Assembly: GCA_030539275.1 (NCBI GenBank)
Contig: JAUNSK010000017.1
Location: forward strand, 30,189 to 94,188
From: Oscillospiraceae bacterium
GTDB lineage: Bacteria > Bacillota > Clostridia > Oscillospirales > Ruminococcaceae
Length of the DNA stretch: 64,000 nt
Reading direction: 5' to 3'
Part shown: piece by piece, positions 1 to 64,000 of the stretch
Layout: the number at the start of each line of letters is the position of its first letter
Position numbering within the stretch: position 1 is the stretch's first letter
Position numbers and translations under genes: made by a program
The notes under the pieces: generated by a model
What the model was told of the DNA's origin: nothing
The model's input: only the letters and a program-made list of their open reading frames with translations
Database searches by the model: none

Positions 1-263
1 TGTCCCTTGCAAAGAGCATATTCCTGCATCTGTGAAAGAACATCAGAGTAATCACCGCTGCCTGCCGGAAACGTGAAAACCAAACCGTGTTTCTCTGATA
101 CAGTAATTACAAAATCCTTGTACCTGCAGATCTTCGAATCTGAATATCTGCTCCATGCCATCATATTTGCAAAACAATATTCACTGCCCATAAAATCAGA
201 TTGTTTTAATAATTTGTCGACCCACTCCTTGTCATCCAAAGTTATTTTTTTAAAATCAAGCAT
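1..263 (-). CDS. DUF2156 family protein, N-terminal part (cut by window edge)
   Basis: The first 87 residues are visible, starting MLDFKKITLDDKEWVDKLL and including a YCFANMMAWSRY stretch. Both resemble the N-terminus of DUF2156 proteins, which carry a GNAT-like fold related to the C-terminal domain of phosphatidylglycerol lysyltransferases. The substrate of the stand-alone clostridial members is not established, so no reaction is assigned. The ATG overlaps the last 8 bases of thyX (ATGCTTGA), so the gene is probably translationally coupled to it. The C-terminus lies outside the window. Family assignment rests on sequence memory only. Confidence 0.7.
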   Translation of the reverse strand, partial: MLDFKKITLDDKEWVDKLLKQSDFMGSEYCFANMMAWSRYSDSKICRYKDFVITVSEKHGLVFTFPAGSGDYSDVLSQMQEYALCKG

Positions 264-1038
264 TTGCAATATTCCTCTTTACCTCTGCATAATGTGCAGT
301 GATCTCAGCTGCTTTTCCGCATGTCATTTTTCCTTCGGTACACCTGCCGCTCATAACGCATGACGGTCCGGCTTTTTTAAATAATGAAGGTGCTACAGCA
401 ACACACAGCTTCAGCATATCATCAGCAGCTGCCTTGATCTCCCACTGTGCTCTGAGGCAACATCTCATTCTGAAAAAATTAAGCAGACTTCGGGCATTCA
501 TTGTAACAACCATTTTGGTTTCACATGCGTTCGGAAGAACAAAGCGGGCATCCTCAATTGCTTTTTTCTCAGCTCGTGAGCGTGCAGTTTTTTCGTCAAT
601 GCCGGATGAAATAAATTCATCATAGTGCTTTTGTTCAAGAAGATCTGCCAGTTTATTATATGCATCAAGTGACGATTTCATAGAATCATTAAATAATTTT
701 TTGCATTCTTCATTGTTTTCGATTTCCGGAGGAGTTATAAAAACAAAATTGTCCTGTTTGACATATCTCTGACTCTGCACCGAATATGATGCCAGTCTGT
801 GTCTTGTGATCTGTGCAAGAAAAGTTCTTGATACACCCTCTATGCCAAATGTAAATGTCACATGCTCTATAGGGCTTTCATGTCCGAGTGATGACAGCAT
901 CTCTACAAATTTCTGACTTTTTTCATCGTCAAGTCCGTCCATCAGCTGAGCTGCCGAGCTGTCGGAATAGCATATTTTTGCCGCTGCAGCAACAATTTTC
1001 TCAGGCTGTGGTGTATGTGATATCAACGTTACTTTCAA
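256..1038 (-). CDS. thyX: FAD-dependent thymidylate synthase ThyX
   Basis: This 260-residue protein makes dTMP from dUMP using methylenetetrahydrofolate as carbon donor, with FAD/NADPH as reductant. The ThyX signature RHR-x7-S is intact (R79-H80-R81 to S89, followed by QRY), and the upstream HESPIEHVTFTF segment is typical of the family. The start is TTG, chosen because AAAGGATGG lies 7 bases upstream and the protein then begins MKVTLISHT. It is the promoter-proximal gene of a pair with the DUF2156 gene, which it overlaps by 8 bases. No ThyA-type gene is in the window, so this may be the cell's route to thymidylate. Confidence 0.96.
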   Translation of the reverse strand: MKVTLISHTPQPEKIVAAAAKICYSDSSAAQLMDGLDDEKSQKFVEMLSSLGHESPIEHVTFTFGIEGVSRTFLAQITRHRLASYSVQSQRYVKQDNFVFITPPEIENNEECKKLFNDSMKSSLDAYNKLADLLEQKHYDEFISSGIDEKTARSRAEKKAIEDARFVLPNACETKMVVTMNARSLLNFFRMRCCLRAQWEIKAAADDMLKLCVAVAPSLFKKAGPSCVMSGRCTEGKMTCGKAAEITAHYAEVKRNIANA

Positions 1039-1206
1039 ACTTTTTCCATCCTTTATTGTACCTGATACTTATAAAGCATATTATATATACCAGATTTTAT
1101 TATATATTTAAACGCATTACAAATATTAAAAATACAATGCATTTATTATTTTAACATTTTTGACGCTAAAAATCAATAATAAAAAAATAGTGCTGTTATT
1201 AAAATT

Positions 1207-1246
1207 GCGGCATGTACAGTATATATCTGCACATGCCGCCGTTTTT
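1207..1246 (-). terminator. Hairpin after the dGTPase-like gene
   Basis: GCGGCATGT...ACATGCCGC arms begin a few bases past the stop codon of the minus-strand HD gene. On the minus strand the hairpin is followed only by AATTTTAAT, a modest U-tract. On the plus strand it is followed by GTTTTTT, but no plus-strand gene runs into it. Confidence 0.6.
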
Positions 1247-2646
1247 TATATTATTCCATTAAGTGTCTTATAAAGGTTCTTGGCTTCATTATCTGTCATT
1301 TCACAGATAAAATCAGTCACCATCATAAAACGCAGATACAGCTTTTGGGCATCATCTTCATCCTTAGCATATCTGTGATATATATTTTTAAATCTGTCAG
1401 GAATTATTGAAAGATATTTTTCGTACATGTCATCCTGTTTATTATCAGTGTCATAGTTTACAGCTGCATTGATAAAACAGTTGAGAAGAAAACCGAATAT
1501 TGTTTTGGCACTGATCTCAATGTTCAGAATGCACGGAGCAAAAAATGCAAATCTCTTTTCAACATCATTAAAAGCCCTCAGGATAATCCTGCACCAGGAA
1601 TCACTTACAATATCGCCTGTATATGTACCCTTCATTATCTTGTCATAGTTGTCTGCAAAGCATACTGCAGCAAATTCGGCAAGCTGATTCTGAAGTGATG
1701 ATATCCACATCCTTATAGCACGTACCTCAGCATCCTGATAGCTGTCCTTTCTTGCATTTTCGTAACAGATCCCAAGATTCTTGACTATATATGCAAACCT
1801 TTTGTATTCCTCAGGAGTTACTGCATCACCAAGATATTCTTCTTTTCTCAGTTCACTCAGAAGATCAAGACATGTTATTCTTCCTTTTTTGACTGAGTCC
1901 TCCATTACTGCTGTCATTGAGGCAATCCTTTCAGCCGCATCAAGGACATATGTAAGCGGATGGCGGCAGTTTGCTGTTCCTGCTGCTTCCTGGATCTTTG
2001 CAACCTGTGAACGTTCAGAATAAAAGTAACCCGTCTTTTTTATTCCGTTTTCAGCTCTTATCTGTGTTGATGAAGCAGCATATCTTATCAGAACGCTCAG
2101 AACCGATGAACTCAATGAAAAATGGTCATTATCAAGCTTGATCACACAGCGCAGAGACTGAGCCAGTGATGAAAAATTGTACAGATCGCCCGTCATTTCC
2201 TTGCTCAGTACTTCCGTTACAGGCGTTCCCCTGTACATTACCTTGTCAAGATTTGTACGGTACCACATTTTTATTGCTTCTTCTCCGAAATGTCCGAATG
2301 CAGGCTGACCTATATCATGCAGCATTGCAGCACACATCAGAAGCTCACTTATCTGGTACATAATTATCTCATTAAATGCTGTATTTTTTCTGGACTTTAT
2401 TACTTGTACGACCATTCTCTGAGCAATAAGCTTTGAAATCGCGCTTACCTCCGCTGAATGTGTGTATCTTGTTCGGATAAGATCATTGCATCCCAGAGGA
2501 AATATCTGCGTCTTCTCGTGCATACTTCTTAGCTGCTGTGACATAATTATCTGTTTATAATCATTTGCAAAGCCAGAAGTAATCTCTGAATCATCACTAT
2601 TGCTGTCTGAAATCTTCTGTTCTGATAATAAATTAGCCCATCTCAA
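1246..2646 (-). CDS. HD-domain deoxynucleoside triphosphate triphosphohydrolase (dGTPase-like)
   Basis: The 466-residue protein resembles dGTPases, which split dGTP to deoxyguanosine and tripolyphosphate and help control dNTP pools. Near the N-terminus it has the family pattern R...KTQIFPL followed by RTRYTHSAEVS. Further on is the metal-binding HD motif in AAMLHDIGQPAFGHFGEEAI. Substrate preference cannot be read from sequence; many family members act on several dNTPs. The start used is a TTG giving MRWANLLSEQ, because GAGGGGG sits about 9 bases upstream. An earlier in-frame TTG would overlap that ribosome binding site. It lies 35 bases downstream of an XRE regulator and is probably co-transcribed with it. 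Confidence 0.82.
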   Translation of the reverse strand: MRWANLLSEQKISDSNSDDSEITSGFANDYKQIIMSQQLRSMHEKTQIFPLGCNDLIRTRYTHSAEVSAISKLIAQRMVVQVIKSRKNTAFNEIIMYQISELLMCAAMLHDIGQPAFGHFGEEAIKMWYRTNLDKVMYRGTPVTEVLSKEMTGDLYNFSSLAQSLRCVIKLDNDHFSLSSSVLSVLIRYAASSTQIRAENGIKKTGYFYSERSQVAKIQEAAGTANCRHPLTYVLDAAERIASMTAVMEDSVKKGRITCLDLLSELRKEEYLGDAVTPEEYKRFAYIVKNLGICYENARKDSYQDAEVRAIRMWISSLQNQLAEFAAVCFADNYDKIMKGTYTGDIVSDSWCRIILRAFNDVEKRFAFFAPCILNIEISAKTIFGFLLNCFINAAVNYDTDNKQDDMYEKYLSIIPDRFKNIYHRYAKDEDDAQKLYLRFMMVTDFICEMTDNEAKNLYKTLNGII

Positions 2647-2681
2647 AAATATTTTCCCCCTCAAATACAGACTGATTGAGT

Positions 2682-2990
2682 TTATTTTTTATTTCTGTTT
2701 CTTAAAAATTCTGCAAATTCTTTCAGAAGCTTTATGTCATCATCACTTAGTGATGAAGGCAGTTCAAATCCTTTGTGCCTGTACGAAATCTTTTTATCTG
2801 TCAGTCCCAGCAGAAAATCAAGTGAAACATCAAACAGCTGCGCTATTCTGATTTTCATTTCATCATCCGGAACACTAATGTCACGCTCATAAGATGAAAT
2901 AGTATGATGAGAAATCGAAAGCTTCGCAGCAAGATCTTTCTGCGTCATTCCGGCATCTTTTCTCAGCTCCTGTAGACGTTCCCCAACCAT
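2682..2990 (-). CDS. XRE-family helix-turn-helix transcriptional regulator
   Basis: The 102-residue protein starts with a complete Cro/C1-type HTH: GERLQELRKDAGMTQKDLA, then SISHHTISSYERD, then SVPDDEMKIRIAQLFDVSLDFLLG. A short charged helical tail follows and may mediate dimerisation. The ATG used has AAAGGAG 8 bases upstream; the upstream in-frame extension is AT-rich promoter sequence. It precedes the dGTPase-like gene and probably controls this two-gene unit. An inverted repeat just downstream of a candidate -10 box upstream of the gene is a plausible autoregulatory operator. The effector is unknown. Confidence 0.88.
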   Translation of the reverse strand: MVGERLQELRKDAGMTQKDLAAKLSISHHTISSYERDISVPDDEMKIRIAQLFDVSLDFLLGLTDKKISYRHKGFELPSSLSDDDIKLLKEFAEFLRNRNKK

Positions 2991-3031
2991 CGTAATTCTC
3001 CTTTTAGCAATAAAATTACAGTATATAGAAA

Positions 3032-3053
3032 AATTTCTTTTTAAGAAATTATA
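3032..3053 (-). promoter_or_regulatory. Candidate operator at the XRE gene promoter
   Basis: AATTTCTT and AAGAAATT form a perfect inverted repeat around TTT. It abuts a TATAAT read on the minus strand at the upstream end. A good -35 at standard spacing was not found, so the promoter itself is uncertain. The placement fits XRE autorepression, which is inference. Confidence 0.35.
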
Positions 3054-3140
3054 CAACAGATAAAAAAATTTTTTACAAAAAGCACATAAAAATTCTATTT
3101 TTATTTATTTTTTCATAAGTTTCTACACACTTTTACTCAC

Positions 3141-3172
3141 AAAAAAAGCAGACGTTGTCTGCCTTTTTTGTG
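3141..3172 (-). terminator. Rho-independent terminator after flgM
   Basis: GCAGAC-GTT-GTCTGC forms a 6-bp stem flanked by A7 on one side and CTTTTTT on the other, so it could work in either direction. It lies about 30 bases past the flgM stop codon on the minus strand. Confidence 0.75.
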
Positions 3173-3198
3173 TAAATTCTTAGCTTAAGGCTGGTATA

Positions 3199-3501
3199 CT
3201 ACAGGCCTATATGCTGTAATATTGCATCTGCCACATCACGGGCAGAAACATTATATGTTCCGCTGCGTATCTGGGCCTTGAGAGCATCGATTCTCTCCTG
3301 TGATGCACCTGTGTTTATCTGTGAAGCAATCTCTTTTACACCGCAGTCAAGCTTATTGAATGCAGCTGCTTCAGGGCTGATTGATACAGAATCATTTTTT
3401 CCGCCGTTTAACGGTGATTTTACTGAACCCGGCTTTGCATTTTTATTATTTATCGCCTGTGTTCTCATATATCCGCTGCACGGATTAAAATCAATATTCA
3501 T
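3199..3501 (-). CDS. flgM: Anti-sigma-28 factor FlgM
   Basis: The 100-residue protein matches the FlgM layout: a flexible Ser/Asn-rich N-terminal half, a KNDSVSISPEAAAF segment, then C-terminal helices ending in the family-like RIDALKAQIRSGTYNVSARDVADAIL. In flagellated bacteria FlgM binds sigma-28 (FliA) and is released by export through the basal body. The ATG is chosen because AAAGGAG lies 9 bases upstream; a TTG three codons earlier is too close to it. It is monocistronic and transcribed away from parA. The TAAAGTTT upstream resembles a sigma-28 -35 box, but no matching -10 follows. Its presence implies that coupling between secretion and sigma-factor release was once, or still is, used here. 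Confidence 0.87.
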   Translation of the reverse strand: MNIDFNPCSGYMRTQAINNKNAKPGSVKSPLNGGKNDSVSISPEAAAFNKLDCGVKEIASQINTGASQERIDALKAQIRSGTYNVSARDVADAILQHIGL

Positions 3502-3696
3502 AGAAAACAACTCCTTTCAGTTGCCTAAAATATAAACCTCCGAAAAACCATCCCATCACCATATTATATATCGAAACTTTATGATATTTTTCTATACTAT
3601 AATAACGATTATTTTTGTTAAATGTCCGGTACCATTGAAAAGGAGGGAGAATTTTGCTATAATTTATATATTATTAATGATTTGCGAGGTTTTATC

Positions 3697-4461
3697 ATGG
3701 CTTTAGTCATCTCTGTTGTTACACAAAAGGGCGGCGTCGGCAAAACAACAGCCGCCAATGCACTTTCATCAGTTATCAGAGCTTCAGGAAAAAAAATTCT
3801 TGCAGTTGATTTTGACCCTCAGGCCAATCTGTCTTATAGCTTCGGGGCAGATACAACTGATTCCCTCACAATATATAATGTACTCAGAGGGGACGCACCG
3901 GCAGGCGAATGTATAATTTCAACAGCAGTCGGAGATATAATTGCTTGTGACATTCTGCTTAACTCTGCTGAACTTGAATTTGTCAGTGACAGCAGAGAAT
4001 ATCTTCTCAAGAATGCTCTGAAGAGCATTATGAAAAATTATGATTACATAATAATCGACTGTCCTCCGGGACTTGGAATACTTACAGCATGTGCACTGTG
4101 CACATCTGATTATGTTATTGTTCCGATGCTTCCTGATTCCTTCAGTCTGCAGGGTATCGTTCTTATCAACGATACTATAAACAGAGTCAGAAAGTCATGC
4201 AACCCTAACGTCCAGATTGCAGGAGTACTTATCAACCGCTTCAGTCCGTTTAGCCGTCATCACCGGGAAGCCAGAAAAACAGCCGATATGATCGCCGGGA
4301 AATGCGGCATAAGAGTATTTGATACCATTATCCGTTCATGTCCTGCACTGTCAGAAGCACATACACTTCAGACTGATATCACTGAGTACAGACGCTGCAG
4401 ACGCGCAATGAACGACTATATGCGGCTTTTTCATGAAATGCAGCAAAAACAAATTATATAA
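3697..4461 (+). CDS. ParA/Soj-type ATPase next to the export locus
   Basis: The 254-residue P-loop ATPase has the deviant Walker A KGGVGKTT near its N-terminus, a VDFDPQANLS switch I region, and IIDCPPGLG as Walker B. These define ParA/Soj/MinD family members that position DNA or cell-surface machines. Soj-like proteins normally pair with ParB; none is present here. The downstream partner is a ComFB-like protein 14 bases away. The start ALVISVVTQ is preferred over one 25 codons earlier because the upstream part has no similarity to the family and GAGG precedes the chosen ATG. Location between flgM and fliA suggests a role in placing or counting the export machine, by analogy with FlhG, but it lacks FlhG context (no FlhF). 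Confidence 0.85.
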   Translation: MALVISVVTQKGGVGKTTAANALSSVIRASGKKILAVDFDPQANLSYSFGADTTDSLTIYNVLRGDAPAGECIISTAVGDIIACDILLNSAELEFVSDSREYLLKNALKSIMKNYDYIIIDCPPGLGILTACALCTSDYVIVPMLPDSFSLQGIVLINDTINRVRKSCNPNVQIAGVLINRFSPFSRHHREARKTADMIAGKCGIRVFDTIIRSCPALSEAHTLQTDITEYRRCRRAMNDYMRLFHEMQQKQII

Positions 4462-4475
4462 CAGGAGGCACAAAA

Positions 4476-4859
4476 ATGTCAGAAAAAAAGAAACTGTCCG
4501 ATATAAACAAAAATCTTATGTTCAGCAAGATCATGCCGTCTTATAAAGCGTCAGCTGAAGGCTCCTGCACCCAGGGGTCTGCAAATCCTGAATCTGAAAA
4601 TCTCCAGTATATAAATATAAATGAACTGATAATCATCTCTTCAGCTGAGCGTATCATGACTGCACTCAGATGTTGCCGGTGCAGCAGATGTATGCGTACT
4701 GTCATTCTTGATGCACTCAACCGTATACCTGCAGATTACATATACACAACTCACACTGATGCACTCAGGGCAGCAGGGCAGCAGCCGACAAGCCTTATAA
4801 CTGATACCATTGTCAACTGCGCCTTGTCACTCAAGTCAAAAGGAGTTCACGCAAATTAA
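4476..4859 (+). CDS. ComFB-like small protein with CxxC motif
   Basis: The 127-residue protein carries CCRCSRC followed by MRTVILDALNRIPADYI. This is the hallmark of the ComFB family (a cysteine cluster, then ALNxLPPxY). Upstream is a MTALRCC helix, and the N-terminal 45 residues are low complexity. ComFB proteins were named from the Bacillus comF operon; recent work on cyanobacterial and other members describes them as cyclic dinucleotide receptors. AGGAGG precedes the ATG. It follows parA closely and its stop lies 11 bases from the convergent fliA stop. A role linking c-di-nucleotide level to the export locus is inference. Confidence 0.72.
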   Translation: MSEKKKLSDINKNLMFSKIMPSYKASAEGSCTQGSANPESENLQYININELIIISSAERIMTALRCCRCSRCMRTVILDALNRIPADYIYTTHTDALRAAGQQPTSLITDTIVNCALSLKSKGVHAN

Positions 4860-4870
4860 TTATAAATGTC

Positions 4871-5647
4871 TTATACGTCAATATAGTCAACAAGACATTT
4901 TCTAAGCTTTGATACAGCTCTGGCATTAATCTGTGAAACTCTCTGAATACTTACTTCTATAACCTTTGAAATATCACTGAGAGTAAGGTTTTCAAAGTAA
5001 TACAGGGTAAGTACAAGTCTTTCTCTTTCTTCAAGATTTTCTATGGCTGTCTTGAGCATCCTGCGCAGTTCATTTTTCATCAGCATGTTTTCAGGCATAG
5101 CACTGTCATTTGATGACATCACCATAAGCTCTCCTGCATTTGATACATTCTGCAGCAGCTCCTCAAAGGAAAATGTCACAGCACTTGCTGATTCATAGCT
5201 GTACTGTCTGAGTTTTTCAACAGGAATCTCCATCTTTGCGGCAAGTTCTGCCTCTGTAGGCTCTCTTTTAAGTCTTGAACACAGCTCCGCTCTTGAATCT
5301 GATATTTCCTTTGCCATTGCACGGACTCTTCTTGGGATCCAGTCCTGCTTGCGGACAAAGTCAATAACACCACCCCTTATACGCATAAACGCATAAGACT
5401 CAAATTTTATATTTCTCTCAGGGTCAAATTTTTCTATACAGTCAATAAGCACCAGTATCCCCTGGTTTACCATATCCTCAAGCTGAGCATACCCAGCAGT
5501 AACACCCCTCAGCTGAAATGCCACAGTTTTTGGTATATAACTGTACAGCATTATCAGTTTGTTTCTTATCCCCATGTCTTTTGTCGCCATATACTTCGAA
5601 TGAAGATCATTGAACTCTTCTTCAGACAACGGTGTTTTGTCAGTCAT
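4871..5647 (-). CDS. fliA: RNA polymerase sigma-28 factor (FliA/SigD type)
   Basis: The 258-residue sigma factor shows region 2 (LEDMVNQGILVLIDCIEKFD, then FESYAFMRIRGGVIDFVRK) and the DWIPRRVR stretch typical of FliA/WhiG. It also has region 3 (REPTEAELAAKMEI) and region 4 (LEERERLVLTLYYFENLTL, then EVSIQRVSQINARAV). It directs transcription of late flagellar and chemotaxis genes in motile bacteria. The ATG is chosen with AGGTGG 5 bases upstream; an in-frame GTG overlaps that site. It is the last gene of the export operon, 15 bases after flhA. Its antagonist FlgM is encoded 1.4 kb away. No flagellin or other late gene is visible in the window. Confidence 0.95.
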   Translation of the reverse strand: MTDKTPLSEEEFNDLHSKYMATKDMGIRNKLIMLYSYIPKTVAFQLRGVTAGYAQLEDMVNQGILVLIDCIEKFDPERNIKFESYAFMRIRGGVIDFVRKQDWIPRRVRAMAKEISDSRAELCSRLKREPTEAELAAKMEIPVEKLRQYSYESASAVTFSFEELLQNVSNAGELMVMSSNDSAMPENMLMKNELRRMLKTAIENLEERERLVLTLYYFENLTLSDISKVIEVSIQRVSQINARAVSKLRKCLVDYIDV

Positions 5648-5662
5648 CTCAACCACCTCTCA

Positions 5663-7714
5663 CTAACTAATTGTAATATTTCCAAGTGACTTAACATGAA
5701 CCTGAGAATCAATTTCACTTAATGAAAGTACCACTGCATCCGGATAGTATCTTTCCAGAAGGCGTTTAAGCATAAGACGCACCTTCGGAGAAGTCAGAAT
5801 GACTGCACTGCCGGTTTGTTCAGCGGCTTTTTTTATCTCATTTCCAGCAGATAAAATAAGACTGTGCAGATCGCTTCGGCTTAAATCTATGTAGGTACCT
5901 TCATTATTCTTAACAACGCAGCTGAGTATTTTATTTTCAGTGTCAGGATCAAGTCCGATAACATCCATCATATTTCTTTTTGCATACTTGTGTGATATTA
6001 CCCTCTTAAGTGAGGTCCTGACACGCTCTGTCATATCGTCAATATTTTTTGTCTGCTTTGCACAGTCGGAGAGTGTACTCAGTATCGTTTCCAGATCACG
6101 TACAGGAATATTTTCCTTAAGCAGACCGGACAATACCTTGTGAAGGTCGCCCACTGTCACCAGTGACGGTATCACATCATCGACAAGAGCTTCATTATTT
6201 TTTCTCAGGTTGTCGATCATTCTGTACACTTCAGTTCTGGTAAGTATCTCATATGCATGGTTACTGATAACCTCACATAGGTGCGTTATAATAAGAGAGC
6301 ATGGGTCTACAACAGTATAACCCTTCAGCTCAGCCTCACAACGTTTTTCTTCATCGATCCATTTTGCATCTGCACCAAAAACAGGATCCTTTACATAAGT
6401 ACCCTGGATATTAATATCAGATAAATTATCAGAAAGAACGAGCAGTCGTCCGTCCGAAATTTCACCGCTCACGATCTCTTCGCCTTTTATACAGATACGG
6501 TACTGGTCAAATCCTATCTCTTTTGAATCATTAAGCTTTACAGCTGGAATTATTATACCGAGTTCATGTGCATACTGCTTTCTGACTGCTGCTATCTGTT
6601 CAAGCATTTTCTGCGCATTCTCATCTTCAATCATTGAAATAAGGCCATAACCGAAATCTATATTCATATGTTCTATATCAAGAAGCCTGTAAAGATCAGC
6701 TGCGCTGTCGTCCGTATTCTGAACAGATGGCCGGGTTTCCTGAGTTTCGTCTGTATCATCAGCATTTTTTTTGTGCACAGATAATTTATAAATTCCTGCT
6801 GCTATCAGCAGTGACGACACGATAAGTATCTGTACCGGCGGAAATCCTGCAAAAAGAAGGATGAGCAATACTGAACCGGCTATAATAAATGAGATCGGCT
6901 GAGATGAAAACTGTACTGCAAGATCTGTTCCCAGATCCTCCTTTGCAGTTTTGCGTGTTATGATTATTCCGGCAGAAACACTTGTAAGAAGAGCCGGTAT
7001 CTGTGAAACAAGACCATCGCCAACAGTCGCTGTGCTGTATGTGCTTATTATCTGTGAAAAACTGCCGCTTCCTGATAATTTTCCGATGCATATTCCTCCT
7101 ATAAGGTTTACAAAGGTAACTATCAGAGATATGACTGCATCACCCTTGACGAACTTGGAGGCACCGTCCATGGCCCCGAAGAATGCCGACTCACGCTGGA
7201 TCTTTAAGCGCAGTGCCGCAGCTTCCTGTTCATCAATAGCCCCGTTGTTGAGATCTGAGTCAATGGCCATCTGTTTTCCTGGCAGCGCATCAAGAGTAAA
7301 TCTTGCTGATACTTCTGCAATACGTTCAGCACCTTTGGTGATAACCAGGAACTGAACCAGTACTATTATCAGAAATATTACAAGTCCGACTATAACATTG
7401 TCCTTTATAACAAGGCTTCCGAAAACCTTTATGACCTGTCCGGCATTGCCCTTATTCATAAGTATACTGCGCGTTGATGAAATATTAAGTCCCAGCCTGA
7501 ATACCGTCATAAGCAGCAGCAGTGCAGGAAAAGCTGAAAACTCCAGCGGCTCCTTTATGTACATAGCCATAAGAAGTATTATCATTGACAGTCCGAGCTG
7601 TACTATAAACAGAAAATCGAGTAACACAGAGGGCACAGATATAATAAACAGCAGTACGATCATCACTACAAAAACAGCTGTACTTTTTCCCAGTATGTTG
7701 GTCAGTCTTTTCAA
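5663..7714 (-). CDS. flhA: Flagellar export gate protein FlhA
   Basis: The 683-residue inner-membrane protein has the FlhA layout: an N-terminal half with about eight membrane helices, then a large cytoplasmic domain. Family blocks are intact, including SAFPALLLLMTVFRLGLN, SSTRSIL, the acidic loop (DSDLNNGAIDEQE, AMDGASKFVKGDA) and the C-terminal GYTVVDPCSLIITHL and VRDLETILSTL. FlhA couples proton motive force to export and docks chaperone-substrate complexes. The retained acidic residues argue for a working proton pathway. The start is TTG overlapping the flhB stop (TTGA). Length is close to the usual 680-700 residues. Confidence 0.96.
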   Translation of the reverse strand: MKRLTNILGKSTAVFVVMIVLLFIISVPSVLLDFLFIVQLGLSMIILLMAMYIKEPLEFSAFPALLLLMTVFRLGLNISSTRSILMNKGNAGQVIKVFGSLVIKDNVIVGLVIFLIIVLVQFLVITKGAERIAEVSARFTLDALPGKQMAIDSDLNNGAIDEQEAAALRLKIQRESAFFGAMDGASKFVKGDAVISLIVTFVNLIGGICIGKLSGSGSFSQIISTYSTATVGDGLVSQIPALLTSVSAGIIITRKTAKEDLGTDLAVQFSSQPISFIIAGSVLLILLFAGFPPVQILIVSSLLIAAGIYKLSVHKKNADDTDETQETRPSVQNTDDSAADLYRLLDIEHMNIDFGYGLISMIEDENAQKMLEQIAAVRKQYAHELGIIIPAVKLNDSKEIGFDQYRICIKGEEIVSGEISDGRLLVLSDNLSDINIQGTYVKDPVFGADAKWIDEEKRCEAELKGYTVVDPCSLIITHLCEVISNHAYEILTRTEVYRMIDNLRKNNEALVDDVIPSLVTVGDLHKVLSGLLKENIPVRDLETILSTLSDCAKQTKNIDDMTERVRTSLKRVISHKYAKRNMMDVIGLDPDTENKILSCVVKNNEGTYIDLSRSDLHSLILSAGNEIKKAAEQTGSAVILTSPKVRLMLKRLLERYYPDAVVLSLSEIDSQVHVKSLGNITIS

Positions 7715-8793
7715 ATCACTTCAAATCCTTTTTCTTTATTATCATAAACCTCAGCAAGCATCCCCGCAACTGCATAATAGTATTTCTGCGGTATTTTCTG
7801 ACCGGGTTTCGTACTCAAAAATATCGCGCGGGCAAGTTCAGGATAGTTGAATATTGCAATATTTTGTTTTCTGGCTCTGGCCCTGATTATGCGGGCAGAT
7901 GAATCTTTTCCTGATGAGATCACAACAGGTGCCTGATGAACAGCTCTGTCATATCCCAGTGCAACTGCATATCCGCCGTCTGAACAGATCACAAGCTCAG
8001 TATCTGTTTCATCTGATACATTAACGGATGAATCTGCATTATGGCGCGAAAGCATTGCATCTCTTACATACGGATCCGCCTGATCATCTTTGATTTCATC
8101 CTTTATCTCCTGCTTTGTCATTCTGATTTTTCTCATATGTCTTATGTACTCAGCCAGATAATCTGCAGCAGCAAGAATTGTCAGAGCTGCTAGCGTACGT
8201 GTTATTATTTCTGCCACAGCTGCAGCTATAAATGAAAAAGATTCAGACAAGCTCATATCAGCAAGCGTCTGAAGAACCGTAATTCTTTTATTAAGACACA
8301 GCAAAATGATCAGTAATACTGTAACTATCTTTAAAGCAGCTGCTGTAAGAGACCATAACCCGGATAATGAAAATACCCTTCCTATACTCAGACGCGGACT
8401 GATCCTATGTGTATCAGGCACAACTGACTGCGGCCTTATACTGAATCTGGTCTGAAGAAATGTTGCCGCAGCTGCTGCCGCACCAACTGCGGCTCCTGCA
8501 GGAATTACAGCAAACAGAAATCTTGAAGCACAGTATGAATATGTCTGTCGTGTATCTTCAGCACTGAGTGATGTCCGGCTTCCTGCCTCTGTAAAAAAAC
8601 AGGTTATCAGAGATTCAAGCATATCGCGTATCATCGGATACACCGCTCTCAATACCAGAAAAAAAACTGTTAGTGTAAAAAGTGAGATCACTTCACGGCT
8701 TACTGGTATAAGTCCTTCCCTGCGCGCTTTGATTTTTCTTTTTCTGGTAGGCTTTTCAGTTTTCTGAGAAACATCTGAGTCCAGTTTTACCAC
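7711..8793 (-). CDS. flhB: Flagellar export switch protein FlhB, NPTH motif replaced
   Basis: About 360 residues: a QKTEKPTRKRKIKARREG N-terminus, four membrane helices, and a cytoplasmic domain with YAVALGYD, APVVISSGKD and the NYPELARAI element. These are all family features. The four residues before YAVAL are SDGG (about 271-274), whereas nearly all FlhB/SctU proteins have the self-cleaving NPTH there. Cleavage at NPTH normally permits the switch from hook to filament substrates, so this protein probably stays uncleaved. The preceding RMMxxVPxADVV region is also degraded. The start is uncertain: GTG at the edge of AGAGGTGG is used, and a CTG three codons later has better spacing. It follows fliR by 7 bases and overlaps flhA by 4. 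Confidence 0.92.
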   Translation of the reverse strand: MVKLDSDVSQKTEKPTRKRKIKARREGLIPVSREVISLFTLTVFFLVLRAVYPMIRDMLESLITCFFTEAGSRTSLSAEDTRQTYSYCASRFLFAVIPAGAAVGAAAAAATFLQTRFSIRPQSVVPDTHRISPRLSIGRVFSLSGLWSLTAAALKIVTVLLIILLCLNKRITVLQTLADMSLSESFSFIAAAVAEIITRTLAALTILAAADYLAEYIRHMRKIRMTKQEIKDEIKDDQADPYVRDAMLSRHNADSSVNVSDETDTELVICSDGGYAVALGYDRAVHQAPVVISSGKDSSARIIRARARKQNIAIFNYPELARAIFLSTKPGQKIPQKYYYAVAGMLAEVYDNKEKGFEVI

Positions 8794-8800
8794 CTCTTGT

Positions 8801-9577
8801 TCATACAAGCGAGCATAGAGACCGCTGCATGGAATCAAACATAGAAATAATATAGTTCTCCAGAAATACAGTAACCGGTTTTGCCATTGCAAGCATTACT
8901 ATCATAAAAACTATTATTTTTATCTGCATATTCATAACAAACATATTGAACTCAGGAATAAGTCTCATAAGAATCCCCATACCTGTTTCAACTATAAGCG
9001 CTGCAGCTATAAAAGGAACTGCAAGTCTGACTGCAAGTGAAAAAACGCTGATAAATAGTTCTATTCCATACTGTGACACACTCTGAAGGCTCAGCCCGGA
9101 CATTCCCGCACTGACAGTGTCATATGACGATATAAGAAGTCTTATAAACACAAGATGACTGTTTGTTATAAATATATAGACAAGAAAGAGAATATGCAGC
9201 AGTTTTCCCGTTACTGACTGAGCTGTCCCTGAAAGAGGATCAAATACTCTGCCCATGAGAAGACCTGACTGCTCATCAATAATATCACCTGCAAATGAAA
9301 GCATATAGAAGTAAATATTAAATACATATGCCAGCACAAATCCAACAGCCAGCTCACTGGTTATACATAACAGCAGCTCAGGAATATTGACAATATCACA
9401 TGTTATTCCTGTAAATGGCATAAGAAGCAGTGAAATGCCTGCCGCTGCAGCTGTTTTTACAGCGAAGCTTACCTGGCTTCGGGAAATAACAGGATTAAAA
9501 AATACTATAGCTGAGATTCTTGCCAGCACTAAAATGTATGAATAAAAATTATCTGCAGTAAACTGTAACTGTGCCAA
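8801..9577 (-). CDS. fliR: Flagellar export gate protein FliR
   Basis: The 258-residue protein has about six membrane helices and the family sequence DNFYSYILVLARISAIVFFNPVI at its N-terminus. Later blocks include SELAVGFVLAYVFN, DIIDEQSG and a NMQIKIIVFM-type C-terminal region. FliR forms the export pore with FliP and FliQ. The start is TTG because TAGGAG lies 8 bases upstream and the protein then begins at the point where FliR homologues begin. The 11-base gap after fliQ contains this ribosome binding site. Confidence 0.93.
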   Translation of the reverse strand: MAQLQFTADNFYSYILVLARISAIVFFNPVISRSQVSFAVKTAAAAGISLLLMPFTGITCDIVNIPELLLCITSELAVGFVLAYVFNIYFYMLSFAGDIIDEQSGLLMGRVFDPLSGTAQSVTGKLLHILFLVYIFITNSHLVFIRLLISSYDTVSAGMSGLSLQSVSQYGIELFISVFSLAVRLAVPFIAAALIVETGMGILMRLIPEFNMFVMNMQIKIIVFMIVMLAMAKPVTVFLENYIISMFDSMQRSLCSLV

Positions 9578-9588
9578 ACTATCAGCTC

Positions 9589-9852
9589 CTATAAAGACGC
9601 AATTGCAGTGAAAATTCCACTGAAAAATTCTACACATACACTTACCATCCATGTTCCGAGCGTCAGAAATACCACAGCCACAGCAATTATCTTAGGAACA
9701 AATGTCAGTGACTGTTCATGGATCTGTGTTACTGACTGAAACACTGATACTATAAGCCCTGCAGCAATACTGACAAGCAGTACCGGTGCTGAAATTTTAA
9801 ATGCTGTGTAAACAGCGGAAGTAAAGATACTGAGTATCTGTGACTTGCTCAT
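9589..9852 (-). CDS. fliQ: Flagellar export gate protein FliQ
   Basis: The 87-residue protein has two membrane helices separated by SVTQIHEQSLTFVPKI, the most conserved FliQ segment. The length is normal for the family. FliQ packs around the FliP/FliR pore. The ATG is preceded by GGGGGG about 10 bases upstream, and it follows fliP by 19 bases. Confidence 0.95.
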   Translation of the reverse strand: MSKSQILSIFTSAVYTAFKISAPVLLVSIAAGLIVSVFQSVTQIHEQSLTFVPKIIAVAVVFLTLGTWMVSVCVEFFSGIFTAIASL

Positions 9853-9871
9853 AATTATTACGCCCCCCGTT

Positions 9872-10651
9872 TCAGTTAAAGCTGACTATCAGCGACTTTA
9901 TAAGAAGATTCCATCCGTCTGCAAGAATAAAGAGCATGAGTTTGAACGGCATAGAGATCATCGCAGGCGGAAGCATAACCATTCCCATTGACATAAGCGT
10001 ACTTGACACCACAAGATCTATAATTATAAACGGTATGTATAAAAGAAAGCCTATTATAAATGCTCTCTTGAGTTCACTTGTTACAAATGCCGGAGTAACT
10101 ACCCATATGCTCAGCTGTGTCAGTTTTTCCCTGGAATCATACTGCGACTTGTCTATGATCCCTCTGTCATCAGCAACAGACATGAACATGTCAAGGTCAT
10201 CCTTGTATACCTGTTTGAGCATGAAAACCTTGAGCGGCTCAGATCCTTTGTCAACAGCCTCCTGAAATGTTATGTCTCCGGCCTTGTACGGCTTGTACGC
10301 CTGGGTATTTATCTGGGTGAATACAGGAAGCATAATAAATACGGAAATAAATGCTGAAAGACCTATTATGACCTGATTCGGCGGAGAACCTGATGTACCT
10401 ATCGCATTTCTCAGAAATGAAAAGGCAATTACTATCCTTGTAAAGCATGTCATCATGAGCAGCATAGTCGGGATAAGAACTACAACGCACAGAAGAAACA
10501 AAAGATCTGTTATCCCGCTGTCCTGACCGCCCGTTTGTGAATCGACCTTGATATTTACGGAAGATTCCGCCGATACAGTCGATGACATAATAAATATCAG
10601 AAACAACACAGTAATAAGTGAAAAAACAAAGCAGACAATACTGCGTTTCAT
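9872..10651 (-). CDS. fliP: Flagellar export gate protein FliP
   Basis: The 259-residue protein begins with a cleavable-looking signal peptide (MKRSIVCFVFSLITVLFLIFI, then TVSAES), as many FliP proteins do. Helices bearing TCFTRIVIAFSFLRNAIG and SPPNQVIIGLSAF follow, then a periplasmic segment with MLKQVYKDDLDMF, then TPAFVTSELKRAF and the C-terminal LPPAMISMPFKLMLFIL. Five FliP subunits make most of the export pore. The second in-frame methionine is chosen as start because it gives the signal peptide directly and avoids overlap with fliO. Its ribosome binding site is weak (GGATC). Confidence 0.93.
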   Translation of the reverse strand: MKRSIVCFVFSLITVLFLIFIMSSTVSAESSVNIKVDSQTGGQDSGITDLLFLLCVVVLIPTMLLMMTCFTRIVIAFSFLRNAIGTSGSPPNQVIIGLSAFISVFIMLPVFTQINTQAYKPYKAGDITFQEAVDKGSEPLKVFMLKQVYKDDLDMFMSVADDRGIIDKSQYDSREKLTQLSIWVVTPAFVTSELKRAFIIGFLLYIPFIIIDLVVSSTLMSMGMVMLPPAMISMPFKLMLFILADGWNLLIKSLIVSFN

Positions 10652-10670
10652 TTTATGATCAAAGATCCGT

Positions 10671-11075
10671 TTATTTAGAGTCTGAGCTGTTTTTATACTT
10701 ATCACCTCTGTTTTTTATTGTTCCTATTCTTTCTTTAGCGGCTTCTTTCAGAATTTCATAGAAATCACCGCCGCTGCTTTTGTCACTGCTGCTTTCAAGA
10801 TTCAGCTCATCGCTGTCAAGATCACATATATACTCTAAATGCTCCTTGCCTGAGCCAACCAGCAGATACTTCTGACCTGCCCTGATTATCATAAGGTATT
10901 TGTCAGGACCTGCCGGCATACTCTCAATTATCCTTAGATTTTTTCCGTTTGCCGACGGGCGCCCGTAACGTTTTCCTATCAGCTTTGTTGAAATATATGC
11001 AAGATAAAGAATTATAATAAAAACCAGAACAGCAGCAAGAACGCTGAAAACACTTCCTATTGCGGATTCTCCCAA
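10671..11075 (-). CDS. fliO: FliO-type flagellar export accessory protein
   Basis: The 134-residue protein has one membrane helix near its N-terminus (FSVLAAVLVFIIILYLAYIS). A short cytoplasmic domain with IIESMPAGPDKYLMIIRAGQ and YLLVGSG follows, as in FliO. The C-terminal tail is charged and low complexity. FliO helps assemble FliP complexes. The order fliN-fliO-fliP supports the call. A TTG start is preferred because CTGGAG lies 8 bases upstream; the upstream GTG overlaps that site. Confidence 0.87.
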   Translation of the reverse strand: MGESAIGSVFSVLAAVLVFIIILYLAYISTKLIGKRYGRPSANGKNLRIIESMPAGPDKYLMIIRAGQKYLLVGSGKEHLEYICDLDSDELNLESSSDKSSGGDFYEILKEAAKERIGTIKNRGDKYKNSSDSK

Positions 11076-11101
11076 AAAAATCACTCCAGAATGAATATTT
11101 G

Positions 11102-11446
11102 TTAAACAAGCTCTGTAATTTTAATACTTACGCCTCTCTGATCAGCTGCTATGTCTCCATGAGCTATGATCTTTGAATTGATAACCAGATCTGATTTTGC
11201 GCCGACAGGCTTGTCAAGCTTGACTACGCATCCTGCCCTGAGTCTGAGCAAATCGCTCAGAAGAATACTTGTACGTCCGATCTCTCCTCGTACTTCTGCT
11301 GTTACATCTGAAAGTGCACTCAGACTGATTTTTTTGTTATCTGTTGCTGCAGGCTGATCCCCGGCAAAGTCAGGAAACCTGACCGCAGCATATCTGGAAT
11401 TGTCATCTGCCTCTGGAATTTCGTTATGAGTTGATTCATTATTCAT
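11102..11446 (-). CDS. fliN: FliN-type SpoA-domain protein
   Basis: The 114-residue protein has a variable N-terminal 40 residues and one SpoA domain: LSDVTAEVRGEIGRTSILLSD, then LLRLRAGCVVKLDKPV, and a C-terminal end with GVSIKITELV. FliN forms the lower C-ring and the cargo-sorting platform that binds FliH. FliM and FliG, its normal C-ring partners, are absent from this operon, so this is the only switch-type protein visible. It may act only as a docking protein for the ATPase complex, as SctQ does in injectisomes; that is inference. Confidence 0.87.
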   Translation of the reverse strand: MNNESTHNEIPEADDNSRYAAVRFPDFAGDQPAATDNKKISLSALSDVTAEVRGEIGRTSILLSDLLRLRAGCVVKLDKPVGAKSDLVINSKIIAHGDIAADQRGVSIKITELV

Positions 11447-11505
11447 TAAAATTTCATCCGGTTCCTTTCAGTCTGAATCTTATTTCTGAATAAACATCAG
11501 TCTGA

Positions 11506-11994
11506 CTATATATCTGATGTTTCTTCCGCAGCCGGTTCATTTATGTCCGGATTTTTGCCGGAAGATATATGATGCGATATAAATTCTTCTATATAATTCT
11601 GATTTTCTTTGTCAAGTCTGTGAAGATACTCAGACTTCTGCTTTTCCTCAAGCTTTGCAAGTTCAGTACATTCATATGATATTTCTATCACTGTCTTCTG
11701 CTGTACTTCTATAGACTTTTTTACATTTTCAATTTTTGCAGCGATATCAGTCAGTTCATTTCTGAGTGCACTCTTTTTGATCTCAAGCAGCTGCATGTCA
11801 ACAACCCTTACTCCGCTCATCATTCTGGAATTAAGGTCAAAGCAGATCTTCTCTGACTGCTGCATGACAGACTGCTGGGTGAGTATCAGAGCATTCAGCT
11901 TTACATGAAGCCTCATCAGAGTGTTCTTTTCTTTTTTAATCTGCTGATTTTTGTATTCTTTCATTTTTTCCAGTGAAAATTTAAAATCATTCAT
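11506..11994 (-). CDS. fliJ: FliJ-like coiled-coil export protein
   Basis: The 162-residue protein is almost all charged helix. It starts FKFSLEKMKEYKNQQIKKEK, which matches the FliJ pattern, and continues as heptad-rich coiled coil. FliJ is the central stalk of the FliI ATPase ring and contacts FlhA. Sequence similarity across this family is always low, so the call relies on the N-terminal pattern, size and position directly after fliI (12-base gap). The Pro/Glu-rich tail is unremarkable. Confidence 0.82.
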   Translation of the reverse strand: MNDFKFSLEKMKEYKNQQIKKEKNTLMRLHVKLNALILTQQSVMQQSEKICFDLNSRMMSGVRVVDMQLLEIKKSALRNELTDIAAKIENVKKSIEVQQKTVIEISYECTELAKLEEKQKSEYLHRLDKENQNYIEEFISHHISSGKNPDINEPAAEETSDI

Positions 11995-12006
11995 TTAAAA
12001 CCCAGC

Positions 12007-13332
12007 CTACTCAAAAATTTTTCGCATGATACTTATTGTTTCTTCCATTGAAAAGCGTTCGTTAATATCCTGTTTTAAAAATTCATTTATACTTTCAAGC
12101 CTGCTTATGGCATAATCAAGTTCAGGATTGGTTCCGGTCTTATAAGCACCTATTGAAATAAGATCCTGATTCTCTTCATATACTGACATGATCTTTCTGA
12201 TCTTCCCGGCAGTTTCTTTCTGATCGTCTGAAATTATTTCTGACATCAGTCTGCTGATGCTTGAAAGAATATCGATTGCCGGATAGTGATTTCTCATGGC
12301 CATGTTCCTTGACATCATTATATGACCATCTATTATTCCTCTTACGGTATCAGAGATCGGTTCGTTGCTGTCATCGCCCTCGACAAGTACTGTAAAAATA
12401 CCTGTTATCGAACCTGTTTCAAAGTTGCCGCATCTCTCAAGAAGCTTTGGCAGTGACGCATAAATCGAAGGGGTATATCCTCTTGCGATAGGAGGCTCAC
12501 CGGCACTCAGACCTATTTCACGCTCTGCCATGCAGAAACGTGTAAGCGAATCCATCATCAGCAGAACGTCTTTTCCCTGATCCTTGAAGTATTCGGCTAT
12601 TGCTGTTGCAGTCTGAGCACATTTTGATCTCATCATCGCGGGCTGGTCAGATGTTGCTACTACAAGGACACTGCGGCTTATACCTTCATCTCCGAGATCT
12701 CTGTTGATGAATTCCATCAGTTCTCTGCCGCGCTCGCCAACCATTGCGATAACATTAACATCTGCATTGATGTTTCTTGCTATCATACCCATGAGTATGC
12801 TCTTTCCTACTCCGCTTCCGGCAAATATACCCATTCTCTGTCCTTTGCCTACAGTCAGCATTCCGTCTATCGCCTTTATTCCGAATTCAACCGGTTCTCT
12901 GATCGGAGGACGTTTCATAGGATTTGACGGCCTGCCGTTTATCGAGTAAAATGTCTGACCCTCGATCTCTCCCTTGCCGTCTATAGGATTACCGACAGCA
13001 TCTATTGTCCTCCCTATAAGCTGAGGACTCATTTTTATTTTTAGTTTTTCACCTGTATTGCTGACAAAGCTTCCATATCCGATACCTGTTATATCACCAT
13101 ATGGCATCAGCAGTACTTTTCCATTTCTGAAGCCGACTACTTCAGACATAATGCTTTTTTTATCTGTGCCGGCTATAGATATATTGCAAACATCACCTAT
13201 ATTACATGAGATTCCGGATGCTTCAACAGTGAGCCCGACAATCTGTTCAATTTTCCCCAGTGTAGTATAAAAGTTGTTAAGCCTCATACTTCTTCTGAGG
13301 TTTTTCTGTGACAGCCCGTGTATCTGACTCAT
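12007..13332 (-). CDS. fliI: Flagellum-specific ATPase FliI
   Basis: The 441-residue protein is a complete type III export ATPase. It has an N-terminal beta-barrel (GKIEQIVGLTVEASG), Walker A GIFAGSGVGKS, GERGREL, Walker B VLLMMDSLTRF, and SLPKLLERCGNFETGSITG. It drives chaperone release and delivers substrates to FlhA. Several in-frame starts exist. The ATG used has GAGG 9 bases upstream and gives a normal-length N-terminus, overlapping fliH by 56 bases. A later ATG overlapping the fliH stop by 11 bases is the alternative. Confidence 0.95.
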   Translation of the reverse strand: MSQIHGLSQKNLRRSMRLNNFYTTLGKIEQIVGLTVEASGISCNIGDVCNISIAGTDKKSIMSEVVGFRNGKVLLMPYGDITGIGYGSFVSNTGEKLKIKMSPQLIGRTIDAVGNPIDGKGEIEGQTFYSINGRPSNPMKRPPIREPVEFGIKAIDGMLTVGKGQRMGIFAGSGVGKSILMGMIARNINADVNVIAMVGERGRELMEFINRDLGDEGISRSVLVVATSDQPAMMRSKCAQTATAIAEYFKDQGKDVLLMMDSLTRFCMAEREIGLSAGEPPIARGYTPSIYASLPKLLERCGNFETGSITGIFTVLVEGDDSNEPISDTVRGIIDGHIMMSRNMAMRNHYPAIDILSSISRLMSEIISDDQKETAGKIRKIMSVYEENQDLISIGAYKTGTNPELDYAISRLESINEFLKQDINERFSMEETISIMRKIFE

Positions 13333-14038
13333 ACTCATCATCCTCATCGGTAAATTCGTTAAAATACTTTCGAATATTCTGCAGCTGTGTCAATACAGAA
13401 GCGACTATTACGCCCTCTGCTGTATGAATAACACATGTACCCTTATCTGCATCGCGTCTGAGTTCCACCTCTACACGCTGATCCTCTTTTGCATCCGAAA
13501 GCTCCTTTTCAAGCTGTGCAGCTGACTCCCTGAGTTTATCTGATACCTCAACCTTTATCCACTGGGCATCGCGTATTGATCTTATCGCCCTCTGGACCAG
13601 TGAAAATAACATTTTATCATCGTCATCAAGCTTTTTGCAGACGAGTTTTTCTGCCACATCCACTGCCAGTCCTCTTAGTTCCTTCGCATATATGTCAAAA
13701 TACTCTTCCTGCTCTTTTTTTATCTGGGCAAGTGTCTTTTCTATACTGTTAAGCCCTCTGCAAAGTATATCATTTCTGGCAGCAGTTCCTTCCTGATAAC
13801 CAGTGTTATATGCTTTTTTATAGATCTCCTCGGTTTTTTTCTCTGCCTGAGAAATCATAAGCCCGCACTGTCTTGATGCATCTTCAAGAAGCTGCCCGGC
13901 ATCAGGACTCTGTATATATGTATCTGTCTGACATGACATCTGTGCTGTTTTAGCCGAATCCGGATGCTGTGTGTAATCCGGAATTATGACAGGCTGGTCT
14001 GACTTTGATATTTCCTGTTTTTTTATTATCCGGCCCAC
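13277..14038 (-). CDS. fliH: FliH-like export ATPase regulator
   Basis: The 253-residue protein has a disordered N-terminal part, a central Glu/Lys/Gln-rich coiled coil (AEKKTEEIYKKAYNTGYQEG), and a C-terminal domain with ELRGLAVDVAEKLVCKKL and ADKGTCVIHTAEGVIVASV. These match FliH, the dimeric stator that binds FliI and FliN. The start is GTG with AGGAAAGGATG 7 bases before it. It follows fliF with only 22 bases between. In most operons fliG lies here; there is no room for it. Confidence 0.87.
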   Translation of the reverse strand: MGRIIKKQEISKSDQPVIIPDYTQHPDSAKTAQMSCQTDTYIQSPDAGQLLEDASRQCGLMISQAEKKTEEIYKKAYNTGYQEGTAARNDILCRGLNSIEKTLAQIKKEQEEYFDIYAKELRGLAVDVAEKLVCKKLDDDDKMLFSLVQRAIRSIRDAQWIKVEVSDKLRESAAQLEKELSDAKEDQRVEVELRRDADKGTCVIHTAEGVIVASVLTQLQNIRKYFNEFTDEDDEYESDTRAVTEKPQKKYEA

Positions 14039-14060
14039 TTAGATACATCCTTTCCTGACG

Positions 14061-15107
14061 TTAAGATTTTTTATCATCCTTTATCATTTTTCTGATGATA
14101 TCAGCAGCTGCCTTCGGATCTTCTTTTATTAATTTGCTGATATCTTCTTTTTTTATTTTTTCTTTAGAAACGCAGCGTGTTTTGCCGGAAAGCATATCTG
14201 CATATTCGTTGTTTTCTCTTTCAAGCCTGGATATTCTCAGGTTTGCCCTTATGCTGTTGATAACCGCAGCAAGCGTAATAAGAAACAGAACAGCGCATAC
14301 CCATAACATTGCAGTTTCCCTTGAAGTAAACGGAATGTCCTGTGTATCATTTTCCGGCTGTGTCTGAGCCGGCTGTTCATCAGACGGTAAAGTTTCCTGT
14401 ACTTTGTCCTGTGCTGCTGATACAGGAACTGACTGTCCTATTTCAATTCCGGTAGCTGCATTTATTACTGTTACATCATCGGGCTCCATCTGCTGGGCAC
14501 TGAATGCTACAAGTTTTTTCACAGCATCCGCCTGTTTAACATCAAAAGCATCCGGATCCTTAAGCGTCAGCATAACACTGGCTGTTGCTTTGTCCGGATT
14601 ATCATCCCACACGTAATCGGTCTCCTGAGGCACGCTTATTGTTACAACAGCACTTCTTATGTTATCTATTCTTTTAATGGTTGTCTGGAGTCTGTCCTGA
14701 AGCTCAAATCTGAGTGCCTGTTTTTTCTCAAAATCGCTCATTGTCATACTGAGATTATCAAAAAAAGTACCGTATGAAGGAGTTGACTGCGGATAGCCCA
14801 TTTCAGCAAGCTCATATACTATCTCGTCCCATTGATCACTTCGTACCTCGATCTCACCATCAGAGCTTATCCTGGCATCAGCATTCATATTTTTCAGCTG
14901 AACAAATACATCTGTAGCCTCGCTTTTTGTCATGCCCGGAAATAATTCTATCCAGGATGCAGACTGTCTGTTAAGGAAAAACGTAATGCATGCTGCGCCC
15001 ATTGCTATTGCAATAACACTCAGTGCAAACAGCGTTTTCTGCTTTGATGACATTTTATGATATGTACTGTTGAGCTTTGAAATTATATTATTTTCTGATT
15101 CTTTCAT
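14061..15107 (-). CDS. fliF: Short FliF-like MS-ring protein lacking RBM3
   Basis: The 348-residue protein is much shorter than usual FliF (about 520-570). It has a first membrane helix (25-46), ring-building motif 1 (50-105, WIELFPGMTKSEATDVF), motif 2 (about 128-222, VKKLVAFSAQQMEPDDVTVI), then a Gln/Pro/Glu linker (224-262). A second membrane helix (266-287) and a cytoplasmic tail ending DISKLIKEDPKAAADIIRKM follow. The roughly 200-residue RBM3 plus beta-collar, which normally encloses the export gate, is missing. That architecture is closer to SctJ of injectisomes, although the sequence is FliF-like. The C-terminal tail resembles the FliG-binding end of FliF, yet fliG is not next to it. 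Confidence 0.85.
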   Translation of the reverse strand: MKESENNIISKLNSTYHKMSSKQKTLFALSVIAIAMGAACITFFLNRQSASWIELFPGMTKSEATDVFVQLKNMNADARISSDGEIEVRSDQWDEIVYELAEMGYPQSTPSYGTFFDNLSMTMSDFEKKQALRFELQDRLQTTIKRIDNIRSAVVTISVPQETDYVWDDNPDKATASVMLTLKDPDAFDVKQADAVKKLVAFSAQQMEPDDVTVINAATGIEIGQSVPVSAAQDKVQETLPSDEQPAQTQPENDTQDIPFTSRETAMLWVCAVLFLITLAAVINSIRANLRISRLERENNEYADMLSGKTRCVSKEKIKKEDISKLIKEDPKAAADIIRKMIKDDKKS

Positions 15108-15127
15108 TTTTAACTCATTTCCGATTA

Positions 15128-15421
15128 TTAAATCTGCATTTCAGTTATGTTTTTATATGCCTCAACGGCACGGCTGATTATCTGGGATTTGATACCCAGC
15201 TCAAGTTCCTTTATCTGAACAGAGTCAGAAGTATCGATCGGAACAGTAATTTGTGATATATCCTTAACGGCACTGCTCTGTACTGTCTGTGTCACACTAT
15301 CAAGAATATCACTGAAGCTGATCTTATCGCCGCTGCCTTCTGATACTCCTGAAATATTTGACTTTGACAGGGAATTTATCTTTGAAATACCGGCCGGAGA
15401 AACTGAAAATGAAAAATCCAT
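15128..15421 (-). CDS. fliE: FliE, MS-ring/rod junction protein
   Basis: The 97-residue protein has the FliE layout: a low-complexity N-terminus, SFSDILDSV in the middle, and the conserved C-terminal helix SQIISRAVEAYKNITEMQI. FliE bridges the MS ring and proximal rod and is the first exported component. The ATG is preceded by GGCGGTG 7 bases upstream; longer versions lack a binding site. It is the first gene of the operon. flgB and flgC, which usually precede it, are absent: a sigma-A promoter lies directly upstream instead. Confidence 0.87.
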   Translation of the reverse strand: MDFSFSVSPAGISKINSLSKSNISGVSEGSGDKISFSDILDSVTQTVQSSAVKDISQITVPIDTSDSVQIKELELGIKSQIISRAVEAYKNITEMQI

Positions 15422-15479
15422 AAAATTACACCGCCATGTCATATTAACAAATTTATAATATGGAAAACTATATATTTTC

Positions 15480-15508
15480 ATTATACTATAAATAACTTTA
15501 AATTTCAA
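15480..15508 (-). promoter_or_regulatory. Sigma-A promoter of the export operon
   Basis: On the minus strand TTGAAA and TATAAT are separated by 17 bases, about 60 bases before the fliE ATG. This is the only good promoter found ahead of the 13-gene operon. It shows no sigma-28 or sigma-54 features. Confidence 0.7.
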
Positions 15509-15573
15509 GTAAAGATTGGTGAGTAAATGTTATCTTTATTATACAAATAATCAGGAATATAATTGTAACATAT

Positions 15574-15610
15574 AAAAACCAGGTGCATTTATATAAACGC
15601 ACCTGGTTTC
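15574..15610 (-). terminator. Terminator after the GH13 gene
   Basis: AAACCAGGTGC and GCACCTGGTTT form a long stem with an AT-rich loop. It ends in GGTTTTT on the minus strand, shortly after the GH13 stop codon. It separates that gene from the export operon. Confidence 0.85.
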
Positions 15611-15624
15611 ATAATTATGTAAAA

Positions 15625-16932
15625 TCAATATACCTTCCACAAATGAGCACTGTATGGTGCCAGTTCACTTCCTCCGCCGAAATCGTGTTCTGTACCATCA
15701 ATAAGATCTGTTGCTCTTTGGGCACCTGCATCAAAGTGTGCTGTATAAGTCTGACCGTCAGCATTTACAGCTGCAATGACTCTTTCACCGTCAGCCTCTC
15801 TCTCAAAAATACACTGTCTGTTTGTAAGATGAAGTATTTTAAATCCTCCGTAGCATAGTGCCCTGCTGTCTTTGTGTGCCTGTGCAAGACTCCCGATCCA
15901 CTTTGTCAGATCGTTTTGCTGCGGTTCGTCAAAGCATACCCTGAGAGCAGGATCACCGTCAGACTTCATAGCTTTTGTTCCCCATTCACTTCCGTAGTAT
16001 ACGCAAGGTATTCCCGGCATTGCAAACATAAGAGCATAAATAAGCTTTAGATGCCCGGGGTCAGTAAGCTGACTTGCTATCCTTGAAACGTCATGATTAT
16101 CAACGAAAGACAGCAGATGCATTCCGCGGTATCTACACCACTGTTCAGGTCCGAACTGATTTTTGAGTGAATGGCAGATCTCGAACATATTCATACAGTT
16201 AAAGCTCGAGTAAAGTCCTTTATAACATTCATAATTTGTTGCGCTGTCAAGCATTTCATTATTTACAAACATGCTGTAATCGCCGTGAAGAAGTTCTCCG
16301 AGAAGGAAGAAATCCTTTTTCTGAGAATCACAGAATCTGCGCAGACGTTTTATAAACTCCTTGTCAAGACAATATGCTACGTCAAGACGGATTCCGTCAA
16401 TATCAAATTCCTCAATCCACTTTCCGACACACTCAAGGATATGATTTACTACCTCTTCATTTCTGAGATTGAGCTTAACAAGATCATAGCAGCCTTCCCA
16501 GCCCTCATACCATAAGCCGTCATTATAGCATGAGTTGCCTGCAAAGTTTATATTGAACCAGTTTATATATCTTGAGTTTTCACGTTTTTCAAGAACGTCT
16601 CTGAACGCCCAGAACCCTCTTCCCACGTGATTGAATACTCCGTCAAGTACAACTCTGATATCATTTTCATGAAGCTTCTGACATACATTCTGAAAGTCTT
16701 TGTTTGATCCGAGTCTTGCATCAATTTTAGTGTAGTCTCTTGTATTGTATCCGTGAGTATCAGATTCAAAAACAGGTGAAAAATATACAGCATTGCATCC
16801 TGTCTGTCTGATATGTGGTATCCATGAGATGACCTTAGTAATATTATTTACAACCTTACCGTCATTCTCATAGGATGCTCCGCAGAATCCAAGCGGATAT
16901 ATCTGGTAAAATACACTTTCGTAAGCCCACAT
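15625..16932 (-). CDS. GH13 alpha-amylase family enzyme, cytoplasmic
   Basis: The 435-residue (beta/alpha)8 glycoside hydrolase has the four GH13 regions: VVLDGVFNHVG, DGIRLDVAY with the nucleophile near D184, FLLGELLHGD with the acid/base near E213, and FVDNHDVSR with the third acid near D281. There is no signal peptide and no carbohydrate-binding module, so it probably acts inside the cell on imported maltodextrins, as cyclomaltodextrinase or neopullulanase-like enzymes do. Exact specificity cannot be assigned. TGGAGGA lies 7 bases before the chosen ATG. It is a single-gene unit flanked by terminators. Confidence 0.9.
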   Translation of the reverse strand: MWAYESVFYQIYPLGFCGASYENDGKVVNNITKVISWIPHIRQTGCNAVYFSPVFESDTHGYNTRDYTKIDARLGSNKDFQNVCQKLHENDIRVVLDGVFNHVGRGFWAFRDVLEKRENSRYINWFNINFAGNSCYNDGLWYEGWEGCYDLVKLNLRNEEVVNHILECVGKWIEEFDIDGIRLDVAYCLDKEFIKRLRRFCDSQKKDFFLLGELLHGDYSMFVNNEMLDSATNYECYKGLYSSFNCMNMFEICHSLKNQFGPEQWCRYRGMHLLSFVDNHDVSRIASQLTDPGHLKLIYALMFAMPGIPCVYYGSEWGTKAMKSDGDPALRVCFDEPQQNDLTKWIGSLAQAHKDSRALCYGGFKILHLTNRQCIFEREADGERVIAAVNADGQTYTAHFDAGAQRATDLIDGTEHDFGGGSELAPYSAHLWKVY

Positions 16933-17042
16933 AAGCAAATCCTCCATAGCTAAGATATTTACAAAAATAAGTATTGCATATTGTATATTATACTATTTTT
17001 ATATACAAAAATCAATAACATATTCGTCAGTATTTCTTCATA

Positions 17043-17075
17043 CATTTATGAGTTAAGAGATAAAAAACTCATAAA
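17043..17075 (-). repeat. Second hairpin downstream of rpsU
   Basis: TTTATGAGTT and AACTCATAAA form an inverted repeat just past the main rpsU terminator. It could be a back-up terminator or chance AT-rich structure. Confidence 0.35.
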
Positions 17076-17080
17076 TAAAA

Positions 17081-17119
17081 AAAGTAACAGCAGATACTTC
17101 TAGCATCTGCTGTTACTTT
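17081..17119 (-). terminator. Terminator after rpsU
   Basis: A perfect 15-bp stem, AAAGTAACAGCAGAT with its complement around a 9-base loop, is followed by a T-run on the minus strand. Confidence 0.9.
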
Positions 17120-17140
17120 CCGCTTTATTAAAGCCCCATA

Positions 17141-17314
17141 TTAATACTTGCGTTTACGAGCTGCCTCGGATTTTTTCTTACGTTTAACCGAAGGCTTTTC
17201 GTAGTGTTCTCTCTTACGAACTTCAGCAATAACGCCATCCTTTGCGCAAGATCTCTTAAAGCGCTTAAGGGCAGTGTCTAAAGATTCGTTTTTACCAACA
17301 CGTACTTCTGCCAT
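17141..17314 (-). CDS. rpsU: 30S ribosomal protein S21
   Basis: The 57-residue basic protein reads [20 protein letters not shown], then [20 protein letters not shown] and a Lys/Arg-rich tail ending AARKRKY. This is S21, which binds the 30S platform near the anti-Shine-Dalgarno end of 16S rRNA. GGGAGG lies 7 bases before the ATG. It is monocistronic with its own promoter and a strong terminator. The predicted 5' leader is unusually long, about 185 bases. Confidence 0.97.
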
Positions 17315-17506
17315 TTTATTCCCTCCCTTTGCCGCTAAGACAGAGGTTATATACTAAACCATTTGCAATATTTCTAAAACAAATGTCAGTCGTCAATAAT
17401 TATTTCCTCTGTGATTCAGGTTGAGACAAAATACATATGATTGACAGACCGAGTGGTCAAACCATCTTAACAAAAACATCTACAACCTAATGAATAACAT
17501 GAACTT

Positions 17507-17536
17507 ATTTTAACATACTATTCTAACGCTTGTCAA
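17507..17536 (-). promoter_or_regulatory. Sigma-A promoter for rpsU
   Basis: TTGACA and TAAAAT are spaced by 18 bases on the minus strand. It lies between the leuS stop and rpsU and leaves a leader of about 185 bases before the S21 start. Confidence 0.7.
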
Positions 17537-17564
17537 GACCAATTTGGCTTTATCCGTCAATTTG

Positions 17565-19976
17565 TTACTTTGCCACAAAATTCACTAACTTATTTGGTAC
17601 ATATATCTGCTTTAAAATTGTCTTTCCTTCTACAGCTTCTGCGATCTTATTGTCTGAAAGTGCAATTTTCAGCACGTCATCTTTAGCGCTGTCAGGAGCA
17701 ATTGTAATCTTTGTCTTGATCTTTCCGTTTATCTGAACAACTATTTCGATCATATCATCAACACAGAGTGCTTCATCATATGCAGGCCATTTCTGATTGT
17801 GAATAAATCCTTCATAACCGCATGCACTGTAAAGCTCTTCAGTAATGTGAGGAGCAAACGGATTGAGAATGAGAAGAAGATCTCTGAATTCTTTTCTGTT
17901 GATGCTTCCTACAGAATTTATTTCATTGAGGAGTGCCATCATAGCTGCAATTGCAGTATTGAACTTAAGTGACTCTATATCCTCTGATACTTTTTTGATT
18001 GTCTTATTGAATGAAGCAGTAAGTTCTTTGCGGTATTCATCACCGTCAATGAGATTTTCCTGAAGACTCCAGATCTTTTCGAGGAATCTCTTACAGCCCT
18101 TTATGCTTGCATTGCTCCATGGTGCAGTCTTTTCAAAGTCACCGATAAACATCTCATAGAGTCTGAGAGTATCAGCACCGTACTCTGCAATAACATCATC
18201 AGGATTTATTACATTTCCTCTGGACTTGGACATCTTCTCACCGTTTTCACCAAGAATAAATCCGTGACTGGTACGTCTCATATATGGTTCCTTCTGACTT
18301 GTAACACCGATATCATAAAGGAACTTATGCCAGAAACGTGAATAGAGAAGATGAAGCGTTGTGTGCTCCATACCGCCGTTATACCAGTCAACCGGCATCC
18401 AGTAGTCAAGTGCTTCCTTTGATGCAAGTTCCTTGTCATTGTGAGGATCACAGTAACGAAGGAAATACCATGATGAACCGGCCCACTGAGGCATAGTATC
18501 AGTTTCACGTTTTGCAGGTCCGCCGCATGTCGGACATGTTGTATTTATAAAGCTTTCAAGTGTGGAAAGCGGACTCTCACCGTTGTCTGTAGGCATATAG
18601 CTGTCAACTTCAGGAAGTGTAAGCGGAAGCTGACTCTCATCAAGAGGAACATATCCGCACTTGTCACAGTGAACTATCGGAATAGGTTCACCCCAGTATC
18701 TCTGTCTTGAGAATACCCAGTCCCTGAGCTTGAAGTTTACCTTAGGAGTTCCCTTGCCAGTTTCCTTAAGCCATTCCTTGATCTTTTCCTTTGCCTCCTC
18801 AACGCTTAAGCCATTGAGGAAATCACTGTTTACCATTGTGCCTGTAGCACAGTCTGTAAATGCTTCCTTTGTTACATCTCCGCCGCTTACAACTTCAATG
18901 ATAGGAAGGTCAAATACCTTGGCAAAATCGTAGTCTCTTGTATCATGAGCCGGAACAGCCATAATAGCGCCTGTACCATAAGACATAAGTACATAGTCAG
19001 AAATAAATATCGGAATCTCTCTGCCGTTTACAGGATTATATGCCTTAACGCCCTGAAGCTTAACGCCTGTTTTTTCCTTTACGATCTCAGTTCTTTCAAA
19101 ATCTGATTTCTTTGCAGCCTTTTCCTGATATGCCTTTATCTCATCTTTGTTTTCAAGTATATCTGCCCACTTTGCGATATATGGATGTTCAGGTGAAATT
19201 ACCATATATGTTGCACCGAAAAGTGTATCAGGACGTGTTGTATATACAGTGAGCTTGTCGCCACTGACTGAAGTTTCAAAATCAACCTCTGCACCTGTTG
19301 AACGTCCTATCCAGTTTGTCTGTGTTGACTTGATCCTGTCAAGATAGTTTACGTCCGCCAGATCATCAAGAAGTCTCTGTGCATATTCTGTGATCTTAAG
19401 CATCCACTGGGATTTTACTTTTCTGATTACTTCTCCGCCGCAGCGTTCACATACACCGCCGACAACTTCTTCATTTGCAAGAACGACCTTGCATGATGTA
19501 CACCAGTTTACTGCCATTTCCTTTTTGTAGGCAAGACCTTTTTTGAACATCTGAAGGAATATCCACTGTGTCCATTTGAAATAATCCTTATCAGTAGTAT
19601 TTATCTCACGGTCCCAGTCAAATGAAAGTCCGAGTGCCTTGAGCTGGCCTTTGAATCTTGCTATATTATTCTGCGTTACTATAGCAGGATGGATCTTGTT
19701 TTTTATAGCATAGTTTTCAGTAGGAAGGCCGAAAGCATCCCAACCCATCGGGAAAAGAACGTTGTATCCCTCGAGACGTCTTTTTCTTGATACTATATCC
19801 ATTGCAGTATACGGACGCGGATGTCCTATATGAAGTCCCTTTCCTGACGGATAAGGAAATTCAACCAGAGCATAAAACTTTGGCTTTGTATAGTCATTGC
19901 TTGCCCTGAAGCATTTTTCTTCGTCCCATATCTTCTGCCACTTTGATTCGACAGCAGTATAATCATATCTGTTCAT
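17565..19976 (-). CDS. leuS: Leucyl-tRNA synthetase
   Basis: The 803-residue class I synthetase charges tRNA-Leu. The HIGH box appears as [11 protein letters not shown] near the N-terminus and the KMSKS loop as [11 protein letters not shown]. Between them are the zinc-type cysteine pairs (CTSCKVV, CERCGG) and the CP1 editing domain with [12 protein letters not shown], followed by [15 protein letters not shown]. Full length. It is the last gene of the long minus-strand block, 36 bases after rsfS. No T-box leader is present, because it is not promoter-proximal. Confidence 0.98.
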
Positions 19977-20012
19977 TTATTCAAGCTCCTTTGTATAGTA
20001 CAGTATTGTCTG

Positions 20013-20366
20013 TTATCCAAGCAGTTTTTCAACGTCAACATGCTCACCGTCAGCCCATAGTCGTTCAAGCTGATAGAACTCACGTGTTTCCTTATAGAAA
20101 ACGTGAACAACAATATCAGAGTAATCAAGAATGATCCAGTTTGAACCGCTGTATCCTTCCTTGCGTGTAGGTTCTATCCCTGCCTGTGACAGCTGATATT
20201 CGACCTCGTCAGCGAGTGTTCGTGTATGTGTAGTGCTGGTACCGTTTGCTATTACAAAGTAATCTGTAAGAACAGTAAGATCCTTAATACCAAGTACTTC
20301 AATATTTTCAGCCTTTTTGCTCTCTAGTGCCTTAACTACATTTATAAGTTTATTATTTATTTCCAT
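20013..20366 (-). CDS. rsfS: Ribosomal silencing factor RsfS
   Basis: The 117-residue protein shows the family blocks LTDYFVIANGTSTTHTRTLAD, GYSGSNWIILDYSDIVVHVF and ETREFYQLERLWADGE. RsfS binds L14 on the 50S subunit and blocks subunit joining in nutrient limitation. GGAG sits 5 bases before the ATG; an upstream TTG overlaps it. The nadD-yqeK-rsfS neighbourhood is conserved across Firmicutes; here an LCP gene sits between yqeK and rsfS. Confidence 0.95.
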   Translation of the reverse strand: MEINNKLINVVKALESKKAENIEVLGIKDLTVLTDYFVIANGTSTTHTRTLADEVEYQLSQAGIEPTRKEGYSGSNWIILDYSDIVVHVFYKETREFYQLERLWADGEHVDVEKLLG

Positions 20367-20389
20367 ATTTTCTCCATTTATCAAATCAT

Positions 20390-21490
20390 TTAATCTTCAT
20401 TTCGCGGAACACTTGGTGTTTCACCGTCTACTATCTGCTGGAAGTTGGAAACGTCATCATCATAGTAGCTTGTTGTGTTCTTAACTTCTACTATATCAAG
20501 TTCATCAGCAGACATTTCTGCCTGATAAGGTCTGAAGTATTCGTTAAGTACATCTACTGTCTCCTGCTTATGAATAGACCATCCGTAGTATTCGTTGATA
20601 ACTCCCGGTTCAAGTGATTCACCCGGAACCATTCTGACTGTAACATTAGACATATCAATGGTCTGGGCAAAATCTGAAAGTTTTCCGATTTCGCCGATCT
20701 CAAGGTCTGACATAAGATATTCACTGAGTGTCGGATATATCTTAAGTATTTTGAGTGTTCCGAGATCCTTTACTTTCTGCATTGCAGCTGCAAGAAAATA
20801 TCTCTGTGCCTTTACACGTCCGATATCACCCTCAAGATAATCATGTCTGAATCTTACAAACCATTCTGACTGTTCGCCTGTAAGAGTCTGCTGTCCTGCA
20901 TATATGATCTTGTCTGCTTCATATATAATATCTTCCGGAACATTGATCGGGATTCCTCCCATCTTATCAACAACAGGTGCAACATCTGTACACTTTATGG
21001 CAATATAACTGTCTATCGGTATACCGAACATATCCCTTACACAGCTTACTACCTTGTTGATCCCTGTACCGCCTGCTGTTCCCTCAGAATATACACTGTT
21101 TATTTTTCCTGTTGCATTATTAGTATATTCATATCCGACATAACTGTCTCTTGGTATCTGAAGAATGTTCATTTTTCCGCCGGCAAGATCAAATACAACC
21201 AGCATCATAACATCCGTATTAAGTCCTTCTTCATCCATTCCGAGTGCCAGAACTGTATACTGTCCTTCAATATACTGGTTAAGCTCAAGTCCGTCATAAA
21301 CGGGTACTTCTGAAGGTTTCAGAAGATAATTGCTTGTGTCCTCCTCAAGTGCTCCCTGCTTGAGCACAAATGGCTGCTGTGAATCAAGCATTGGTTTTAC
21401 CATTGTCCTGATCAGCACGCATGCAAATACTATTGTAAACAGCAGGATAAAACCGTCTCTGAAGATTCTGATCTTTTTAGCTTTTGTCAT
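20390..21490 (-). CDS. LytR-CpsA-Psr (LCP) family protein
   Basis: The 366-residue protein is anchored by one N-terminal membrane helix (DGFILLFTIVFACVLIRTMV). It carries an extracellular LCP domain with the conserved MNILQIPRDSYV, the DKMGGIPINVP block and a FVRFRHDYLEGDIGRVKAQ signature. LCP enzymes transfer undecaprenyl-linked glycopolymers such as wall teichoic acid or capsule to peptidoglycan. Which polymer is unknown. GGAAGGAA lies upstream of the chosen ATG. It lies between yqeK and rsfS, as in several clostridia. Confidence 0.92.
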   Translation of the reverse strand: MTKAKKIRIFRDGFILLFTIVFACVLIRTMVKPMLDSQQPFVLKQGALEEDTSNYLLKPSEVPVYDGLELNQYIEGQYTVLALGMDEEGLNTDVMMLVVFDLAGGKMNILQIPRDSYVGYEYTNNATGKINSVYSEGTAGGTGINKVVSCVRDMFGIPIDSYIAIKCTDVAPVVDKMGGIPINVPEDIIYEADKIIYAGQQTLTGEQSEWFVRFRHDYLEGDIGRVKAQRYFLAAAMQKVKDLGTLKILKIYPTLSEYLMSDLEIGEIGKLSDFAQTIDMSNVTVRMVPGESLEPGVINEYYGWSIHKQETVDVLNEYFRPYQAEMSADELDIVEVKNTTSYYDDDVSNFQQIVDGETPSVPRNED

Positions 21491-21504
21491 ATATATTTCC
21501 TTCC

Positions 21505-22083
21505 TTAAATGCATTTACTTTGAATATAAAGATACTGGTTATACGCCTGTATTGTGTACTCGGGAATAAGTCCTTTTTTCTCTATGACGCTCTGGATTGA
21601 GAAAACCAGTCCATCCAGCATTGCCTGATTCAAATCGATGTATGCTGTTCTGCGCATTTTTTTTACATCCTTATATGTCCTGTCTGCAGATATCAGATCC
21701 CCCATATATACGATCTCTTCGAGCCTTGACATTCCTGCCCTGGCTACAGTATGAAATCTTACTGAATTTATTATGTCTGCATCTGTAATGTTTAAAGTGT
21801 CTTTTATATATGCCGCTCCCGCAACTCCATGCCACAGACCTTTTGTCTCTTTTTCAGCCCGTGTCATCATAAGCCCGCTCTGGTATGCCATCTGCCGGAG
21901 TTCCTCAGTGTCCAGCTCCTTGCAAATGTCATGAATCAGTCCCGCAAAATACGCCTTTTCCTCATCTTCACTGTACTGCTTTGCTAGATTACGGCATTCA
22001 TCAGCTACATTGAGCGAATGAATATAGCGTTTTTGGGAGAGTCTCTGATTTAATAGTTTTTTTATACTTTCGATATCGTACAA
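21505..22083 (-). CDS. yqeK: HD-domain Ap4A hydrolase YqeK
   Basis: The 192-residue HD phosphohydrolase has H...HSLNVADECRNLA, the HD pair in FAGLIHDICKEL, WHGVAGAAYI and VRFHTVARAGMSRLEEIVYMGDLIS. These are typical of YqeK, which cleaves diadenosine tetraphosphate symmetrically to two ADP. It follows nadD by 21 bases, the usual arrangement. Confidence 0.92.
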   Translation of the reverse strand: MYDIESIKKLLNQRLSQKRYIHSLNVADECRNLAKQYSEDEEKAYFAGLIHDICKELDTEELRQMAYQSGLMMTRAEKETKGLWHGVAGAAYIKDTLNITDADIINSVRFHTVARAGMSRLEEIVYMGDLISADRTYKDVKKMRRTAYIDLNQAMLDGLVFSIQSVIEKKGLIPEYTIQAYNQYLYIQSKCI

Positions 22084-22104
22084 AGAAAAATCACCAGCCT
22101 GCTG

Positions 22105-22704
22105 TTAATCAGTATAAAGATTCATTAATGTTATATATTGTACTACTTTTTCTGCTAAATAGCAAGAATATTTTTCGCGATTTTTGATTTTGGAACGTAT
22201 TTCTGTCGATGAAACAGGATATGGAGGTGACCCGATAATGTGTACCTTTCCATACTGCTGCAGCTCCTGTGTTTTCTTCCTGAGTCTGTCATTTTCACCG
22301 TTTTCACGTGACATAACTGCAAGTCTGACATTCTTAAGAATGTCCTGATACCTGTACCACGTATCAAAAGAAAACAGCATGTCGCTCCCTATCAGCAGAT
22401 AAAGCGTATCATCAGGATACATCTGCCTGAAATGAAGCACTGTATATATGGAATAGCTCTTTGATGTCTGTGTCATCTCAAAGTCACTGACCTCAAGATC
22501 ATCATGACCCGACACTGCAAGTCTGCACATTTCAAGACGAATGTCATTGGCGGCCAGTTCACGTGATGACTTATGAGGAGGAATATTTGCAGGAACAAAT
22601 ATAACCTTGTCAAGACCCAGCTCCTTTTTTGCATTGAGTGCAAGGTTAAGATGTCCGTTATGGACAGGATTAAAACTGCCTCCGAAAATTCCTATTGATT
22701 TCAT
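22105..22704 (-). CDS. nadD: Nicotinate-nucleotide adenylyltransferase
   Basis: The 199-residue enzyme joins nicotinate mononucleotide and ATP to give deamido-NAD. The nucleotidyl-transferase signature GIFGGSFNPVHNGHL is at the N-terminus, with FVPANIPPHKS and the C-terminal PVSSTEIRSKI motif. It overlaps yhbY by 4 bases, indicating translational coupling. Confidence 0.97.
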   Translation of the reverse strand: MKSIGIFGGSFNPVHNGHLNLALNAKKELGLDKVIFVPANIPPHKSSRELAANDIRLEMCRLAVSGHDDLEVSDFEMTQTSKSYSIYTVLHFRQMYPDDTLYLLIGSDMLFSFDTWYRYQDILKNVRLAVMSRENGENDRLRKKTQELQQYGKVHIIGSPPYPVSSTEIRSKIKNREKYSCYLAEKVVQYITLMNLYTD

Positions 22705-22997
22705 CTGAAGTCAATATCCAGAACCGGGTCCTTTTTGTTCATCTTGAAAAGAACAAATTTGCTTCCTATTACCATGACTACTTCTGATGATGTTTTTTCA
22801 GCAAGTTCATAAGCTGCTTCCTTTGCAGAATATGCACTGTTGTCAAGAACCTTGACTTTTATAAGCTCTCTTGCTCTGAGAGCGTCACTCAGCTGTGATA
22901 TAAGAGTTTCGGAAATTCCGCCCTTTCCTACCTGAAAAATTGTGTCGTAGCCTGCTGCGATCGATTTGAGCTGTGCTCTTTGTTTACTTGTTAACAT
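22701..22997 (-). CDS. yhbY: CRM-domain ribosome assembly RNA-binding protein YhbY
   Basis: The 98-residue protein is a single CRM domain: LTSKQRAQLKSIA, FQVGKGGISETLI with the GxxG-type loop, ELIKVKVL and SSEVVMVIGSKFVLFK. Members bind pre-50S particles. It is located between rdgB and nadD with 1- to 4-base spacing or overlap. Confidence 0.95.
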   Translation of the reverse strand: MLTSKQRAQLKSIAAGYDTIFQVGKGGISETLISQLSDALRARELIKVKVLDNSAYSAKEAAYELAEKTSSEVVMVIGSKFVLFKMNKKDPVLDIDFR

Positions 22998-22998
22998 A

Positions 22999-23586
22999 TC
23001 AGTTTTTCTCTCCCTTAATTATTTGCGCGAACTTTCTCAAAGCATCAGCACGATGGCTGACTGAGTTTTTCTCCTGCGAAGTGAGCTGTGCGAATGACCT
23101 GTCACCGTACATAAAGACAGGGTCATATCCGAAGCCGTTGTTTCCTGCAGGCTTTGTACCTATAATGCCCTCACATGTTCCTCTTACTGTTACAGCAGAA
23201 GAATCATTATCAATGAAGCAGATAACACAAACAAATCTTGCTGTTCTTTTTTCGTGAGGTATGCCTGACAACTCACTCAGCAGCTTTGCACATCTTGCCT
23301 CATCATCTGCATCCTCCCCGGCATAGCGGTGTGAATATACTCCGGGGGCTCCGTCAAGTGCATCTACCTCAAGGCCACTGTCATCAGCTATTACCGCACA
23401 GTGTTTCATATCATAGATGGCCTTTGCCTTGATCAGTGCATTTTCTTCAAAGGTCCTGCCTGTCTCGTCTATTTCTGTTGTAATTCCGGCTTCCGAGAGT
23501 GATATCACATCATATCCGAGAGGTTCAAGTATCTTTTTTATTTCAGCGATCTTATGCTGATTGTTTGATGCTAAAATTACATTCAT
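22999..23586 (-). CDS. rdgB: RdgB/HAM1 non-canonical purine NTP pyrophosphatase
   Basis: The 195-residue enzyme hydrolyses XTP and ITP to keep them out of nucleic acids. It starts MNVILASNNQHKIAEIKKIL, followed by TFEENALIKAKAI, IADDSGLEVDALDGAPGVYSHR, GNNGFGYDPVFM and SHRADALRKF, all signature blocks. It follows ftsY by 8 bases. Confidence 0.97.
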   Translation of the reverse strand: MNVILASNNQHKIAEIKKILEPLGYDVISLSEAGITTEIDETGRTFEENALIKAKAIYDMKHCAVIADDSGLEVDALDGAPGVYSHRYAGEDADDEARCAKLLSELSGIPHEKRTARFVCVICFIDNDSSAVTVRGTCEGIIGTKPAGNNGFGYDPVFMYGDRSFAQLTSQEKNSVSHRADALRKFAQIIKGEKN

Positions 23587-23594
23587 AAATTAAC

Positions 23595-25052
23595 CTACTT
23601 CTTTTTCTTCTTTTTGAACAGATTTCCGAAGAATGATTTTTTCTTTTTAGGTTCATCCTCTTCTTCATTTTCTTCGCTGACGGACTGTTCTTCATCATCT
23701 GATGTCTGCTCATCAGCCGTGTTATTTTTCTCAGTTTCTTCAGCCGGTGACTGATCCTGAATTTCATCTGACTGCATTGAAATCTCACCGGACTCAGCAG
23801 CAGGCTGATCTTCAGATTCCGTATGCAGTGAATCATTTTCAGAAACAGCTTCCTCCTGTACAGTTTCCTCTTTCTCTTCATCAGAAACCGACTGTACAGT
23901 TAAAATTTCTTCTTCAGCATTATTGTCCTCATCCTCAGCGGATTCATTCTCATCTGACTGCAGATCAGAAACCTTAATATCATCTTCATCTGATGAAGAA
24001 ATATCCTGAGTTTCTTCTTCTCCGGCTTCTTCATCCCGAGCATCTGTGTTTTCATCTTCCTGAACCCGGGTATCCGAGTCTGTCAGTTCTTCATCAGTCT
24101 TTGCAGCATCAGTTTCCTTATCACGTGCAGACTGTTCAAGTACGTCATCACCAAACAGTGCATCTACAAAGTCAGCACTGTTGAATGACTGAAGGTCGTC
24201 AATTTTCTCACCGAGACCGATAAGCTTAACAGGGATATTCAGTTCGTTTTTGATTGAAATAACGATACCGCCCTTTGCAGTTCCGTCAAGCTTTGTCAGT
24301 ACTATTCCTGTTATATCAGCAGCTTCCTTGAAAAGCTTTGCCTGATTGACTGCATTCTGACCTGTAGTCGCATCAAGTACCAGAAGTATTTCACGTGAAC
24401 AGCCTTCTGCCTGCTGATTTATTATTCTGTTTATCTTTGCAAGCTCATCCATGAGGTTTTTCTTATTATGCAGTCTTCCAGCAGTATCAACGATAAGTAC
24501 ATCACAGCCTCTTGCCTTTGCTGCGCTAAGACCGTCATATACTACTGCCGCTGCATCTGAACCCTCTGCATGCTTGACGATATTTACTCCGGCACGCTCT
24601 GTCCAGACCTCAAGCTGATCTATTGCAGCTGCTCTGAATGTATCAGCAGCGGCAACCAGAACATTTTTGCCCTCATTTTTAAGCTTGTAGCACAGCTTTC
24701 CTATAGTAGTAGTCTTTCCTGCACCGTTTACGCCTATAACCATAATTACTGCAGGCTTTTCTGACAGATCAAGCTCAGTATCATCGCCCATCATTTCAGC
24801 AACAATTTCATGGATCAGGCGCATGATCTCATTAGGATTCTTAATTCCCTGTTCCTTGATCTTTTTTCTGAGCTGACTGCATATCTCAACTGATGTTTCA
24901 ACTCCGACATCACTCATGATCAGAGTTTCCTCAAGCTGTTCAAACAGATCCTCATCTATCTTGGTAAATGAATTGAGCAGAAGCTCTATCTTTGATACCA
25001 TCTGCTGTTTGGTTTTCTGAAGTCCCTTTTTAATTTTACTAAACAGTCCCAT
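23595..25052 (-). CDS. ftsY: SRP receptor FtsY with acidic C-terminal extension
   Basis: Residues 1-305 form a complete FtsY NG domain: an amphipathic start (MGLFSKIKKGLQKTKQ), GVNGAGKTTTIGKL, AADTFRAAA, VDTAGRLHNKKNL, LTKLDGTAKGG and GLGEKIDDLQSF. It receives SRP-ribosome complexes at the membrane. Residues 306-485 are a Glu/Asp/Ser-rich low-complexity tail ending in a lysine-flanked SFFGNLF motif. Acidic regions of FtsY usually lie N-terminal (the A domain in E. coli) and Gram-positive FtsY mostly lack one, so this arrangement is unusual. It follows smc by 20 bases. Confidence 0.97.
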   Translation of the reverse strand: MGLFSKIKKGLQKTKQQMVSKIELLLNSFTKIDEDLFEQLEETLIMSDVGVETSVEICSQLRKKIKEQGIKNPNEIMRLIHEIVAEMMGDDTELDLSEKPAVIMVIGVNGAGKTTTIGKLCYKLKNEGKNVLVAAADTFRAAAIDQLEVWTERAGVNIVKHAEGSDAAAVVYDGLSAAKARGCDVLIVDTAGRLHNKKNLMDELAKINRIINQQAEGCSREILLVLDATTGQNAVNQAKLFKEAADITGIVLTKLDGTAKGGIVISIKNELNIPVKLIGLGEKIDDLQSFNSADFVDALFGDDVLEQSARDKETDAAKTDEELTDSDTRVQEDENTDARDEEAGEEETQDISSSDEDDIKVSDLQSDENESAEDEDNNAEEEILTVQSVSDEEKEETVQEEAVSENDSLHTESEDQPAAESGEISMQSDEIQDQSPAEETEKNNTADEQTSDDEEQSVSEENEEEDEPKKKKSFFGNLFKKKKKK

Positions 25053-25072
25053 GATAAATTACCTCCGTTGTA

Positions 25073-28000
25073 TTATTGCATTTCATCAGGTATATCTGCC
25101 TGATTCATTTTTAAAAGCTTCGATACGCCATTGAACTGCATTGTAACGCCGTACAGAACATTTGCAAGCTCCATCGTACCGCGTCTGTGTGTAACCAGTA
25201 TAAACTGTGTTGTATTAACAAAATTTTTGAGGTACATGGCATATTTACGTACATTAACTTCATCGAGAGCCGCATCTATCTCATCAAGTATACAAAACGG
25301 CGCCGGCTTTATTTTAAGAATTGCGAAGTATATGGCTATTGCTACAAAGGCCTGCTCTCCGCCTGACAGGGCAATAAGATTTTTTATCACCTTACCCGGC
25401 GGTGCAACAACGATTTCTATACCTGATTCGAGAAGATTGTCAGGATCAGTAAGTACAAGATCTGCTTTGCCTCCGCCGAACAGATCAGCAAATATCTCCT
25501 TGAAGTTTTCATTTATCTGTTTAAATGACTCAGCAAACAGTGTCTGCATATCACTTGTCAGATCACTGATAAGCTTAAGCAGTTCCTTTTTCGAAATTTC
25601 TACATCTGAAAGCTGCTGTGACAGAAAGCTGTACCTCTCAGAGACCTCTTTATACTCTTCAATCGCAGCAACATTTACATGACCGAGTGCTTTGATTTTT
25701 GATTTGATCTCATTGAGCTGTTTCTGAGCTGTTAGTACATTGTCAAGCTTTGACGCGGTACTTTCAGCTTCTGAACGTGTCATCTCATAGTTATCCCACA
25801 GCTGACTAATCATTGTATCAAAATCGCGCTGTGCAGCCATCTTTCTTTCATCTATTCGCGACAGTTCCCTTGAAAGCCGTTCCTTTTCATCACTTATCTG
25901 CTTTGAATCATTTCTCAGCTGTGTAGTCATCGCTTCCTGCTTGTCATGCTGCTGAGCAAGAAGCTTTACCTGTTCATGGAAACCGGAGATATCAGACTGA
26001 TTTTTATCATACAGTTTCTGATTTTCTTCTATAGCTGCTTTTTTCTCTGATATAGATTTTTTACAGTCTTCTATCTGTATTTTCAGCTGCTTTGCACTGC
26101 GAGAAATATCTGTTACTGAATCCGAACTGCTTTCAATTTCCTTTTCGATCGACTGTGTATCCTTGAGAACCTCCATACGTTTTATCTTAAGCTCTGACAT
26201 TTTTTCAGTCAGCTGTGAACGTTTGAGAGTGATAGAGTCGATAATATTCTGCTGTGATTCAATCTTTGTCTGTGCAGCCTGAAGCTTGCGGGTTATTTCG
26301 TCGAGTTTTTTTCTGGATGCCGCAGCCTTAGCGTTGTTTTCTGTTATTCTGGTCTTCAGACGTGCGATATTCTCATCAAGCTTTTGTTTTGTATCAGTGT
26401 CCTGAGATAAAAACATGTCAAGACTTTTTATTTCAGATCTGAAGCTTATTCTGTCCTCATTTATCTGCTGCTGATGATGCCTTACATCCTCAATTTCGAG
26501 TTTAAGCTTCTGTGCCTGGGCAAGTACTGTCTCAGACTGTTTCTCAAGCTCACTTTTTTTTATTTCCAGTGAGGATATTTCCTTCTTTATAATGTTTATA
26601 TCATTTTTTCTTGTAAGAACACCTGTTGAATGAACAGCAGAACCTCCGGTAAATGAACCGCCGGCATTTATGACCTGTCCGTCAAGCGTAACTATACGGA
26701 ATTTATATCCGTACTTTTTTGCTGTTACAGTTGCATAGTCAATATCTTCTACAACAGCGATCCTGCCTAGAAGACTGCTTATTACCGCTCTGTATCTGTC
26801 ATCGCATGATACAAGCTCATTGGCTGTTCCTACAAAGCCGTCCTCATTCATAACTTTTTTATCGTAAAACTCCTGTGCTTTGACCGATGTCAGAGGGAGG
26901 AATGTTGCTCTTCCCTTTTTCATTTCTTTGAGAAGCGATATACATCTCTTTGCAGTTTCTTCATTTTCAACGATAATATTCTGGAGTGCACCGCCGAGTG
27001 CAGTTTCTATTGCCAGAGCATATCTGGTATCAACACTTATTATCTGGGCAACAGTTCCCAGTATACCGGAAATACGTGATGATTTTGAGGCTTTGATCAC
27101 TTCTTTAACACTGTAGTTAAAGCCTTCCATGCTGTTTTCAAGATCAGTCAGAAGTTTTTGTCTCTGTTCTTTTTCTTTTATGCTCAGTATTGTCTTTTCA
27201 ATCAGAGTTTTATTTTCATCAAAACTTTCTTTTCTTTTCCTGTACACAGCATCAAGACCGGCAAGACGGTTCTCATTTTCCTGCGTCATCTTGTCTGCTT
27301 CTTTTATTGCAGACAGTGTCTCATCCTTTTCACTCTTATTATGCAGTATTTTTTCATTTACCTCTGCAAGAGCTGCAAGACTTTCGTCAAGCTGGTGCTG
27401 AGATTCGCTTATTGATGTTTCAGCTGAGGCGATCGCCAGTTTTTCTTCACTCTGATGCATATAGAGCATATTGACCGTGTCGCCCTTTTCATCAAAGCTT
27501 TTTTCAATACTGCGGCTCTGCTCATCAAGAAGCCTGGAGCTGTCCTGGGCTTTATCAAGTTCCTGCTGTATATCACTGTACAGTTTTTTAGTCTGTGCAA
27601 GCTTCAGCTTAAGTTCTTCTATTTTAAGACAAATAGTCTTTTTTGAATTTTCATTCTGTGACTGCTTTTCATTAACTGTACTGATCAGTTCCTCGTGATG
27701 CATTATTTCATTTGACAAAACTGCAATACCGGCTTTGTACTCAGATGATTTCTTTTCTGCTTCAATTATCAGAGACTGCACTTCATCTGTTCTGACTGTG
27801 CTCTCACGCATTTTCTGATAGCACTGCCTGATTTTCTCTTCCTGGAGTGCTGCCTTGTTTTCTGTATCCTCATACTGAGCTGCAAATATCAGTGCATCCT
27901 CAGCAAACTTATTTATAACACCCGAAAGTTCAGTGAGCTTATGGACCCACAGCGATACCTCAAGTGTTTTTCTTTCTCCGGCGAGGCTTACAAATTTCTG

Positions 28001-28636
28001 CGCTTTTTCTGACTGTTCCCTGAGCGGACCGACTCTTGACTCAAGTTCTGATACTATATCCTGAAGTCTGTTGATATTCTCCTGAGCCTGCACAAGCTTT
28101 CGTTCAGCCTCTGATTTTTTATACCTGAACTTTGAAATACCGGCTGCTTCTTCGAAAATATCCCTTCGGTCCGTACTTTTGGCACTGACTATCTCCGCTA
28201 TTCTGCCCTGTCCGATAATTGAATATCCGTCTCTTCCGAGTCCTGTATCCATAAAAAGCTCATTTATATCCTTAAGTCGTACACTGCGGCCGTTTATTCT
28301 GTATTCACTTTCTCCGCTTCTGTAGAGTTTTCTTGTGACAGCAACTTCTTTATCATTATCCTGAAGTTCTCCGGAACTGTTGTCTATCACCAGAGTAACA
28401 GACGCAAATCCGACTGCCTTTCGTGCTGTAGTCCCGGAAAAAATAACATCCTCCATCTTGCTGCCTCTGAGTGTTTTTGTTGACTGTTCTCCAAGCACCC
28501 ATCTTACTGCATCACCTATGTTACTTTTTCCGCTGCCGTTAGGGCCCACTACACCTGTCAGTCCCTGATCAAAAGTCAGCTTAACCTTGTCAGGAAAAGA
28601 CTTAAATCCCTGCAATTCAAGTGATTTTAAATACAT
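25073..28636 (-). CDS. smc: Chromosome segregation ATPase Smc
   Basis: The 1187-residue SMC protein has the N-terminal Walker A GPNGSGKSNI, two long coiled coils around a hinge (GTVAQIISVDTRYALAIETALG to GGSFTGGSAV), and the C-terminal signature LSGGEQAFVAIAIYF with Walker B PFCILDEIDAALD. It forms the condensin core with ScpA and ScpB, which are not in this window. The ATG follows AAGGAAG by 6 bases and overlaps the radical SAM gene by 20 bases. Confidence 0.98.
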   Translation of the reverse strand: MYLKSLELQGFKSFPDKVKLTFDQGLTGVVGPNGSGKSNIGDAVRWVLGEQSTKTLRGSKMEDVIFSGTTARKAVGFASVTLVIDNSSGELQDNDKEVAVTRKLYRSGESEYRINGRSVRLKDINELFMDTGLGRDGYSIIGQGRIAEIVSAKSTDRRDIFEEAAGISKFRYKKSEAERKLVQAQENINRLQDIVSELESRVGPLREQSEKAQKFVSLAGERKTLEVSLWVHKLTELSGVINKFAEDALIFAAQYEDTENKAALQEEKIRQCYQKMRESTVRTDEVQSLIIEAEKKSSEYKAGIAVLSNEIMHHEELISTVNEKQSQNENSKKTICLKIEELKLKLAQTKKLYSDIQQELDKAQDSSRLLDEQSRSIEKSFDEKGDTVNMLYMHQSEEKLAIASAETSISESQHQLDESLAALAEVNEKILHNKSEKDETLSAIKEADKMTQENENRLAGLDAVYRKRKESFDENKTLIEKTILSIKEKEQRQKLLTDLENSMEGFNYSVKEVIKASKSSRISGILGTVAQIISVDTRYALAIETALGGALQNIIVENEETAKRCISLLKEMKKGRATFLPLTSVKAQEFYDKKVMNEDGFVGTANELVSCDDRYRAVISSLLGRIAVVEDIDYATVTAKKYGYKFRIVTLDGQVINAGGSFTGGSAVHSTGVLTRKNDINIIKKEISSLEIKKSELEKQSETVLAQAQKLKLEIEDVRHHQQQINEDRISFRSEIKSLDMFLSQDTDTKQKLDENIARLKTRITENNAKAAASRKKLDEITRKLQAAQTKIESQQNIIDSITLKRSQLTEKMSELKIKRMEVLKDTQSIEKEIESSSDSVTDISRSAKQLKIQIEDCKKSISEKKAAIEENQKLYDKNQSDISGFHEQVKLLAQQHDKQEAMTTQLRNDSKQISDEKERLSRELSRIDERKMAAQRDFDTMISQLWDNYEMTRSEAESTASKLDNVLTAQKQLNEIKSKIKALGHVNVAAIEEYKEVSERYSFLSQQLSDVEISKKELLKLISDLTSDMQTLFAESFKQINENFKEIFADLFGGGKADLVLTDPDNLLESGIEIVVAPPGKVIKNLIALSGGEQAFVAIAIYFAILKIKPAPFCILDEIDAALDEVNVRKYAMYLKNFVNTTQFILVTHRRGTMELANVLYGVTMQFNGVSKLLKMNQADIPDEMQ

Positions 28637-29639
28637 CAACAACTTCCTTCTGCGAATCTTTTATGATAAATTCTCTTTCAGACAATGAATCATCCTGTCT
28701 GAACCTGATGTTTATTCCCTTCGCACTAAAATATTCTGTATTTGAATGCTTCTGTCCTACAGCACAGCTTATAAAACGATTTGCAACATATACCTCATAA
28801 TTACCCTTCTGAGTAATATGTTTTTCAAGGTTTGTTCTGAAGCTGTAGCTTTCTACCAGTTCTCTGAAAGCAGGATGATAGTATCCTGCAACTGCATCTG
28901 ATTCAACCATTTCCGATGCATGAAGACCGCATTTGATGATTTTTATTCCGCTATTCGTAAACCTGTCATATATTTCACTGCAGAGCTTTACCATATCCTC
29001 AAGCGGATAAATTTCATAGCTTCCTTCCCTGTACAGCTGCGCAAGCCTTGTATGCTCAAGCACCACTACCGGATATATTCTTACAGTATCCGGCCCAAGC
29101 TTTATTATCTCATCACAAGTATACAGATCTTTTTGCGGTGACGAGCCGTATAGTCCCGTCATCATCTGTGCACCGAGTTCAAATCCCCTGCTTTTTATAA
29201 GTGCAGATGATTCACGGATGCATGAAACATTATGACCGCGTTCATTTTTACTGAGAACATCCTCAACCATGCTCTGACAGCCCAGTTCTATTGCAGTTAC
29301 ATGGTACCTTTCAAGAATATCAAGTATTTTTTCACTGATGCAGTCAGGTCTTGTTGAGACCCTTATGCCTCTGAAACCCTGAGGCCCTGTATACTTCTGT
29401 ACACACTCAAGCAGAGATATCATGTATTCAGGATCAATTGCAGTAAAACTGCCTCCGAAAAAAGCTATTTCTGCATTTTCCTTGTCTTCTATCTGCTGTG
29501 CTGCCTGTGCGCACACAGCTGTTACATAATCTGTTCCGGGAGCTGACTGTGTTCCGCTGATAGTCCTCTGGTTGCAGAAACTGCACATGTTGGGACATCC
29601 TATATGAGGTATAAATACTGAAACGTTACTGTGCTTCAT
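28617..29639 (-). CDS. Elp3-like radical SAM protein
   Basis: The 340-residue protein has a radical SAM cluster motif of C-x3-C-x2-C spacing in HIGCPNMCSFCNQRTISG, then IAFFGGSFTAID, RVSTRPDCI and a TAIELGCQSM segment. This resembles the radical SAM half of Elp3-type proteins; no acetyltransferase domain is present. Clostridial genomes often carry this gene between rnc and smc, as here. Its substrate is unknown. It overlaps rnc by 14 bases and smc by 20 bases. Confidence 0.85.
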   Translation of the reverse strand: MKHSNVSVFIPHIGCPNMCSFCNQRTISGTQSAPGTDYVTAVCAQAAQQIEDKENAEIAFFGGSFTAIDPEYMISLLECVQKYTGPQGFRGIRVSTRPDCISEKILDILERYHVTAIELGCQSMVEDVLSKNERGHNVSCIRESSALIKSRGFELGAQMMTGLYGSSPQKDLYTCDEIIKLGPDTVRIYPVVVLEHTRLAQLYREGSYEIYPLEDMVKLCSEIYDRFTNSGIKIIKCGLHASEMVESDAVAGYYHPAFRELVESYSFRTNLEKHITQKGNYEVYVANRFISCAVGQKHSNTEYFSAKGINIRFRQDDSLSEREFIIKDSQKEVVDVFKIT

Positions 29640-30309
29640 AACCCATTAACTCCAGAGCCTCACGTGCTGCCATCTGCTCAGCTTCCTTTTTGCTTTTTCC
29701 TGTTCCTTTTCCTATGACATTTGAATTAAGGCAGACCTGTACTGTAAATGCCTTGTTGTGATCAGGTCCGCTCTGATCAACAATGATATATTCAACCTTC
29801 TCTTCAGGATTCTGCTGAATTACTTCCTGAAGAATCGTCTTGTAGTCGTTGAATGCTGCATGCTTCTGTGCATCCAGATCCTCAGGGATAAAACGGAGGA
29901 TATGATTTTTTGCAGCCTCAAGTCCGCCGTCAAGATATACAGCAGCTATGAGTGCCTCAAATGCATCTGCAAGAATTGAGGTACGTTCCCTGCCGCCGGT
30001 ATTTTCCTCACCCTTTCCGAGCAGCAGATAATGTCCCAGATCAATCTGTTTTGCAAATACATAAAGTGATTTTTCGCATACAAGTGAAGCTCTTATTTTT
30101 GTCAGATCACCTTCTGGAAAATGTGAAAAATGCTCGAAGAGGTACTGCGATACTACTATTGACAAAACACTGTCACCGAGAAATTCCAGACGTTCATTGC
30201 TCTTTCTGTTTCTCTTGTTTTCATTTGCATATGATGAATGCGACAGTGCTTCTGTAAGCAGTTTCTTGTTTTTGAAGGTATAATGAATACTTTCTTCCAG
30301 CTCAGTCAT
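29626..30309 (-). CDS. rnc: Ribonuclease III
   Basis: The 227-residue double-strand-specific RNase has the catalytic signature NERLEFLGDSVLS, the second acidic cluster near LADAFEALIAAVYLDGG, and a C-terminal dsRNA-binding domain (DYKTILQEVIQ through GKSKKEAEQMAAREAL). It matures rRNA and some mRNAs. It lies 3 bases after plsX. acpP, which often sits between them, is absent. Confidence 0.97.
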   Translation of the reverse strand: MTELEESIHYTFKNKKLLTEALSHSSYANENKRNRKSNERLEFLGDSVLSIVVSQYLFEHFSHFPEGDLTKIRASLVCEKSLYVFAKQIDLGHYLLLGKGEENTGGRERTSILADAFEALIAAVYLDGGLEAAKNHILRFIPEDLDAQKHAAFNDYKTILQEVIQQNPEEKVEYIIVDQSGPDHNKAFTVQVCLNSNVIGKGTGKSKKEAEQMAAREALELMGYEAQ

Positions 30310-30312
30310 TTC

Positions 30313-31314
30313 CTAGTCCTCCTTCTGAGATCCTATATAATCCGATATCTGATTGATTACTCCGCCGTCAACACACTGCTTAGCCTGACGAATCGCATTG
30401 AAAAATGCAGTGCTGTCAGAACTTCCGTGTGCTTTAATAACAGGCTTTGAGATTCCCATAAGAACTGCACCGCCCACCTCAGAATAATCCATCTTCTTTT
30501 TAAAATCCTTGATCTCATTCATAATAAGTACTGCAGCAAGCTTATTCTTGAGTTTGTTTGTAAGCATATGCTTGAGAGTTTTGGCAAAAAACAGGCCCAT
30601 TCCCTCGTACAGCTTCAGTGCAATGTTGCCCGTATAACCGTCTGCAACAACTATGTCACACTTTGAGAAAGGAAGTTCTCTTGCTTCGATATTTCCGCAG
30701 AAGTTTATTGGTGCCTTTGACAGCAGCTTATATGCCTCGACCTCAAGATCACGGCCCTTTGTATCCTCAGCACCTATGTTGAGAAGACCTACTCTTGGTT
30801 TTTCGATCTCCATTACTCTTTCCATATATGCTGTCGCCATAACAGCAAACTGTACAAGCATTTCAGGTCTGCAGTCAGCATTTGCCCCTGCATCAAGCAG
30901 CATTACATACCCGTCACTTGCCGGAATAAGAGGTGCCAGAGCAGCTCTCTTTATTCCCTTGATCCTCTTTGCTATAAAAGTTGCGCCTACTACAAGTGCC
31001 CCTGTGCTTCCCGCACTTACAAATGCATCACCCTGTGAATCATGCAGAAGTTTGAGTCCGACTGCCATAGATGATTCAGGCTTCTTTTTTATTACGTCTG
31101 TCGGATCATCATGTATGTCTATTACATCAGGTGCATTGACTATATCTATTCCTGCAAGACTAAGTTTTGCTTTGTCTGCAGACTCCTGTATAAGCTTTTC
31201 GTTTCCGACAAGCGTGATCTTGACTCCAAGGTTTTCTACTGCCATAACACTTGCCGCAATTACTGCATCCGGAGCATTATCGCCTCCGAATGCATCAACT
31301 ATAATATTTATCAT
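30313..31314 (-). CDS. plsX: Phosphate acyltransferase PlsX
   Basis: The 333-residue enzyme converts acyl-ACP to acyl-phosphate at the start of phospholipid synthesis. Signature blocks are IIVDAFGGDNAPDAVI, ALAPLIPASDGYVMLLDAGAN, VVADGYTGNIALKLYEG and GGAVLMGISKPVIKAHGSS. It overlaps trmFO by 4 bases (ATGA). Confidence 0.97.
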   Translation of the reverse strand: MINIIVDAFGGDNAPDAVIAASVMAVENLGVKITLVGNEKLIQESADKAKLSLAGIDIVNAPDVIDIHDDPTDVIKKKPESSMAVGLKLLHDSQGDAFVSAGSTGALVVGATFIAKRIKGIKRAALAPLIPASDGYVMLLDAGANADCRPEMLVQFAVMATAYMERVMEIEKPRVGLLNIGAEDTKGRDLEVEAYKLLSKAPINFCGNIEARELPFSKCDIVVADGYTGNIALKLYEGMGLFFAKTLKHMLTNKLKNKLAAVLIMNEIKDFKKKMDYSEVGGAVLMGISKPVIKAHGSSDSTAFFNAIRQAKQCVDGGVINQISDYIGSQKED

Positions 31315-32627
31315 AATTTAACTCCCCCGAGCGTTTGTGCTAATTTATCAAGTGATCTCTCAGCATACTTCTCATACTTGACCTTTTTATCGCGGATTCT
31401 CTCCGGGAGCTCAGGCAGTATGCCCATATTGCAGCCCATAGGCTGAAAGCTGCCATTGTTGTATGAGTCACTGATATATGCACTGAGTGCGCCTGTCATC
31501 GTTTCACACGGTAAGATTAATTCAGGCTGTGATTTTATTTTGAGCGCCATATTTTTACCGGCCATAATTCCGCTTGCAGCAGATTCTATGTAGCCCTCTA
31601 CACCTGTTATCTGACCTGCAAAGAATACTCCCGGACGCTCTCTCATTTCATAGGTAGGCTTAAGAAGTGCCGGACTGTTAATAAAGGAATTTCTGTGCAT
31701 AACGCCATATCTCAGAAATTCGGCATTTTCAAGTCCCGGAATAAGAGAAAATACCCTTTTCTGTTCCCCGAACCTGAGATTTGTCTGAAATCCGACCAGA
31801 TTGTACATTGTGCCTTCTTTATTTTCCTTGCGCAGCTGAACAACTGCATACGGTCTTTTTCCTGTTCTTTTATCAATAAGTCCGACAGGTTTCAGAGGAC
31901 CGAATCTCATTGTGTCCTCCCCGCGTCCGGCAAGGACTTCAACAGGCATGCAGCCTTCATATACCTTAAATGCCTCTTTGTCAAATTCCTTAAGCTGCGC
32001 GGTCTGGGCATTTATAAGTTCATTGTAAAAGTTCTCATACTCTTCCTTATTCATAGGACAGTTTATATAATCCGCATCACCTTTGTCATAACGTGATGCA
32101 AAGAATATCTTTTCTTTGTCAAGGCTGTCATATGATACGATAGGTGCTGCTGCATCAAAGAAACTGAGATAGCTGCCGCACGCATCAGAAATACTCTTCG
32201 CAAGCGGTCCTGATGTAAGCGGTCCTGTTGCTATAATAACATAACCCTCAGGTATCTCTTCTACCTCTTCACTGACAACGGTTATCAGCGGATCTGATGT
32301 TATCTTTTCTGTTATCATGTCAGAGAATTTTTTTCTGTCAACTGCAAGTGCACCGCCTGCTTCTACCTGGGTCTGCTCTGCACATGGTATTATCAGGGAC
32401 CCCATAGCCTTCATCTCTGCTTTCAGAAGACCTGCCGCACTGTCAAGTCTTGAAGCCTTGAGAGAGTTTGAACATACAAGTTCAGCAAATCCGCTGTAAT
32501 GATGTGCAGGAGAATATTTTACAGGTTTCATTTCATATAGTCTTGTTTCGATTCCCGCCTGAGCGAGCTGCCATGCAGCTTCACATCCGGCAAGTCCGGC
32601 GCCTATTACATTTACAGACACAGCCAT
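31311..32627 (-). CDS. trmFO: Folate-dependent tRNA (uracil-54-C5) methyltransferase TrmFO
   Basis: The 438-residue flavoprotein makes m5U54 in tRNA using methylenetetrahydrofolate. It starts with the FAD-binding VNVIGAGLAGCEAAWQLA and has ELVCSNSLKA, the catalytic-type CPMNKEEYENF segment, MRFGPLKPVGLID and the GYIESAASGIMAGKNMA C-terminal FAD loop. AAGGAGG precedes the ATG. It lies between topA and plsX; a topA-trmFO pair is common in Firmicutes. Confidence 0.97.
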   Translation of the reverse strand: MAVSVNVIGAGLAGCEAAWQLAQAGIETRLYEMKPVKYSPAHHYSGFAELVCSNSLKASRLDSAAGLLKAEMKAMGSLIIPCAEQTQVEAGGALAVDRKKFSDMITEKITSDPLITVVSEEVEEIPEGYVIIATGPLTSGPLAKSISDACGSYLSFFDAAAPIVSYDSLDKEKIFFASRYDKGDADYINCPMNKEEYENFYNELINAQTAQLKEFDKEAFKVYEGCMPVEVLAGRGEDTMRFGPLKPVGLIDKRTGKRPYAVVQLRKENKEGTMYNLVGFQTNLRFGEQKRVFSLIPGLENAEFLRYGVMHRNSFINSPALLKPTYEMRERPGVFFAGQITGVEGYIESAASGIMAGKNMALKIKSQPELILPCETMTGALSAYISDSYNNGSFQPMGCNMGILPELPERIRDKKVKYEKYAERSLDKLAQTLGGVKL

Positions 32628-32643
32628 TATCTACATATCCTCC

Positions 32644-34722
32644 TTAAAGATTGCGTTCATATCCGCAGCCCGGCTTTTCACACAGAAGTTTTCCGGACTT
32701 TCCGCCTTTTTTAAACAGCGAGCATCCGCATTTCGGACATTTGTCCTCAACAGGTGTATGCCAGGTCATAAACGTACACTCCGGATACTTTTCACATCCG
32801 AAAAAGTTTCTGCCTTTTTTGGACTTCTGTGCAATTACCTTGTTTCCGCATATTGGACATATACCTTTGGTGGCCTGAACGATCTTCTTGGTATTTGTAC
32901 ACTCAGGGAATCCCGGACATGCAAGAAACTTTCCGAATCTTCCGATCTTTATGACCATGTTTTTTCCGCACACGTCACAGATAACATCTGTCTGCTCATC
33001 AGGTACTTTTACACGCTTGCCCTCCATGGCAACCTCTGCCTTGTCAAGAGTAGAGTTAAAGTCAACATAAAAGTCCTTAAGCATGCTTCTCCAGTCAGTA
33101 TCACCCTTTTCAACATCATCAAGACGTGTTTCCATATCAGCTGTAAACTTGGCATCTACGATTTTTTTGAAATGTTCTCTCATAAGTTCAGTAGTGACCT
33201 CACCGAGTGCTGTAGGCTTAAGCTGTTTGCCGTCACGTTCAACATACATTCTTGATGTTATTGTAGTAATTGTCGGAGCGTAAGTACTAGGTCTTCCTAT
33301 ACCATTTTCTTCAAGTGTCTTGATCAGAGTAGCTTCCGTGAATCTTGAAGGAGGCTGTGTGAAGTGCTGGTTTGGATCGAGAGACTTTATCTTGAGCACC
33401 TGACCCTCTTCAAGCGGCGGAAGTTCCTTGTTTTCTTCTTCATCCTTGGTATCCTTGGCCTCAACATACAGTACTGTAAATCCTTTGAACTTAACTGTAT
33501 ATCCGGAAGCATTGAACTGACAGTTGCCGGCCGTTATCTCTGCAGACATTGTATCAAGCAGCGCATTAGCCATCTGACTTGCAATAAAACGTTCCCATAT
33601 AAGCTTGTATATCTTGTACTGATCAGTTGTAAGACTGTCCTTTACTGACTCAGGATCAAGTTCCGGCATTGAAGGACGAATCGCTTCATGCGCATCCTGT
33701 GCATTTTTCTTGGACTTGTATACGCGCGGAGTTTCAGGAACATATTCACTTCCGTACTTTTGATTTATATACGCGGTGGCTGCTGCCTGTGCCTCAGCAG
33801 AAACACGCAGGCTGTCTGTTCTCATATATGTTATAAGTCCGACAAGGCCCATATCATTGATCTCTATTCCTTCATAAAGCTCCTGCGCAGCTTTCATAGT
33901 TCTTCTGGCCTGAAAACCCATGCGTCTGGATGCTTCCTGCTGAAGTGTAGAGGTGATGTACGGCGGAGCAGGCTGCCTCTTGGTTACTCTTTTCTTTACC
34001 TTCGATATAGTAAAGTCCTGATTCTCAAGACTATTCAGAACGGCCTGAGCTTCCTGCTCATTTTTTAGCTCAGCTTTTTTTGAATCTATAAGTGCAAGCT
34101 TTGCTGAAAATATCTTTCTGCTTGACGGTGCTGTGAACTTTCCGTCAATTGTCCAGTATTCCTGAGTCACAAAGTCGCGTATTTCTTTTTCACGGTCAAC
34201 GATAAGCCGTACCGCAACAGACTGTACTCGTCCGGCTGACAGACCCCTTTTGACCTTTTTCCATAAAAAAGGACTGAGTTTATAACCGACTATACGGTCT
34301 AGAATACGTCTTGCCTGCTGCGCATTAACAAGATCAATATCAATCTTATGAGGATTGCTCATTCCGGTACTGACACCTGTTTTTGTGATTTCATTGAATG
34401 CAATTCTGTTATTTTCATTCAGATCCATATTTAAAATGTGCGCAAGATGCCATGATATAGCTTCTCCCTCTCTATCAGGGTCAGTTGCAAGATATATCTT
34501 GTCGCTTTTCTTGGCATGCTTTTTCAGATCCTTTATAACATCCTCTTTGCCCTTCATTTCTGTGTATATAGGCTCAAAATTATTATCTACATCAACCGCA
34601 AATTTTGATTTGGGCAAATCTCTTACATGTCCCATTGATGCAATAACATCATATCCAGGACCCAGGTACTTCTGAATCGTCTTAGCTTTAGCTGGAGATT
34701 CGACTATAACAAGATCTGACAT
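32644..34722 (-). CDS. topA: DNA topoisomerase I
   Basis: The 692-residue type IA enzyme relaxes negative supercoils. It has the Toprim start LVIVESPAKAKTIQKYLG, DPDREGEAISWHLA, and the active-site tyrosine in GLITYMRTDS. Three C-terminal zinc-ribbon cysteine clusters follow: CDVCGK, CPICGN and CPKCGC. Its ATG lacks a clear ribosome binding site. It heads the minus-strand housekeeping block after a 256-base AT-rich gap in which I could not identify a confident promoter. Confidence 0.98.
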   Translation of the reverse strand: MSDLVIVESPAKAKTIQKYLGPGYDVIASMGHVRDLPKSKFAVDVDNNFEPIYTEMKGKEDVIKDLKKHAKKSDKIYLATDPDREGEAISWHLAHILNMDLNENNRIAFNEITKTGVSTGMSNPHKIDIDLVNAQQARRILDRIVGYKLSPFLWKKVKRGLSAGRVQSVAVRLIVDREKEIRDFVTQEYWTIDGKFTAPSSRKIFSAKLALIDSKKAELKNEQEAQAVLNSLENQDFTISKVKKRVTKRQPAPPYITSTLQQEASRRMGFQARRTMKAAQELYEGIEINDMGLVGLITYMRTDSLRVSAEAQAAATAYINQKYGSEYVPETPRVYKSKKNAQDAHEAIRPSMPELDPESVKDSLTTDQYKIYKLIWERFIASQMANALLDTMSAEITAGNCQFNASGYTVKFKGFTVLYVEAKDTKDEEENKELPPLEEGQVLKIKSLDPNQHFTQPPSRFTEATLIKTLEENGIGRPSTYAPTITTITSRMYVERDGKQLKPTALGEVTTELMREHFKKIVDAKFTADMETRLDDVEKGDTDWRSMLKDFYVDFNSTLDKAEVAMEGKRVKVPDEQTDVICDVCGKNMVIKIGRFGKFLACPGFPECTNTKKIVQATKGICPICGNKVIAQKSKKGRNFFGCEKYPECTFMTWHTPVEDKCPKCGCSLFKKGGKSGKLLCEKPGCGYERNL

Positions 34723-34978
34723 TTTATTATGCTACTCAAAACATGGACAAAATACTATCTTGATAGGCTTTGATAATTAACTTCACAAAGCAAAGGTATG
34801 CTGTTTTGTCGTAATATATTTTGACTGTAGCGACCTCTCTTTCTGTTTTTAGTTTCTTCCGGCTATAATTTTATATCATTTATACTGTATATCCGGTTAA
34901 TAATATAATAGTTTTATGTTTTTATTATGACTGAATTTAAAAAAAGGTTCTGCGCAGATATAAAAAGCTGTATATAAA

Positions 34979-36166
34979 TCAGCACAGCTCATACATTTTT
35001 CCGGGCAGTGATCTTACCGCACCAAGCAGTTCAAGCTCTGTCATTTCGCAAAGGAGCTGTGAAGTTTCAATATTTGTTTCTAGCTGAATATCATTTACGG
35101 ACATCTGTCTTTGTCCTATTGCACTGATAATTTTCCTCTGAATATCTGACAGTCCTGAAATATCGGGGCTTACTGTTTTTTTATCCGGCTTTCCCTGAGA
35201 CAAAGGTTTTTTCTTTGATGCATGTTTACTGTACAGAGCGCTTTCAGTTACACCCTGGCTGTATTCATCCTCAGGAGTAAGCGTTGAAAGCTTGTGCGAA
35301 TATGTCGTATAGTATTCATACATAATATCTGTATATCCAAAAACAGGAATCGCTCCATCTCTTAGATATTTTACCACGCCACTATATTTTTTGTCAAATA
35401 TATCGTGAGGAGGCAGGCAGAATACATCACGGCCCTGCTCTGCTGCATAGTCTGCAGTGATCAGTGCACCGCTTCCTGAAGGTGCCTCCGCTACAAACAC
35501 ACCAAGAGATATTCCGGACAATATTCTGTTTCTTATCGGGAAGTTACGGCCGTTCGGCGTTGTTCCCGGCGCAAACTCAGATATAAGTGCACCATTTTCT
35601 ATTACAGCATCTCTTATATCAGAATTTGCCTTCGGATAATCCACATCCACACCGCATCCGAGTACTGCAGCAGTTTTTCCGCCTGCTTCAAGTGCACCGC
35701 GGTGGGCTGCTGAATCAATTCCGTCTGCAAAACCACTTACTATCGTAAATCCGCACTCTGCAAGCTCACGGCTTATCTGTCCTGCTGCCCTGAGTCCGTA
35801 CGGTGACGGATGTCTTGTTCCTACAACAGTCAGAGACACACTGTTTTCAAAGCAGCTGATGCTGCCTCTGCAGTAAATGACAGCAGGAGGATTATATATT
35901 GTCTTTAGTATATCCGGATATTCTCTGTTTTCATAAGTATAGATTGAAATGTTCTTTTTTATGCATAAATCAATAACTGCATCTGCACTCTCAGGAGAAA
36001 CCTTCCTTAAGTTTGCAGCTTCATGATCTGTCAGTCTGAACTTACCATCAATAATGTTCTGATATGCCGTTTCCGGATCTGATACCTGATTGAGTAATTC
36101 CCAGATACGACTGCTTCCTGTTGTGAAAATCATGGTAAGCCAGATCCAGTATCTCTTATTGTCCAT
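34979..36166 (-). CDS. dprA: DNA-processing protein DprA
   Basis: The 395-residue protein has an N-terminal helical/SAM-like region, a Rossmann-fold core with VVGTRHPSPYGLRAA, SGFADGIDSAAHRGALE, RNFPIRNRILSGIS and APSGSGALITADYA, and a C-terminal winged helix (SDIQRKIISAIGQRQMSVND). DprA loads RecA on incoming single-stranded DNA during transformation and is widespread beyond known competent species. Its ATG overlaps the end of the TrmH-type gene by 11 bases. Confidence 0.95.
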   Translation of the reverse strand: MDNKRYWIWLTMIFTTGSSRIWELLNQVSDPETAYQNIIDGKFRLTDHEAANLRKVSPESADAVIDLCIKKNISIYTYENREYPDILKTIYNPPAVIYCRGSISCFENSVSLTVVGTRHPSPYGLRAAGQISRELAECGFTIVSGFADGIDSAAHRGALEAGGKTAAVLGCGVDVDYPKANSDIRDAVIENGALISEFAPGTTPNGRNFPIRNRILSGISLGVFVAEAPSGSGALITADYAAEQGRDVFCLPPHDIFDKKYSGVVKYLRDGAIPVFGYTDIMYEYYTTYSHKLSTLTPEDEYSQGVTESALYSKHASKKKPLSQGKPDKKTVSPDISGLSDIQRKIISAIGQRQMSVNDIQLETNIETSQLLCEMTELELLGAVRSLPGKMYELC

Positions 36167-36968
36167 ATTTTTGTCTGTGATTCCCTTTCGTCATTTCCCA
36201 CATAAATATTCCTGTTGCCATCGCAGCGTTAAGAGAGTTGACATTGCCCTTCATTTTTATTGTTACACGTTTATCGCACTTTGACGAGATATCATCTGGC
36301 AGTCCGTTTCCTTCATTTCCTATCAGTACTGCACTTCCGGGACCAAATATCTGTTGCGAAAGGCTCTGTGCATCACTGTCAACGACAGCAGCATATGTCG
36401 TAATTCTTTTCTCCTGCATTGTAGTTATTATCTTTTCTATATTTTCGTCAGGAAAAATATTTACACGAAACAGTGATCCCATCGTAGAACGTACTACTTT
36501 AGGATTATACAGTTCGCATGATTCTGAAAGAATTATTCCGTCTATTCCCACAGCATCTGCTGTACGTATTATCATGCCTACATTTCCGGGATCCTGAAGC
36601 TGATAAAGTACAATATACTTTCCGTCTGATTTTGCACTGGCTTCAAATTCTTTTTCTGCCGCAGCCCTGCATATCGCAAAAACTCCCTGTGTCTTTTCCG
36701 TAGAGGAGATCCTGATTCCAAGCTCATTTGAAATAATTAGTACGTTTACTTCCCTCAAATCAGCCTGGGATAATTCACTGCTGTATTTTTCATATGCACT
36801 TTCCGTCAGAAAAAGCGAAGCGATCTTCGAATCTTCCATAAGTGCATCAACTACAAGCCTGTATCCTTCAAGTACATACATACCATAGTTCTTTCGTTCT
36901 TTTTTTGAACCGGCAAGCTTGAGATACAGTTTGATATGTGGGTTGTCCTTTGATTTGATAATAGTCAA
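36156..36968 (-). CDS. TrmH/SpoU-family RNA 2'-O-methyltransferase
   Basis: The 270-residue protein has an N-terminal L30e-like substrate-binding domain (YVLEGYRLVVDALMED). A SPOUT methyltransferase domain follows with motif 1 YQLQDPGNVGMIIRTADAVG, motif 2 LIGNEGNGLPDD and motif 3 SLNAAMATGIFMWEM. It probably methylates a ribose in rRNA or tRNA; the target is not clear. It is translationally coupled to dprA and lies downstream of the rplT terminator. Confidence 0.92.
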   Translation of the reverse strand: MTIIKSKDNPHIKLYLKLAGSKKERKNYGMYVLEGYRLVVDALMEDSKIASLFLTESAYEKYSSELSQADLREVNVLIISNELGIRISSTEKTQGVFAICRAAAEKEFEASAKSDGKYIVLYQLQDPGNVGMIIRTADAVGIDGIILSESCELYNPKVVRSTMGSLFRVNIFPDENIEKIITTMQEKRITTYAAVVDSDAQSLSQQIFGPGSAVLIGNEGNGLPDDISSKCDKRVTIKMKGNVNSLNAAMATGIFMWEMTKGNHRQKYGQ

Positions 36969-37013
36969 AAAAACACCGCTTTCAACATAAAGTCTATTTT
37001 TTGTTATTTAAAG

Positions 37014-37050
37014 AAAACACGCTCTTTATTTATTCAGAGCGTGTTTTTAT
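37014..37050 (-). terminator. Terminator of the infC-rpmI-rplT operon
   Basis: AAAACACGCTCT and AGAGCGTGTTTT form a 12-bp stem with a 10-base loop and A/T flanks, just after the rplT stop on the minus strand. Confidence 0.9.
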
Positions 37051-37056
37051 ATACGA

Positions 37057-37410
37057 TTAAAGAGCAGCCTTTGCCTTTTCTGCAATTGCTGTAAAGCCTG
37101 CAGGATCGCTGATTGCGATTTCTGAAAGCATCTTGCGGTTGAGCATAATGCCAGCCTTCTTAGCGCCGTTCATGAATGTTGAATAGTTCATTCCATTCAT
37201 TTTGCAAGCAGCACTGATTCTTGTGATCCAGAGCTGTCTGAAATTACGTTTCTTCTGCTTACGGCCAACATAAGCATAATTACCTGATTTCATTACTGCC
37301 TGTTTAGCCATCTTAAAATGCTTGCTCTTAGCGCCCCAGTAGCCCTTAGCAAGTTTTAGAGTTTTATTTCTTCTCTTACGAGTCATCATCGCACCCTTAA
37401 CACGTGCCAT
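37057..37410 (-). CDS. rplT: 50S ribosomal protein L20
   Basis: The 117-residue protein starts [19 protein letters not shown] and has [20 protein letters not shown] and [18 protein letters not shown], as in all L20 proteins. L20 is needed for early 50S assembly and in Bacillus represses this operon through the leader RNA. It is the last gene of the operon. Confidence 0.99.
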
Positions 37411-37485
37411 ACCTTTTACCTCCGATTATTAATTTCAACAGTTTCAAATGTAAAGTTTATATACAGAAATCTTTTCTGTATTCTA

Positions 37486-37692
37486 TTATCTGTTATATGG
37501 TAACAGCTGCTTGAGTGCAATCGTGTTTGTAGCGTCTGCTACGCCAGATGCACGGTTATTTCTTTTTCTGTTAGTATCTTTCTGTGTAAGTCTGTGTCTT
37601 CTGTTTGTCTTCTGGTATTTAAACTTACCACTTCCGGTAACTCTGAAACGCTTCTTAGCGCCTGAATGTGATTTAACCTTTACCTTAGCCAT
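37486..37692 (-). CDS. rpmI: 50S ribosomal protein L35
   Basis: The 68-residue basic protein reads [20 protein letters not shown], with [13 protein letters not shown] and a C-terminal LKQLLPY, the L35 pattern. It lies 18 bases after infC, with AGGAGG upstream of the ATG. Confidence 0.98.
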
Positions 37693-37710
37693 TTTTAGGT
37701 CCTCCTTTAA

Positions 37711-38229
37711 TTACTTAGTTGCCTTAGGTGAAATAAACATAACAAGGCTACGTCCTTCCATCTTAGCTGGCTTTTCAACAACGCCGGCCTCCAGACAATT
37801 ATCCTTAAATCTATCCAGAAGCTCATTTCCAAGCTCCGGATGAGCAATCGCACGCTTGCGGAATCGAATCGAAACCTTGATCTTATCTCCGCCCTTCAAA
37901 AACTTAAGAGCCTGATTTACCTTAGTGTTAAAATCATTAGTATCGATATTGGAAAACATTCTTATTTCCTTTATTTCAACAATTTTTTGATTTTTCCTTG
38001 CTTCCTTCTCACGTTTTGCCTGCTCGAAGCAGAATTTACCATAATCCATTACGCGGCATACAGGCGGTTGAGCCTGAGGAGCAATCTTAACCAAGTCAAG
38101 ATTTTTTTCAAATGCAATCTTAAGAGCCTCATTGGCTGAAAGCATTCCAAGCTGTGTTCCGTCGACATCAATAACACGAAGCTCTTTATCACGGATTTCT
38201 TCGTTTATCTGTAGTTCCTTATTGCTAAT
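37711..38229 (-). CDS. infC: Translation initiation factor IF-3, AUU start codon
   Basis: The 172-residue IF-3 has INEEIRDKELRVIDVDGTQLG, VCRVMDYGKFCFEQ, the linker, and the C-terminal KGGDKIKVSIRFRKRAI and GRSLVMFISP. It keeps 30S and 50S subunits apart and checks the start codon. The start is called as ATT: GGAGGTG sits 6 bases upstream, and the protein then begins at the normal IF-3 N-terminus (SNKELQINEEIR). AUU starts are a known autoregulatory feature of infC in several bacteria. An in-frame ATG further upstream lies inside the leader hairpin and lacks a binding site. Confidence 0.96.
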   Translation of the reverse strand: MSNKELQINEEIRDKELRVIDVDGTQLGMLSANEALKIAFEKNLDLVKIAPQAQPPVCRVMDYGKFCFEQAKREKEARKNQKIVEIKEIRMFSNIDTNDFNTKVNQALKFLKGGDKIKVSIRFRKRAIAHPELGNELLDRFKDNCLEAGVVEKPAKMEGRSLVMFISPKATK

Positions 38230-38254
38230 GGCCAGCACCTCCAAGACATTAAAA

Positions 38255-38301
38255 AAATTAATAAAAATAAAAAATGAGTACAGATACTCATCAGTACTCA
38301 T
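38255..38301 (-). promoter_or_regulatory. Attenuator-like hairpin in the infC leader
   Basis: On the minus strand ATGAGTAC pairs with GTACTCAT around a 12-base loop and is followed by TTTTTTATTTTT, a terminator in form. Overlapping ATGAGTA copies upstream could form a competing fold. It lies between the promoter and the infC start. This resembles L20-leader control of infC-rpmI-rplT in Bacillus, but homology with that RNA is not shown. Confidence 0.65.
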
Positions 38302-38397
38302 ACTCATTTACGATATGTTAATATCAAAAGTATTGACCGCTTCGACTGCTTTGTGCGCCAAACGGTGAGAACTGAGGTTCTGCTTTGTTACCTGATA

Positions 38398-38426
38398 ATT
38401 ATATTACATCATGATGTTGTTGTCAA
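38398..38426 (-). promoter_or_regulatory. Consensus sigma-A promoter of infC
   Basis: TTGACA and TATAAT with a 17-base spacer, a perfect match, read on the minus strand. It gives a leader of about 160 bases before the infC AUU. The leader also holds two CTGCTTTGT copies (as read on the plus strand). Confidence 0.9.
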
Positions 38427-38429
38427 GTA

Positions 38430-38622
38430 TTTTTTAAAAATTTATTAAAATTCCATATTTAATAAACTATATAAAGTTGTTTTTCCTGTCACTATTGACC
38501 GTATTTTCTTTTTGTCATTAATCCTTTTATTAGTAGCTTTTATTGACTTATCCGGCGAAATTATGCTATACTCATATAAAAGGACATTTTTAGTATTCAT
38601 AAAAATGAAAGAAGGAACCGTT
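38430..38622 (+). promoter_or_regulatory. AT-rich gap with the promoter of the lipoprotein gene
   Basis: Together with the infC leader this is the longest stretch without a gene. TTGACT at 38543 and TATACT at 38567 with an 18-base spacer form a good plus-strand promoter about 50 bases before the lipoprotein start. Nothing else recognisable was seen. Confidence 0.65.
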
Positions 38623-39132
38623 TTGAAAAAACTCATTTTATTAATAGTATCTTTTACTTTTTTATGTTCTTTATCATCATGCAGCAAAAAATCATCTGAC
38701 AGCTCAGCTTCACTGTCCGGACAGGATTATCAGACAACTCCGGGCTCAGTCACACAGACTGAAACTTCAGCAACAAAACCTGTAGAAGAAGTCGATGCTG
38801 CTACAGCAGATGAACGTGCGAAAAAAATTTATGAAGCAGCCCAGCAGATAGCTGAAAGATATGAAACAGCAGGTGCTACTTTAAACTCTGAAATTATGAC
38901 CAGTGACGATATAGCATCAGGCAGTGCTGAAAAGCTGAACTTTATTAGTCAGATGCAGCAGCTTATTGACTTTGACGGCAAATGGGCATTCAGTATGCGT
39001 GGTTTTAAAATACAATCAGCTGTATACTGTGTATCACCGGATACAGATGTACTTGGCAGATTTCCTGAGAGCTTTTCGGGGGAACTTACCGATGGCCGGA
39101 CAGGCGAAGACCTTTCTTCTTATCTTGATTAA
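38623..39132 (+). CDS. Putative lipoprotein of unknown function
   Basis: The 169-residue protein begins with a lipoprotein signal peptide: a basic start, a hydrophobic stretch, and the lipobox LSSC followed by SKKSSDSS. A Ser/Thr-rich linker then leads to a mostly helical domain with ERAKKIYEAAQQIAERYETAG. I do not recognise a family. The start is a TTG with AGAAGGA 6 bases upstream; an ATG six codons earlier overlaps that site. It is monocistronic, with its own promoter and a shared bidirectional terminator. Confidence 0.75.
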   Translation: MKKLILLIVSFTFLCSLSSCSKKSSDSSASLSGQDYQTTPGSVTQTETSATKPVEEVDAATADERAKKIYEAAQQIAERYETAGATLNSEIMTSDDIASGSAEKLNFISQMQQLIDFDGKWAFSMRGFKIQSAVYCVSPDTDVLGRFPESFSGELTDGRTGEDLSSYLD

Positions 39133-39136
39133 AAAT

Positions 39137-39190
39137 CAAAAAGCTTTCTTACTGAAGAAAATAATATTTTCGCAGTAAGAAAGCTTTTTT
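39137..39190. terminator. Bidirectional terminator
   Basis: AAAAAGCTTTCTTACTG and CAGTAAGAAAGCTTTTTT form a long stem with an AT-rich loop. It lies between two convergent genes and has T-runs on both strands. Confidence 0.92.
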
Positions 39191-39798
39191 TATATTTTCT
39201 CTTTTATTGAATTGTAAATCTCGGCACACTTGAATCTTATTTCATATCCTGAACAGTTTTCAAGTATCTTTATTTCTCCGTCAGAAAAATACTGCGTATA
39301 ATCCTCAAGCTCGACATCCTGTGAACCGGCTGCAGGTATACATAGAGGCGGATACATTACACACCACCAGTTATGTCCTTTTGCTTCACCGATCGTCACA
39401 CGCAGTGCCGTATAATTTCCACGCGGCATTGTAATGTTTCCGTATACTCTGTCCTCAAAATCCATTTTTACTATTTGTGAATTCACATCATAATCATATC
39501 CGGCGGCTTGTATCTCACTACGGGCTATGTCATTTATCTCACCAAGGTGTGCATTTATTATTTCCTGTGCCTGTTCTGAATCATTACAGTTTTCAAGCCA
39601 CTTTGAGGAATGTCCGAGTATTGCATCCCTTACACGAAGCTTCAGTTCCTGGTCACTGTTAGCATCTGAATTTGCCATTATATGAATCCTTACTACATCA
39701 TTCTGAAGTGCCCTGTAGTCCTTGTCAAAGCCTCTTACTCCTGACAATACAAGATATGCAGCAAGACTTAAAAACAAAATTATTTCAAACTTTCTCAT
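39190..39798 (-). CDS. spoIIR: Stage II sporulation protein R
   Basis: The 202-residue secreted protein has an N-terminal membrane/signal helix, then VVRIHIMANSDANSDQELKLRVRDAIL and the late GEAKGHNWWCVMYPPLC block, both diagnostic of SpoIIR. Made in the forespore, it triggers SpoIIGA-dependent activation of sigma-E in the mother cell. It indicates sporulation ancestry; whether this organism forms spores cannot be judged here. It runs convergent to the lipoprotein gene. Confidence 0.95.
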   Translation of the reverse strand: MRKFEIILFLSLAAYLVLSGVRGFDKDYRALQNDVVRIHIMANSDANSDQELKLRVRDAILGHSSKWLENCNDSEQAQEIINAHLGEINDIARSEIQAAGYDYDVNSQIVKMDFEDRVYGNITMPRGNYTALRVTIGEAKGHNWWCVMYPPLCIPAAGSQDVELEDYTQYFSDGEIKILENCSGYEIRFKCAEIYNSIKEKI

Positions 39799-39867
39799 GT
39801 CAAAATCACCTCAGTGAGAATATTGACAAGCAGAAGCTATATATTCATTTTAAGTAAAATTTTTCCT

Positions 39868-40938
39868 CTAGATTATTGTTCCACCGCCTATTACAAGATC
39901 ACCGTCATAAAATACGACAGCCTGTCCTCTTGTAACAGCTCTCTGAGGCTTGTCAAATACCACCTTCAGCGTACCATCATCCATAGGATACAGAACGGCT
40001 GGTTCATCCTTCTGGTTATATCTTGCCTTTGCAGTTACCCTCATGCCATACTCAGGCTTCTCTACACTGACCATATTTATATCATCTGCCACAAGTTCCC
40101 TCGTGAACAGTTCATCATTGCTTCCCAGGACAACTGTATTTGTCTTTTTATCCTTATCAACTACAAACATAGGTTTTCCGAACGCAGTTCCAAGACCCTT
40201 TCGCTGTCCTACAGTATAATAGATAAGTCCCTTATGAGTGCCTATAACACTGCCGTTTGTATCAACAAAGTTTCCGGGCTTTATCTCATCATTTATATTA
40301 TCTTTTATAAATTCCGCATACTTTCCATCCGGAACAAAGCAGATATCCTGACTGTCTGGTTTTCTGGAGTTAATAAGTCCGCTCGCCTGCGCGATCTCCC
40401 TTACCTGTGTCTTTTCATAGCCTGCCAGCGGAAACAGTGTTCTTTCAAGCTGATACTGTGTAAGATTATATAGTACATATGTCTGGTCTTTTGAACGGTC
40501 CTTAGGACGTCTGAGTGTATATCTTCCGGTTTTGCTGTCAAACTCACGCAGCGCATAGTGACCGGTAGCTATATAGTCAAAGCCCAGCTCCTGTGCACGT
40601 CTGAGCATTTTGTCAAACTTAATGTGCCTGTTGCACTCTATGCAGGGATTAGGAGTGAATCCGGCTAAGTAGCTGTCAACAAAGTTCTTTATTACATGTT
40701 CCCTGAAGTCTTCCTTAAAATTAAATACAAGATGATCAAAACCGAGCTTGTATGCAACTGCCCTTGCATCCTCGACATCTGAAAGAGCACAGCAAGTTCT
40801 CGTTTCAGTATCACGTATGTCCTCATTTGCAAAGAGCTTGAGTGTAACTCCTGTTACATCGTATCCGCTGTCTAAAAGCAGCTTTGCAGCAACTGAGCTG
40901 TCAACGCCTCCGCTCATTCCTACCATTACCTTACTCAT
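39868..40938 (-). CDS. mnmA: tRNA-specific 2-thiouridylase MnmA
   Basis: The 356-residue enzyme adds sulfur at U34 of Lys, Glu and Gln tRNAs. The ATP-binding loop is VGMSGGVDSSVAA, the first catalytic cysteine is in FTPNPCIECNRHIKF, and the second in PDSQDICFVPDGKY. GHYALRE, DQTYVLYNL and the C-terminal RGQAVVFYDGDLVIGGG complete the match. AAAGGATG lies 9 bases before the chosen ATG. Confidence 0.97.
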   Translation of the reverse strand: MSKVMVGMSGGVDSSVAAKLLLDSGYDVTGVTLKLFANEDIRDTETRTCCALSDVEDARAVAYKLGFDHLVFNFKEDFREHVIKNFVDSYLAGFTPNPCIECNRHIKFDKMLRRAQELGFDYIATGHYALREFDSKTGRYTLRRPKDRSKDQTYVLYNLTQYQLERTLFPLAGYEKTQVREIAQASGLINSRKPDSQDICFVPDGKYAEFIKDNINDEIKPGNFVDTNGSVIGTHKGLIYYTVGQRKGLGTAFGKPMFVVDKDKKTNTVVLGSNDELFTRELVADDINMVSVEKPEYGMRVTAKARYNQKDEPAVLYPMDDGTLKVVFDKPQRAVTRGQAVVFYDGDLVIGGGTII

Positions 40939-41059
40939 TAAAATCAACATCCTTTAAGATTGTATTATTCACTATACTATTATAATATATTCACTGCAGT
41001 CAAAACCGCCTATCCTTCAGTCATCACCCCGGTGAAAACTCGAATAAGCGGCGCTTATA

Positions 41060-41710
41060 TTATTTTATTATATCAGTAAGTTCGACAAGCGAACGTATAT
41101 TTATATCAGCGCATAAACACGCATCATTCCAGTCACTGTCTGCAGTTTTTTCATAAACGACCGCAGTATTGACACCGGCTTTTACCCCGGCCTGAATGCA
41201 ATGAAGTGCATCATCAACGGCCAGTGCTTCACCAGGCAGACATCCCAGTTTCTCTGCAGCGATCCTGAAAAACTCAGGATCATTTTTATCAGTTCCGGCA
41301 TCAAGACATGTAAAGAGAAATTTTAAACGGTCATATATAGCAAGACGCTTTGTTACCGCACAGGCAAGAGAATTATATGTTGCTGTCGCAATCCCGTATG
41401 GTATTCCTCTTGAATCAAGATGATCAAGAAGCTGTATCACTCCGGGTTTGAGAGGTATTTCATTAGCATACTTATCGTATACCATCTGCTCAATCCTGTC
41501 TGCAATTGCCTGTGGTGTCATTTTTATGCCGAACTCGCTTATAAAGTATCTGCAGGCCATGGTAATACTCATTGTCTTGACAATATCAGATACTCCCGGC
41601 GGGGGATCCACTGAATTTTCCCTGAGGAACTGCGCATCGACCTGTTCCCAGCAGTTCATAGAATCTATAAGCGTTCCGTCAAGATCAAAAATAACGCCTT
41701 TTATATTCAT
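41060..41710 (-). CDS. HAD-superfamily hydrolase, beta-phosphoglucomutase-like
   Basis: The 216-residue protein has HAD motif I FDLDGTLIDSMNCWEQVD, a helical cap, motif II around IATATYNS, and motifs III/IV with PGEALAVDDALHCIQAGVKAG. This is the phosphatase/phosphomutase branch close to phosphoglycolate phosphatase. The substrate cannot be predicted. It lies between tmcAL and mnmA on the same strand. Confidence 0.88.
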   Translation of the reverse strand: MNIKGVIFDLDGTLIDSMNCWEQVDAQFLRENSVDPPPGVSDIVKTMSITMACRYFISEFGIKMTPQAIADRIEQMVYDKYANEIPLKPGVIQLLDHLDSRGIPYGIATATYNSLACAVTKRLAIYDRLKFLFTCLDAGTDKNDPEFFRIAAEKLGCLPGEALAVDDALHCIQAGVKAGVNTAVVYEKTADSDWNDACLCADINIRSLVELTDIIK

Positions 41711-41728
41711 ATTTATTTTTCCTGTATA

Positions 41729-42919
41729 TCAGATAGAGTTTGTTATGCCGATCTTTGCACGGTAGTCAAGGCCTACCGGACCAGGCTTTCTCATTGCTAT
41801 CGAATATATATCTGTTGAGAGTGATTCAAGTTCTGCAGTTCTTCTTGTTACAGCATTTATCTCGCTGAGCTTGGCAAGTGAGGTTGAAAGAGGAATTCGT
41901 GATTTGCCCTTAGCAACGCCCAGAATATCTGTTCCGCGCTCATTTACTGCAAGGATTCGTCCGTATACCGGAGGTGTTGTAAGATCATCCTTTGTAATGC
42001 CAAGAAGAGCATTGATAAGAATCCTTCTTATTCTTGACATTGTATATCTCTTGGTCTTGATCATCTCCATCATTTCGGTTACGCTTGAAGCTGTTCTTGC
42101 TTCAAATATCCTGTGTTCAAGGCCCTGTCCGACATCAGGAACATCGCGGATCATAGAAGGCGTCATGGTTCTCATCCTGTACATTACTGCCTTTTCAAGA
42201 TTTTCGATCTTTGCAACCCGGCCCTCATTTACAGCCTCTGTAAGAATTTCATACATAGGCCTTGGCATAAGGTCTGAGTAACCCTTTTCGCCGACATTCT
42301 GTCTGATAAATGAAGCACTTGCGAAGTTGCACATAACGTCAGGCTGATCATGTCCGGCATTTTTTCTTGTTACAGTAAATGGTGTGATCTTGGAATTGAG
42401 ATATGATATAGCCTTAAGATATTCAATTGCAAGAAGGTTGTTCGGCCATTCAAATACGTCTGCTACCTGCTTGCCGTAGTTTTTCTCTGCAAGCACATGC
42501 ATAGCACTCGGATATGACATTCCACCCTCAAGAAGTGTCCTGAGTTCCTGAGACTGAGAGCAGACGATACTTGCCTGTACGGCACTCAGGATCTTGTTGA
42601 TGTCTCCGCTCTCACTTCCGAATGAGACCTCGTCCACACAGCCCATTGCATTAAGGATATACATTGCACCGCGTGCAAAACCTTCAGCACCGGAAAGTGA
42701 ATAGGCAACCGGAAGTTCTATAACAAGGTCTGCCCCGCAGCGCACAGCAGCCTTTGCTCTTTCAAACTTGTCAATAATAGCCACGTCTCCGCGCTGAACA
42801 AAGTTGCCGCTCATAATGGCAACAATATGTGTAGCACCGTTTTCACGTGTCTTCTTTATATGATAATAATGACCGTTATGAAAAGGATTGTATTCACATA
42901 TTATACCTGAAACCTTCAT
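41729..42919 (-). CDS. tmcAL: tRNA(Met) cytidine acetate ligase TmcAL
   Basis: The 396-residue protein begins VSGIICEYNPFHNGHYYHI, with the HxGH-type nucleotidyltransferase site, followed by AIMSGNFVQRGDVAIIDKFERAKAA, VIELPVAYSLSGAEGFARG and FGSESGDI. These match YlbM/TmcAL, which activates acetate with ATP to form ac4C34 on elongator tRNA-Met in Bacillus. The acetate-kinase gene is divergent next to it, so acetate chemistry is shared, though the link may be coincidental. Confidence 0.93.
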   Translation of the reverse strand: MKVSGIICEYNPFHNGHYYHIKKTRENGATHIVAIMSGNFVQRGDVAIIDKFERAKAAVRCGADLVIELPVAYSLSGAEGFARGAMYILNAMGCVDEVSFGSESGDINKILSAVQASIVCSQSQELRTLLEGGMSYPSAMHVLAEKNYGKQVADVFEWPNNLLAIEYLKAISYLNSKITPFTVTRKNAGHDQPDVMCNFASASFIRQNVGEKGYSDLMPRPMYEILTEAVNEGRVAKIENLEKAVMYRMRTMTPSMIRDVPDVGQGLEHRIFEARTASSVTEMMEMIKTKRYTMSRIRRILINALLGITKDDLTTPPVYGRILAVNERGTDILGVAKGKSRIPLSTSLAKLSEINAVTRRTAELESLSTDIYSIAMRKPGPVGLDYRAKIGITNSI

Positions 42920-42995
42920 AAAATAGTCCTCCTAATTTTTTTTGTTTAAACCTGTTCTGTTTTTTGTTAAAAAAGCAGATTTTTTATAAAAGCAC

Positions 42996-43023
42996 TTGCA
43001 TTTTCGATATTATGGTATATAAT
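42996..43023 (+). promoter_or_regulatory. Sigma-A-like promoter of ackA
   Basis: TTGCAT and TATAAT with a 16-base spacer lie about 90 bases before the acetate kinase start. Confidence 0.6.
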
Positions 43024-43111
43024 TAACTAGTAAACTTTGACCGAAATTGCAGGTTTTAAAGCCTCATTCTGTCAAATATTCTAACTTAAATCGAAAGGAT
43101 TGAAACAAAGA

Positions 43112-44311
43112 ATGAAAATTCTCGTAATCAACGCCGGCAGTTCATCATTAAAGTATCAGCTTATCGATATGAAAGATGAATCAGTAATTGCAAAAGGAAA
43201 CTGTGACCGTATCGGTATCGGAGGTCATATATCTCACAAGACATTTGACGGCCGTACATTTGAAGCGGACTGTGATTTCCCTACTCATACAGAAGCTTTC
43301 CAGAAGCTTGTTGAAACTCTTACAAAGGGTGAAGCTGCAGTTATCGCCGACATGTCAGAAATCTCTGCTGTAGGACACAGAATAGTCCAGGGTGCAGAAG
43401 TATTTTCAAAAACATGCATAGCTACTGATGAAGTTATTGACCAGATAGATGCTCTTGCTGAACTTGCTCCTGTTCACAACCATGCACATGCCCTTGCACT
43501 CAGAGCCTGCAAATCAGTTATCCCTGCAAATGTTAAGCAGGTAGTTGTATTTGATACAGGATTCCATCAGACAATGCCAAGAAAAGCATATATGTTCGGT
43601 GTTCCGTACGAATGCTACAAGGAACTTCATGTCCGTAAATACGGCTTCCACGGTACATCACATCGTTTTGTAACACAGAAGCTTGCAAAGGAACTCGGCA
43701 AGAACGTAGAAGATCTTAAAATTGTTTCATGTCATCTTGGAAACGGTTCATCCATCACTGCTGTTGATGCTGGAAAGTCCGTAGATACAACAATGGGATT
43801 CACACCTCTTGACGGTCTTATCATGGGCACAAGATGCGGTGCGATCGATGCATCAGCCGTAACATTTATACAGGAAAAGCTGAACATGAGTCCTTCTGAA
43901 ACAAGCGAATATCTCAATAAGAAATCCGGTTTCCTCGGAGTATCAGGTATATCAAGCGATAACCGTGATATAACAGCTGCTGTAGAAAATGGCGATGAAA
44001 GAGCAAAACTTACATCTGAAATGCTCAATTACCAGATCAAAAAATACATCGGTGCATTTGCTGCTGCAATGAACGGCGTTGACGCTGTTATCTTCACAGG
44101 CGGTATCGGTGAAAATGCTCCTGAAGTACGTGAAGGTGCCTGCTCAGATCTTGATGTTCTCGGAATCAAGCTTGATACTGAGCTTAACAAGACGATCCGC
44201 GGAAAGCTCTGCAAGATTTCATCAGCTGATTCTAAGGTTCAGGTATGGGTTGTTCCTACTAACGAAGAACTCCTTATCGCACGTGATACACTCGCTCTTG
44301 TTCAGGGCTGA
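43112..44311 (+). CDS. ackA: Acetate kinase
   Basis: The 399-residue ASKHA-family enzyme interconverts acetyl phosphate and acetate, making ATP in fermentation. It starts MKILVINAGSSSLKYQLIDM and has VFDTGFHQTMP, RKYGFHGTSHRFV, HLGNGSSITAV and TGGIGENAPEVRE. The ATG is used because AAAGGA lies upstream and the preceding in-frame TTG abuts it. pta, its usual partner, is not adjacent. Confidence 0.98.
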   Translation: MKILVINAGSSSLKYQLIDMKDESVIAKGNCDRIGIGGHISHKTFDGRTFEADCDFPTHTEAFQKLVETLTKGEAAVIADMSEISAVGHRIVQGAEVFSKTCIATDEVIDQIDALAELAPVHNHAHALALRACKSVIPANVKQVVVFDTGFHQTMPRKAYMFGVPYECYKELHVRKYGFHGTSHRFVTQKLAKELGKNVEDLKIVSCHLGNGSSITAVDAGKSVDTTMGFTPLDGLIMGTRCGAIDASAVTFIQEKLNMSPSETSEYLNKKSGFLGVSGISSDNRDITAAVENGDERAKLTSEMLNYQIKKYIGAFAAAMNGVDAVIFTGGIGENAPEVREGACSDLDVLGIKLDTELNKTIRGKLCKISSADSKVQVWVVPTNEELLIARDTLALVQG

Positions 44312-44394
44312 TAAACAACTGTTCTATTGCAGTTAATCTAACGAATATTATATCATATATATTTATAAAAAACAATAGAAAAATAAAAAACGAC

Positions 44395-44441
44395 AAAAGC
44401 CCTTTATTTCCGCGATGCGTAAATAAAGGGCTTGTTTTTTA
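44395..44441 (+). terminator. Terminator after ackA
   Basis: AAGCCCTTTATTT and AAATAAAGGGCTT form a 13-bp stem followed by GTTTTTT on the plus strand. Confidence 0.92.
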
Positions 44442-44548
44442 TAAAGTTTATGCATTTTCATATTTTATTTGACATTTGTTTGAATTTAAATTACAATATT
44501 ATGTAATTAGCTTGCATGAAATATAATATAACAAAAGGAGAAAAAAAT

Positions 44549-46612
44549 ATGAGAATATCATTTAAAAAAACAGTCAGCTTTATAACGGCTGTAACTCTGG
44601 CCGGTTCGTCTCAGTTCGGATTATTTAATAACGAATTGAAAACAGCACAGTCTGATACAGTATCAGCAGATGAACTCATTTCAACTGGAACATTCGGATC
44701 AAAGTGCTCTGTCATCGGTCATGACAACAGTTACTGGCTGTACTACACGATCTTATCAACAACAGAAAAGACTGTTGCTATCAGCGGCTGCGTAACTTCT
44801 AAAGAAAATACAACTGTCTGTATTCCTGAAACCATCCGGCATTATTCCGGCGAGGAATACAAAGTAACCGGGATAGCAGACTATACTTTTTATCAGCAGA
44901 CAAATATTAAAAATGTTACGGGAATGAAGTGGGTCACAAAAATAGGCTGTAATGCATTTGGACGCTGTTGTTCACTTGAAAAGATTGAGCAGGATTCTTA
45001 TGTCGAGCGTGCCACTAAAATAAACATGGCCGAAATCGGCAGCAGAGCGTTCTATGGCTGTACAAATCTTGACTGTTGTTTCCTGAACTGCCAGAATAAT
45101 ATCTCCAGAATCGGAGAAGAAGCGTTTTGCTATACCGGAGAAATCAGCGCCGTATTACTTACGAATATACAGCAGCTGGGTGTGTCATGTTTTGCAAACA
45201 GCAAGATAAAAAAAGTGCATATCGGAACTCAGGTTTCTGAAGTCCCGGCGTACTGTTTTTCAGACTGTTCGCAGCTGTCAAAAGTCTTATTTATTGGATC
45301 GGCAAATAAAAAAATGACCGCAATAGGAGAACGCGCTTTTGCAGCCTGTCCATTCAGTACTATTGAACTGCCGAACAGCATATTGACAATAGGCAAAGAC
45401 GCATTCTGCGAATGCAGGCAGCTTGAAAAAGCAGCAATTCCGGACAGCGTGACAACAATCAACAGCGGTGCTTTCAAAAACTGCTCAAATCTCTGTGTTA
45501 CTTCACAAGGTTTTCGTGACTGCTGGTACTCATCATTATTCAATCAGGAAATTGATATTGGAGACGAGGCATTTTACGGTACAGCCCTTCCATCAGTATA
45601 TTTTAAAAATAAAGCATCAGTCGGCATAAATGCTTTTGCAGGATGTGACAAAATGAGGGGTGCTGTCATTTCAAATAAGGATTCACAGATACAAAGCAAA
45701 GCCTTTGGATTTACTGATACATTGCAAAAGCGTGACGGCTTCCTGCTCACCGGATCAAAAAAAGCCAGGACTTATGCACAGGATAACGGGTTTAATTATG
45801 CAAGTGACATTGATCCTGTGGACTTCACTCCATATGTCTGGGGAACAGCAAATAAAAAAGAGAGTCACGGAGTCAGGTCCGATAATAACTCTGAGTACTA
45901 TTATTATCTTAATGATGATCATGTCAGTGACCTGAGTAAGTATTTGTCTCAGCCAAAAGCTTTTAACTCAGAGCCATATGAAGGTGTATGTACAGGACTT
46001 GCTGCTTTGTCAGTACTGCAGTATATGGGACAGTATAATGTATTTGATAACGTTCCTGCCATGTTAAAAGACGGTTTACCGGTTACAGCTCTTTCACAGG
46101 TCAGCGCGACAAATATAACCTACAGTCTACGTTCTCTGGTTACATACTACTGGGCAGCTGCAAACAGTATCTATGCAAAGTACAATACGATATGGAACAA
46201 TAAAACGCCAAACAAGGGCAATTATATAAAAGAATTATTTGAATACTGCAGACTGATCAATACCGGCATTTATCCGCCTATGGTATTCTGCAACACCGTT
46301 GATGGTGCAGGCTCACACGCTATGGTCGCGGTCGGAGCACAATGGAAACGTGAAGCATATACACCGGAAAATCAAAAATACTGGTCACACACAGTTGACG
46401 GTGTTACAACACAATTTGATGCAAGAATTATTCTGTATGATGATGGTTTTACAGAAATAAGTGATTATAACTGCCTGTATATTAACACTTATACAGGAGA
46501 TTTCTGCAGAGAACAGAGATACTATAAATCAGGAGATAAAAGCAATACTTCTTTAGAGGTAATTCCTTATTACCTGATCCAGTCCATTACAGAACCTACA
46601 CCAGTTCATTAA
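44549..46612 (+). CDS. Secreted BspA-type LRR protein with cysteine-protease-like C-terminal domain
   Basis: The 687-residue protein has an N-terminal signal peptide (MRISFKKTVSFITAVTLAG). A run of LRR_5/BspA-type repeats follows to about residue 420 (IGSRAFYGCTNL, IGERAFAACPF, IGKDAFCECRQLEKAAIP). The C-terminal domain contains EGVCTGLAALSVLQY (Cys near 480) and GSHAMVAVGAQW (His near 590), then RIILYDDGF, an order like papain-fold or C39-like peptidases. Secreted LRR-protease fusions are common in Ruminococcus. No dockerin or sortase motif is seen. AAAAGGAG lies 8 bases before the ATG used. Catalytic activity is inferred from motif order only. Confidence 0.8.
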   Translation: MRISFKKTVSFITAVTLAGSSQFGLFNNELKTAQSDTVSADELISTGTFGSKCSVIGHDNSYWLYYTILSTTEKTVAISGCVTSKENTTVCIPETIRHYSGEEYKVTGIADYTFYQQTNIKNVTGMKWVTKIGCNAFGRCCSLEKIEQDSYVERATKINMAEIGSRAFYGCTNLDCCFLNCQNNISRIGEEAFCYTGEISAVLLTNIQQLGVSCFANSKIKKVHIGTQVSEVPAYCFSDCSQLSKVLFIGSANKKMTAIGERAFAACPFSTIELPNSILTIGKDAFCECRQLEKAAIPDSVTTINSGAFKNCSNLCVTSQGFRDCWYSSLFNQEIDIGDEAFYGTALPSVYFKNKASVGINAFAGCDKMRGAVISNKDSQIQSKAFGFTDTLQKRDGFLLTGSKKARTYAQDNGFNYASDIDPVDFTPYVWGTANKKESHGVRSDNNSEYYYYLNDDHVSDLSKYLSQPKAFNSEPYEGVCTGLAALSVLQYMGQYNVFDNVPAMLKDGLPVTALSQVSATNITYSLRSLVTYYWAAANSIYAKYNTIWNNKTPNKGNYIKELFEYCRLINTGIYPPMVFCNTVDGAGSHAMVAVGAQWKREAYTPENQKYWSHTVDGVTTQFDARIILYDDGFTEISDYNCLYINTYTGDFCREQRYYKSGDKSNTSLEVIPYYLIQSITEPTPVH

Positions 46613-46621
46613 AACATAAGA

Positions 46622-46662
46622 CAAACCCCGCAGCATAAAAATTATTGCTGCGGGGTTTTATA
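46622..46662. terminator. Bidirectional terminator between the LRR gene and the RHH gene
   Basis: AAACCCCGCAGCA and TGCTGCGGGGTTT form a 13-bp GC-rich stem with an AT-rich loop. It lies between convergent genes. Confidence 0.93.
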
Positions 46663-46665
46663 TAT

Positions 46666-46848
46666 CTATTTATCAGTCTCGTTTTGTTTCTCCTGCTTTT
46701 TTCTTTTTCTTACACACTCTGTGAGCAAATATTCTATCTGTCCGTTTACACTTCGGAATTCGTCTTCTGCCCATGCAGCCAGGTCATTGTACAGTGATGA
46801 AGAAAGGCGCAGAGGAACCTGCTTTTTATCTTTATTGTCAGCTGCCAT
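46666..46848 (-). CDS. Small Arc/RHH-type DNA-binding protein
   Basis: The 60-residue protein has [22 protein letters not shown] followed by [19 protein letters not shown]. This fits a ribbon-helix-helix fold: one strand with alternating residues, then two helices. It lies 39 bases after the SPFH gene with TGGAGGA before the ATG. It probably regulates its own operon, whose promoter carries two TGATATCA sites at the expected position; that is inference. No toxin-like partner is present. Confidence 0.82.
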
Positions 46849-46887
46849 TTTAATTCCTCCAGTCCCAGGTTCAGTAGTGCATTGTTC

Positions 46888-47865
46888 TTAATAAATACTG
46901 CCGCTGTTTACAATAGGCTGTGCATCCTTGTTTCCGCAGAGAACGACTAGAAGATTGCTTACCATAGCAGCCTTTCTTTCCTCATCAAGCTCGCAGATCT
47001 GGTTTTCATTAAGTTTATTGAGAGCCATTTCGACCATACCTACGGCACCGTCAACTATTTTCTGTCTTGCTTCTATAATTGCACTTGCCTGCTGTCTCTG
47101 AAGCATTGCAGCTGCGATCTCAGGAGCATATGCGAGATGTGTGATCCTTGCTTCCATGATCTCAATTCCTGCGATATCGACACGTTTCTGAAGTTCTCTT
47201 TTCAGGTGTTCGGCAACCTCCTGGGACGATCCCCGCAATGATGCTTCATCGCCGTTTCCGGATACATCATACGGGTACTGTCTTACAACATCCCTGAGTG
47301 CTGAATCAGCCTGGGTTGAAATAAAATCCTTGTAGTTGTCTACATTAAAAACTGCCTTTGCTGTATTTATGACCTTCCATATAACTATAATGCCGACCTC
47401 TATCGGGTTGCCCATTTCATCATTTATCTTCTGCTTGGAGTTTACAAGTGATGTTGCCTTAAGAGATACCTTCTTTGAAACTGAAGGTACATTCTGTGAT
47501 GACGAACTGAGCTTGCCGTTTTCTGAAACAGAAGGTATATTCATGAGGCTTACTGTCGGATTAACCGCTATACTGAATGGATTTACGTAGAAAAATCCTT
47601 CTTTCTTGAGTGTTCCGGTATATTTTCCGAACAGTGTCAGCACAAGTGCTTCGTTTGGTCTTATTACCTTCAGTCCCATAAACGGGATCCAGCCCAGGCA
47701 CAGATATAATATTCCGATGATCATAAAGAACGGACTGTCCATTGCACCGTATATTGTAAGAAACAGTGATCCGATATACAGGATGATGAACAGCATAAGC
47801 ATTGCCATACCGTTTGAAGCTTTTATCTCTTTTTCTTCATATTCTTTCTTTTTGTTGTCTGTCAT
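46888..47865 (-). CDS. SPFH (band 7/prohibitin) domain membrane protein
   Basis: The 325-residue protein has two adjacent N-terminal membrane helices (MLMLFIILYIGSLFLTIYG and MIIGILYLCLGWIPFMGL), then an SPFH domain with EALVLTLFGKYTGTL, PIEVGIIVIWKV and AALRDVVRQYP-like ADSALRDVVRQYP. A helical region follows (ILMEARITHLAYAPEIA as IEIMEARITHLAYAPEI). SPFH proteins form ring-like membrane scaffolds that organise proteases or lipid domains. TGGAGGGG precedes the ATG. It is transcribed with the RHH gene from a consensus promoter. Confidence 0.9.
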   Translation of the reverse strand: MTDNKKKEYEEKEIKASNGMAMLMLFIILYIGSLFLTIYGAMDSPFFMIIGILYLCLGWIPFMGLKVIRPNEALVLTLFGKYTGTLKKEGFFYVNPFSIAVNPTVSLMNIPSVSENGKLSSSSQNVPSVSKKVSLKATSLVNSKQKINDEMGNPIEVGIIVIWKVINTAKAVFNVDNYKDFISTQADSALRDVVRQYPYDVSGNGDEASLRGSSQEVAEHLKRELQKRVDIAGIEIMEARITHLAYAPEIAAAMLQRQQASAIIEARQKIVDGAVGMVEMALNKLNENQICELDEERKAAMVSNLLVVLCGNKDAQPIVNSGSIY

Positions 47866-47903
47866 AAAAACCCCTCCAATGTAGTTCCAGTAGTTTTATA
47901 AAT

Positions 47904-47922
47904 TGATATCAATCTGATATCA
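47904..47922 (-). promoter_or_regulatory. Paired TGATATCA sites (candidate operator)
   Basis: Two identical 8-bp palindromes are separated by 3 bases, so their centres are 11 bases apart, about one helical turn. They begin 2 bases downstream of the SPFH -10 box. This arrangement suits cooperative binding of RHH dimers and blocking of transcription start. Confidence 0.6.
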
Positions 47923-47924
47923 TT

Positions 47925-47953
47925 ATTATATATCATGGATATTAATTTGTCAA
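47925..47953 (-). promoter_or_regulatory. Consensus sigma-A promoter of the SPFH-RHH unit
   Basis: TTGACA and TATAAT with a 17-base spacer on the minus strand, a perfect match. It sits against the 3' end of the preceding PH-domain gene. Confidence 0.9.
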
Positions 47954-47958
47954 TAGGA

Positions 47959-49203
47959 TCAATAAAATTTTCCTGATCTGACCGTCATATAATGTCCTGA
48001 ATTTTTCAGATACAGACCTGCATTGTACATCTTTCTCATCCGCTGGACAGGGTTTGATAAAATTCTGACTTTTTTTATACTCCTGTTATTGAAGAAGACA
48101 GTATAAAAATTGTAGATACTGCTGTATGATATACTCTCACTGCCTATTCCGGATTCCCGGAATGATGTTATATCAGAAATAAGCAGCCATCCCGCAGGTA
48201 TCAGCAGAAGCACTGCCCAGACTACAACTATCTGATAGTCGTTTTGAGTAAATACTCCAAGGAGAAGCATAAGAACAACCGACTTCCATATATACGCAAA
48301 GATACTCCTTGGCCTGAAATATCTCGATGTCGGAACTTTACCTACACGGATCAGAGGCATAAGCAGCTGTCTGTGCCCTCTTATACTGGCATACATACTT
48401 GCATATCCCGCCATATTGCTGACAAGTCCGTTCACATTTTCAAAAAATATAAAGTCCTCCTCCTTAAATATCGCCTTTTTTCTGAAGATGAGACCTGACG
48501 TTACAATATATGTGCTTTTTACCCGGTGTACCTTGAAATTTATATGAATAAGCATATTTCTTATGAAAGACAGCACCCAGCATAATGCAAAGATCGAAAC
48601 TGCGACAGACGGAGAAAAGCCAAAGTATCCAAGTGCTTCAGATAATGTAAGCGTACCTGTATGATAAATAAGAACAGCGATGTATGAAAATCCTGAAAAG
48701 GCATTTGAAAAGAAAAGGGAGTACCTGAAAATACTTTTCCAGTTTGATCTGTATATCAGCTGCGAGTTTTTTATCGTCATATCGAACTCCGCCAGATCCT
48801 TTCTCCTGATGACAAACTTTACTGCTTTTTTTCCGTGTCTGCCGGGCATGTCCGCCCTCAGTGATACTGCACCGGCTATCCTGTAGAAAATACCGCTCTC
48901 AAGTGTTATACATGATATATAATCATCACATATCACGGATCTGCGCCTTATAAATACTCCTTCGGCAAATATGATCTTATTGCCCTGAGTTATTATATAA
49001 GTACAGTACCATCTTACTATACCTGCGCCGAGTATAAGAAGTATCATGACAATATCCGGCCATGCCCAGCGCATCCATGACAAGATGCCGTCTATGTCCG
49101 GCTTTATATTTCGGAGGCTTCTGATAACAGGGATTATCAGAAGCCACAGATTTCTGAAAAAATATGTCACTGCCCTGATCTTGTGCTGCCGGTACTTTAC
49201 CAT
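47959..49203 (-). CDS. Membrane protein with bacterial PH domains (YdbT-like)
   Basis: The 414-residue protein alternates pairs of membrane helices with bPH2-type domains. TYIITQGNKIIFAEGVFIRRRSVI and STYIVTSGLIFRKKAIF are two such domain starts, and a third degenerate one lies near the C-terminus. This matches YdbT, which works with the smaller YdbS. The molecular function is not known; in Bacillus ydbST affects sensitivity to some bacteriocins. It overlaps the upstream small PH gene by 7 bases. Confidence 0.82.
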   Translation of the reverse strand: MVKYRQHKIRAVTYFFRNLWLLIIPVIRSLRNIKPDIDGILSWMRWAWPDIVMILLILGAGIVRWYCTYIITQGNKIIFAEGVFIRRRSVICDDYISCITLESGIFYRIAGAVSLRADMPGRHGKKAVKFVIRRKDLAEFDMTIKNSQLIYRSNWKSIFRYSLFFSNAFSGFSYIAVLIYHTGTLTLSEALGYFGFSPSVAVSIFALCWVLSFIRNMLIHINFKVHRVKSTYIVTSGLIFRKKAIFKEEDFIFFENVNGLVSNMAGYASMYASIRGHRQLLMPLIRVGKVPTSRYFRPRSIFAYIWKSVVLMLLLGVFTQNDYQIVVVWAVLLLIPAGWLLISDITSFRESGIGSESISYSSIYNFYTVFFNNRSIKKVRILSNPVQRMRKMYNAGLYLKNSGHYMTVRSGKFY

Positions 49204-49607
49204 GACACAACCCTCCCTGAGATATATTCTGCAAAATCCTTATCTGCAAAAAATACTATCATTTTTGCGGACTCAGCATTGAGAACACATATCCGGAACG
49301 TCAGCACACTGATTATCTTGACGTATCTCAGATCACTCAGATTGATGGCTGTCACTCTCCTGAATATCCATCCGCTCCGGCACAGACACATATTATTTTT
49401 TATCTGTGTGCTGTAGCTGAGTAAATTCATCGGAATAATCACGAACGGTACTATATAAGTACATAAAAAGAATAGAAAGGGTATCAGGGACATATTTATT
49501 GGTAATAAACCGTTCAACAGCCTGAATATATTGCCGGCAGACTTTAGTATTAAAAATGTGAGAACTGAAAAGGCAGCTATATACAGCTTTTGCACGCGAC
49601 AAATCAT
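49197..49607 (-). CDS. Small membrane protein with a PH domain (YdbS-like)
   Basis: The 136-residue protein has two membrane helices (AAFSVLTFLILKSAG and IPFLFFLCTYIVPFVIIPMNLL). A C-terminal bPH2-like part follows (NNMCLCRSGWIFRRVTAINLSDLRYVKI). Pairing with the larger multi-PH gene directly downstream supports a YdbS/YdbT-type complex. CCGGAG precedes the ATG. It is divergent from the AGCS symporter with only 42 bases between. Confidence 0.75.
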   Translation of the reverse strand: MICRVQKLYIAAFSVLTFLILKSAGNIFRLLNGLLPINMSLIPFLFFLCTYIVPFVIIPMNLLSYSTQIKNNMCLCRSGWIFRRVTAINLSDLRYVKIISVLTFRICVLNAESAKMIVFFADKDFAEYISGRVVSW

Positions 49608-49649
49608 ATTATCTCTCCGGACTAATATTTTTTTTGGGGGTAAAAAATA

Positions 49650-50975
49650 ATGCTTGATAAAATAAGCAGTTACGTATGGAGCAGCTGGATGCTCGGATTC
49701 ATTCTGTGCTTTGGTATCTACATTTCCGTAAGATCTGGTTTTTTTCAGATCACTGGTTTTCGTACTATTTTCAAAAGCACATTCGGATCACTTCTGCAAA
49801 AAAAGGATAACAGACAAAGCAAGGATATAAGTCAGTTCAGAGTGTTCTGCACAACACTTGCGGCTACTATGGGAACCGGTAATATAGTCGGAGTCGCATC
49901 TGCCATAATTCTCGGAGGAGCCGGTGCAGTTTTCTGGATGTGGATCTCAGCTTTCATAGGAATGATGGTCGTTTATGCAGAAAATTATTACGGTAACGTT
50001 CACCGGACACGTGACCGTGACGGCACCTGGTGCGGTGGTGCAATGAACTACATAAAAGCCGCATTTTCAAACCGGACTGTTCCTGCGGTCTATGCCTGTC
50101 TGTGTGTTGCTGCTGCATTCGGCATGGGAAATATGGTACAGACAAACTCCATATCATCGTCCATTACATCCCAGTTCAGAGCAGATCCGCTTATAATCGG
50201 AGCTGTCGCTGCTTTTATCTGCGGTCTTGCGATAATCGGCGGGATAAAACGGATATCTGCCATGACCAGTGTTATAATACCTGTGATATCTGTTTTTTAT
50301 ATTAGTGCATCATTAATTATTGTTATAAAGAATGCCGGCATTATTCCGGATATTTTTAAAAAAATATTCACAGAGGCATTCGGTATCCAGGCTGTCTCAG
50401 GCGGTATCTGCGGTGCAGTTATAAAAAGTGCTGTTTCTACAGGACTCAGACGCGGAATCTTTTCAAACGAAGCAGGTCTCGGTACCTCCGCCATGATACA
50501 TACCTCAGGCGAATCCTCAGATCCCCGTATTCAGGGTATGTGGGGAATTGCAGAGGTTTTCTGTGATACTATTATATGCTGCACAGCAACAGCACTTGTA
50601 ATACTCAGCTATATCTGCAGAGGCGGAAATATGGACAGTGATGCCGCAGTTCTTGTGATCAGTTCCTTTGGTTCACAGTTCGGAAAGCTTACCGGGATAT
50701 TTATATGCATATCAGTTTCTGTTTTTGCATTTGCAACACTCATCGGATGGTCTCACTGCGGTGAAAGTGCTTTCAGATACCTGTCACGGGGAAAGTACAT
50801 CTATCTGTACCGTTTTTTCTACTGTCTTGCAGCGGCAGCAGGAGCGGTCCTGAAGCTCTCTACTGTCTGGACGCTTTCAGATATATTCAACGGACTGATG
50901 ATCATTCCGAATATCTGTGCACTGTTTGTTCTGAGTCTGAAAGAACCGTTTACATGTCCCTGCAAAAAGCACTGA
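49650..50975 (+). CDS. AGCS-family sodium:alanine/glycine symporter
   Basis: The 441-residue protein has about eleven membrane helices and the AGCS blocks TTLAATMGTGNIVGVASAI, GAVFWMWISAFIGMMVVYAE, GLRRGIFSNEAGLGTSAMIH and YAENYYG. It takes up small neutral amino acids with sodium. GGGGG precedes the ATG. No terminator was found before the next gene, so read-through is possible. Confidence 0.94.
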   Translation: MLDKISSYVWSSWMLGFILCFGIYISVRSGFFQITGFRTIFKSTFGSLLQKKDNRQSKDISQFRVFCTTLAATMGTGNIVGVASAIILGGAGAVFWMWISAFIGMMVVYAENYYGNVHRTRDRDGTWCGGAMNYIKAAFSNRTVPAVYACLCVAAAFGMGNMVQTNSISSSITSQFRADPLIIGAVAAFICGLAIIGGIKRISAMTSVIIPVISVFYISASLIIVIKNAGIIPDIFKKIFTEAFGIQAVSGGICGAVIKSAVSTGLRRGIFSNEAGLGTSAMIHTSGESSDPRIQGMWGIAEVFCDTIICCTATALVILSYICRGGNMDSDAAVLVISSFGSQFGKLTGIFICISVSVFAFATLIGWSHCGESAFRYLSRGKYIYLYRFFYCLAAAAGAVLKLSTVWTLSDIFNGLMIIPNICALFVLSLKEPFTCPCKKH

Positions 50976-51059
50976 CTGAATATCAGCCTTTAAAAATGTC
51001 AACAATAAAACTACCAAACAGCTTACAGCTGAAATTTTATTGTTGGGACGTGATTGTTT

Positions 51060-52217
51060 ATGGCACTGATTATTAATGATGACGGCATCTATGACAGTGA
51101 GACCTTTTCTTTGTCATGTACGGACTCAATGCTTGCAGGGAACTGTGTCGGTTCTCTTTTTCATGATATAGCGGCTGGATACGACACAGCAGAGCCTCCG
51201 GCAGCATTTTACTCTATGTGTGCAGGCATCCTGTCTTCCGGCAGCGGAATATGGAACCTCGGCAGATGTACGCAGGCTCAGCTCAGATATGCCGTACAGA
51301 CAGCGAAGCTTGATGCCGCTATGTATATCGAATCTTCATATGGTTCTTCAAAGGTAATCGTATATTCTAAATCAGGTTTCAGTCTTAATACATCTGAGGA
51401 AAAAACTATCAGTGAACTTCTGCACAGCAGAAATATGATCACAGGCGAAAAAGAAGGAACAATGACAGACGCTCAGACGCTCAAAAGCATCTACCGCTCT
51501 GAAATAAAAGCCGCATGTCCTTCCCTGCCTGAAGATACAGAAATAAAGATCAATTCCTCAAATGCATCTATTAAAACATTCTTAAGCGACCTTATTTCAG
51601 ACAGAAGTCCGGATACGCAAAGCCGCAAAAATCTGATTTTTCAGATATCAGGTGACGGCCTTCGTGCATCAGCGTATTCATTTGAAACAGGATTTGTATT
51701 TTACGAGAGGCTTATACTGCTGTGCTGCATGGATGAGTTTGAAAAGGGCAATGATATTCCACTGCCCTATGATTTTCCGGTAATTGCAGATGCGATAGCT
51801 GATAAACACCACAGAAAAGTCTACAGATATGATCCCTGCTCCGATAATCCGTCTGAGTTATCTAAGAAAAACATTTCTGCAGAATTTTCTTTTCTTAACG
51901 ACGCAGCCGCTCTTATCATGAAAATACTCACTGTCATGAATGAAAAGAAGATGTCTTTCTTTGAACTGATGTCCAGAATTCCTCTGTTCACAACTACTGT
52001 AAAATATATAAGCATTGACAACAACCATACCGAATCGATCGAAAAAGTCAGAAACAATGCACAGAAAAATGTCTGCTACAGCGATGACAACGGCCGTATC
52101 ATAGCAAAAAACTCCAAGAGCGGCAAAAGTCTTATCCTGTATGCAGAAAGTTATCGTGAAGAAACAGCTGATGAACTGTGCAGGACATGGATGATGAACT
52201 CTGATATTCGTCCGTAA
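51060..52217 (+). CDS. Degenerate phosphohexomutase (PGM/PMM) homologue
   Basis: The 385-residue protein follows the order of alpha-D-phosphohexomutases with the catalytic elements lost. CAGILSSGSGIWNLGRCTQAQLRYAV matches the region before the phosphoserine loop, but TASHNP is replaced by IESSYGSS. The metal loop DGDGDR is replaced by ISGDGLRA in FQISGDGLRA. FLNDAAALIMKILTVMNEKKMS matches the DG-containing helix region, and the phosphate-binding RPSGTEP is replaced by NSKSGKSLILYAESY. Activity as a mutase is unlikely; a binding or regulatory role is possible. The start is an ATG two codons after a TTG. Confidence 0.68.
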   Translation: MALIINDDGIYDSETFSLSCTDSMLAGNCVGSLFHDIAAGYDTAEPPAAFYSMCAGILSSGSGIWNLGRCTQAQLRYAVQTAKLDAAMYIESSYGSSKVIVYSKSGFSLNTSEEKTISELLHSRNMITGEKEGTMTDAQTLKSIYRSEIKAACPSLPEDTEIKINSSNASIKTFLSDLISDRSPDTQSRKNLIFQISGDGLRASAYSFETGFVFYERLILLCCMDEFEKGNDIPLPYDFPVIADAIADKHHRKVYRYDPCSDNPSELSKKNISAEFSFLNDAAALIMKILTVMNEKKMSFFELMSRIPLFTTTVKYISIDNNHTESIEKVRNNAQKNVCYSDDNGRIIAKNSKSGKSLILYAESYREETADELCRTWMMNSDIRP

Positions 52218-52301
52218 AATATATGGGAACCGTTAAATGATATCTGTAACAGATTATATATAACATACATTATATGCACATATTATATGATCCTTTTTGA
52301 C

Positions 52302-52330
52302 TTGACAGATAATTGTATGTGTAATATAAT
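52302..52330 (+). promoter_or_regulatory. Consensus sigma-A promoter of rnjA
   Basis: TTGACA and TATAAT with a 17-base spacer, about 100 bases before the rnjA start. Confidence 0.9.
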
Positions 52331-52428
52331 TAGTGTGTATATTTATGTTCGGATATCATACATAACTGTTGCTTAAACACTATATCTATTATATCTAACA
52401 GAATAAAAATAAATAAGGAGGTTTTTAA

Positions 52429-54264
52429 TTGAATAATTACAGTAATAATCGTAAGCGTTACAATGAAGACAAACAAAATTCAAAACAACCGCATAGTGCA
52501 CCGACAAAATCTGAAAAATCTGTAAAGAACGAAAAAGCTGATGCCGGTACTGCTGCGACGGGCGAAATAACAGCTCAGGCGAAACAGCAAAGAAAGGAGA
52601 ACAGAAAAACTCCGTTAAAAATCATTCCTTTGGGCGGACTTCATGAAATAGGAAAAAATATGACCGTATTTGAATGCTCAAATGATATTTTTATTGCTGA
52701 CTGCGGACTTGCCTTCCCGGATGCTGAAATGCTCGGAGTTGATATTGTCATCCCGGATTTTACTTATGTCGAACGTAATCAGGCAAAAGTAAGAGGCGTT
52801 GTACTGACACACGGACACGAAGATCATATAGGCGGTCTTGCTTATCTTCTTAAAAAAATCAATGTTCCGGTTTACGGCACGAAGCTGACTTTAGGGCTTG
52901 TCGAAGGAAAACTGAAGGAACACGGACTTAACGGAAAAGTAAAACTCTGTGAAGTAACACCAAAGAAAACAGTAAAAATGGGATGCATGGCCGTTGAATT
53001 TATTTCAGTTAATCACTCCATCCCGGATGCTGTAGGACTTGCTATCCATACTCCTGCAGGAATAATAGTTCATACAGGAGACTTCAAGGTCGACTATACA
53101 CCTATAAACGGCGGACCGATAGACCTTGCCAGATTCGGTGAACTGGGCTCACGCGGAGTCCTTGCCCTTATGGCAGATTCAACAAATGCAGAAAGACCCG
53201 GCTATACACAGACAGAGAAAAAAGTCGGCAATTCATTTGATAATCTTTTTACAAAAGCCGAAGGTAAAAGAATCATTATCGCCACCTTCTCCTCAAACAT
53301 TCACAGGATCCAGCAGATCATTAACTCAGCTGTCAAGACAAACAGAAAGATAGCTGTATTCGGACGAAGCATGGTAAATGTGATAAACACTGCTGTTGAA
53401 CTCGGATATTTGTCAGCACCAAAGGGTGTAATGATAGATATAGACATGATGAACAGATATTCGAGCAGCCAGATCGTACTGATAACTACAGGAAGCCAGG
53501 GCGAGCCTATGTCAGCTCTCACCCGTATGGCAATGAACGATCATAAAAAGGTAAACATCAACTGCAACGACTTTATTATCATCTCTGCCACTCCTATACC
53601 GGGAAATGAAAAGTTTGTTACACGTGTAGTCAATGAACTTATGAAATCCGGTGCTGAAGTAGTTTATGAAGCTATGTATGAAGTACATGTTTCAGGACAT
53701 GCCTGCCAGGAAGAATTAAAACTGATGCTTGCTCTGACAAAGCCTCAGTACTTTATCCCTGTCCACGGTGAGTACAAGCATCTTAAAAAGCATGCACAGC
53801 TTGCCGAAGAAATGGGAATACCTTCCCAGAACATAATTATCGGTGAAATAGGCAGTGTTATCGAAACTGACGGCGTGGACATGCGCATAGTATCAAAGGT
53901 ACCGTCCGGACGAGTTCTTGTCGATGGTCTCGGAGTCGGCGACGTAGGTTCAATAGTACTCAGAGACAGAAAACATCTTGCACAGGACGGACTTATCATT
54001 GTTGTTATTGCTATTGACAAGAGCACCAACACTATCGCATCAGGTCCGGATATAATTTCACGTGGATTTGTTTATGTCAGGGAATCAGAAGAGCTTATCG
54101 ACGAAGCAAAGCAGATCCTCAACAATACTCTGGCACAGTGCACGATTCATGATCTCAGGGAATGGAACTCACTTAAAACAAAACTTAAGGACGCTCTTTC
54201 AGAGTATATCTACAGCAAAACAAAGAGAAGTCCTATGATACTTCCTATAATAATGGAAATATAA
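52429..54264 (+). CDS. rnjA: Ribonuclease J
   Basis: The 611-residue metallo-beta-lactamase/beta-CASP nuclease acts in mRNA decay and rRNA maturation. It has KIIPLGGLHEIGKNM, the zinc site VVLTHGHEDHIGG, HTGDFKVDYTP, LMADSTNAERPG, the beta-CASP region, and VSGHACQEELKLML with FIPVHGEYKHL. About 65 Asn/Lys/Glu-rich residues precede the conserved core, an extension usual RNase J1 lacks. The start is TTG with AAGGAGG 7 bases upstream. It heads the rnjA-gdpP-rplI-dnaB-tilS run. Confidence 0.96.
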   Translation: MNNYSNNRKRYNEDKQNSKQPHSAPTKSEKSVKNEKADAGTAATGEITAQAKQQRKENRKTPLKIIPLGGLHEIGKNMTVFECSNDIFIADCGLAFPDAEMLGVDIVIPDFTYVERNQAKVRGVVLTHGHEDHIGGLAYLLKKINVPVYGTKLTLGLVEGKLKEHGLNGKVKLCEVTPKKTVKMGCMAVEFISVNHSIPDAVGLAIHTPAGIIVHTGDFKVDYTPINGGPIDLARFGELGSRGVLALMADSTNAERPGYTQTEKKVGNSFDNLFTKAEGKRIIIATFSSNIHRIQQIINSAVKTNRKIAVFGRSMVNVINTAVELGYLSAPKGVMIDIDMMNRYSSSQIVLITTGSQGEPMSALTRMAMNDHKKVNINCNDFIIISATPIPGNEKFVTRVVNELMKSGAEVVYEAMYEVHVSGHACQEELKLMLALTKPQYFIPVHGEYKHLKKHAQLAEEMGIPSQNIIIGEIGSVIETDGVDMRIVSKVPSGRVLVDGLGVGDVGSIVLRDRKHLAQDGLIIVVIAIDKSTNTIASGPDIISRGFVYVRESEELIDEAKQILNNTLAQCTIHDLREWNSLKTKLKDALSEYIYSKTKRSPMILPIIMEI

Positions 54265-54292
54265 AAAAATTAAACAAAGGGGGGAATGTACG

Positions 54293-56269
54293 GTGAAGAA
54301 AAAAAAGCTGGTTTTACTGTATCTGTCTATACTTCTGCTCATTTCACTTCCGGCATATTCGGCTTACAGATTATACAGCTATGAGGAGAATGAATCTTTC
54401 TTCTTTCTGTGTCTTACAGTAATTACTATATTCATCGTACTGACCCAGATCATATCAGCAAAACAGAATCTTTACAGATACTTTAACCGCATTGAACACG
54501 GTCTGAACCAGGCGAAATGTTATGCACTGTTCAATACACCTGATCCGATCGTGATCCTTGATGCGCAGGATACTGTATTATGGTATAACCAGTCCTTTTA
54601 TGACTGTCTTACGGACAGTACAGATGTATTCGGAATAAATATCTGCAGCGCACTTAATATCAGTGATGAACTTGTGTGCTCAGGAAAAGATTTTGAAATA
54701 GACATACACGGACAAAAATACAGTATACACCGATGTTCAAGAGCCAACTATGGTACCACGCTTAACATATTCTTTATGAAGGACATAACAGATTACTCAA
54801 ATCTACTTCAGGAATACAATGATAAAAAACCGACTGTTGCTCTTATCGCAGTTGATAATTATGAAGACATATTTGCAAACGCCAAGGAAAGCGATAAGGC
54901 GCGTGTTCAGGCGGCAGTTGAAAAACTGCTTGAACAGCTTGTTGCCGGATCCAACAGTCTTCTCAAACGTCTGTCAAAGGACAGGTTTATTGCAGTTTTT
55001 GAAGAGGAGCATCTGAATCAGATCATCAAAGACAGATTCAAGATACTCGATAATGCACGAAGCATATCGGTAAACGAAGGATCATACATAACACTTTCAA
55101 TAGGCGTCGGCAAATGCAGCAGTTCTCTTGCCGAAAGTGAAGAATTTGCAAGACAGTCACTTGATATGGCCTTAGGCCGCGGAGGAGATCAGGCTGCCGT
55201 TAAAACCGAAAACGGGTTTGAATTTTTCGGCGGCATATCTAAGGGTGTTGAAAAGCATTCAAGAATAAAGACAAGAATCATTTCCAATGCTATGCAGAAG
55301 CTTATTGAAAACTCATCTCAGGTATTTGTTATGGGTCACAGATTTGCTGACCTTGATTCAGTTGGTGCATCAATAGGTCTTTCTACAGCCATCAATATGC
55401 TGGGGACCCAGTCATATGTACTCATAAATACTGAAGAAAACCTGGCAAAGCCACTTGTGAACCGTGTCATGGACCAGGATTACTGCAGATTTATCGATGA
55501 AAATACAGCACTTGCAAAAGCTGACAAAGACAGTCTTCTGATCATTCTTGATACACACAGACAGTCACTCATCGAAAGCAAGGCTTTATATGAGAAGATT
55601 AAAAATGTTATCATTATTGACCATCACAGAAAAAATATCGACTTTATTGACAATGCGGTCATTTTCTACCATGAACCATATGCGTCTTCTACATCAGAAA
55701 TGGTAACTGAAGTTATACAGTACTTCAAGAAACTAAGCAAGATCCCCTGCTACTCTGCTGAAGCACTGCTTGCAGGAATAATGCTTGATACTAAGAACTT
55801 TGTTGTCAAGACTGGTGTGCGAACATTTGAGGCAGCAGCCTATCTTAAAAAGATGGGAGCCGATACAATAGCGGTGCGTGAACTGTTTGCCAATTCAATA
55901 GATCTGTACAGAGTCAAATCAAGAATCGTTTCATCAGCACAGCTGTACGGCGGATTTGCTATAGCTTGTGTATGCCCGGAGGACAGCATAGATGACTCAA
56001 TCAGAATAATTGCTCCTCAGGCATCTGACGAACTTCTTAATATAAGCAATGTTTCTGCCTCATTTGTTATTTTCAAGACCGGTGATGTTGTTAATATTTC
56101 TGCCCGTTCATACGGTGCAGTAAATGTACAGCTCATTATGGAGAAAATAAACGGAGGCGGTCACCAGAACATGGCTGCAGCACAGCTGACTGGTGCTCAG
56201 ACAGAAGATGCCAGGGAGATTCTTCTTGAAGCAATAGAAGAATACAAGAATGAAAACAAGAAAAACTAA
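54293..56269 (+). CDS. gdpP: GdpP-type cyclic-di-AMP phosphodiesterase
   Basis: The 658-residue membrane protein has two N-terminal helices, a PAS-like region, a degenerate GGDEF domain ([11 protein letters not shown]...), then DHH-DHHA1. DHH motifs are [25 protein letters not shown] and [16 protein letters not shown]1 ends with GGGHQNMAA. GdpP linearises c-di-AMP, which controls potassium and osmolyte balance. The start is GTG after GGGGGG. gdpP-rplI-dnaB is a conserved Firmicutes arrangement. Confidence 0.95.
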
Positions 56270-56295
56270 TTATACCACAGATGGAGGAACTAAAA

Positions 56296-56745
56296 ATGAA
56301 GGTTATTTTTACACAGGATGTCAAGGGCTCAGGAAAAAAAGGCGAAATAAAAAATGTATCTGACGGATATGCAAGAAATTTTCTCTTTCTGAAGGGCTAT
56401 GCTATAGAAGCAACAAATAAAAATCTCAGTGATCTTGCAGGAAAACAGTCATCCGAGCAGCATAAGGTAGACCTTGAAAAACAGAAGGCTCAGGAGATAT
56501 TTGCAGTTCTTAACGGCAAAAAGGTTACTATCACTGCTAAAGCCGGTGCTTCAGGAAAGCTTTTCGGAGCAGTTACAAGCTCACATATTGCAGATATTAT
56601 TGAAAAACAGTACAGCCAGAAGATCGACAAGAAGAAGATCAATATAAAAAGCGAACTCAAGAACTTCGGAACATACGAAGCTGATATCAAACTTTTTGCA
56701 GGAATCACTGCAAAGGTTACAGTTGATATTGTTGAGGACAAATAA
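56296..56745 (+). CDS. rplI: 50S ribosomal protein L9
   Basis: The 149-residue protein begins [20 protein letters not shown], with [16 protein letters not shown], the central helix, and a C-terminal domain with [22 protein letters not shown] sits before the ATG used; an earlier in-frame ATG overlaps it. The final A of its stop codon is the first base of dnaB. Confidence 0.98.
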
Positions 56746-58085
56746 TGGATCTGAGCGAAAACACCGTAGTCCCTGCAGGCTTTGAGCTTCCTCACAGTAT
56801 AGAAGCTGAACAGACTGTACTGGGCTCAATACTTATTGACTCTGCCGTTCTGACAACAGTCCTTGAAAAACTGAAACCTGAATCATTCTATACCAAACAG
56901 CATCAGCAGCTGTTCGGTATAATGGTGAGAATGTTCAGCAGCGGCTCAAAATCTGATATTATCACTGTCCTCAATGATGCACTTAAGGAAAATATATTCG
57001 AATCAGCAGCAGAGGGAAGAAATTATCTTGCTTCACTTATGAATACTGTACCGAGTGTTTCAAATATTGAAGACTACTGTAATATAGTAAATGAAAAATA
57101 CTATGCGCGCAGTCTTGCAATAACTGCCCAGCAGATTCTAAATGACGTATCAGCAGGCAGTTATGATGCACAGACACTTCTTGACAGCGCAGAACAGAAA
57201 ATATATGATATCAGACAGGGTAAGGACGTAAAAGGCCTTACCCATATTAATGATGTCATATACGAAGCATATGACAGACTGTCCAAGATAACAGGACCTG
57301 ACAAGGAGAAATATCTTGGTGCAAAAACAGGATTTACTTATCTTGATACCATAACAACAGGTCTTAACAAATCCGACCTTATTCTTATAGCGGCCCGTCC
57401 TGGTATGGGTAAAACATCATTTGCTCTCAATATCGCCTCAAATGTTGCAAGGCGCAGCGGCAAGGACGTAGCCGTATTTTCTCTCGAAATGTCAAAGGAA
57501 CAGCTTGCGACCAGACTGCTTTCAACAGAAGCGCTCGTTGACAGCAACAAGCTGAGAAGCGGAAGACTGGATCAGAATGACTGGGTGAGACTTGCATCCA
57601 GTGCCGATGTACTGTGTCATCTTACCCTGTATCTTGATGATACAGCGGCGATCACAGTTCAGCAGATGAAAGCAAAGCTCCGCCGTATGAAAAATATCGG
57701 ACTTGTTGTAATTGACTATCTGCAGCTTATGACAACAACTCTTAAAACAGATAACCGTGTTGCCATCATTTCTGAAATAACACGACAGCTCAAGATCATG
57801 GCGAAGGAACTTGATGTTCCTATCATACTTCTGTCACAGCTCTCGCGTGGTCCTGAATCAAGAACAGATAAACGTCCTATGCTTTCAGACCTTCGTGAAT
57901 CAGGTTCTATCGAGCAGGATGCCGACATCGTTATGTTTCTTTACAGGGATGCATACTATAATAAGGAAAGTACACAGCCGAATGTCAGCGAATGTATAGT
58001 AGCCAAGAACCGACACGGAGAAACCGGAACAGTAGAAATGATCTGGGACGGACAGTTCACAAGATTTGCAAACAAGGAAGGCTAA
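56745..58085 (+). CDS. dnaB: Replicative DNA helicase DnaB
   Basis: The 446-residue hexameric helicase has the N-terminal PHSIEAEQTVLGSIL, a linker, and the RecA-type core with LILIAARPGMGKTSFALNIA, VFSLEMSKEQLATRLLS, VVIDYLQLM and LSDLRESGSIEQDADIVMFLYR. It unwinds DNA at the fork. It overlaps rplI by one base and precedes tilS by 2 bases. Confidence 0.98.
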   Translation: MDLSENTVVPAGFELPHSIEAEQTVLGSILIDSAVLTTVLEKLKPESFYTKQHQQLFGIMVRMFSSGSKSDIITVLNDALKENIFESAAEGRNYLASLMNTVPSVSNIEDYCNIVNEKYYARSLAITAQQILNDVSAGSYDAQTLLDSAEQKIYDIRQGKDVKGLTHINDVIYEAYDRLSKITGPDKEKYLGAKTGFTYLDTITTGLNKSDLILIAARPGMGKTSFALNIASNVARRSGKDVAVFSLEMSKEQLATRLLSTEALVDSNKLRSGRLDQNDWVRLASSADVLCHLTLYLDDTAAITVQQMKAKLRRMKNIGLVVIDYLQLMTTTLKTDNRVAIISEITRQLKIMAKELDVPIILLSQLSRGPESRTDKRPMLSDLRESGSIEQDADIVMFLYRDAYYNKESTQPNVSECIVAKNRHGETGTVEMIWDGQFTRFANKEG

Positions 58086-58087
58086 GC

Positions 58088-59398
58088 ATGTTTGAACAGA
58101 TTCTTAAAACAATACAAAAATTTAATATGCTAGAACGCGGAGACAACGTGGTTGTAGGCTTATCCGGAGGAGCTGACAGCGTTTGTCTCCTTCTTTCACT
58201 CTGTTCTCTTCGTGACGAGCTTGGTATTACTGTAGCTGCGATGCATGTAAATCATTGTCTGCGCGGTGCTGAAAGTGACTCAGATGAAGAGTTCTGCCGC
58301 GACCTCTGCAGCAGACTGGATATTGAATTTATCAGTAAAAGATTTGATATAAACGGCATTGCAGCACAAACACACAAGTCAGTAGAACAGGCAGCGCGTG
58401 ATGTCAGATATGATTTTTTTGCAAAGAACAGTATAAACAAAAAAATTGCTACGGCCCATAACGCAAATGACAATGCCGAAACCATTATATTCAACCTCAC
58501 AAGAGGAACAGGACTTAAAGGTATCTGCGGTATTCCGCCTGTCAGAGACAACATAATCCGTCCTCTTATTGAAACATCAAGAGAACAGATTGAAGCTTTT
58601 CTGGCCGGCCGTTCGCAGCCGTATGTAACAGATTCAACTAACCTGTCAGACGACTATACCAGAAACAAGCTCAGACATTATGTGATCCCGGTGCTTGCAT
58701 CGATTAACAGCGGACTTTACAGAACCATAACCGCAGACAGTGATAATTTCCGTATGGATAACTCCTATATCGAAATGCAGTCTCAAAACGCATATGTAAA
58801 ATGTCTTGGTACAGACGGAAGGCTTTCAGGACTTGCAGATTTTCATCAGGCCATCCGTCACAGATGCATAGCAAAACTGCTCAGTGAACATCATATAGAG
58901 CCTGATAACAAAAAAATTTCAGATATAGATTATATATGTATCAATGGGGGAAAGATAAATCTCAGTAAAAATGTTTATATAATATCAAAATCGGGCATTC
59001 TCTATATAGAAATATTGAACAAACCAGCTGACGATTACTTTGAGATCCCGCTCTCAGAAGGTGAAAACAACTTTAAAAATATTAAAAAAATTACAGTAAG
59101 ACTCACCAAGGAAATGCCTCAGACGGACAATGCTGTCATAGATGCCGGCAAAATAGTGTCAGATGCATACCTTCATTCAAGAAGATCCGGAGACAGGATA
59201 AGACTTAACAAAAAAGGATTTACTTCAAGCGTAAAGAAGCTGCTTAATGAGAAGATCCCGTCATCACAGCGAAACAGTCTGTGCTTTCTCTCTGATAAGG
59301 AAGGATTATTCTACATTGAGAATATCGGATATTCGCAAAGAGTAGCTGTAAGTGAGTCAACGGAAAATTATATGGAAATTATCGTAAGCAATTTGTGA
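58088..59398 (+). CDS. tilS: tRNA(Ile)-lysidine synthase TilS
   Basis: The 436-residue enzyme attaches lysine to C34 of tRNA-Ile2 so that it reads AUA. The PP-loop is VVGLSGGADSVCLLLSL, followed by AMHVNHCLRGAESDSDEEFC, TAHNANDNAETIIFNLTRG and YTRNKLRHYVIPVL. The C-terminal TilS domain has RSGDRIRLNKKG. GGAAGG precedes the ATG. In many Firmicutes hpt follows; here ftsH comes next. Confidence 0.95.
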   Translation: MFEQILKTIQKFNMLERGDNVVVGLSGGADSVCLLLSLCSLRDELGITVAAMHVNHCLRGAESDSDEEFCRDLCSRLDIEFISKRFDINGIAAQTHKSVEQAARDVRYDFFAKNSINKKIATAHNANDNAETIIFNLTRGTGLKGICGIPPVRDNIIRPLIETSREQIEAFLAGRSQPYVTDSTNLSDDYTRNKLRHYVIPVLASINSGLYRTITADSDNFRMDNSYIEMQSQNAYVKCLGTDGRLSGLADFHQAIRHRCIAKLLSEHHIEPDNKKISDIDYICINGGKINLSKNVYIISKSGILYIEILNKPADDYFEIPLSEGENNFKNIKKITVRLTKEMPQTDNAVIDAGKIVSDAYLHSRRSGDRIRLNKKGFTSSVKKLLNEKIPSSQRNSLCFLSDKEGLFYIENIGYSQRVAVSESTENYMEIIVSNL

Positions 59399-59435
59399 GC
59401 ATCAAGTGAAAATCGTCTACTTTTAAAATGTATAC

Positions 59436-59464
59436 TTGACTTTATAGTATTTTCACGTTAAAAT
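59436..59464 (+). promoter_or_regulatory. Sigma-A promoter of ftsH
   Basis: TTGACT and TAAAAT with a 17-base spacer give a leader of about 110 bases. That leader contains a CCGGC/GCCGG hairpin of unknown meaning. Confidence 0.75.
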
Positions 59465-59581
59465 AATCTTATGACTTTTTAAGGCATATACACAAATTAT
59501 GTTTCTGTCATTTTTATTCCGGCTGTTGGTGAAGGGCCGGACACTGAGAAAAATTTCAGACAAAAGAATGGAGTGAATATA

Positions 59582-61621
59582 TTGACACCAAAAAAGAACA
59601 AAGGTATCATTACTTATATTTCAATAGCAGCTATAATAATTGCCGTTCTGTGCTTTGTACTACCGGGCTTTGACAATAACACCAGCAAACTTAAGTATTC
59701 TGATGTTATGCAGTATTTTGATGACTATGAGGTTTCATCTTATACATTTGACCTTGGTACCGGAGCCCTGAAACTTACGCTCAGGGACCAGAAGGATGCT
59801 GTTGAATATACTGTTCCTAATGTCAGCCTTTTTCTGCAGGCAACCGATTCGGAGACTTACAATTACAGAGAAGCATACAATGAAAAATATCCTGATGAAC
59901 CACTGACACTTGAGTATATAAAAATAACCGACAACTCATGGATAATTACAATGCTTCCGACTGTATTGCTTCTTATCATGGGTGTTGTTCTGTTCTTCTT
60001 TATGATGAGACAGGCAAACGGCGGAGGAAAATATACATCATTCGGCAAGGCTAACATAAAGAGCGCTCAGATGAACGGCAAAAAGACGACATTCCTTGAT
60101 GTTGCCGGAGCTGATGAAGAAAAGGAAGAGCTTCAGGAGATCGTTGACTTCCTTAAAAATCCTAAAAAATATTCTGAGATCGGAGCACGTGTTCCGAAGG
60201 GCGTACTTCTTCTGGGACCTCCCGGTACAGGCAAAACACTGCTTGCCAGAGCAGTTGCCGGTGAAGCAGGATGCCCGTTCTTCCCTATCTCAGGTTCTGA
60301 CTTCGTTGAGATGTTTGTCGGTGTCGGTGCATCAAGAGTACGTGACCTGTTTGAACAGGCTAAGAAAAACAGCCCGTCTATAATATTTATAGATGAAATT
60401 GATGCTGTAGGACGTCACAGAGGTGCAGGTCTCGGCGGCGGACATGATGAAAGAGAACAGACTCTTAACCAGCTCCTCGTTGAGATGGACGGTTTTACAG
60501 AAAATGAGAGTGTCATAGTTATTGCAGCAACAAACAGACGTGATATACTCGACCCTGCCCTGCTCAGACCGGGACGTTTTGACAGACAGATCCTCGTAAA
60601 CTACCCTGATGTCAAGGGCCGTGAAGAAATACTTAAGGTCCATGCACGCAACAAACCGCTTGGTCCTGATGTTGATCTTAAGGTAATTGCAAAAACTACA
60701 CAGGGATTTACCGGTGCAGATCTTGAAAATCTCCTTAATGAATCAGCGCTTCTTGCTGCAAGAGACAACAGAAAAGCAATTGTTGAATCTGATATTGAAG
60801 AAGCAACTCTCAAGGTTATTGCTGGACCAGAAAAGAAATCACATATTGTTACAGACAGGGATAAAAAAATTACTGCTTATCACGAAGCAGGTCATGCTAT
60901 TGCCGGATACCATCTTGAAACTCAGGAAAAGATCCATCAGGTTACAGTTATCCAGAGAGGCATGGCTGCAGGACTTACAGTTACAAGACCTGAGACTGAT
61001 GATGCTCATATGACAAGAAATAAAATGCGTGAAACCATTGTTATGATGCTTGGCGGACGCGTTGCTGAATCTCTTGTTCTTGATGATATATGCACAGGTG
61101 CTTCAAATGATATTGAAAGAGCTACCAAGATAGCAAGAAGCATGGTAACTAAGTACGGATTTTCTGAAAAACTCGGAACTGTTGTATACGGCAGTGATGA
61201 GAACGGCGAAATATTCCTTGGCAAGGATTATGGTCATACACGCAATTACAGTGAACAAGTTGCTTCACAGATAGATGAAGAAGTACATGAGATCATCTCT
61301 CAGGCTTATCAGCAGTGTGAACAGCTTCTGACTGAGCATATGGATGAACTTAAAACACTTGCTGAATATCTTATCGAAAATGAAAAGATCGACGGTGATG
61401 ACTTTATCAGACTGATGAACGGCGAGATGATACTTGATACTAAAAAGAAAACTCAACCCGCTGATACTCAGACAGATGACAAGAAGATCGATGACAAGAA
61501 GACTGAAGAAGATGAAAACGCGGTCGAAACTAACGAAAAAAAATCTGAACCGGAGGATACTGAGACGGACGACAGTATGTCAGATGTTGATGAAAAGAAA
61601 GATTCGGATACAGATAAGTAA
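59582..61621 (+). CDS. ftsH: ATP-dependent zinc metalloprotease FtsH
   Basis: The 679-residue membrane AAA+ protease has two membrane helices around an extracytoplasmic domain. The AAA module follows, with Walker [20 protein letters not shown], the pore loop [25 protein letters not shown] and the second region of homology [20 protein letters not shown]. The protease site is [12 protein letters not shown]. After about residue 620 there is an Asp/Glu/Lys/Thr-rich tail. It degrades misassembled membrane proteins. The start is TTG with TGGAG 8 bases upstream. Confidence 0.98.
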
Positions 61622-61637
61622 TTAAATATAAATACAC

Positions 61638-61677
61638 AATACCCTTTAAGCAATACGCTTAAAGGGTATTTTTTTCT
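61638..61677 (+). terminator. Terminator after ftsH
   Basis: AATACCCTTTAAGC and GCTTAAAGGGTATT form a 14-bp perfect stem with a 5-base loop, followed by a T-run. Confidence 0.95.
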
Positions 61678-61695
61678 AATTTTTTTTGATGCCCC

Positions 61696-61724
61696 TTGTC
61701 ACCTTATTATTTATGTGCTATAAT
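61696..61724 (+). promoter_or_regulatory. Sigma-A promoter of marR-MFS
   Basis: TTGTCA and TATAAT with a 17-base spacer. The -10 box lies inside the left arm of the large palindrome. Confidence 0.85.
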
Positions 61725-61757
61725 GATTTAGTTGCAAAAGCAACTAAATCATTATAG
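61718..61757 (+). promoter_or_regulatory. Large perfect palindrome, MarR operator candidate
   Basis: CTATAATGATTTAGTTGC is perfectly inverted around AAAA (18-bp arms). It covers the -10 box and the transcription start, and ends at the first G of the AGGAGG ribosome binding site of marR. As DNA it suits MarR dimer binding. As RNA most of it would fold into a hairpin next to the ribosome binding site. Confidence 0.85.
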
Positions 61758-61766
61758 GAGGCGAAT

Positions 61767-62246
61767 ATGAAAGAATACAGTGATATAGTCCGTAATGTTA
61801 TGATAATCCATAAATATTTCAGACTGTATTTTAAAGACTGCTTTAAAAAATATGATATCAATTCAGCAGAAGCTATGGTCATACTTATGCTTTGCGGGAA
61901 GACCGCTCCACCCGAAAATGATCTGTTTAAAATAGTTCACAGCGGCTCAGACGGAGCAACACAGGAGCAGCTTATCGGCGAACTTCATTTTGACAAAAGC
62001 GTTATGACGCGTACGATCCAGTCACTTGAAGCTAAAGGATATGTAACTCGTGAGAACAATCCTGCTGACAGCAGATCATTTTTAATCTCCCCTTCTCCCA
62101 GAGCACTGGATCTTAAACCGGTAATAGACGAAGTACTTGAGAACTGGGACAAAATGATGCTCGAAAATATTGATGATATCAAAGCAGTCAGCCGCGCAAT
62201 CTCACGCATGGCACAAAACATCAGGTCAGATTACAAAGGAGAATGA
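61767..62246 (+). CDS. MarR-family transcriptional regulator
   Basis: The 159-residue protein has N- and C-terminal dimerisation helices around a winged helix (TQEQLIGELHFDKSVMTRTIQSLEAKGYV, then RENNPADSRSFLISPSPRA). MarR proteins usually repress neighbouring efflux genes until a ligand binds. The adjacent MFS gene, co-oriented with 7 bases between, and the palindrome over the promoter fit that model. AGGAGG precedes the ATG. A 10-15 residue insertion (PPENDLFKIVHSGSDGA) lies before the HTH. The ligand is unknown. Confidence 0.9.
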   Translation: MKEYSDIVRNVMIIHKYFRLYFKDCFKKYDINSAEAMVILMLCGKTAPPENDLFKIVHSGSDGATQEQLIGELHFDKSVMTRTIQSLEAKGYVTRENNPADSRSFLISPSPRALDLKPVIDEVLENWDKMMLENIDDIKAVSRAISRMAQNIRSDYKGE

Positions 62247-62253
62247 TACAACA

Positions 62254-64000
62254 ATGAGCAAAGTCAGAAAAAACAACTTCGGGCTTGTCATGGCAATTTA
62301 TCTTGCCGGAATCTTTATGGGTGCTATTGATACCGGTATAGTAACACCAGTAAGAACGGTAATACAGTCAGCACTGGGAGTAGATGACCAGACTGGTATT
62401 TGGATGATAACTATCTATACCCTCGCGTATGCTGCAAGCATACCAATAATGGGTAAGCTTGCTGACACATACGGACGAAAACATGTCTATCTTATAAGCA
62501 TATCATTATTCGGAATTGGTTCCCTTGCGTGCGGATTATCAAGTTATTTCGGAAGCTTTTCTGTCCTTCTGACAGCCAGAGTGATCCAGGCGATCGGAGG
62601 GGGCGGAATTCTGCCTGTTGCAACTGCAGAATTCGGAACCAGTTTTCCTGAAGAAAAGCGCGGAATGGCTCTGGGACTTGTCGGAGGAGTATACGGAATA
62701 GCAAATATTTTCGGTTCATCTGCCGGAAGTGCAATAGTTGATATCTTCGGTCATGATAACTGGGCATACATATTCTTTATAAACATTCCTATAACTCTGT
62801 TTATAATTATTGCTGGTTCAGTTGTTCTTGACAACAATAAGTCCGTTAATACAAGCAAGCTTGATTTTGCGGGTATTATCACGCTGACTGTAATGATACT
62901 TTCTCTGCTGTACGGACTTAAAAATATTGACTTCTTCAACATTGGTCAGACAATAACAGATATAAAGGTCTATCCATTCCTTATTTTATTTGTTCTGCTT
63001 GTACCTGTTTTTATTCTTGCAGAAAAAAAGGCAAAGGACCCTGTTATGAATCTCGGTTATTTTACAGATAAAAACATCCTGATCACTCTTATTATTTCAC
63101 TTATAAGCGGTATCGTCATGATGGGTATGATCTTCATTCCGCAGTTTTCTGAAAATGCACTCAGAATTCAGTCAGGAAGCGGCGGATACTTTGTTATCGT
63201 ACTTGGATTGTTCGCTGGCATAGGTGCCCCGGTGTCCGGAAAGCTTATAGATAAGTTCGGTGCAAAGCTTATACTTGGTTTCGGATTTGCAGTATCCGCT
63301 GCCGGCGCGGCCTTTCTTGCATTTGTCGCAGCCAGTCATCCGAATATTGCAACTGTACTTATAAGTCTGGGGCTTATAGGAACAGGAATAGGCTTTACAA
63401 TGGGCACACCTCTCAATTATATGATGCTGGACAACACTGATGACAAGGAATCAAATTCTGCTCTTGCGGCTCTCAGTCTGGTACGATCCATAGGTACAGC
63501 TGTTGCTCCTGCAGTCATGGTAGGCTTTATAGCTCATGCTGGCATGCTTGTCAAGGATAATGTTATGGCACAGATGCCCGGTGTTGTAAATATGCCTGAG
63601 CTCCCATATGCACAGGAGATCCAGGATGAAGTTGATAAAATGAAAAATGATCCCTCAATGAAGGATATGGCAGACAAGATGCAGATACCTGATCTTACCC
63701 GGATGTCAATGGATATGGATATGACATCAACAGATTCCGGCTTCGAAATGTCACCTGAAATCACAGAACTTCTTCAGAGCTCAGATGTAACAACTATAAC
63801 CGAAAACTCAAAGCAGATGGCAGAATACATGTTCGGACAGATGACTCCTCCTGTTATATCTTCAATACAGGATGGCATCCAGAAAGGCATTGATTCAATC
63901 AATGATTCATCTGAAAAAATGCAGAAGACACTGGAAACAATGCAGACAGCTGCCTCTGCAATGTCTGACGGTCAGATGCCCGCTATGGGCGACGGTCAGA
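62254..64000 (+). CDS. DHA2-type MFS drug transporter with large extracytoplasmic insertion (cut by window edge)
   Basis: 582 codons are visible with no stop. Thirteen membrane helices can be counted, with the MFS motif A MGKLADTYGRKHVYL between helices 2 and 3, and AIDTGIVTP in helix 1. These fit 14-helix EmrB/QacA proton antiporters. After helix 13 (ALSLVRSIGTAVAPAVMVGF) more than 150 residues of Met-, Gln- and Asp-rich helical sequence follow (MSMDMDMTS, KMQKTLETMQTAASAMSDG), predicted to lie outside the cell. The usual loop here is short. It is co-transcribed with marR. The C-terminus is outside the window. Confidence 0.9.
   Translation, partial: MSKVRKNNFGLVMAIYLAGIFMGAIDTGIVTPVRTVIQSALGVDDQTGIWMITIYTLAYAASIPIMGKLADTYGRKHVYLISISLFGIGSLACGLSSYFGSFSVLLTARVIQAIGGGGILPVATAEFGTSFPEEKRGMALGLVGGVYGIANIFGSSAGSAIVDIFGHDNWAYIFFINIPITLFIIIAGSVVLDNNKSVNTSKLDFAGIITLTVMILSLLYGLKNIDFFNIGQTITDIKVYPFLILFVLLVPVFILAEKKAKDPVMNLGYFTDKNILITLIISLISGIVMMGMIFIPQFSENALRIQSGSGGYFVIVLGLFAGIGAPVSGKLIDKFGAKLILGFGFAVSAAGAAFLAFVAASHPNIATVLISLGLIGTGIGFTMGTPLNYMMLDNTDDKESNSALAALSLVRSIGTAVAPAVMVGFIAHAGMLVKDNVMAQMPGVVNMPELPYAQEIQDEVDKMKNDPSMKDMADKMQIPDLTRMSMDMDMTSTDSGFEMSPEITELLQSSDVTTITENSKQMAEYMFGQMTPPVISSIQDGIQKGIDSINDSSEKMQKTLETMQTAASAMSDGQMPAMGDGQ

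Follow-up and report, generated by a model that had tools for sequence, protein, structure and literature searches.

Can a flagellum lose the parts that turn and propel it and persist as an export machine? The question is raised by a gene cluster in the window studied here, a 64,000-nucleotide stretch of contig JAUNSK010000017.1 from an Oscillospiraceae bacterium, in which export genes of the flagellar type are packed together without rod, hook or stator genes. A first-pass annotation offered two readings, a minimal flagellum-derived secretion system or part of a dispersed flagellum. We favour the first, on observations of gene content, synteny, domain losses, open frames and uneven evolutionary speed: the cluster probably encodes what is left of a flagellum reduced in place, now a non-motile machine in the membrane that exports proteins, in a host that its relatives suggest is Gram-positive.

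The operon (4871-15421) consists of 13 closely packed genes, assigned by Pfam profile searches together with position and alignment:

15128..15421, minus strand: fliE, 97 aa; Pfam FliE E 7.7e-4 (on the longer ORF 15128-15508)
14061..15107, minus strand: short fliF, 348 aa; PF01514 E 1.4e-35
13277..14038, minus strand: fliH; PF02108 E 4.1e-8; 45% identity to genus
12007..13347, minus strand: fliI, export ATPase; PF00006 E 2.4e-87; above the NCBIfam FliI cut-off; aligned
11506..11994, minus strand: fliJ; PF02050 E 1.5e-4; 37% identity to genus FliJ, same operon position
11102..11446, minus strand: fliN-like SpoA protein, 114 aa; PF01052 E 1.8e-13
10671..11084, minus strand: fliO; PF04347 E 3.8e-13
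9872..10705, minus strand: fliP; PF00813 E 4.9e-75; above the NCBIfam fliP cut-off
9589..9852, minus strand: fliQ; PF01313 E 1.1e-25
8801..9652, minus strand: fliR; PF01311 E 7.5e-48
7711..8892, minus strand: flhB; PF01312 E 5.8e-74; SDGG replaces the NPTH self-cleavage motif
5663..7714, minus strand: flhA; PF00771 E 4.3e-228
4871..5656, minus strand: sigma-28 (fliA); Sigma70 domains; NCBIfam FliA_WhiG 211.7 bits, above cut-off

By these Pfam matches the operon holds the export gate and the ATPase complex of the bacterial flagellum, and all 13 genes counted in the first-pass annotation are found. FliJ and FliE fall under the Pfam cut-offs, and their calls also lean on position and alignment; FliE scores 19.4 bits against an NCBIfam cut-off of 30, and its alignment to genus FliE reveals a shorter interior and a retained C-terminal helix (RAVxAYKxIxxMQI). 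More generally, of eight operon proteins scored against the NCBIfam flagellar models, six stay under the cut-off, although FliR does so in the relative G006 as well. That the cluster leaves no room for extra genes holds too: no gap exceeds 59 bases, and where genes seem to overlap, by at most 92 bases, this hinges on mechanically chosen start codons (in flhB the real start probably lies downstream of the first one). The flanks carry the following features:

15575..15610, minus strand: terminator-like stem-loop 3' of the upstream amylase-like gene; 16-pair stem, then a T run
15480..15508, minus strand: sigma-A-type promoter-like box before fliE; TTGAAA-17-TATAAT, 11/12 matches
4476..4859, plus strand: ComFB-domain protein, convergent with sigma-28; PF10719 E 1.3e-7
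3697..4461, plus strand: ParA/Soj-like ATPase, adjoining flgM; PF13614 E 8.4e-51 (longer ORF 3622-4461)
3199..3501, minus strand: flgM, anti-sigma-28; PF04316 E 1.7e-13; a lone gene outside the operon, start codon set by reading the sequence

The sigma-A promoter proposed before fliE is thus matched by a box, of a kind that occurs 52 times across 3000-17000 where shuffles predict 40.5. Terminators had been claimed on both sides; the upstream one is a strong stem-loop (15610-15575), but a scan of the 11 bases that separate fliA from comFB, which converges on it, found none. The flgM gene is an addition to the earlier gene list. In G006, a homologue of the ParA/Soj-like ATPase lies about 9 kb from fliG, and a ComFB-domain homologue adjoins this ParA-like gene.

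The same locus in relatives indicates what is missing. Operons at this chromosomal place in three members of the genus (G001, G006 and G009) run from leuS into flgB, flgC, fliE, fliF and fliH, whereas in the window leuS is followed by one amylase-like gene and then fliE, fliF and fliH. The G006 operon, read whole, further includes fliK, flgD, a PF12611 protein, flgE, motA, motB and two flgF/G-type genes; none of these, nor flgB or flgC, occurs in the window operon, and no fliK is found at the position where G006 carries it. Contamination was considered and ruled out: the contig order matches that of G001 (smc, ftsY, yqeK, lytR, rsfS, leuS by eye, then the operon), and leuS is 70% identical to five genus members, against 75% among them. 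An assembly gap is also an unlikely source of the missing genes, as the places of the operon, fliG and fliM/fliY are assembled here with their genes reduced, and the nth region is assembled too, with another gene after nth; about 4% of this genome is unassembled. Gaps can, however, mimic loss, as in G008 (81% complete), which has neither FlhA nor a flagellar-type MotA and a single rod match, yet keeps FliG_C and flagellins.

The whole-genome searches for rod/hook, flagellin and flagellar-type MotA genes proposed in the first-pass annotation returned no matches. Searched at E 0.1, the genome shows neither the flagellin/FlgL domain PF00669 nor the rod/hook domain Flg_bb_rod. A flagellin-domain protein occurs in all ten genus relatives (a strong flagellin-type match in seven), and Flg_bb_rod in 47 of 49 genomes tested, including all ten relatives; this set joins G008 to 48 of 50 FlhA-positive genomes, the two omitted being G026 (partial) and G047 (weak). 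The torque domain FliG_C, present in 48 of the 49 and again in 10/10 relatives, was not found above cut-off in the whole genome. Nine of the ten relatives have a flagellar-type MotA; here the sole MotA_ExbB match genome-wide is an ExbB-like protein beside ExbD. FlgD, FliD, FliS, CsrA, FliW, FlgN and FliK gave no tblastn match in about 201 kb of this genome. It is hardly credible, then, that an ordinary flagellum is simply encoded by genes dispersed through the genome. Dispersal as such is usual in the genus, which scatters its fliG, fliM/fliY, flgM-flgK and flagellin loci, but flagellin domain, rod domain and FliG_C are missing from this genome, and nth and its neighbour, which adjoin fliS and fliD in G006, are here directly followed by another gene.

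The C-ring alone fits the dispersed-flagellum reading. Another contig carries fliM, fliY and a truncated fliG, genes whose full-length versions are likewise dispersed in the genus relatives. To describe the system as without switch genes was therefore an overstatement; the operon has neither fliG nor fliM, yet both occur elsewhere in the genome, fliG in truncated form. The FliG remnant (173 aa), a further argument against an ordinary flagellum, keeps the middle domain and has lost the torque domain, scoring 21.4 bits against FliG_C in its middle part (cut-off 23.3). Three SpoA proteins are encoded in all, the fliN-like one of the operon plus FliM and FliY, which sit near the genus position and are diverged; FliM scores 85 against an NCBIfam cut-off of 219.6 and lacks the N-terminal CheY peptide, and the cheY-like gene beside fliY is gone.

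Losses within the operon can be placed on domains as well; statements on fold rest here on sequence matches to solved structures. FliF has 348 residues where six relatives have 531-538, a loss of about 190, and in the genus alignment it keeps RBM1-RBM2, the second TM and the C-terminal helix. The match covers residues 33-216 of the FliF chain in 6scn, and the segment absent after the kept part we take to be the RBM3 and beta-collar of known FliF. This architecture resembles the two-domain SctJ-type ring (RBM1-2 plus TM), but the protein scores just 58 for SctJ (cut-off 162) and higher, 88, for the FliF model (cut-off 130). FlhB carries SDGG in place of NPTH, and among 156 distinct FlhB proteins it is the only one without NPxH. 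In FlhA, per-segment identity and relative rate indicate that the first 215 residues are best conserved, the remainder having strongly diverged. None of FliF, FlhB, FlhA, FliR, FliP, FliI and FliN is nearer to non-flagellar type III secretion (NF-T3SS), flagellar models scoring higher for all seven, and no secretin, needle (SctF), SctD or translocon was found by Pfam among the operon genes. An SctJ-like FliF, a FliG apparently cut behind its FliM-binding domain, a FliM without CheY peptide and a switchless FlhB may together reflect a comparatively recent and independent conversion of a flagellum to non-flagellar type III export in a Gram-positive host, a proposal to which we give about even chances.

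Is this a machine or a ruin? Identity to the genus, relative to that within it, varies widely: FliI stands at 79% (88%), FlhA at 53% (89%), FlhB at 31% (76%), FliE at 30% (70%) and FliN at 32% (64%). The fast evolution of the last four, all of them stop-free, and the loss of a near-invariant FlhB motif fit relaxed constraint as well as export. One could thus envisage a relic, flagellar genes that decay after motility loss and have no function now, their frames still open by chance, through recency or owing to polar effects; occurrence in a single genome and an unenriched sigma-28 motif (below) would agree with it. Nevertheless, divergence has been long, and all 17 genes are open frames with no stop codon, whereas about 54 would be predicted by a rough neutral model covering 14 of them; third codon positions changed most in 14 of the 14 genes tested; FliI has remained close to its orthologues; promoter box and tight packing are retained; and what has been lost belongs to motility, the gate, the ATPase and FliF RBM1-2 being retained. 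We consider a relic unlikely, though it deserves to be kept in mind.

The retained regulators suggest another use. FlgM is 51% and sigma-28 60% identical to the genus, and the FlgM domain is present in 11 of 11 genus genomes. Conceivably, FlgM is the main export of the gate, whose activity, and with it membrane energy, would then set the level of free sigma-28, which now drives non-flagellar genes. In favour of such a timing or sensing device, these two are the regulatory flagellar genes found retained. Yet the canonical sigma-28 motif is unenriched in this genome (38 matches against 33 in the reversed control; 47 against 16 in G006), and a scan of six stretches of this genome, a small sample comprising the window and five loci, did not find the flagellin leader motif of the genus. 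Such a device is improbable in our view. With both regulators kept, FlgM is the single nameable candidate substrate.

A flagellar core might also serve as a platform in the membrane without secreting. In Bacillus subtilis it reportedly acts as a platform for nanotubes dependent on FliOPQR-FlhAB, and hat-shaped structures linked to the flagellar T3SS would be another such use. FliP and the first 215 residues of FlhA are well conserved here, and PMC9380563 describes, in both Gram-negative and Gram-positive cells, structures of the inner membrane that are related to the flagellar T3SS, and also cites the nanotube role. A platform alone, on the other hand, gives no reason for keeping FliHIJ, FliE, the FliF ring domains, the C-ring proteins, FlgM and sigma-28, and we regard it as very improbable.

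Returning to the export machine, the absence of rod/hook, flagellin/FlgL, FliG torque domain and MotA makes a flagellum-derived secretion system the favoured one of the two original readings, while assembly, export and substrates are what we infer. A FliOPQR-FlhA-FlhB gate would be encircled by a FliF ring reduced to its gate-surrounding part and would sit on a remnant C-ring (truncated FliG, FliM, FliY and FliN) docking the FliH-FliI-FliJ ATPase complex. Proton motive force would move substrates over the cytoplasmic membrane, with FliE at the exit. Gone from such a machine would be the stator and FliG torque domain that serve torque, the FliM N-terminal peptide and cheY-like gene of CheY signalling, the rod, hook and filament, FliK with its control of hook length and, with the FlhB self-cleavage motif, the specificity switch. 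Against export speak the single genome, the want of a sister, the unenriched sigma-28 motif and the six of eight proteins under NCBIfam cut-offs.

The search for a sister covered several sets. FHIPEP is found in 50 of 149 genomes and in 71 of 394 genomes of the order, this one being in both. We retrieved the flhA surroundings for 51 of the 71; among the other 20, the FliG_C and rod searches covered 15 (including this genome), and five are partial or weak matches. Rod/hook homologues lie near flhA in 45 of the 51, and the six without them, judged by vicinity only, are five members of one family, three of which have at least some such genes on other contigs, plus one 3.4-kb contig. G078 has no rod domain match but holds hook- and rod-like frames by eye, and was set aside as a probable diverged flagellum. 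A collection scan with FlhB yielded nothing; one with FlhA found none among the best 80 of 395 relatives (top identity 43%), but genus members at 52-54% are themselves absent from its result, so the scan is blind even to them, and such scans may leave out entries from the query genome itself and its closest kin. The reduced system is thus seen in one genome only, the other ten of the genus keeping FliG_C and flagellin-domain genes. Among the listed hits of open-licence literature on prior reports, Myxococcus and Lysobacter came up and we noticed no monoderm case, which does not prove absence; the sections seen of PMC12248157 and PMC5817068 have no bearing on prior cases.

Among known systems, the nearest by design are two Gram-negative ones, the needleless T3SS* of Myxococcus and the flagellar export genes of non-flagellated Lysobacter. 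In Buchnera, a Gram-negative endosymbiont whose cells do not move, the flagellum has likewise become an export organ, in the form of filament-less hook-basal bodies with rod and hook genes kept. As far as the sections seen describe it, the Myxococcus system ('Myxo' NF-T3SS) keeps export gate, ATPase and small ring without rod, hook, stator or needle, is required for prey lysis and has a proposed role in export (PMC3459982, PMC12075869); it is the first branch in the NF-T3SS tree and lacks FliE and FliG. The present system repeats the pattern in missing rod/hook domain and MotA but retains FliE and a truncated FliG, scores as flagellar and has flagellar relatives in its own genus. Lysobacter enzymogenes OH11 has FT3SS genes without a flagellum, can export a test flagellin and is affected in twitching through them; its genes are not in a single operon, and domain losses in FliF, FliG, FliM or FlhB go unmentioned in the available part of the report (PMC7277350). 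According to the sections seen of a 2012 survey, non-flagellar type III secretion had been found only in two-membrane bacteria, and its flagellar origin was reconstructed at great depth only (PMC3459982). The relatives G001-G010 share export apparatus orthologues at the same locus where seen, but keep the flagellin-domain, rod and FliG_C genes (MotA in all but one); with flagellar relatives alive in the same genus, every loss can be mapped to a protein domain and put to the test. If true, the proposed conversion would give monoderms a counterpart to the step that has been postulated to lie at the origin of injectisomes. It would split the needs of export (gate, ATPase, FliF RBM1-2, FliE, C-ring scaffold) from those of motility, pose the questions of which cargo is sent through the type III gate and whether loss of FlhB self-cleavage is coupled to loss of the hook, and offer a rare snapshot of a motility organ turning into something else.

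Pfam searches bore out the thirteen-gene export operon proposed by the first-pass annotation, and its tight packing, the widest gap being 59 bases. A promoter-like box is present upstream of fliE, as had been proposed; of the terminators placed at both ends, a 16-pair terminator-like stem upstream of fliE stands, while none was found on scanning the sigma-28 end, where the convergent comFB lies 11 bases off. The assembly is 3.68 Mb (96% complete, 3.6% contamination), and the window forms part of its contig 45, reaching the contig end.

4871-15421, minus strand: fliE, fliF, fliH, fliI, fliJ, a SpoA protein gene, fliO, fliP, fliQ, fliR, flhB, flhA and the sigma-28 gene (Pfam)
3199-3501: flgM, outside the operon and absent from the first-pass annotation

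Positions 3697-4859 hold a ParA-like and ComFB-domain gene pair, found together also in the genus relatives G006 and G009; ComFB proteins are reported to be cyclic dinucleotide receptors.

The genus sample comprises eleven genomes, this one included, and the reduced system occurs in one of them. In G001, G006 and G009 leuS is followed by flgB, flgC, fliE, fliF and fliH; in the window leuS and one amylase-like gene precede fliE, fliF and fliH. Read at full length, the G006 operon (its flgB identified by a Flg_bb_rod match below cut-off) continues after fliH with fliI, fliJ, fliK, flgD, a PF12611 protein gene, flgE, motA and motB, then fliN, fliO, fliP, fliQ, fliR, flhB, flhA, sigma-28 and two flgF/G-type genes. 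Outside it lie fliG, the pair fliM-fliY with a response regulator gene behind it, and the cluster flgM-flgN-flgK-flgL-fliW-csrA-fliD-fliS. Given this common gene order, the window operon is the orthologous flagellar operon of the relatives, minus the motility genes. Among the relatives, motB of G006 is split over two overlapping frames, a plug part and an OmpA part (L041 9851-10781), and flhA of G004 comes in two parts and contains an in-frame TAA (G004:C58:11083-13177, L049), either an assembly error or a broken gene. Oppositely oriented flagellin genes surround a tyrosine-recombinase-like gene in G006 (L232 4293-17341) and G010 (L233 2121-12483), possibly an invertible cassette or merely paralogous genes; in G006, 323-base arms including the flagellin starts are 94% complementary and 10.6 kb apart, with similar frames tandemly arrayed between them.

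The lack of flagellin and rod/hook domains and of flagellar-type MotA holds for the whole genome, whose search the first-pass annotation had proposed. Flagellin/FlgL domains are absent here and present in all ten relatives, at flagellin strength (E 6e-36 or better) in seven and as one weaker match each in G002, G003 and G004. No rod/hook domain was found at E 0.1, and no FliG C-terminal domain at E 0.001; these occur in 47 and 48, respectively, of the 49 genomes tested. The only other genome lacking a rod/hook match is G078, a 0.7-Mb, 97% complete genome of the same family, in whose strongly diverged flagellar cluster (L051, L052) hook- and rod-like frames are nonetheless seen by eye. Flagellar-type MotA (E 3e-28 or better) is found in nine of ten relatives, neither here nor in G008 (81% complete); our genome's sole MotA/ExbB-family match is weak, an ExbB-like gene beside an ExbD-like one (contig 23, L290 7815-9302). 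Methyl-accepting chemotaxis proteins are absent here and, above the Pfam cut-off, from nine of ten relatives, so that this absence is not peculiar to our genome; G005 alone has one above cut-off, and three relatives give weak matches. Since flagellar genes are present, these nine relatives apparently have flagella without chemotaxis.

The switch genes, said to be missing, were found elsewhere in the genome near syntenic places and in reduced form; fliM and fliY lie past neighbours shared with the relatives and two intervening genes.

Contig 8: fliM, 303 aa; FliM domain E 4e-6 vs 2e-36 in G006
Contig 8: fliY, 318 aa; SpoA E 1e-21
Contig 8, about 6.5 kb beyond fliM/fliY: fliG remnant, 173 aa; FliG middle domain E 3.5e-20

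FliM is without the N-terminal LSQHQIDEL peptide seen in G001 and G006; the LSQ peptide binds CheY-P. The FliG remnant has a degenerate N-terminal part and the NEHPQ motif (EHPQ binds FliM), and its frame stops after the middle domain. One gene away lies a homologue, recognized by eye, of the gene adjoining fliG in G006, here inverted in direction; the intervening protein has a weak dockerin match (E 0.002, below cut-off; L203 3133-4167), from which a cellulolytic, Ruminococcus-like host could be no more than guessed at.

Losses extend to single domains. FliF, 531-538 aa long in six relatives, is 348 aa here. In alignment, RBM1-RBM2 show strong conservation, about 190 of the residues that follow are missing, and the second membrane helix and C-terminal helix, which in other FliF proteins binds FliG, are kept. 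The match of the short protein to the FliF chain in 6scn (Salmonella; 560 residues) covers residues 33-216 of that chain. RBM3 and the beta-collar are the parts of known MS rings in which the rod sits, while RBM2 surrounds the export gate, so that the position of the cut would match function. FlhB reads SDGG at the self-cleavage site, where NPTH stands in all four relatives aligned with it. The loci examined yield 156 distinct FlhB proteins 320 aa or longer; the motif is NPTH in 152 of them and NPEH, NPDH or NPVH in one apiece, and ours alone lacks any NPxH. The Salmonella export apparatus with blocked FlhB cleavage is locked in rod/hook specificity (PMC3708937); with hook and FliK missing, a specificity switch would be unneeded.

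Divergence is uneven, as seen from mean percent identity to the genus (within-genus mean in brackets; five to nine relatives per gene): leuS 70 (75), FliI 79 (88), FliP 64 (81), sigma-28 60 (79), FlhA 53 (89), FliQ 52 (85), FlgM 51 (70), FliF 47 (71), FliH 45 (57), FliR 45 (75), FliO 44 (64), FliJ 37 (71), FliN 32 (64), FlhB 31 (76) and FliE 30 (70). FlhA keeps 62-75% identity to the genus over residues 1-215, 49% over 216-330 (77% within genus) and 40-56% from 331 on (92-93%). Compared with sixteen outgroup proteins, FlhA is 47% identical here and 59-61% in nine relatives, indicating a speed-up on our lineage. Such divergence might be read as an operon decaying with no working device. Third codon positions, however, differ most in every gene compared (one relative per gene), and a neutral simulation of 14 genes, a crude one placing half the divergence neutrally on our branch and silent on the most recent period, predicts about 54 stop codons where the frames have none. 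Both point to retained function, within so crude a model; we consider a relic unlikely.

A working, flagellum-derived export device is the most likely reading, one we hold as probable. Substrates would be carried by FliH-FliI-FliJ to the reduced C-ring, then cross the FlhA-FlhB-FliOPQR gate inside a gate-encircling-type FliF ring, past FliE. We infer a one-membrane cell, since the relatives are Firmicutes-like and the best named FlhA matches, among those listed, are Clostridia (41-43% identity); there the gate by itself would open to the wall space. With FlgM and sigma-28 both kept, FlgM may be exported and is a candidate substrate. For the canonical sigma-28 motif, however, our genome shows no enrichment (38 matches vs 33 in the reversed control), against 47 vs 16 in G006.

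In NCBIfam comparisons flagellar models outscore injectisome families for FliF, FlhB, FlhA, FliR, FliP, FliI and FliN. Even so, among the eight operon proteins compared with a flagellar cut-off (these seven plus FliE), FliP and FliI alone clear it. Of nine G006 proteins (FliI outside the set), FliF, FlhB, FlhA, FliP, FliN, FliE, FliG and FliM pass, FliF, FlhA and FliM narrowly, and FliR falls under. Judged by its sequences, the system is flagellar by descent, yet it does not qualify as a flagellum. FlhA matches occur in 71 of 394 genomes from the order, ours scoring lowest among the full-length ones; rod/hook genes occur in 45 of 51 other flhA neighbourhoods (neighbourhoods only). FlhB and FlhA scans of 84,980 species genomes gave no sister system among the matches listed, weak evidence for its lack in the case of FlhA, where not even genus members appear. 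Our literature searches brought up no earlier report of such a set of domain losses in a monoderm. NF-T3SS were found in diderms only, and the Myxo type was described as lacking FlgBCDEK, FliE, FliG and MotAB (PMC3459982), whereas our genome has fliE and a fliG remnant; a needleless T3SS* is linked with prey lysis and also, together with three out of four pilus tips, with killing (PMC12075869); export is shown for FT3SS genes of non-flagellated Lysobacter (PMC7277350); and inner-membrane structures related to the flagellar T3SS are described (PMC9380563). Given the Myxo, Lysobacter and inner-membrane cases, export cores of flagellar type in the absence of a flagellum are thus already a known kind.
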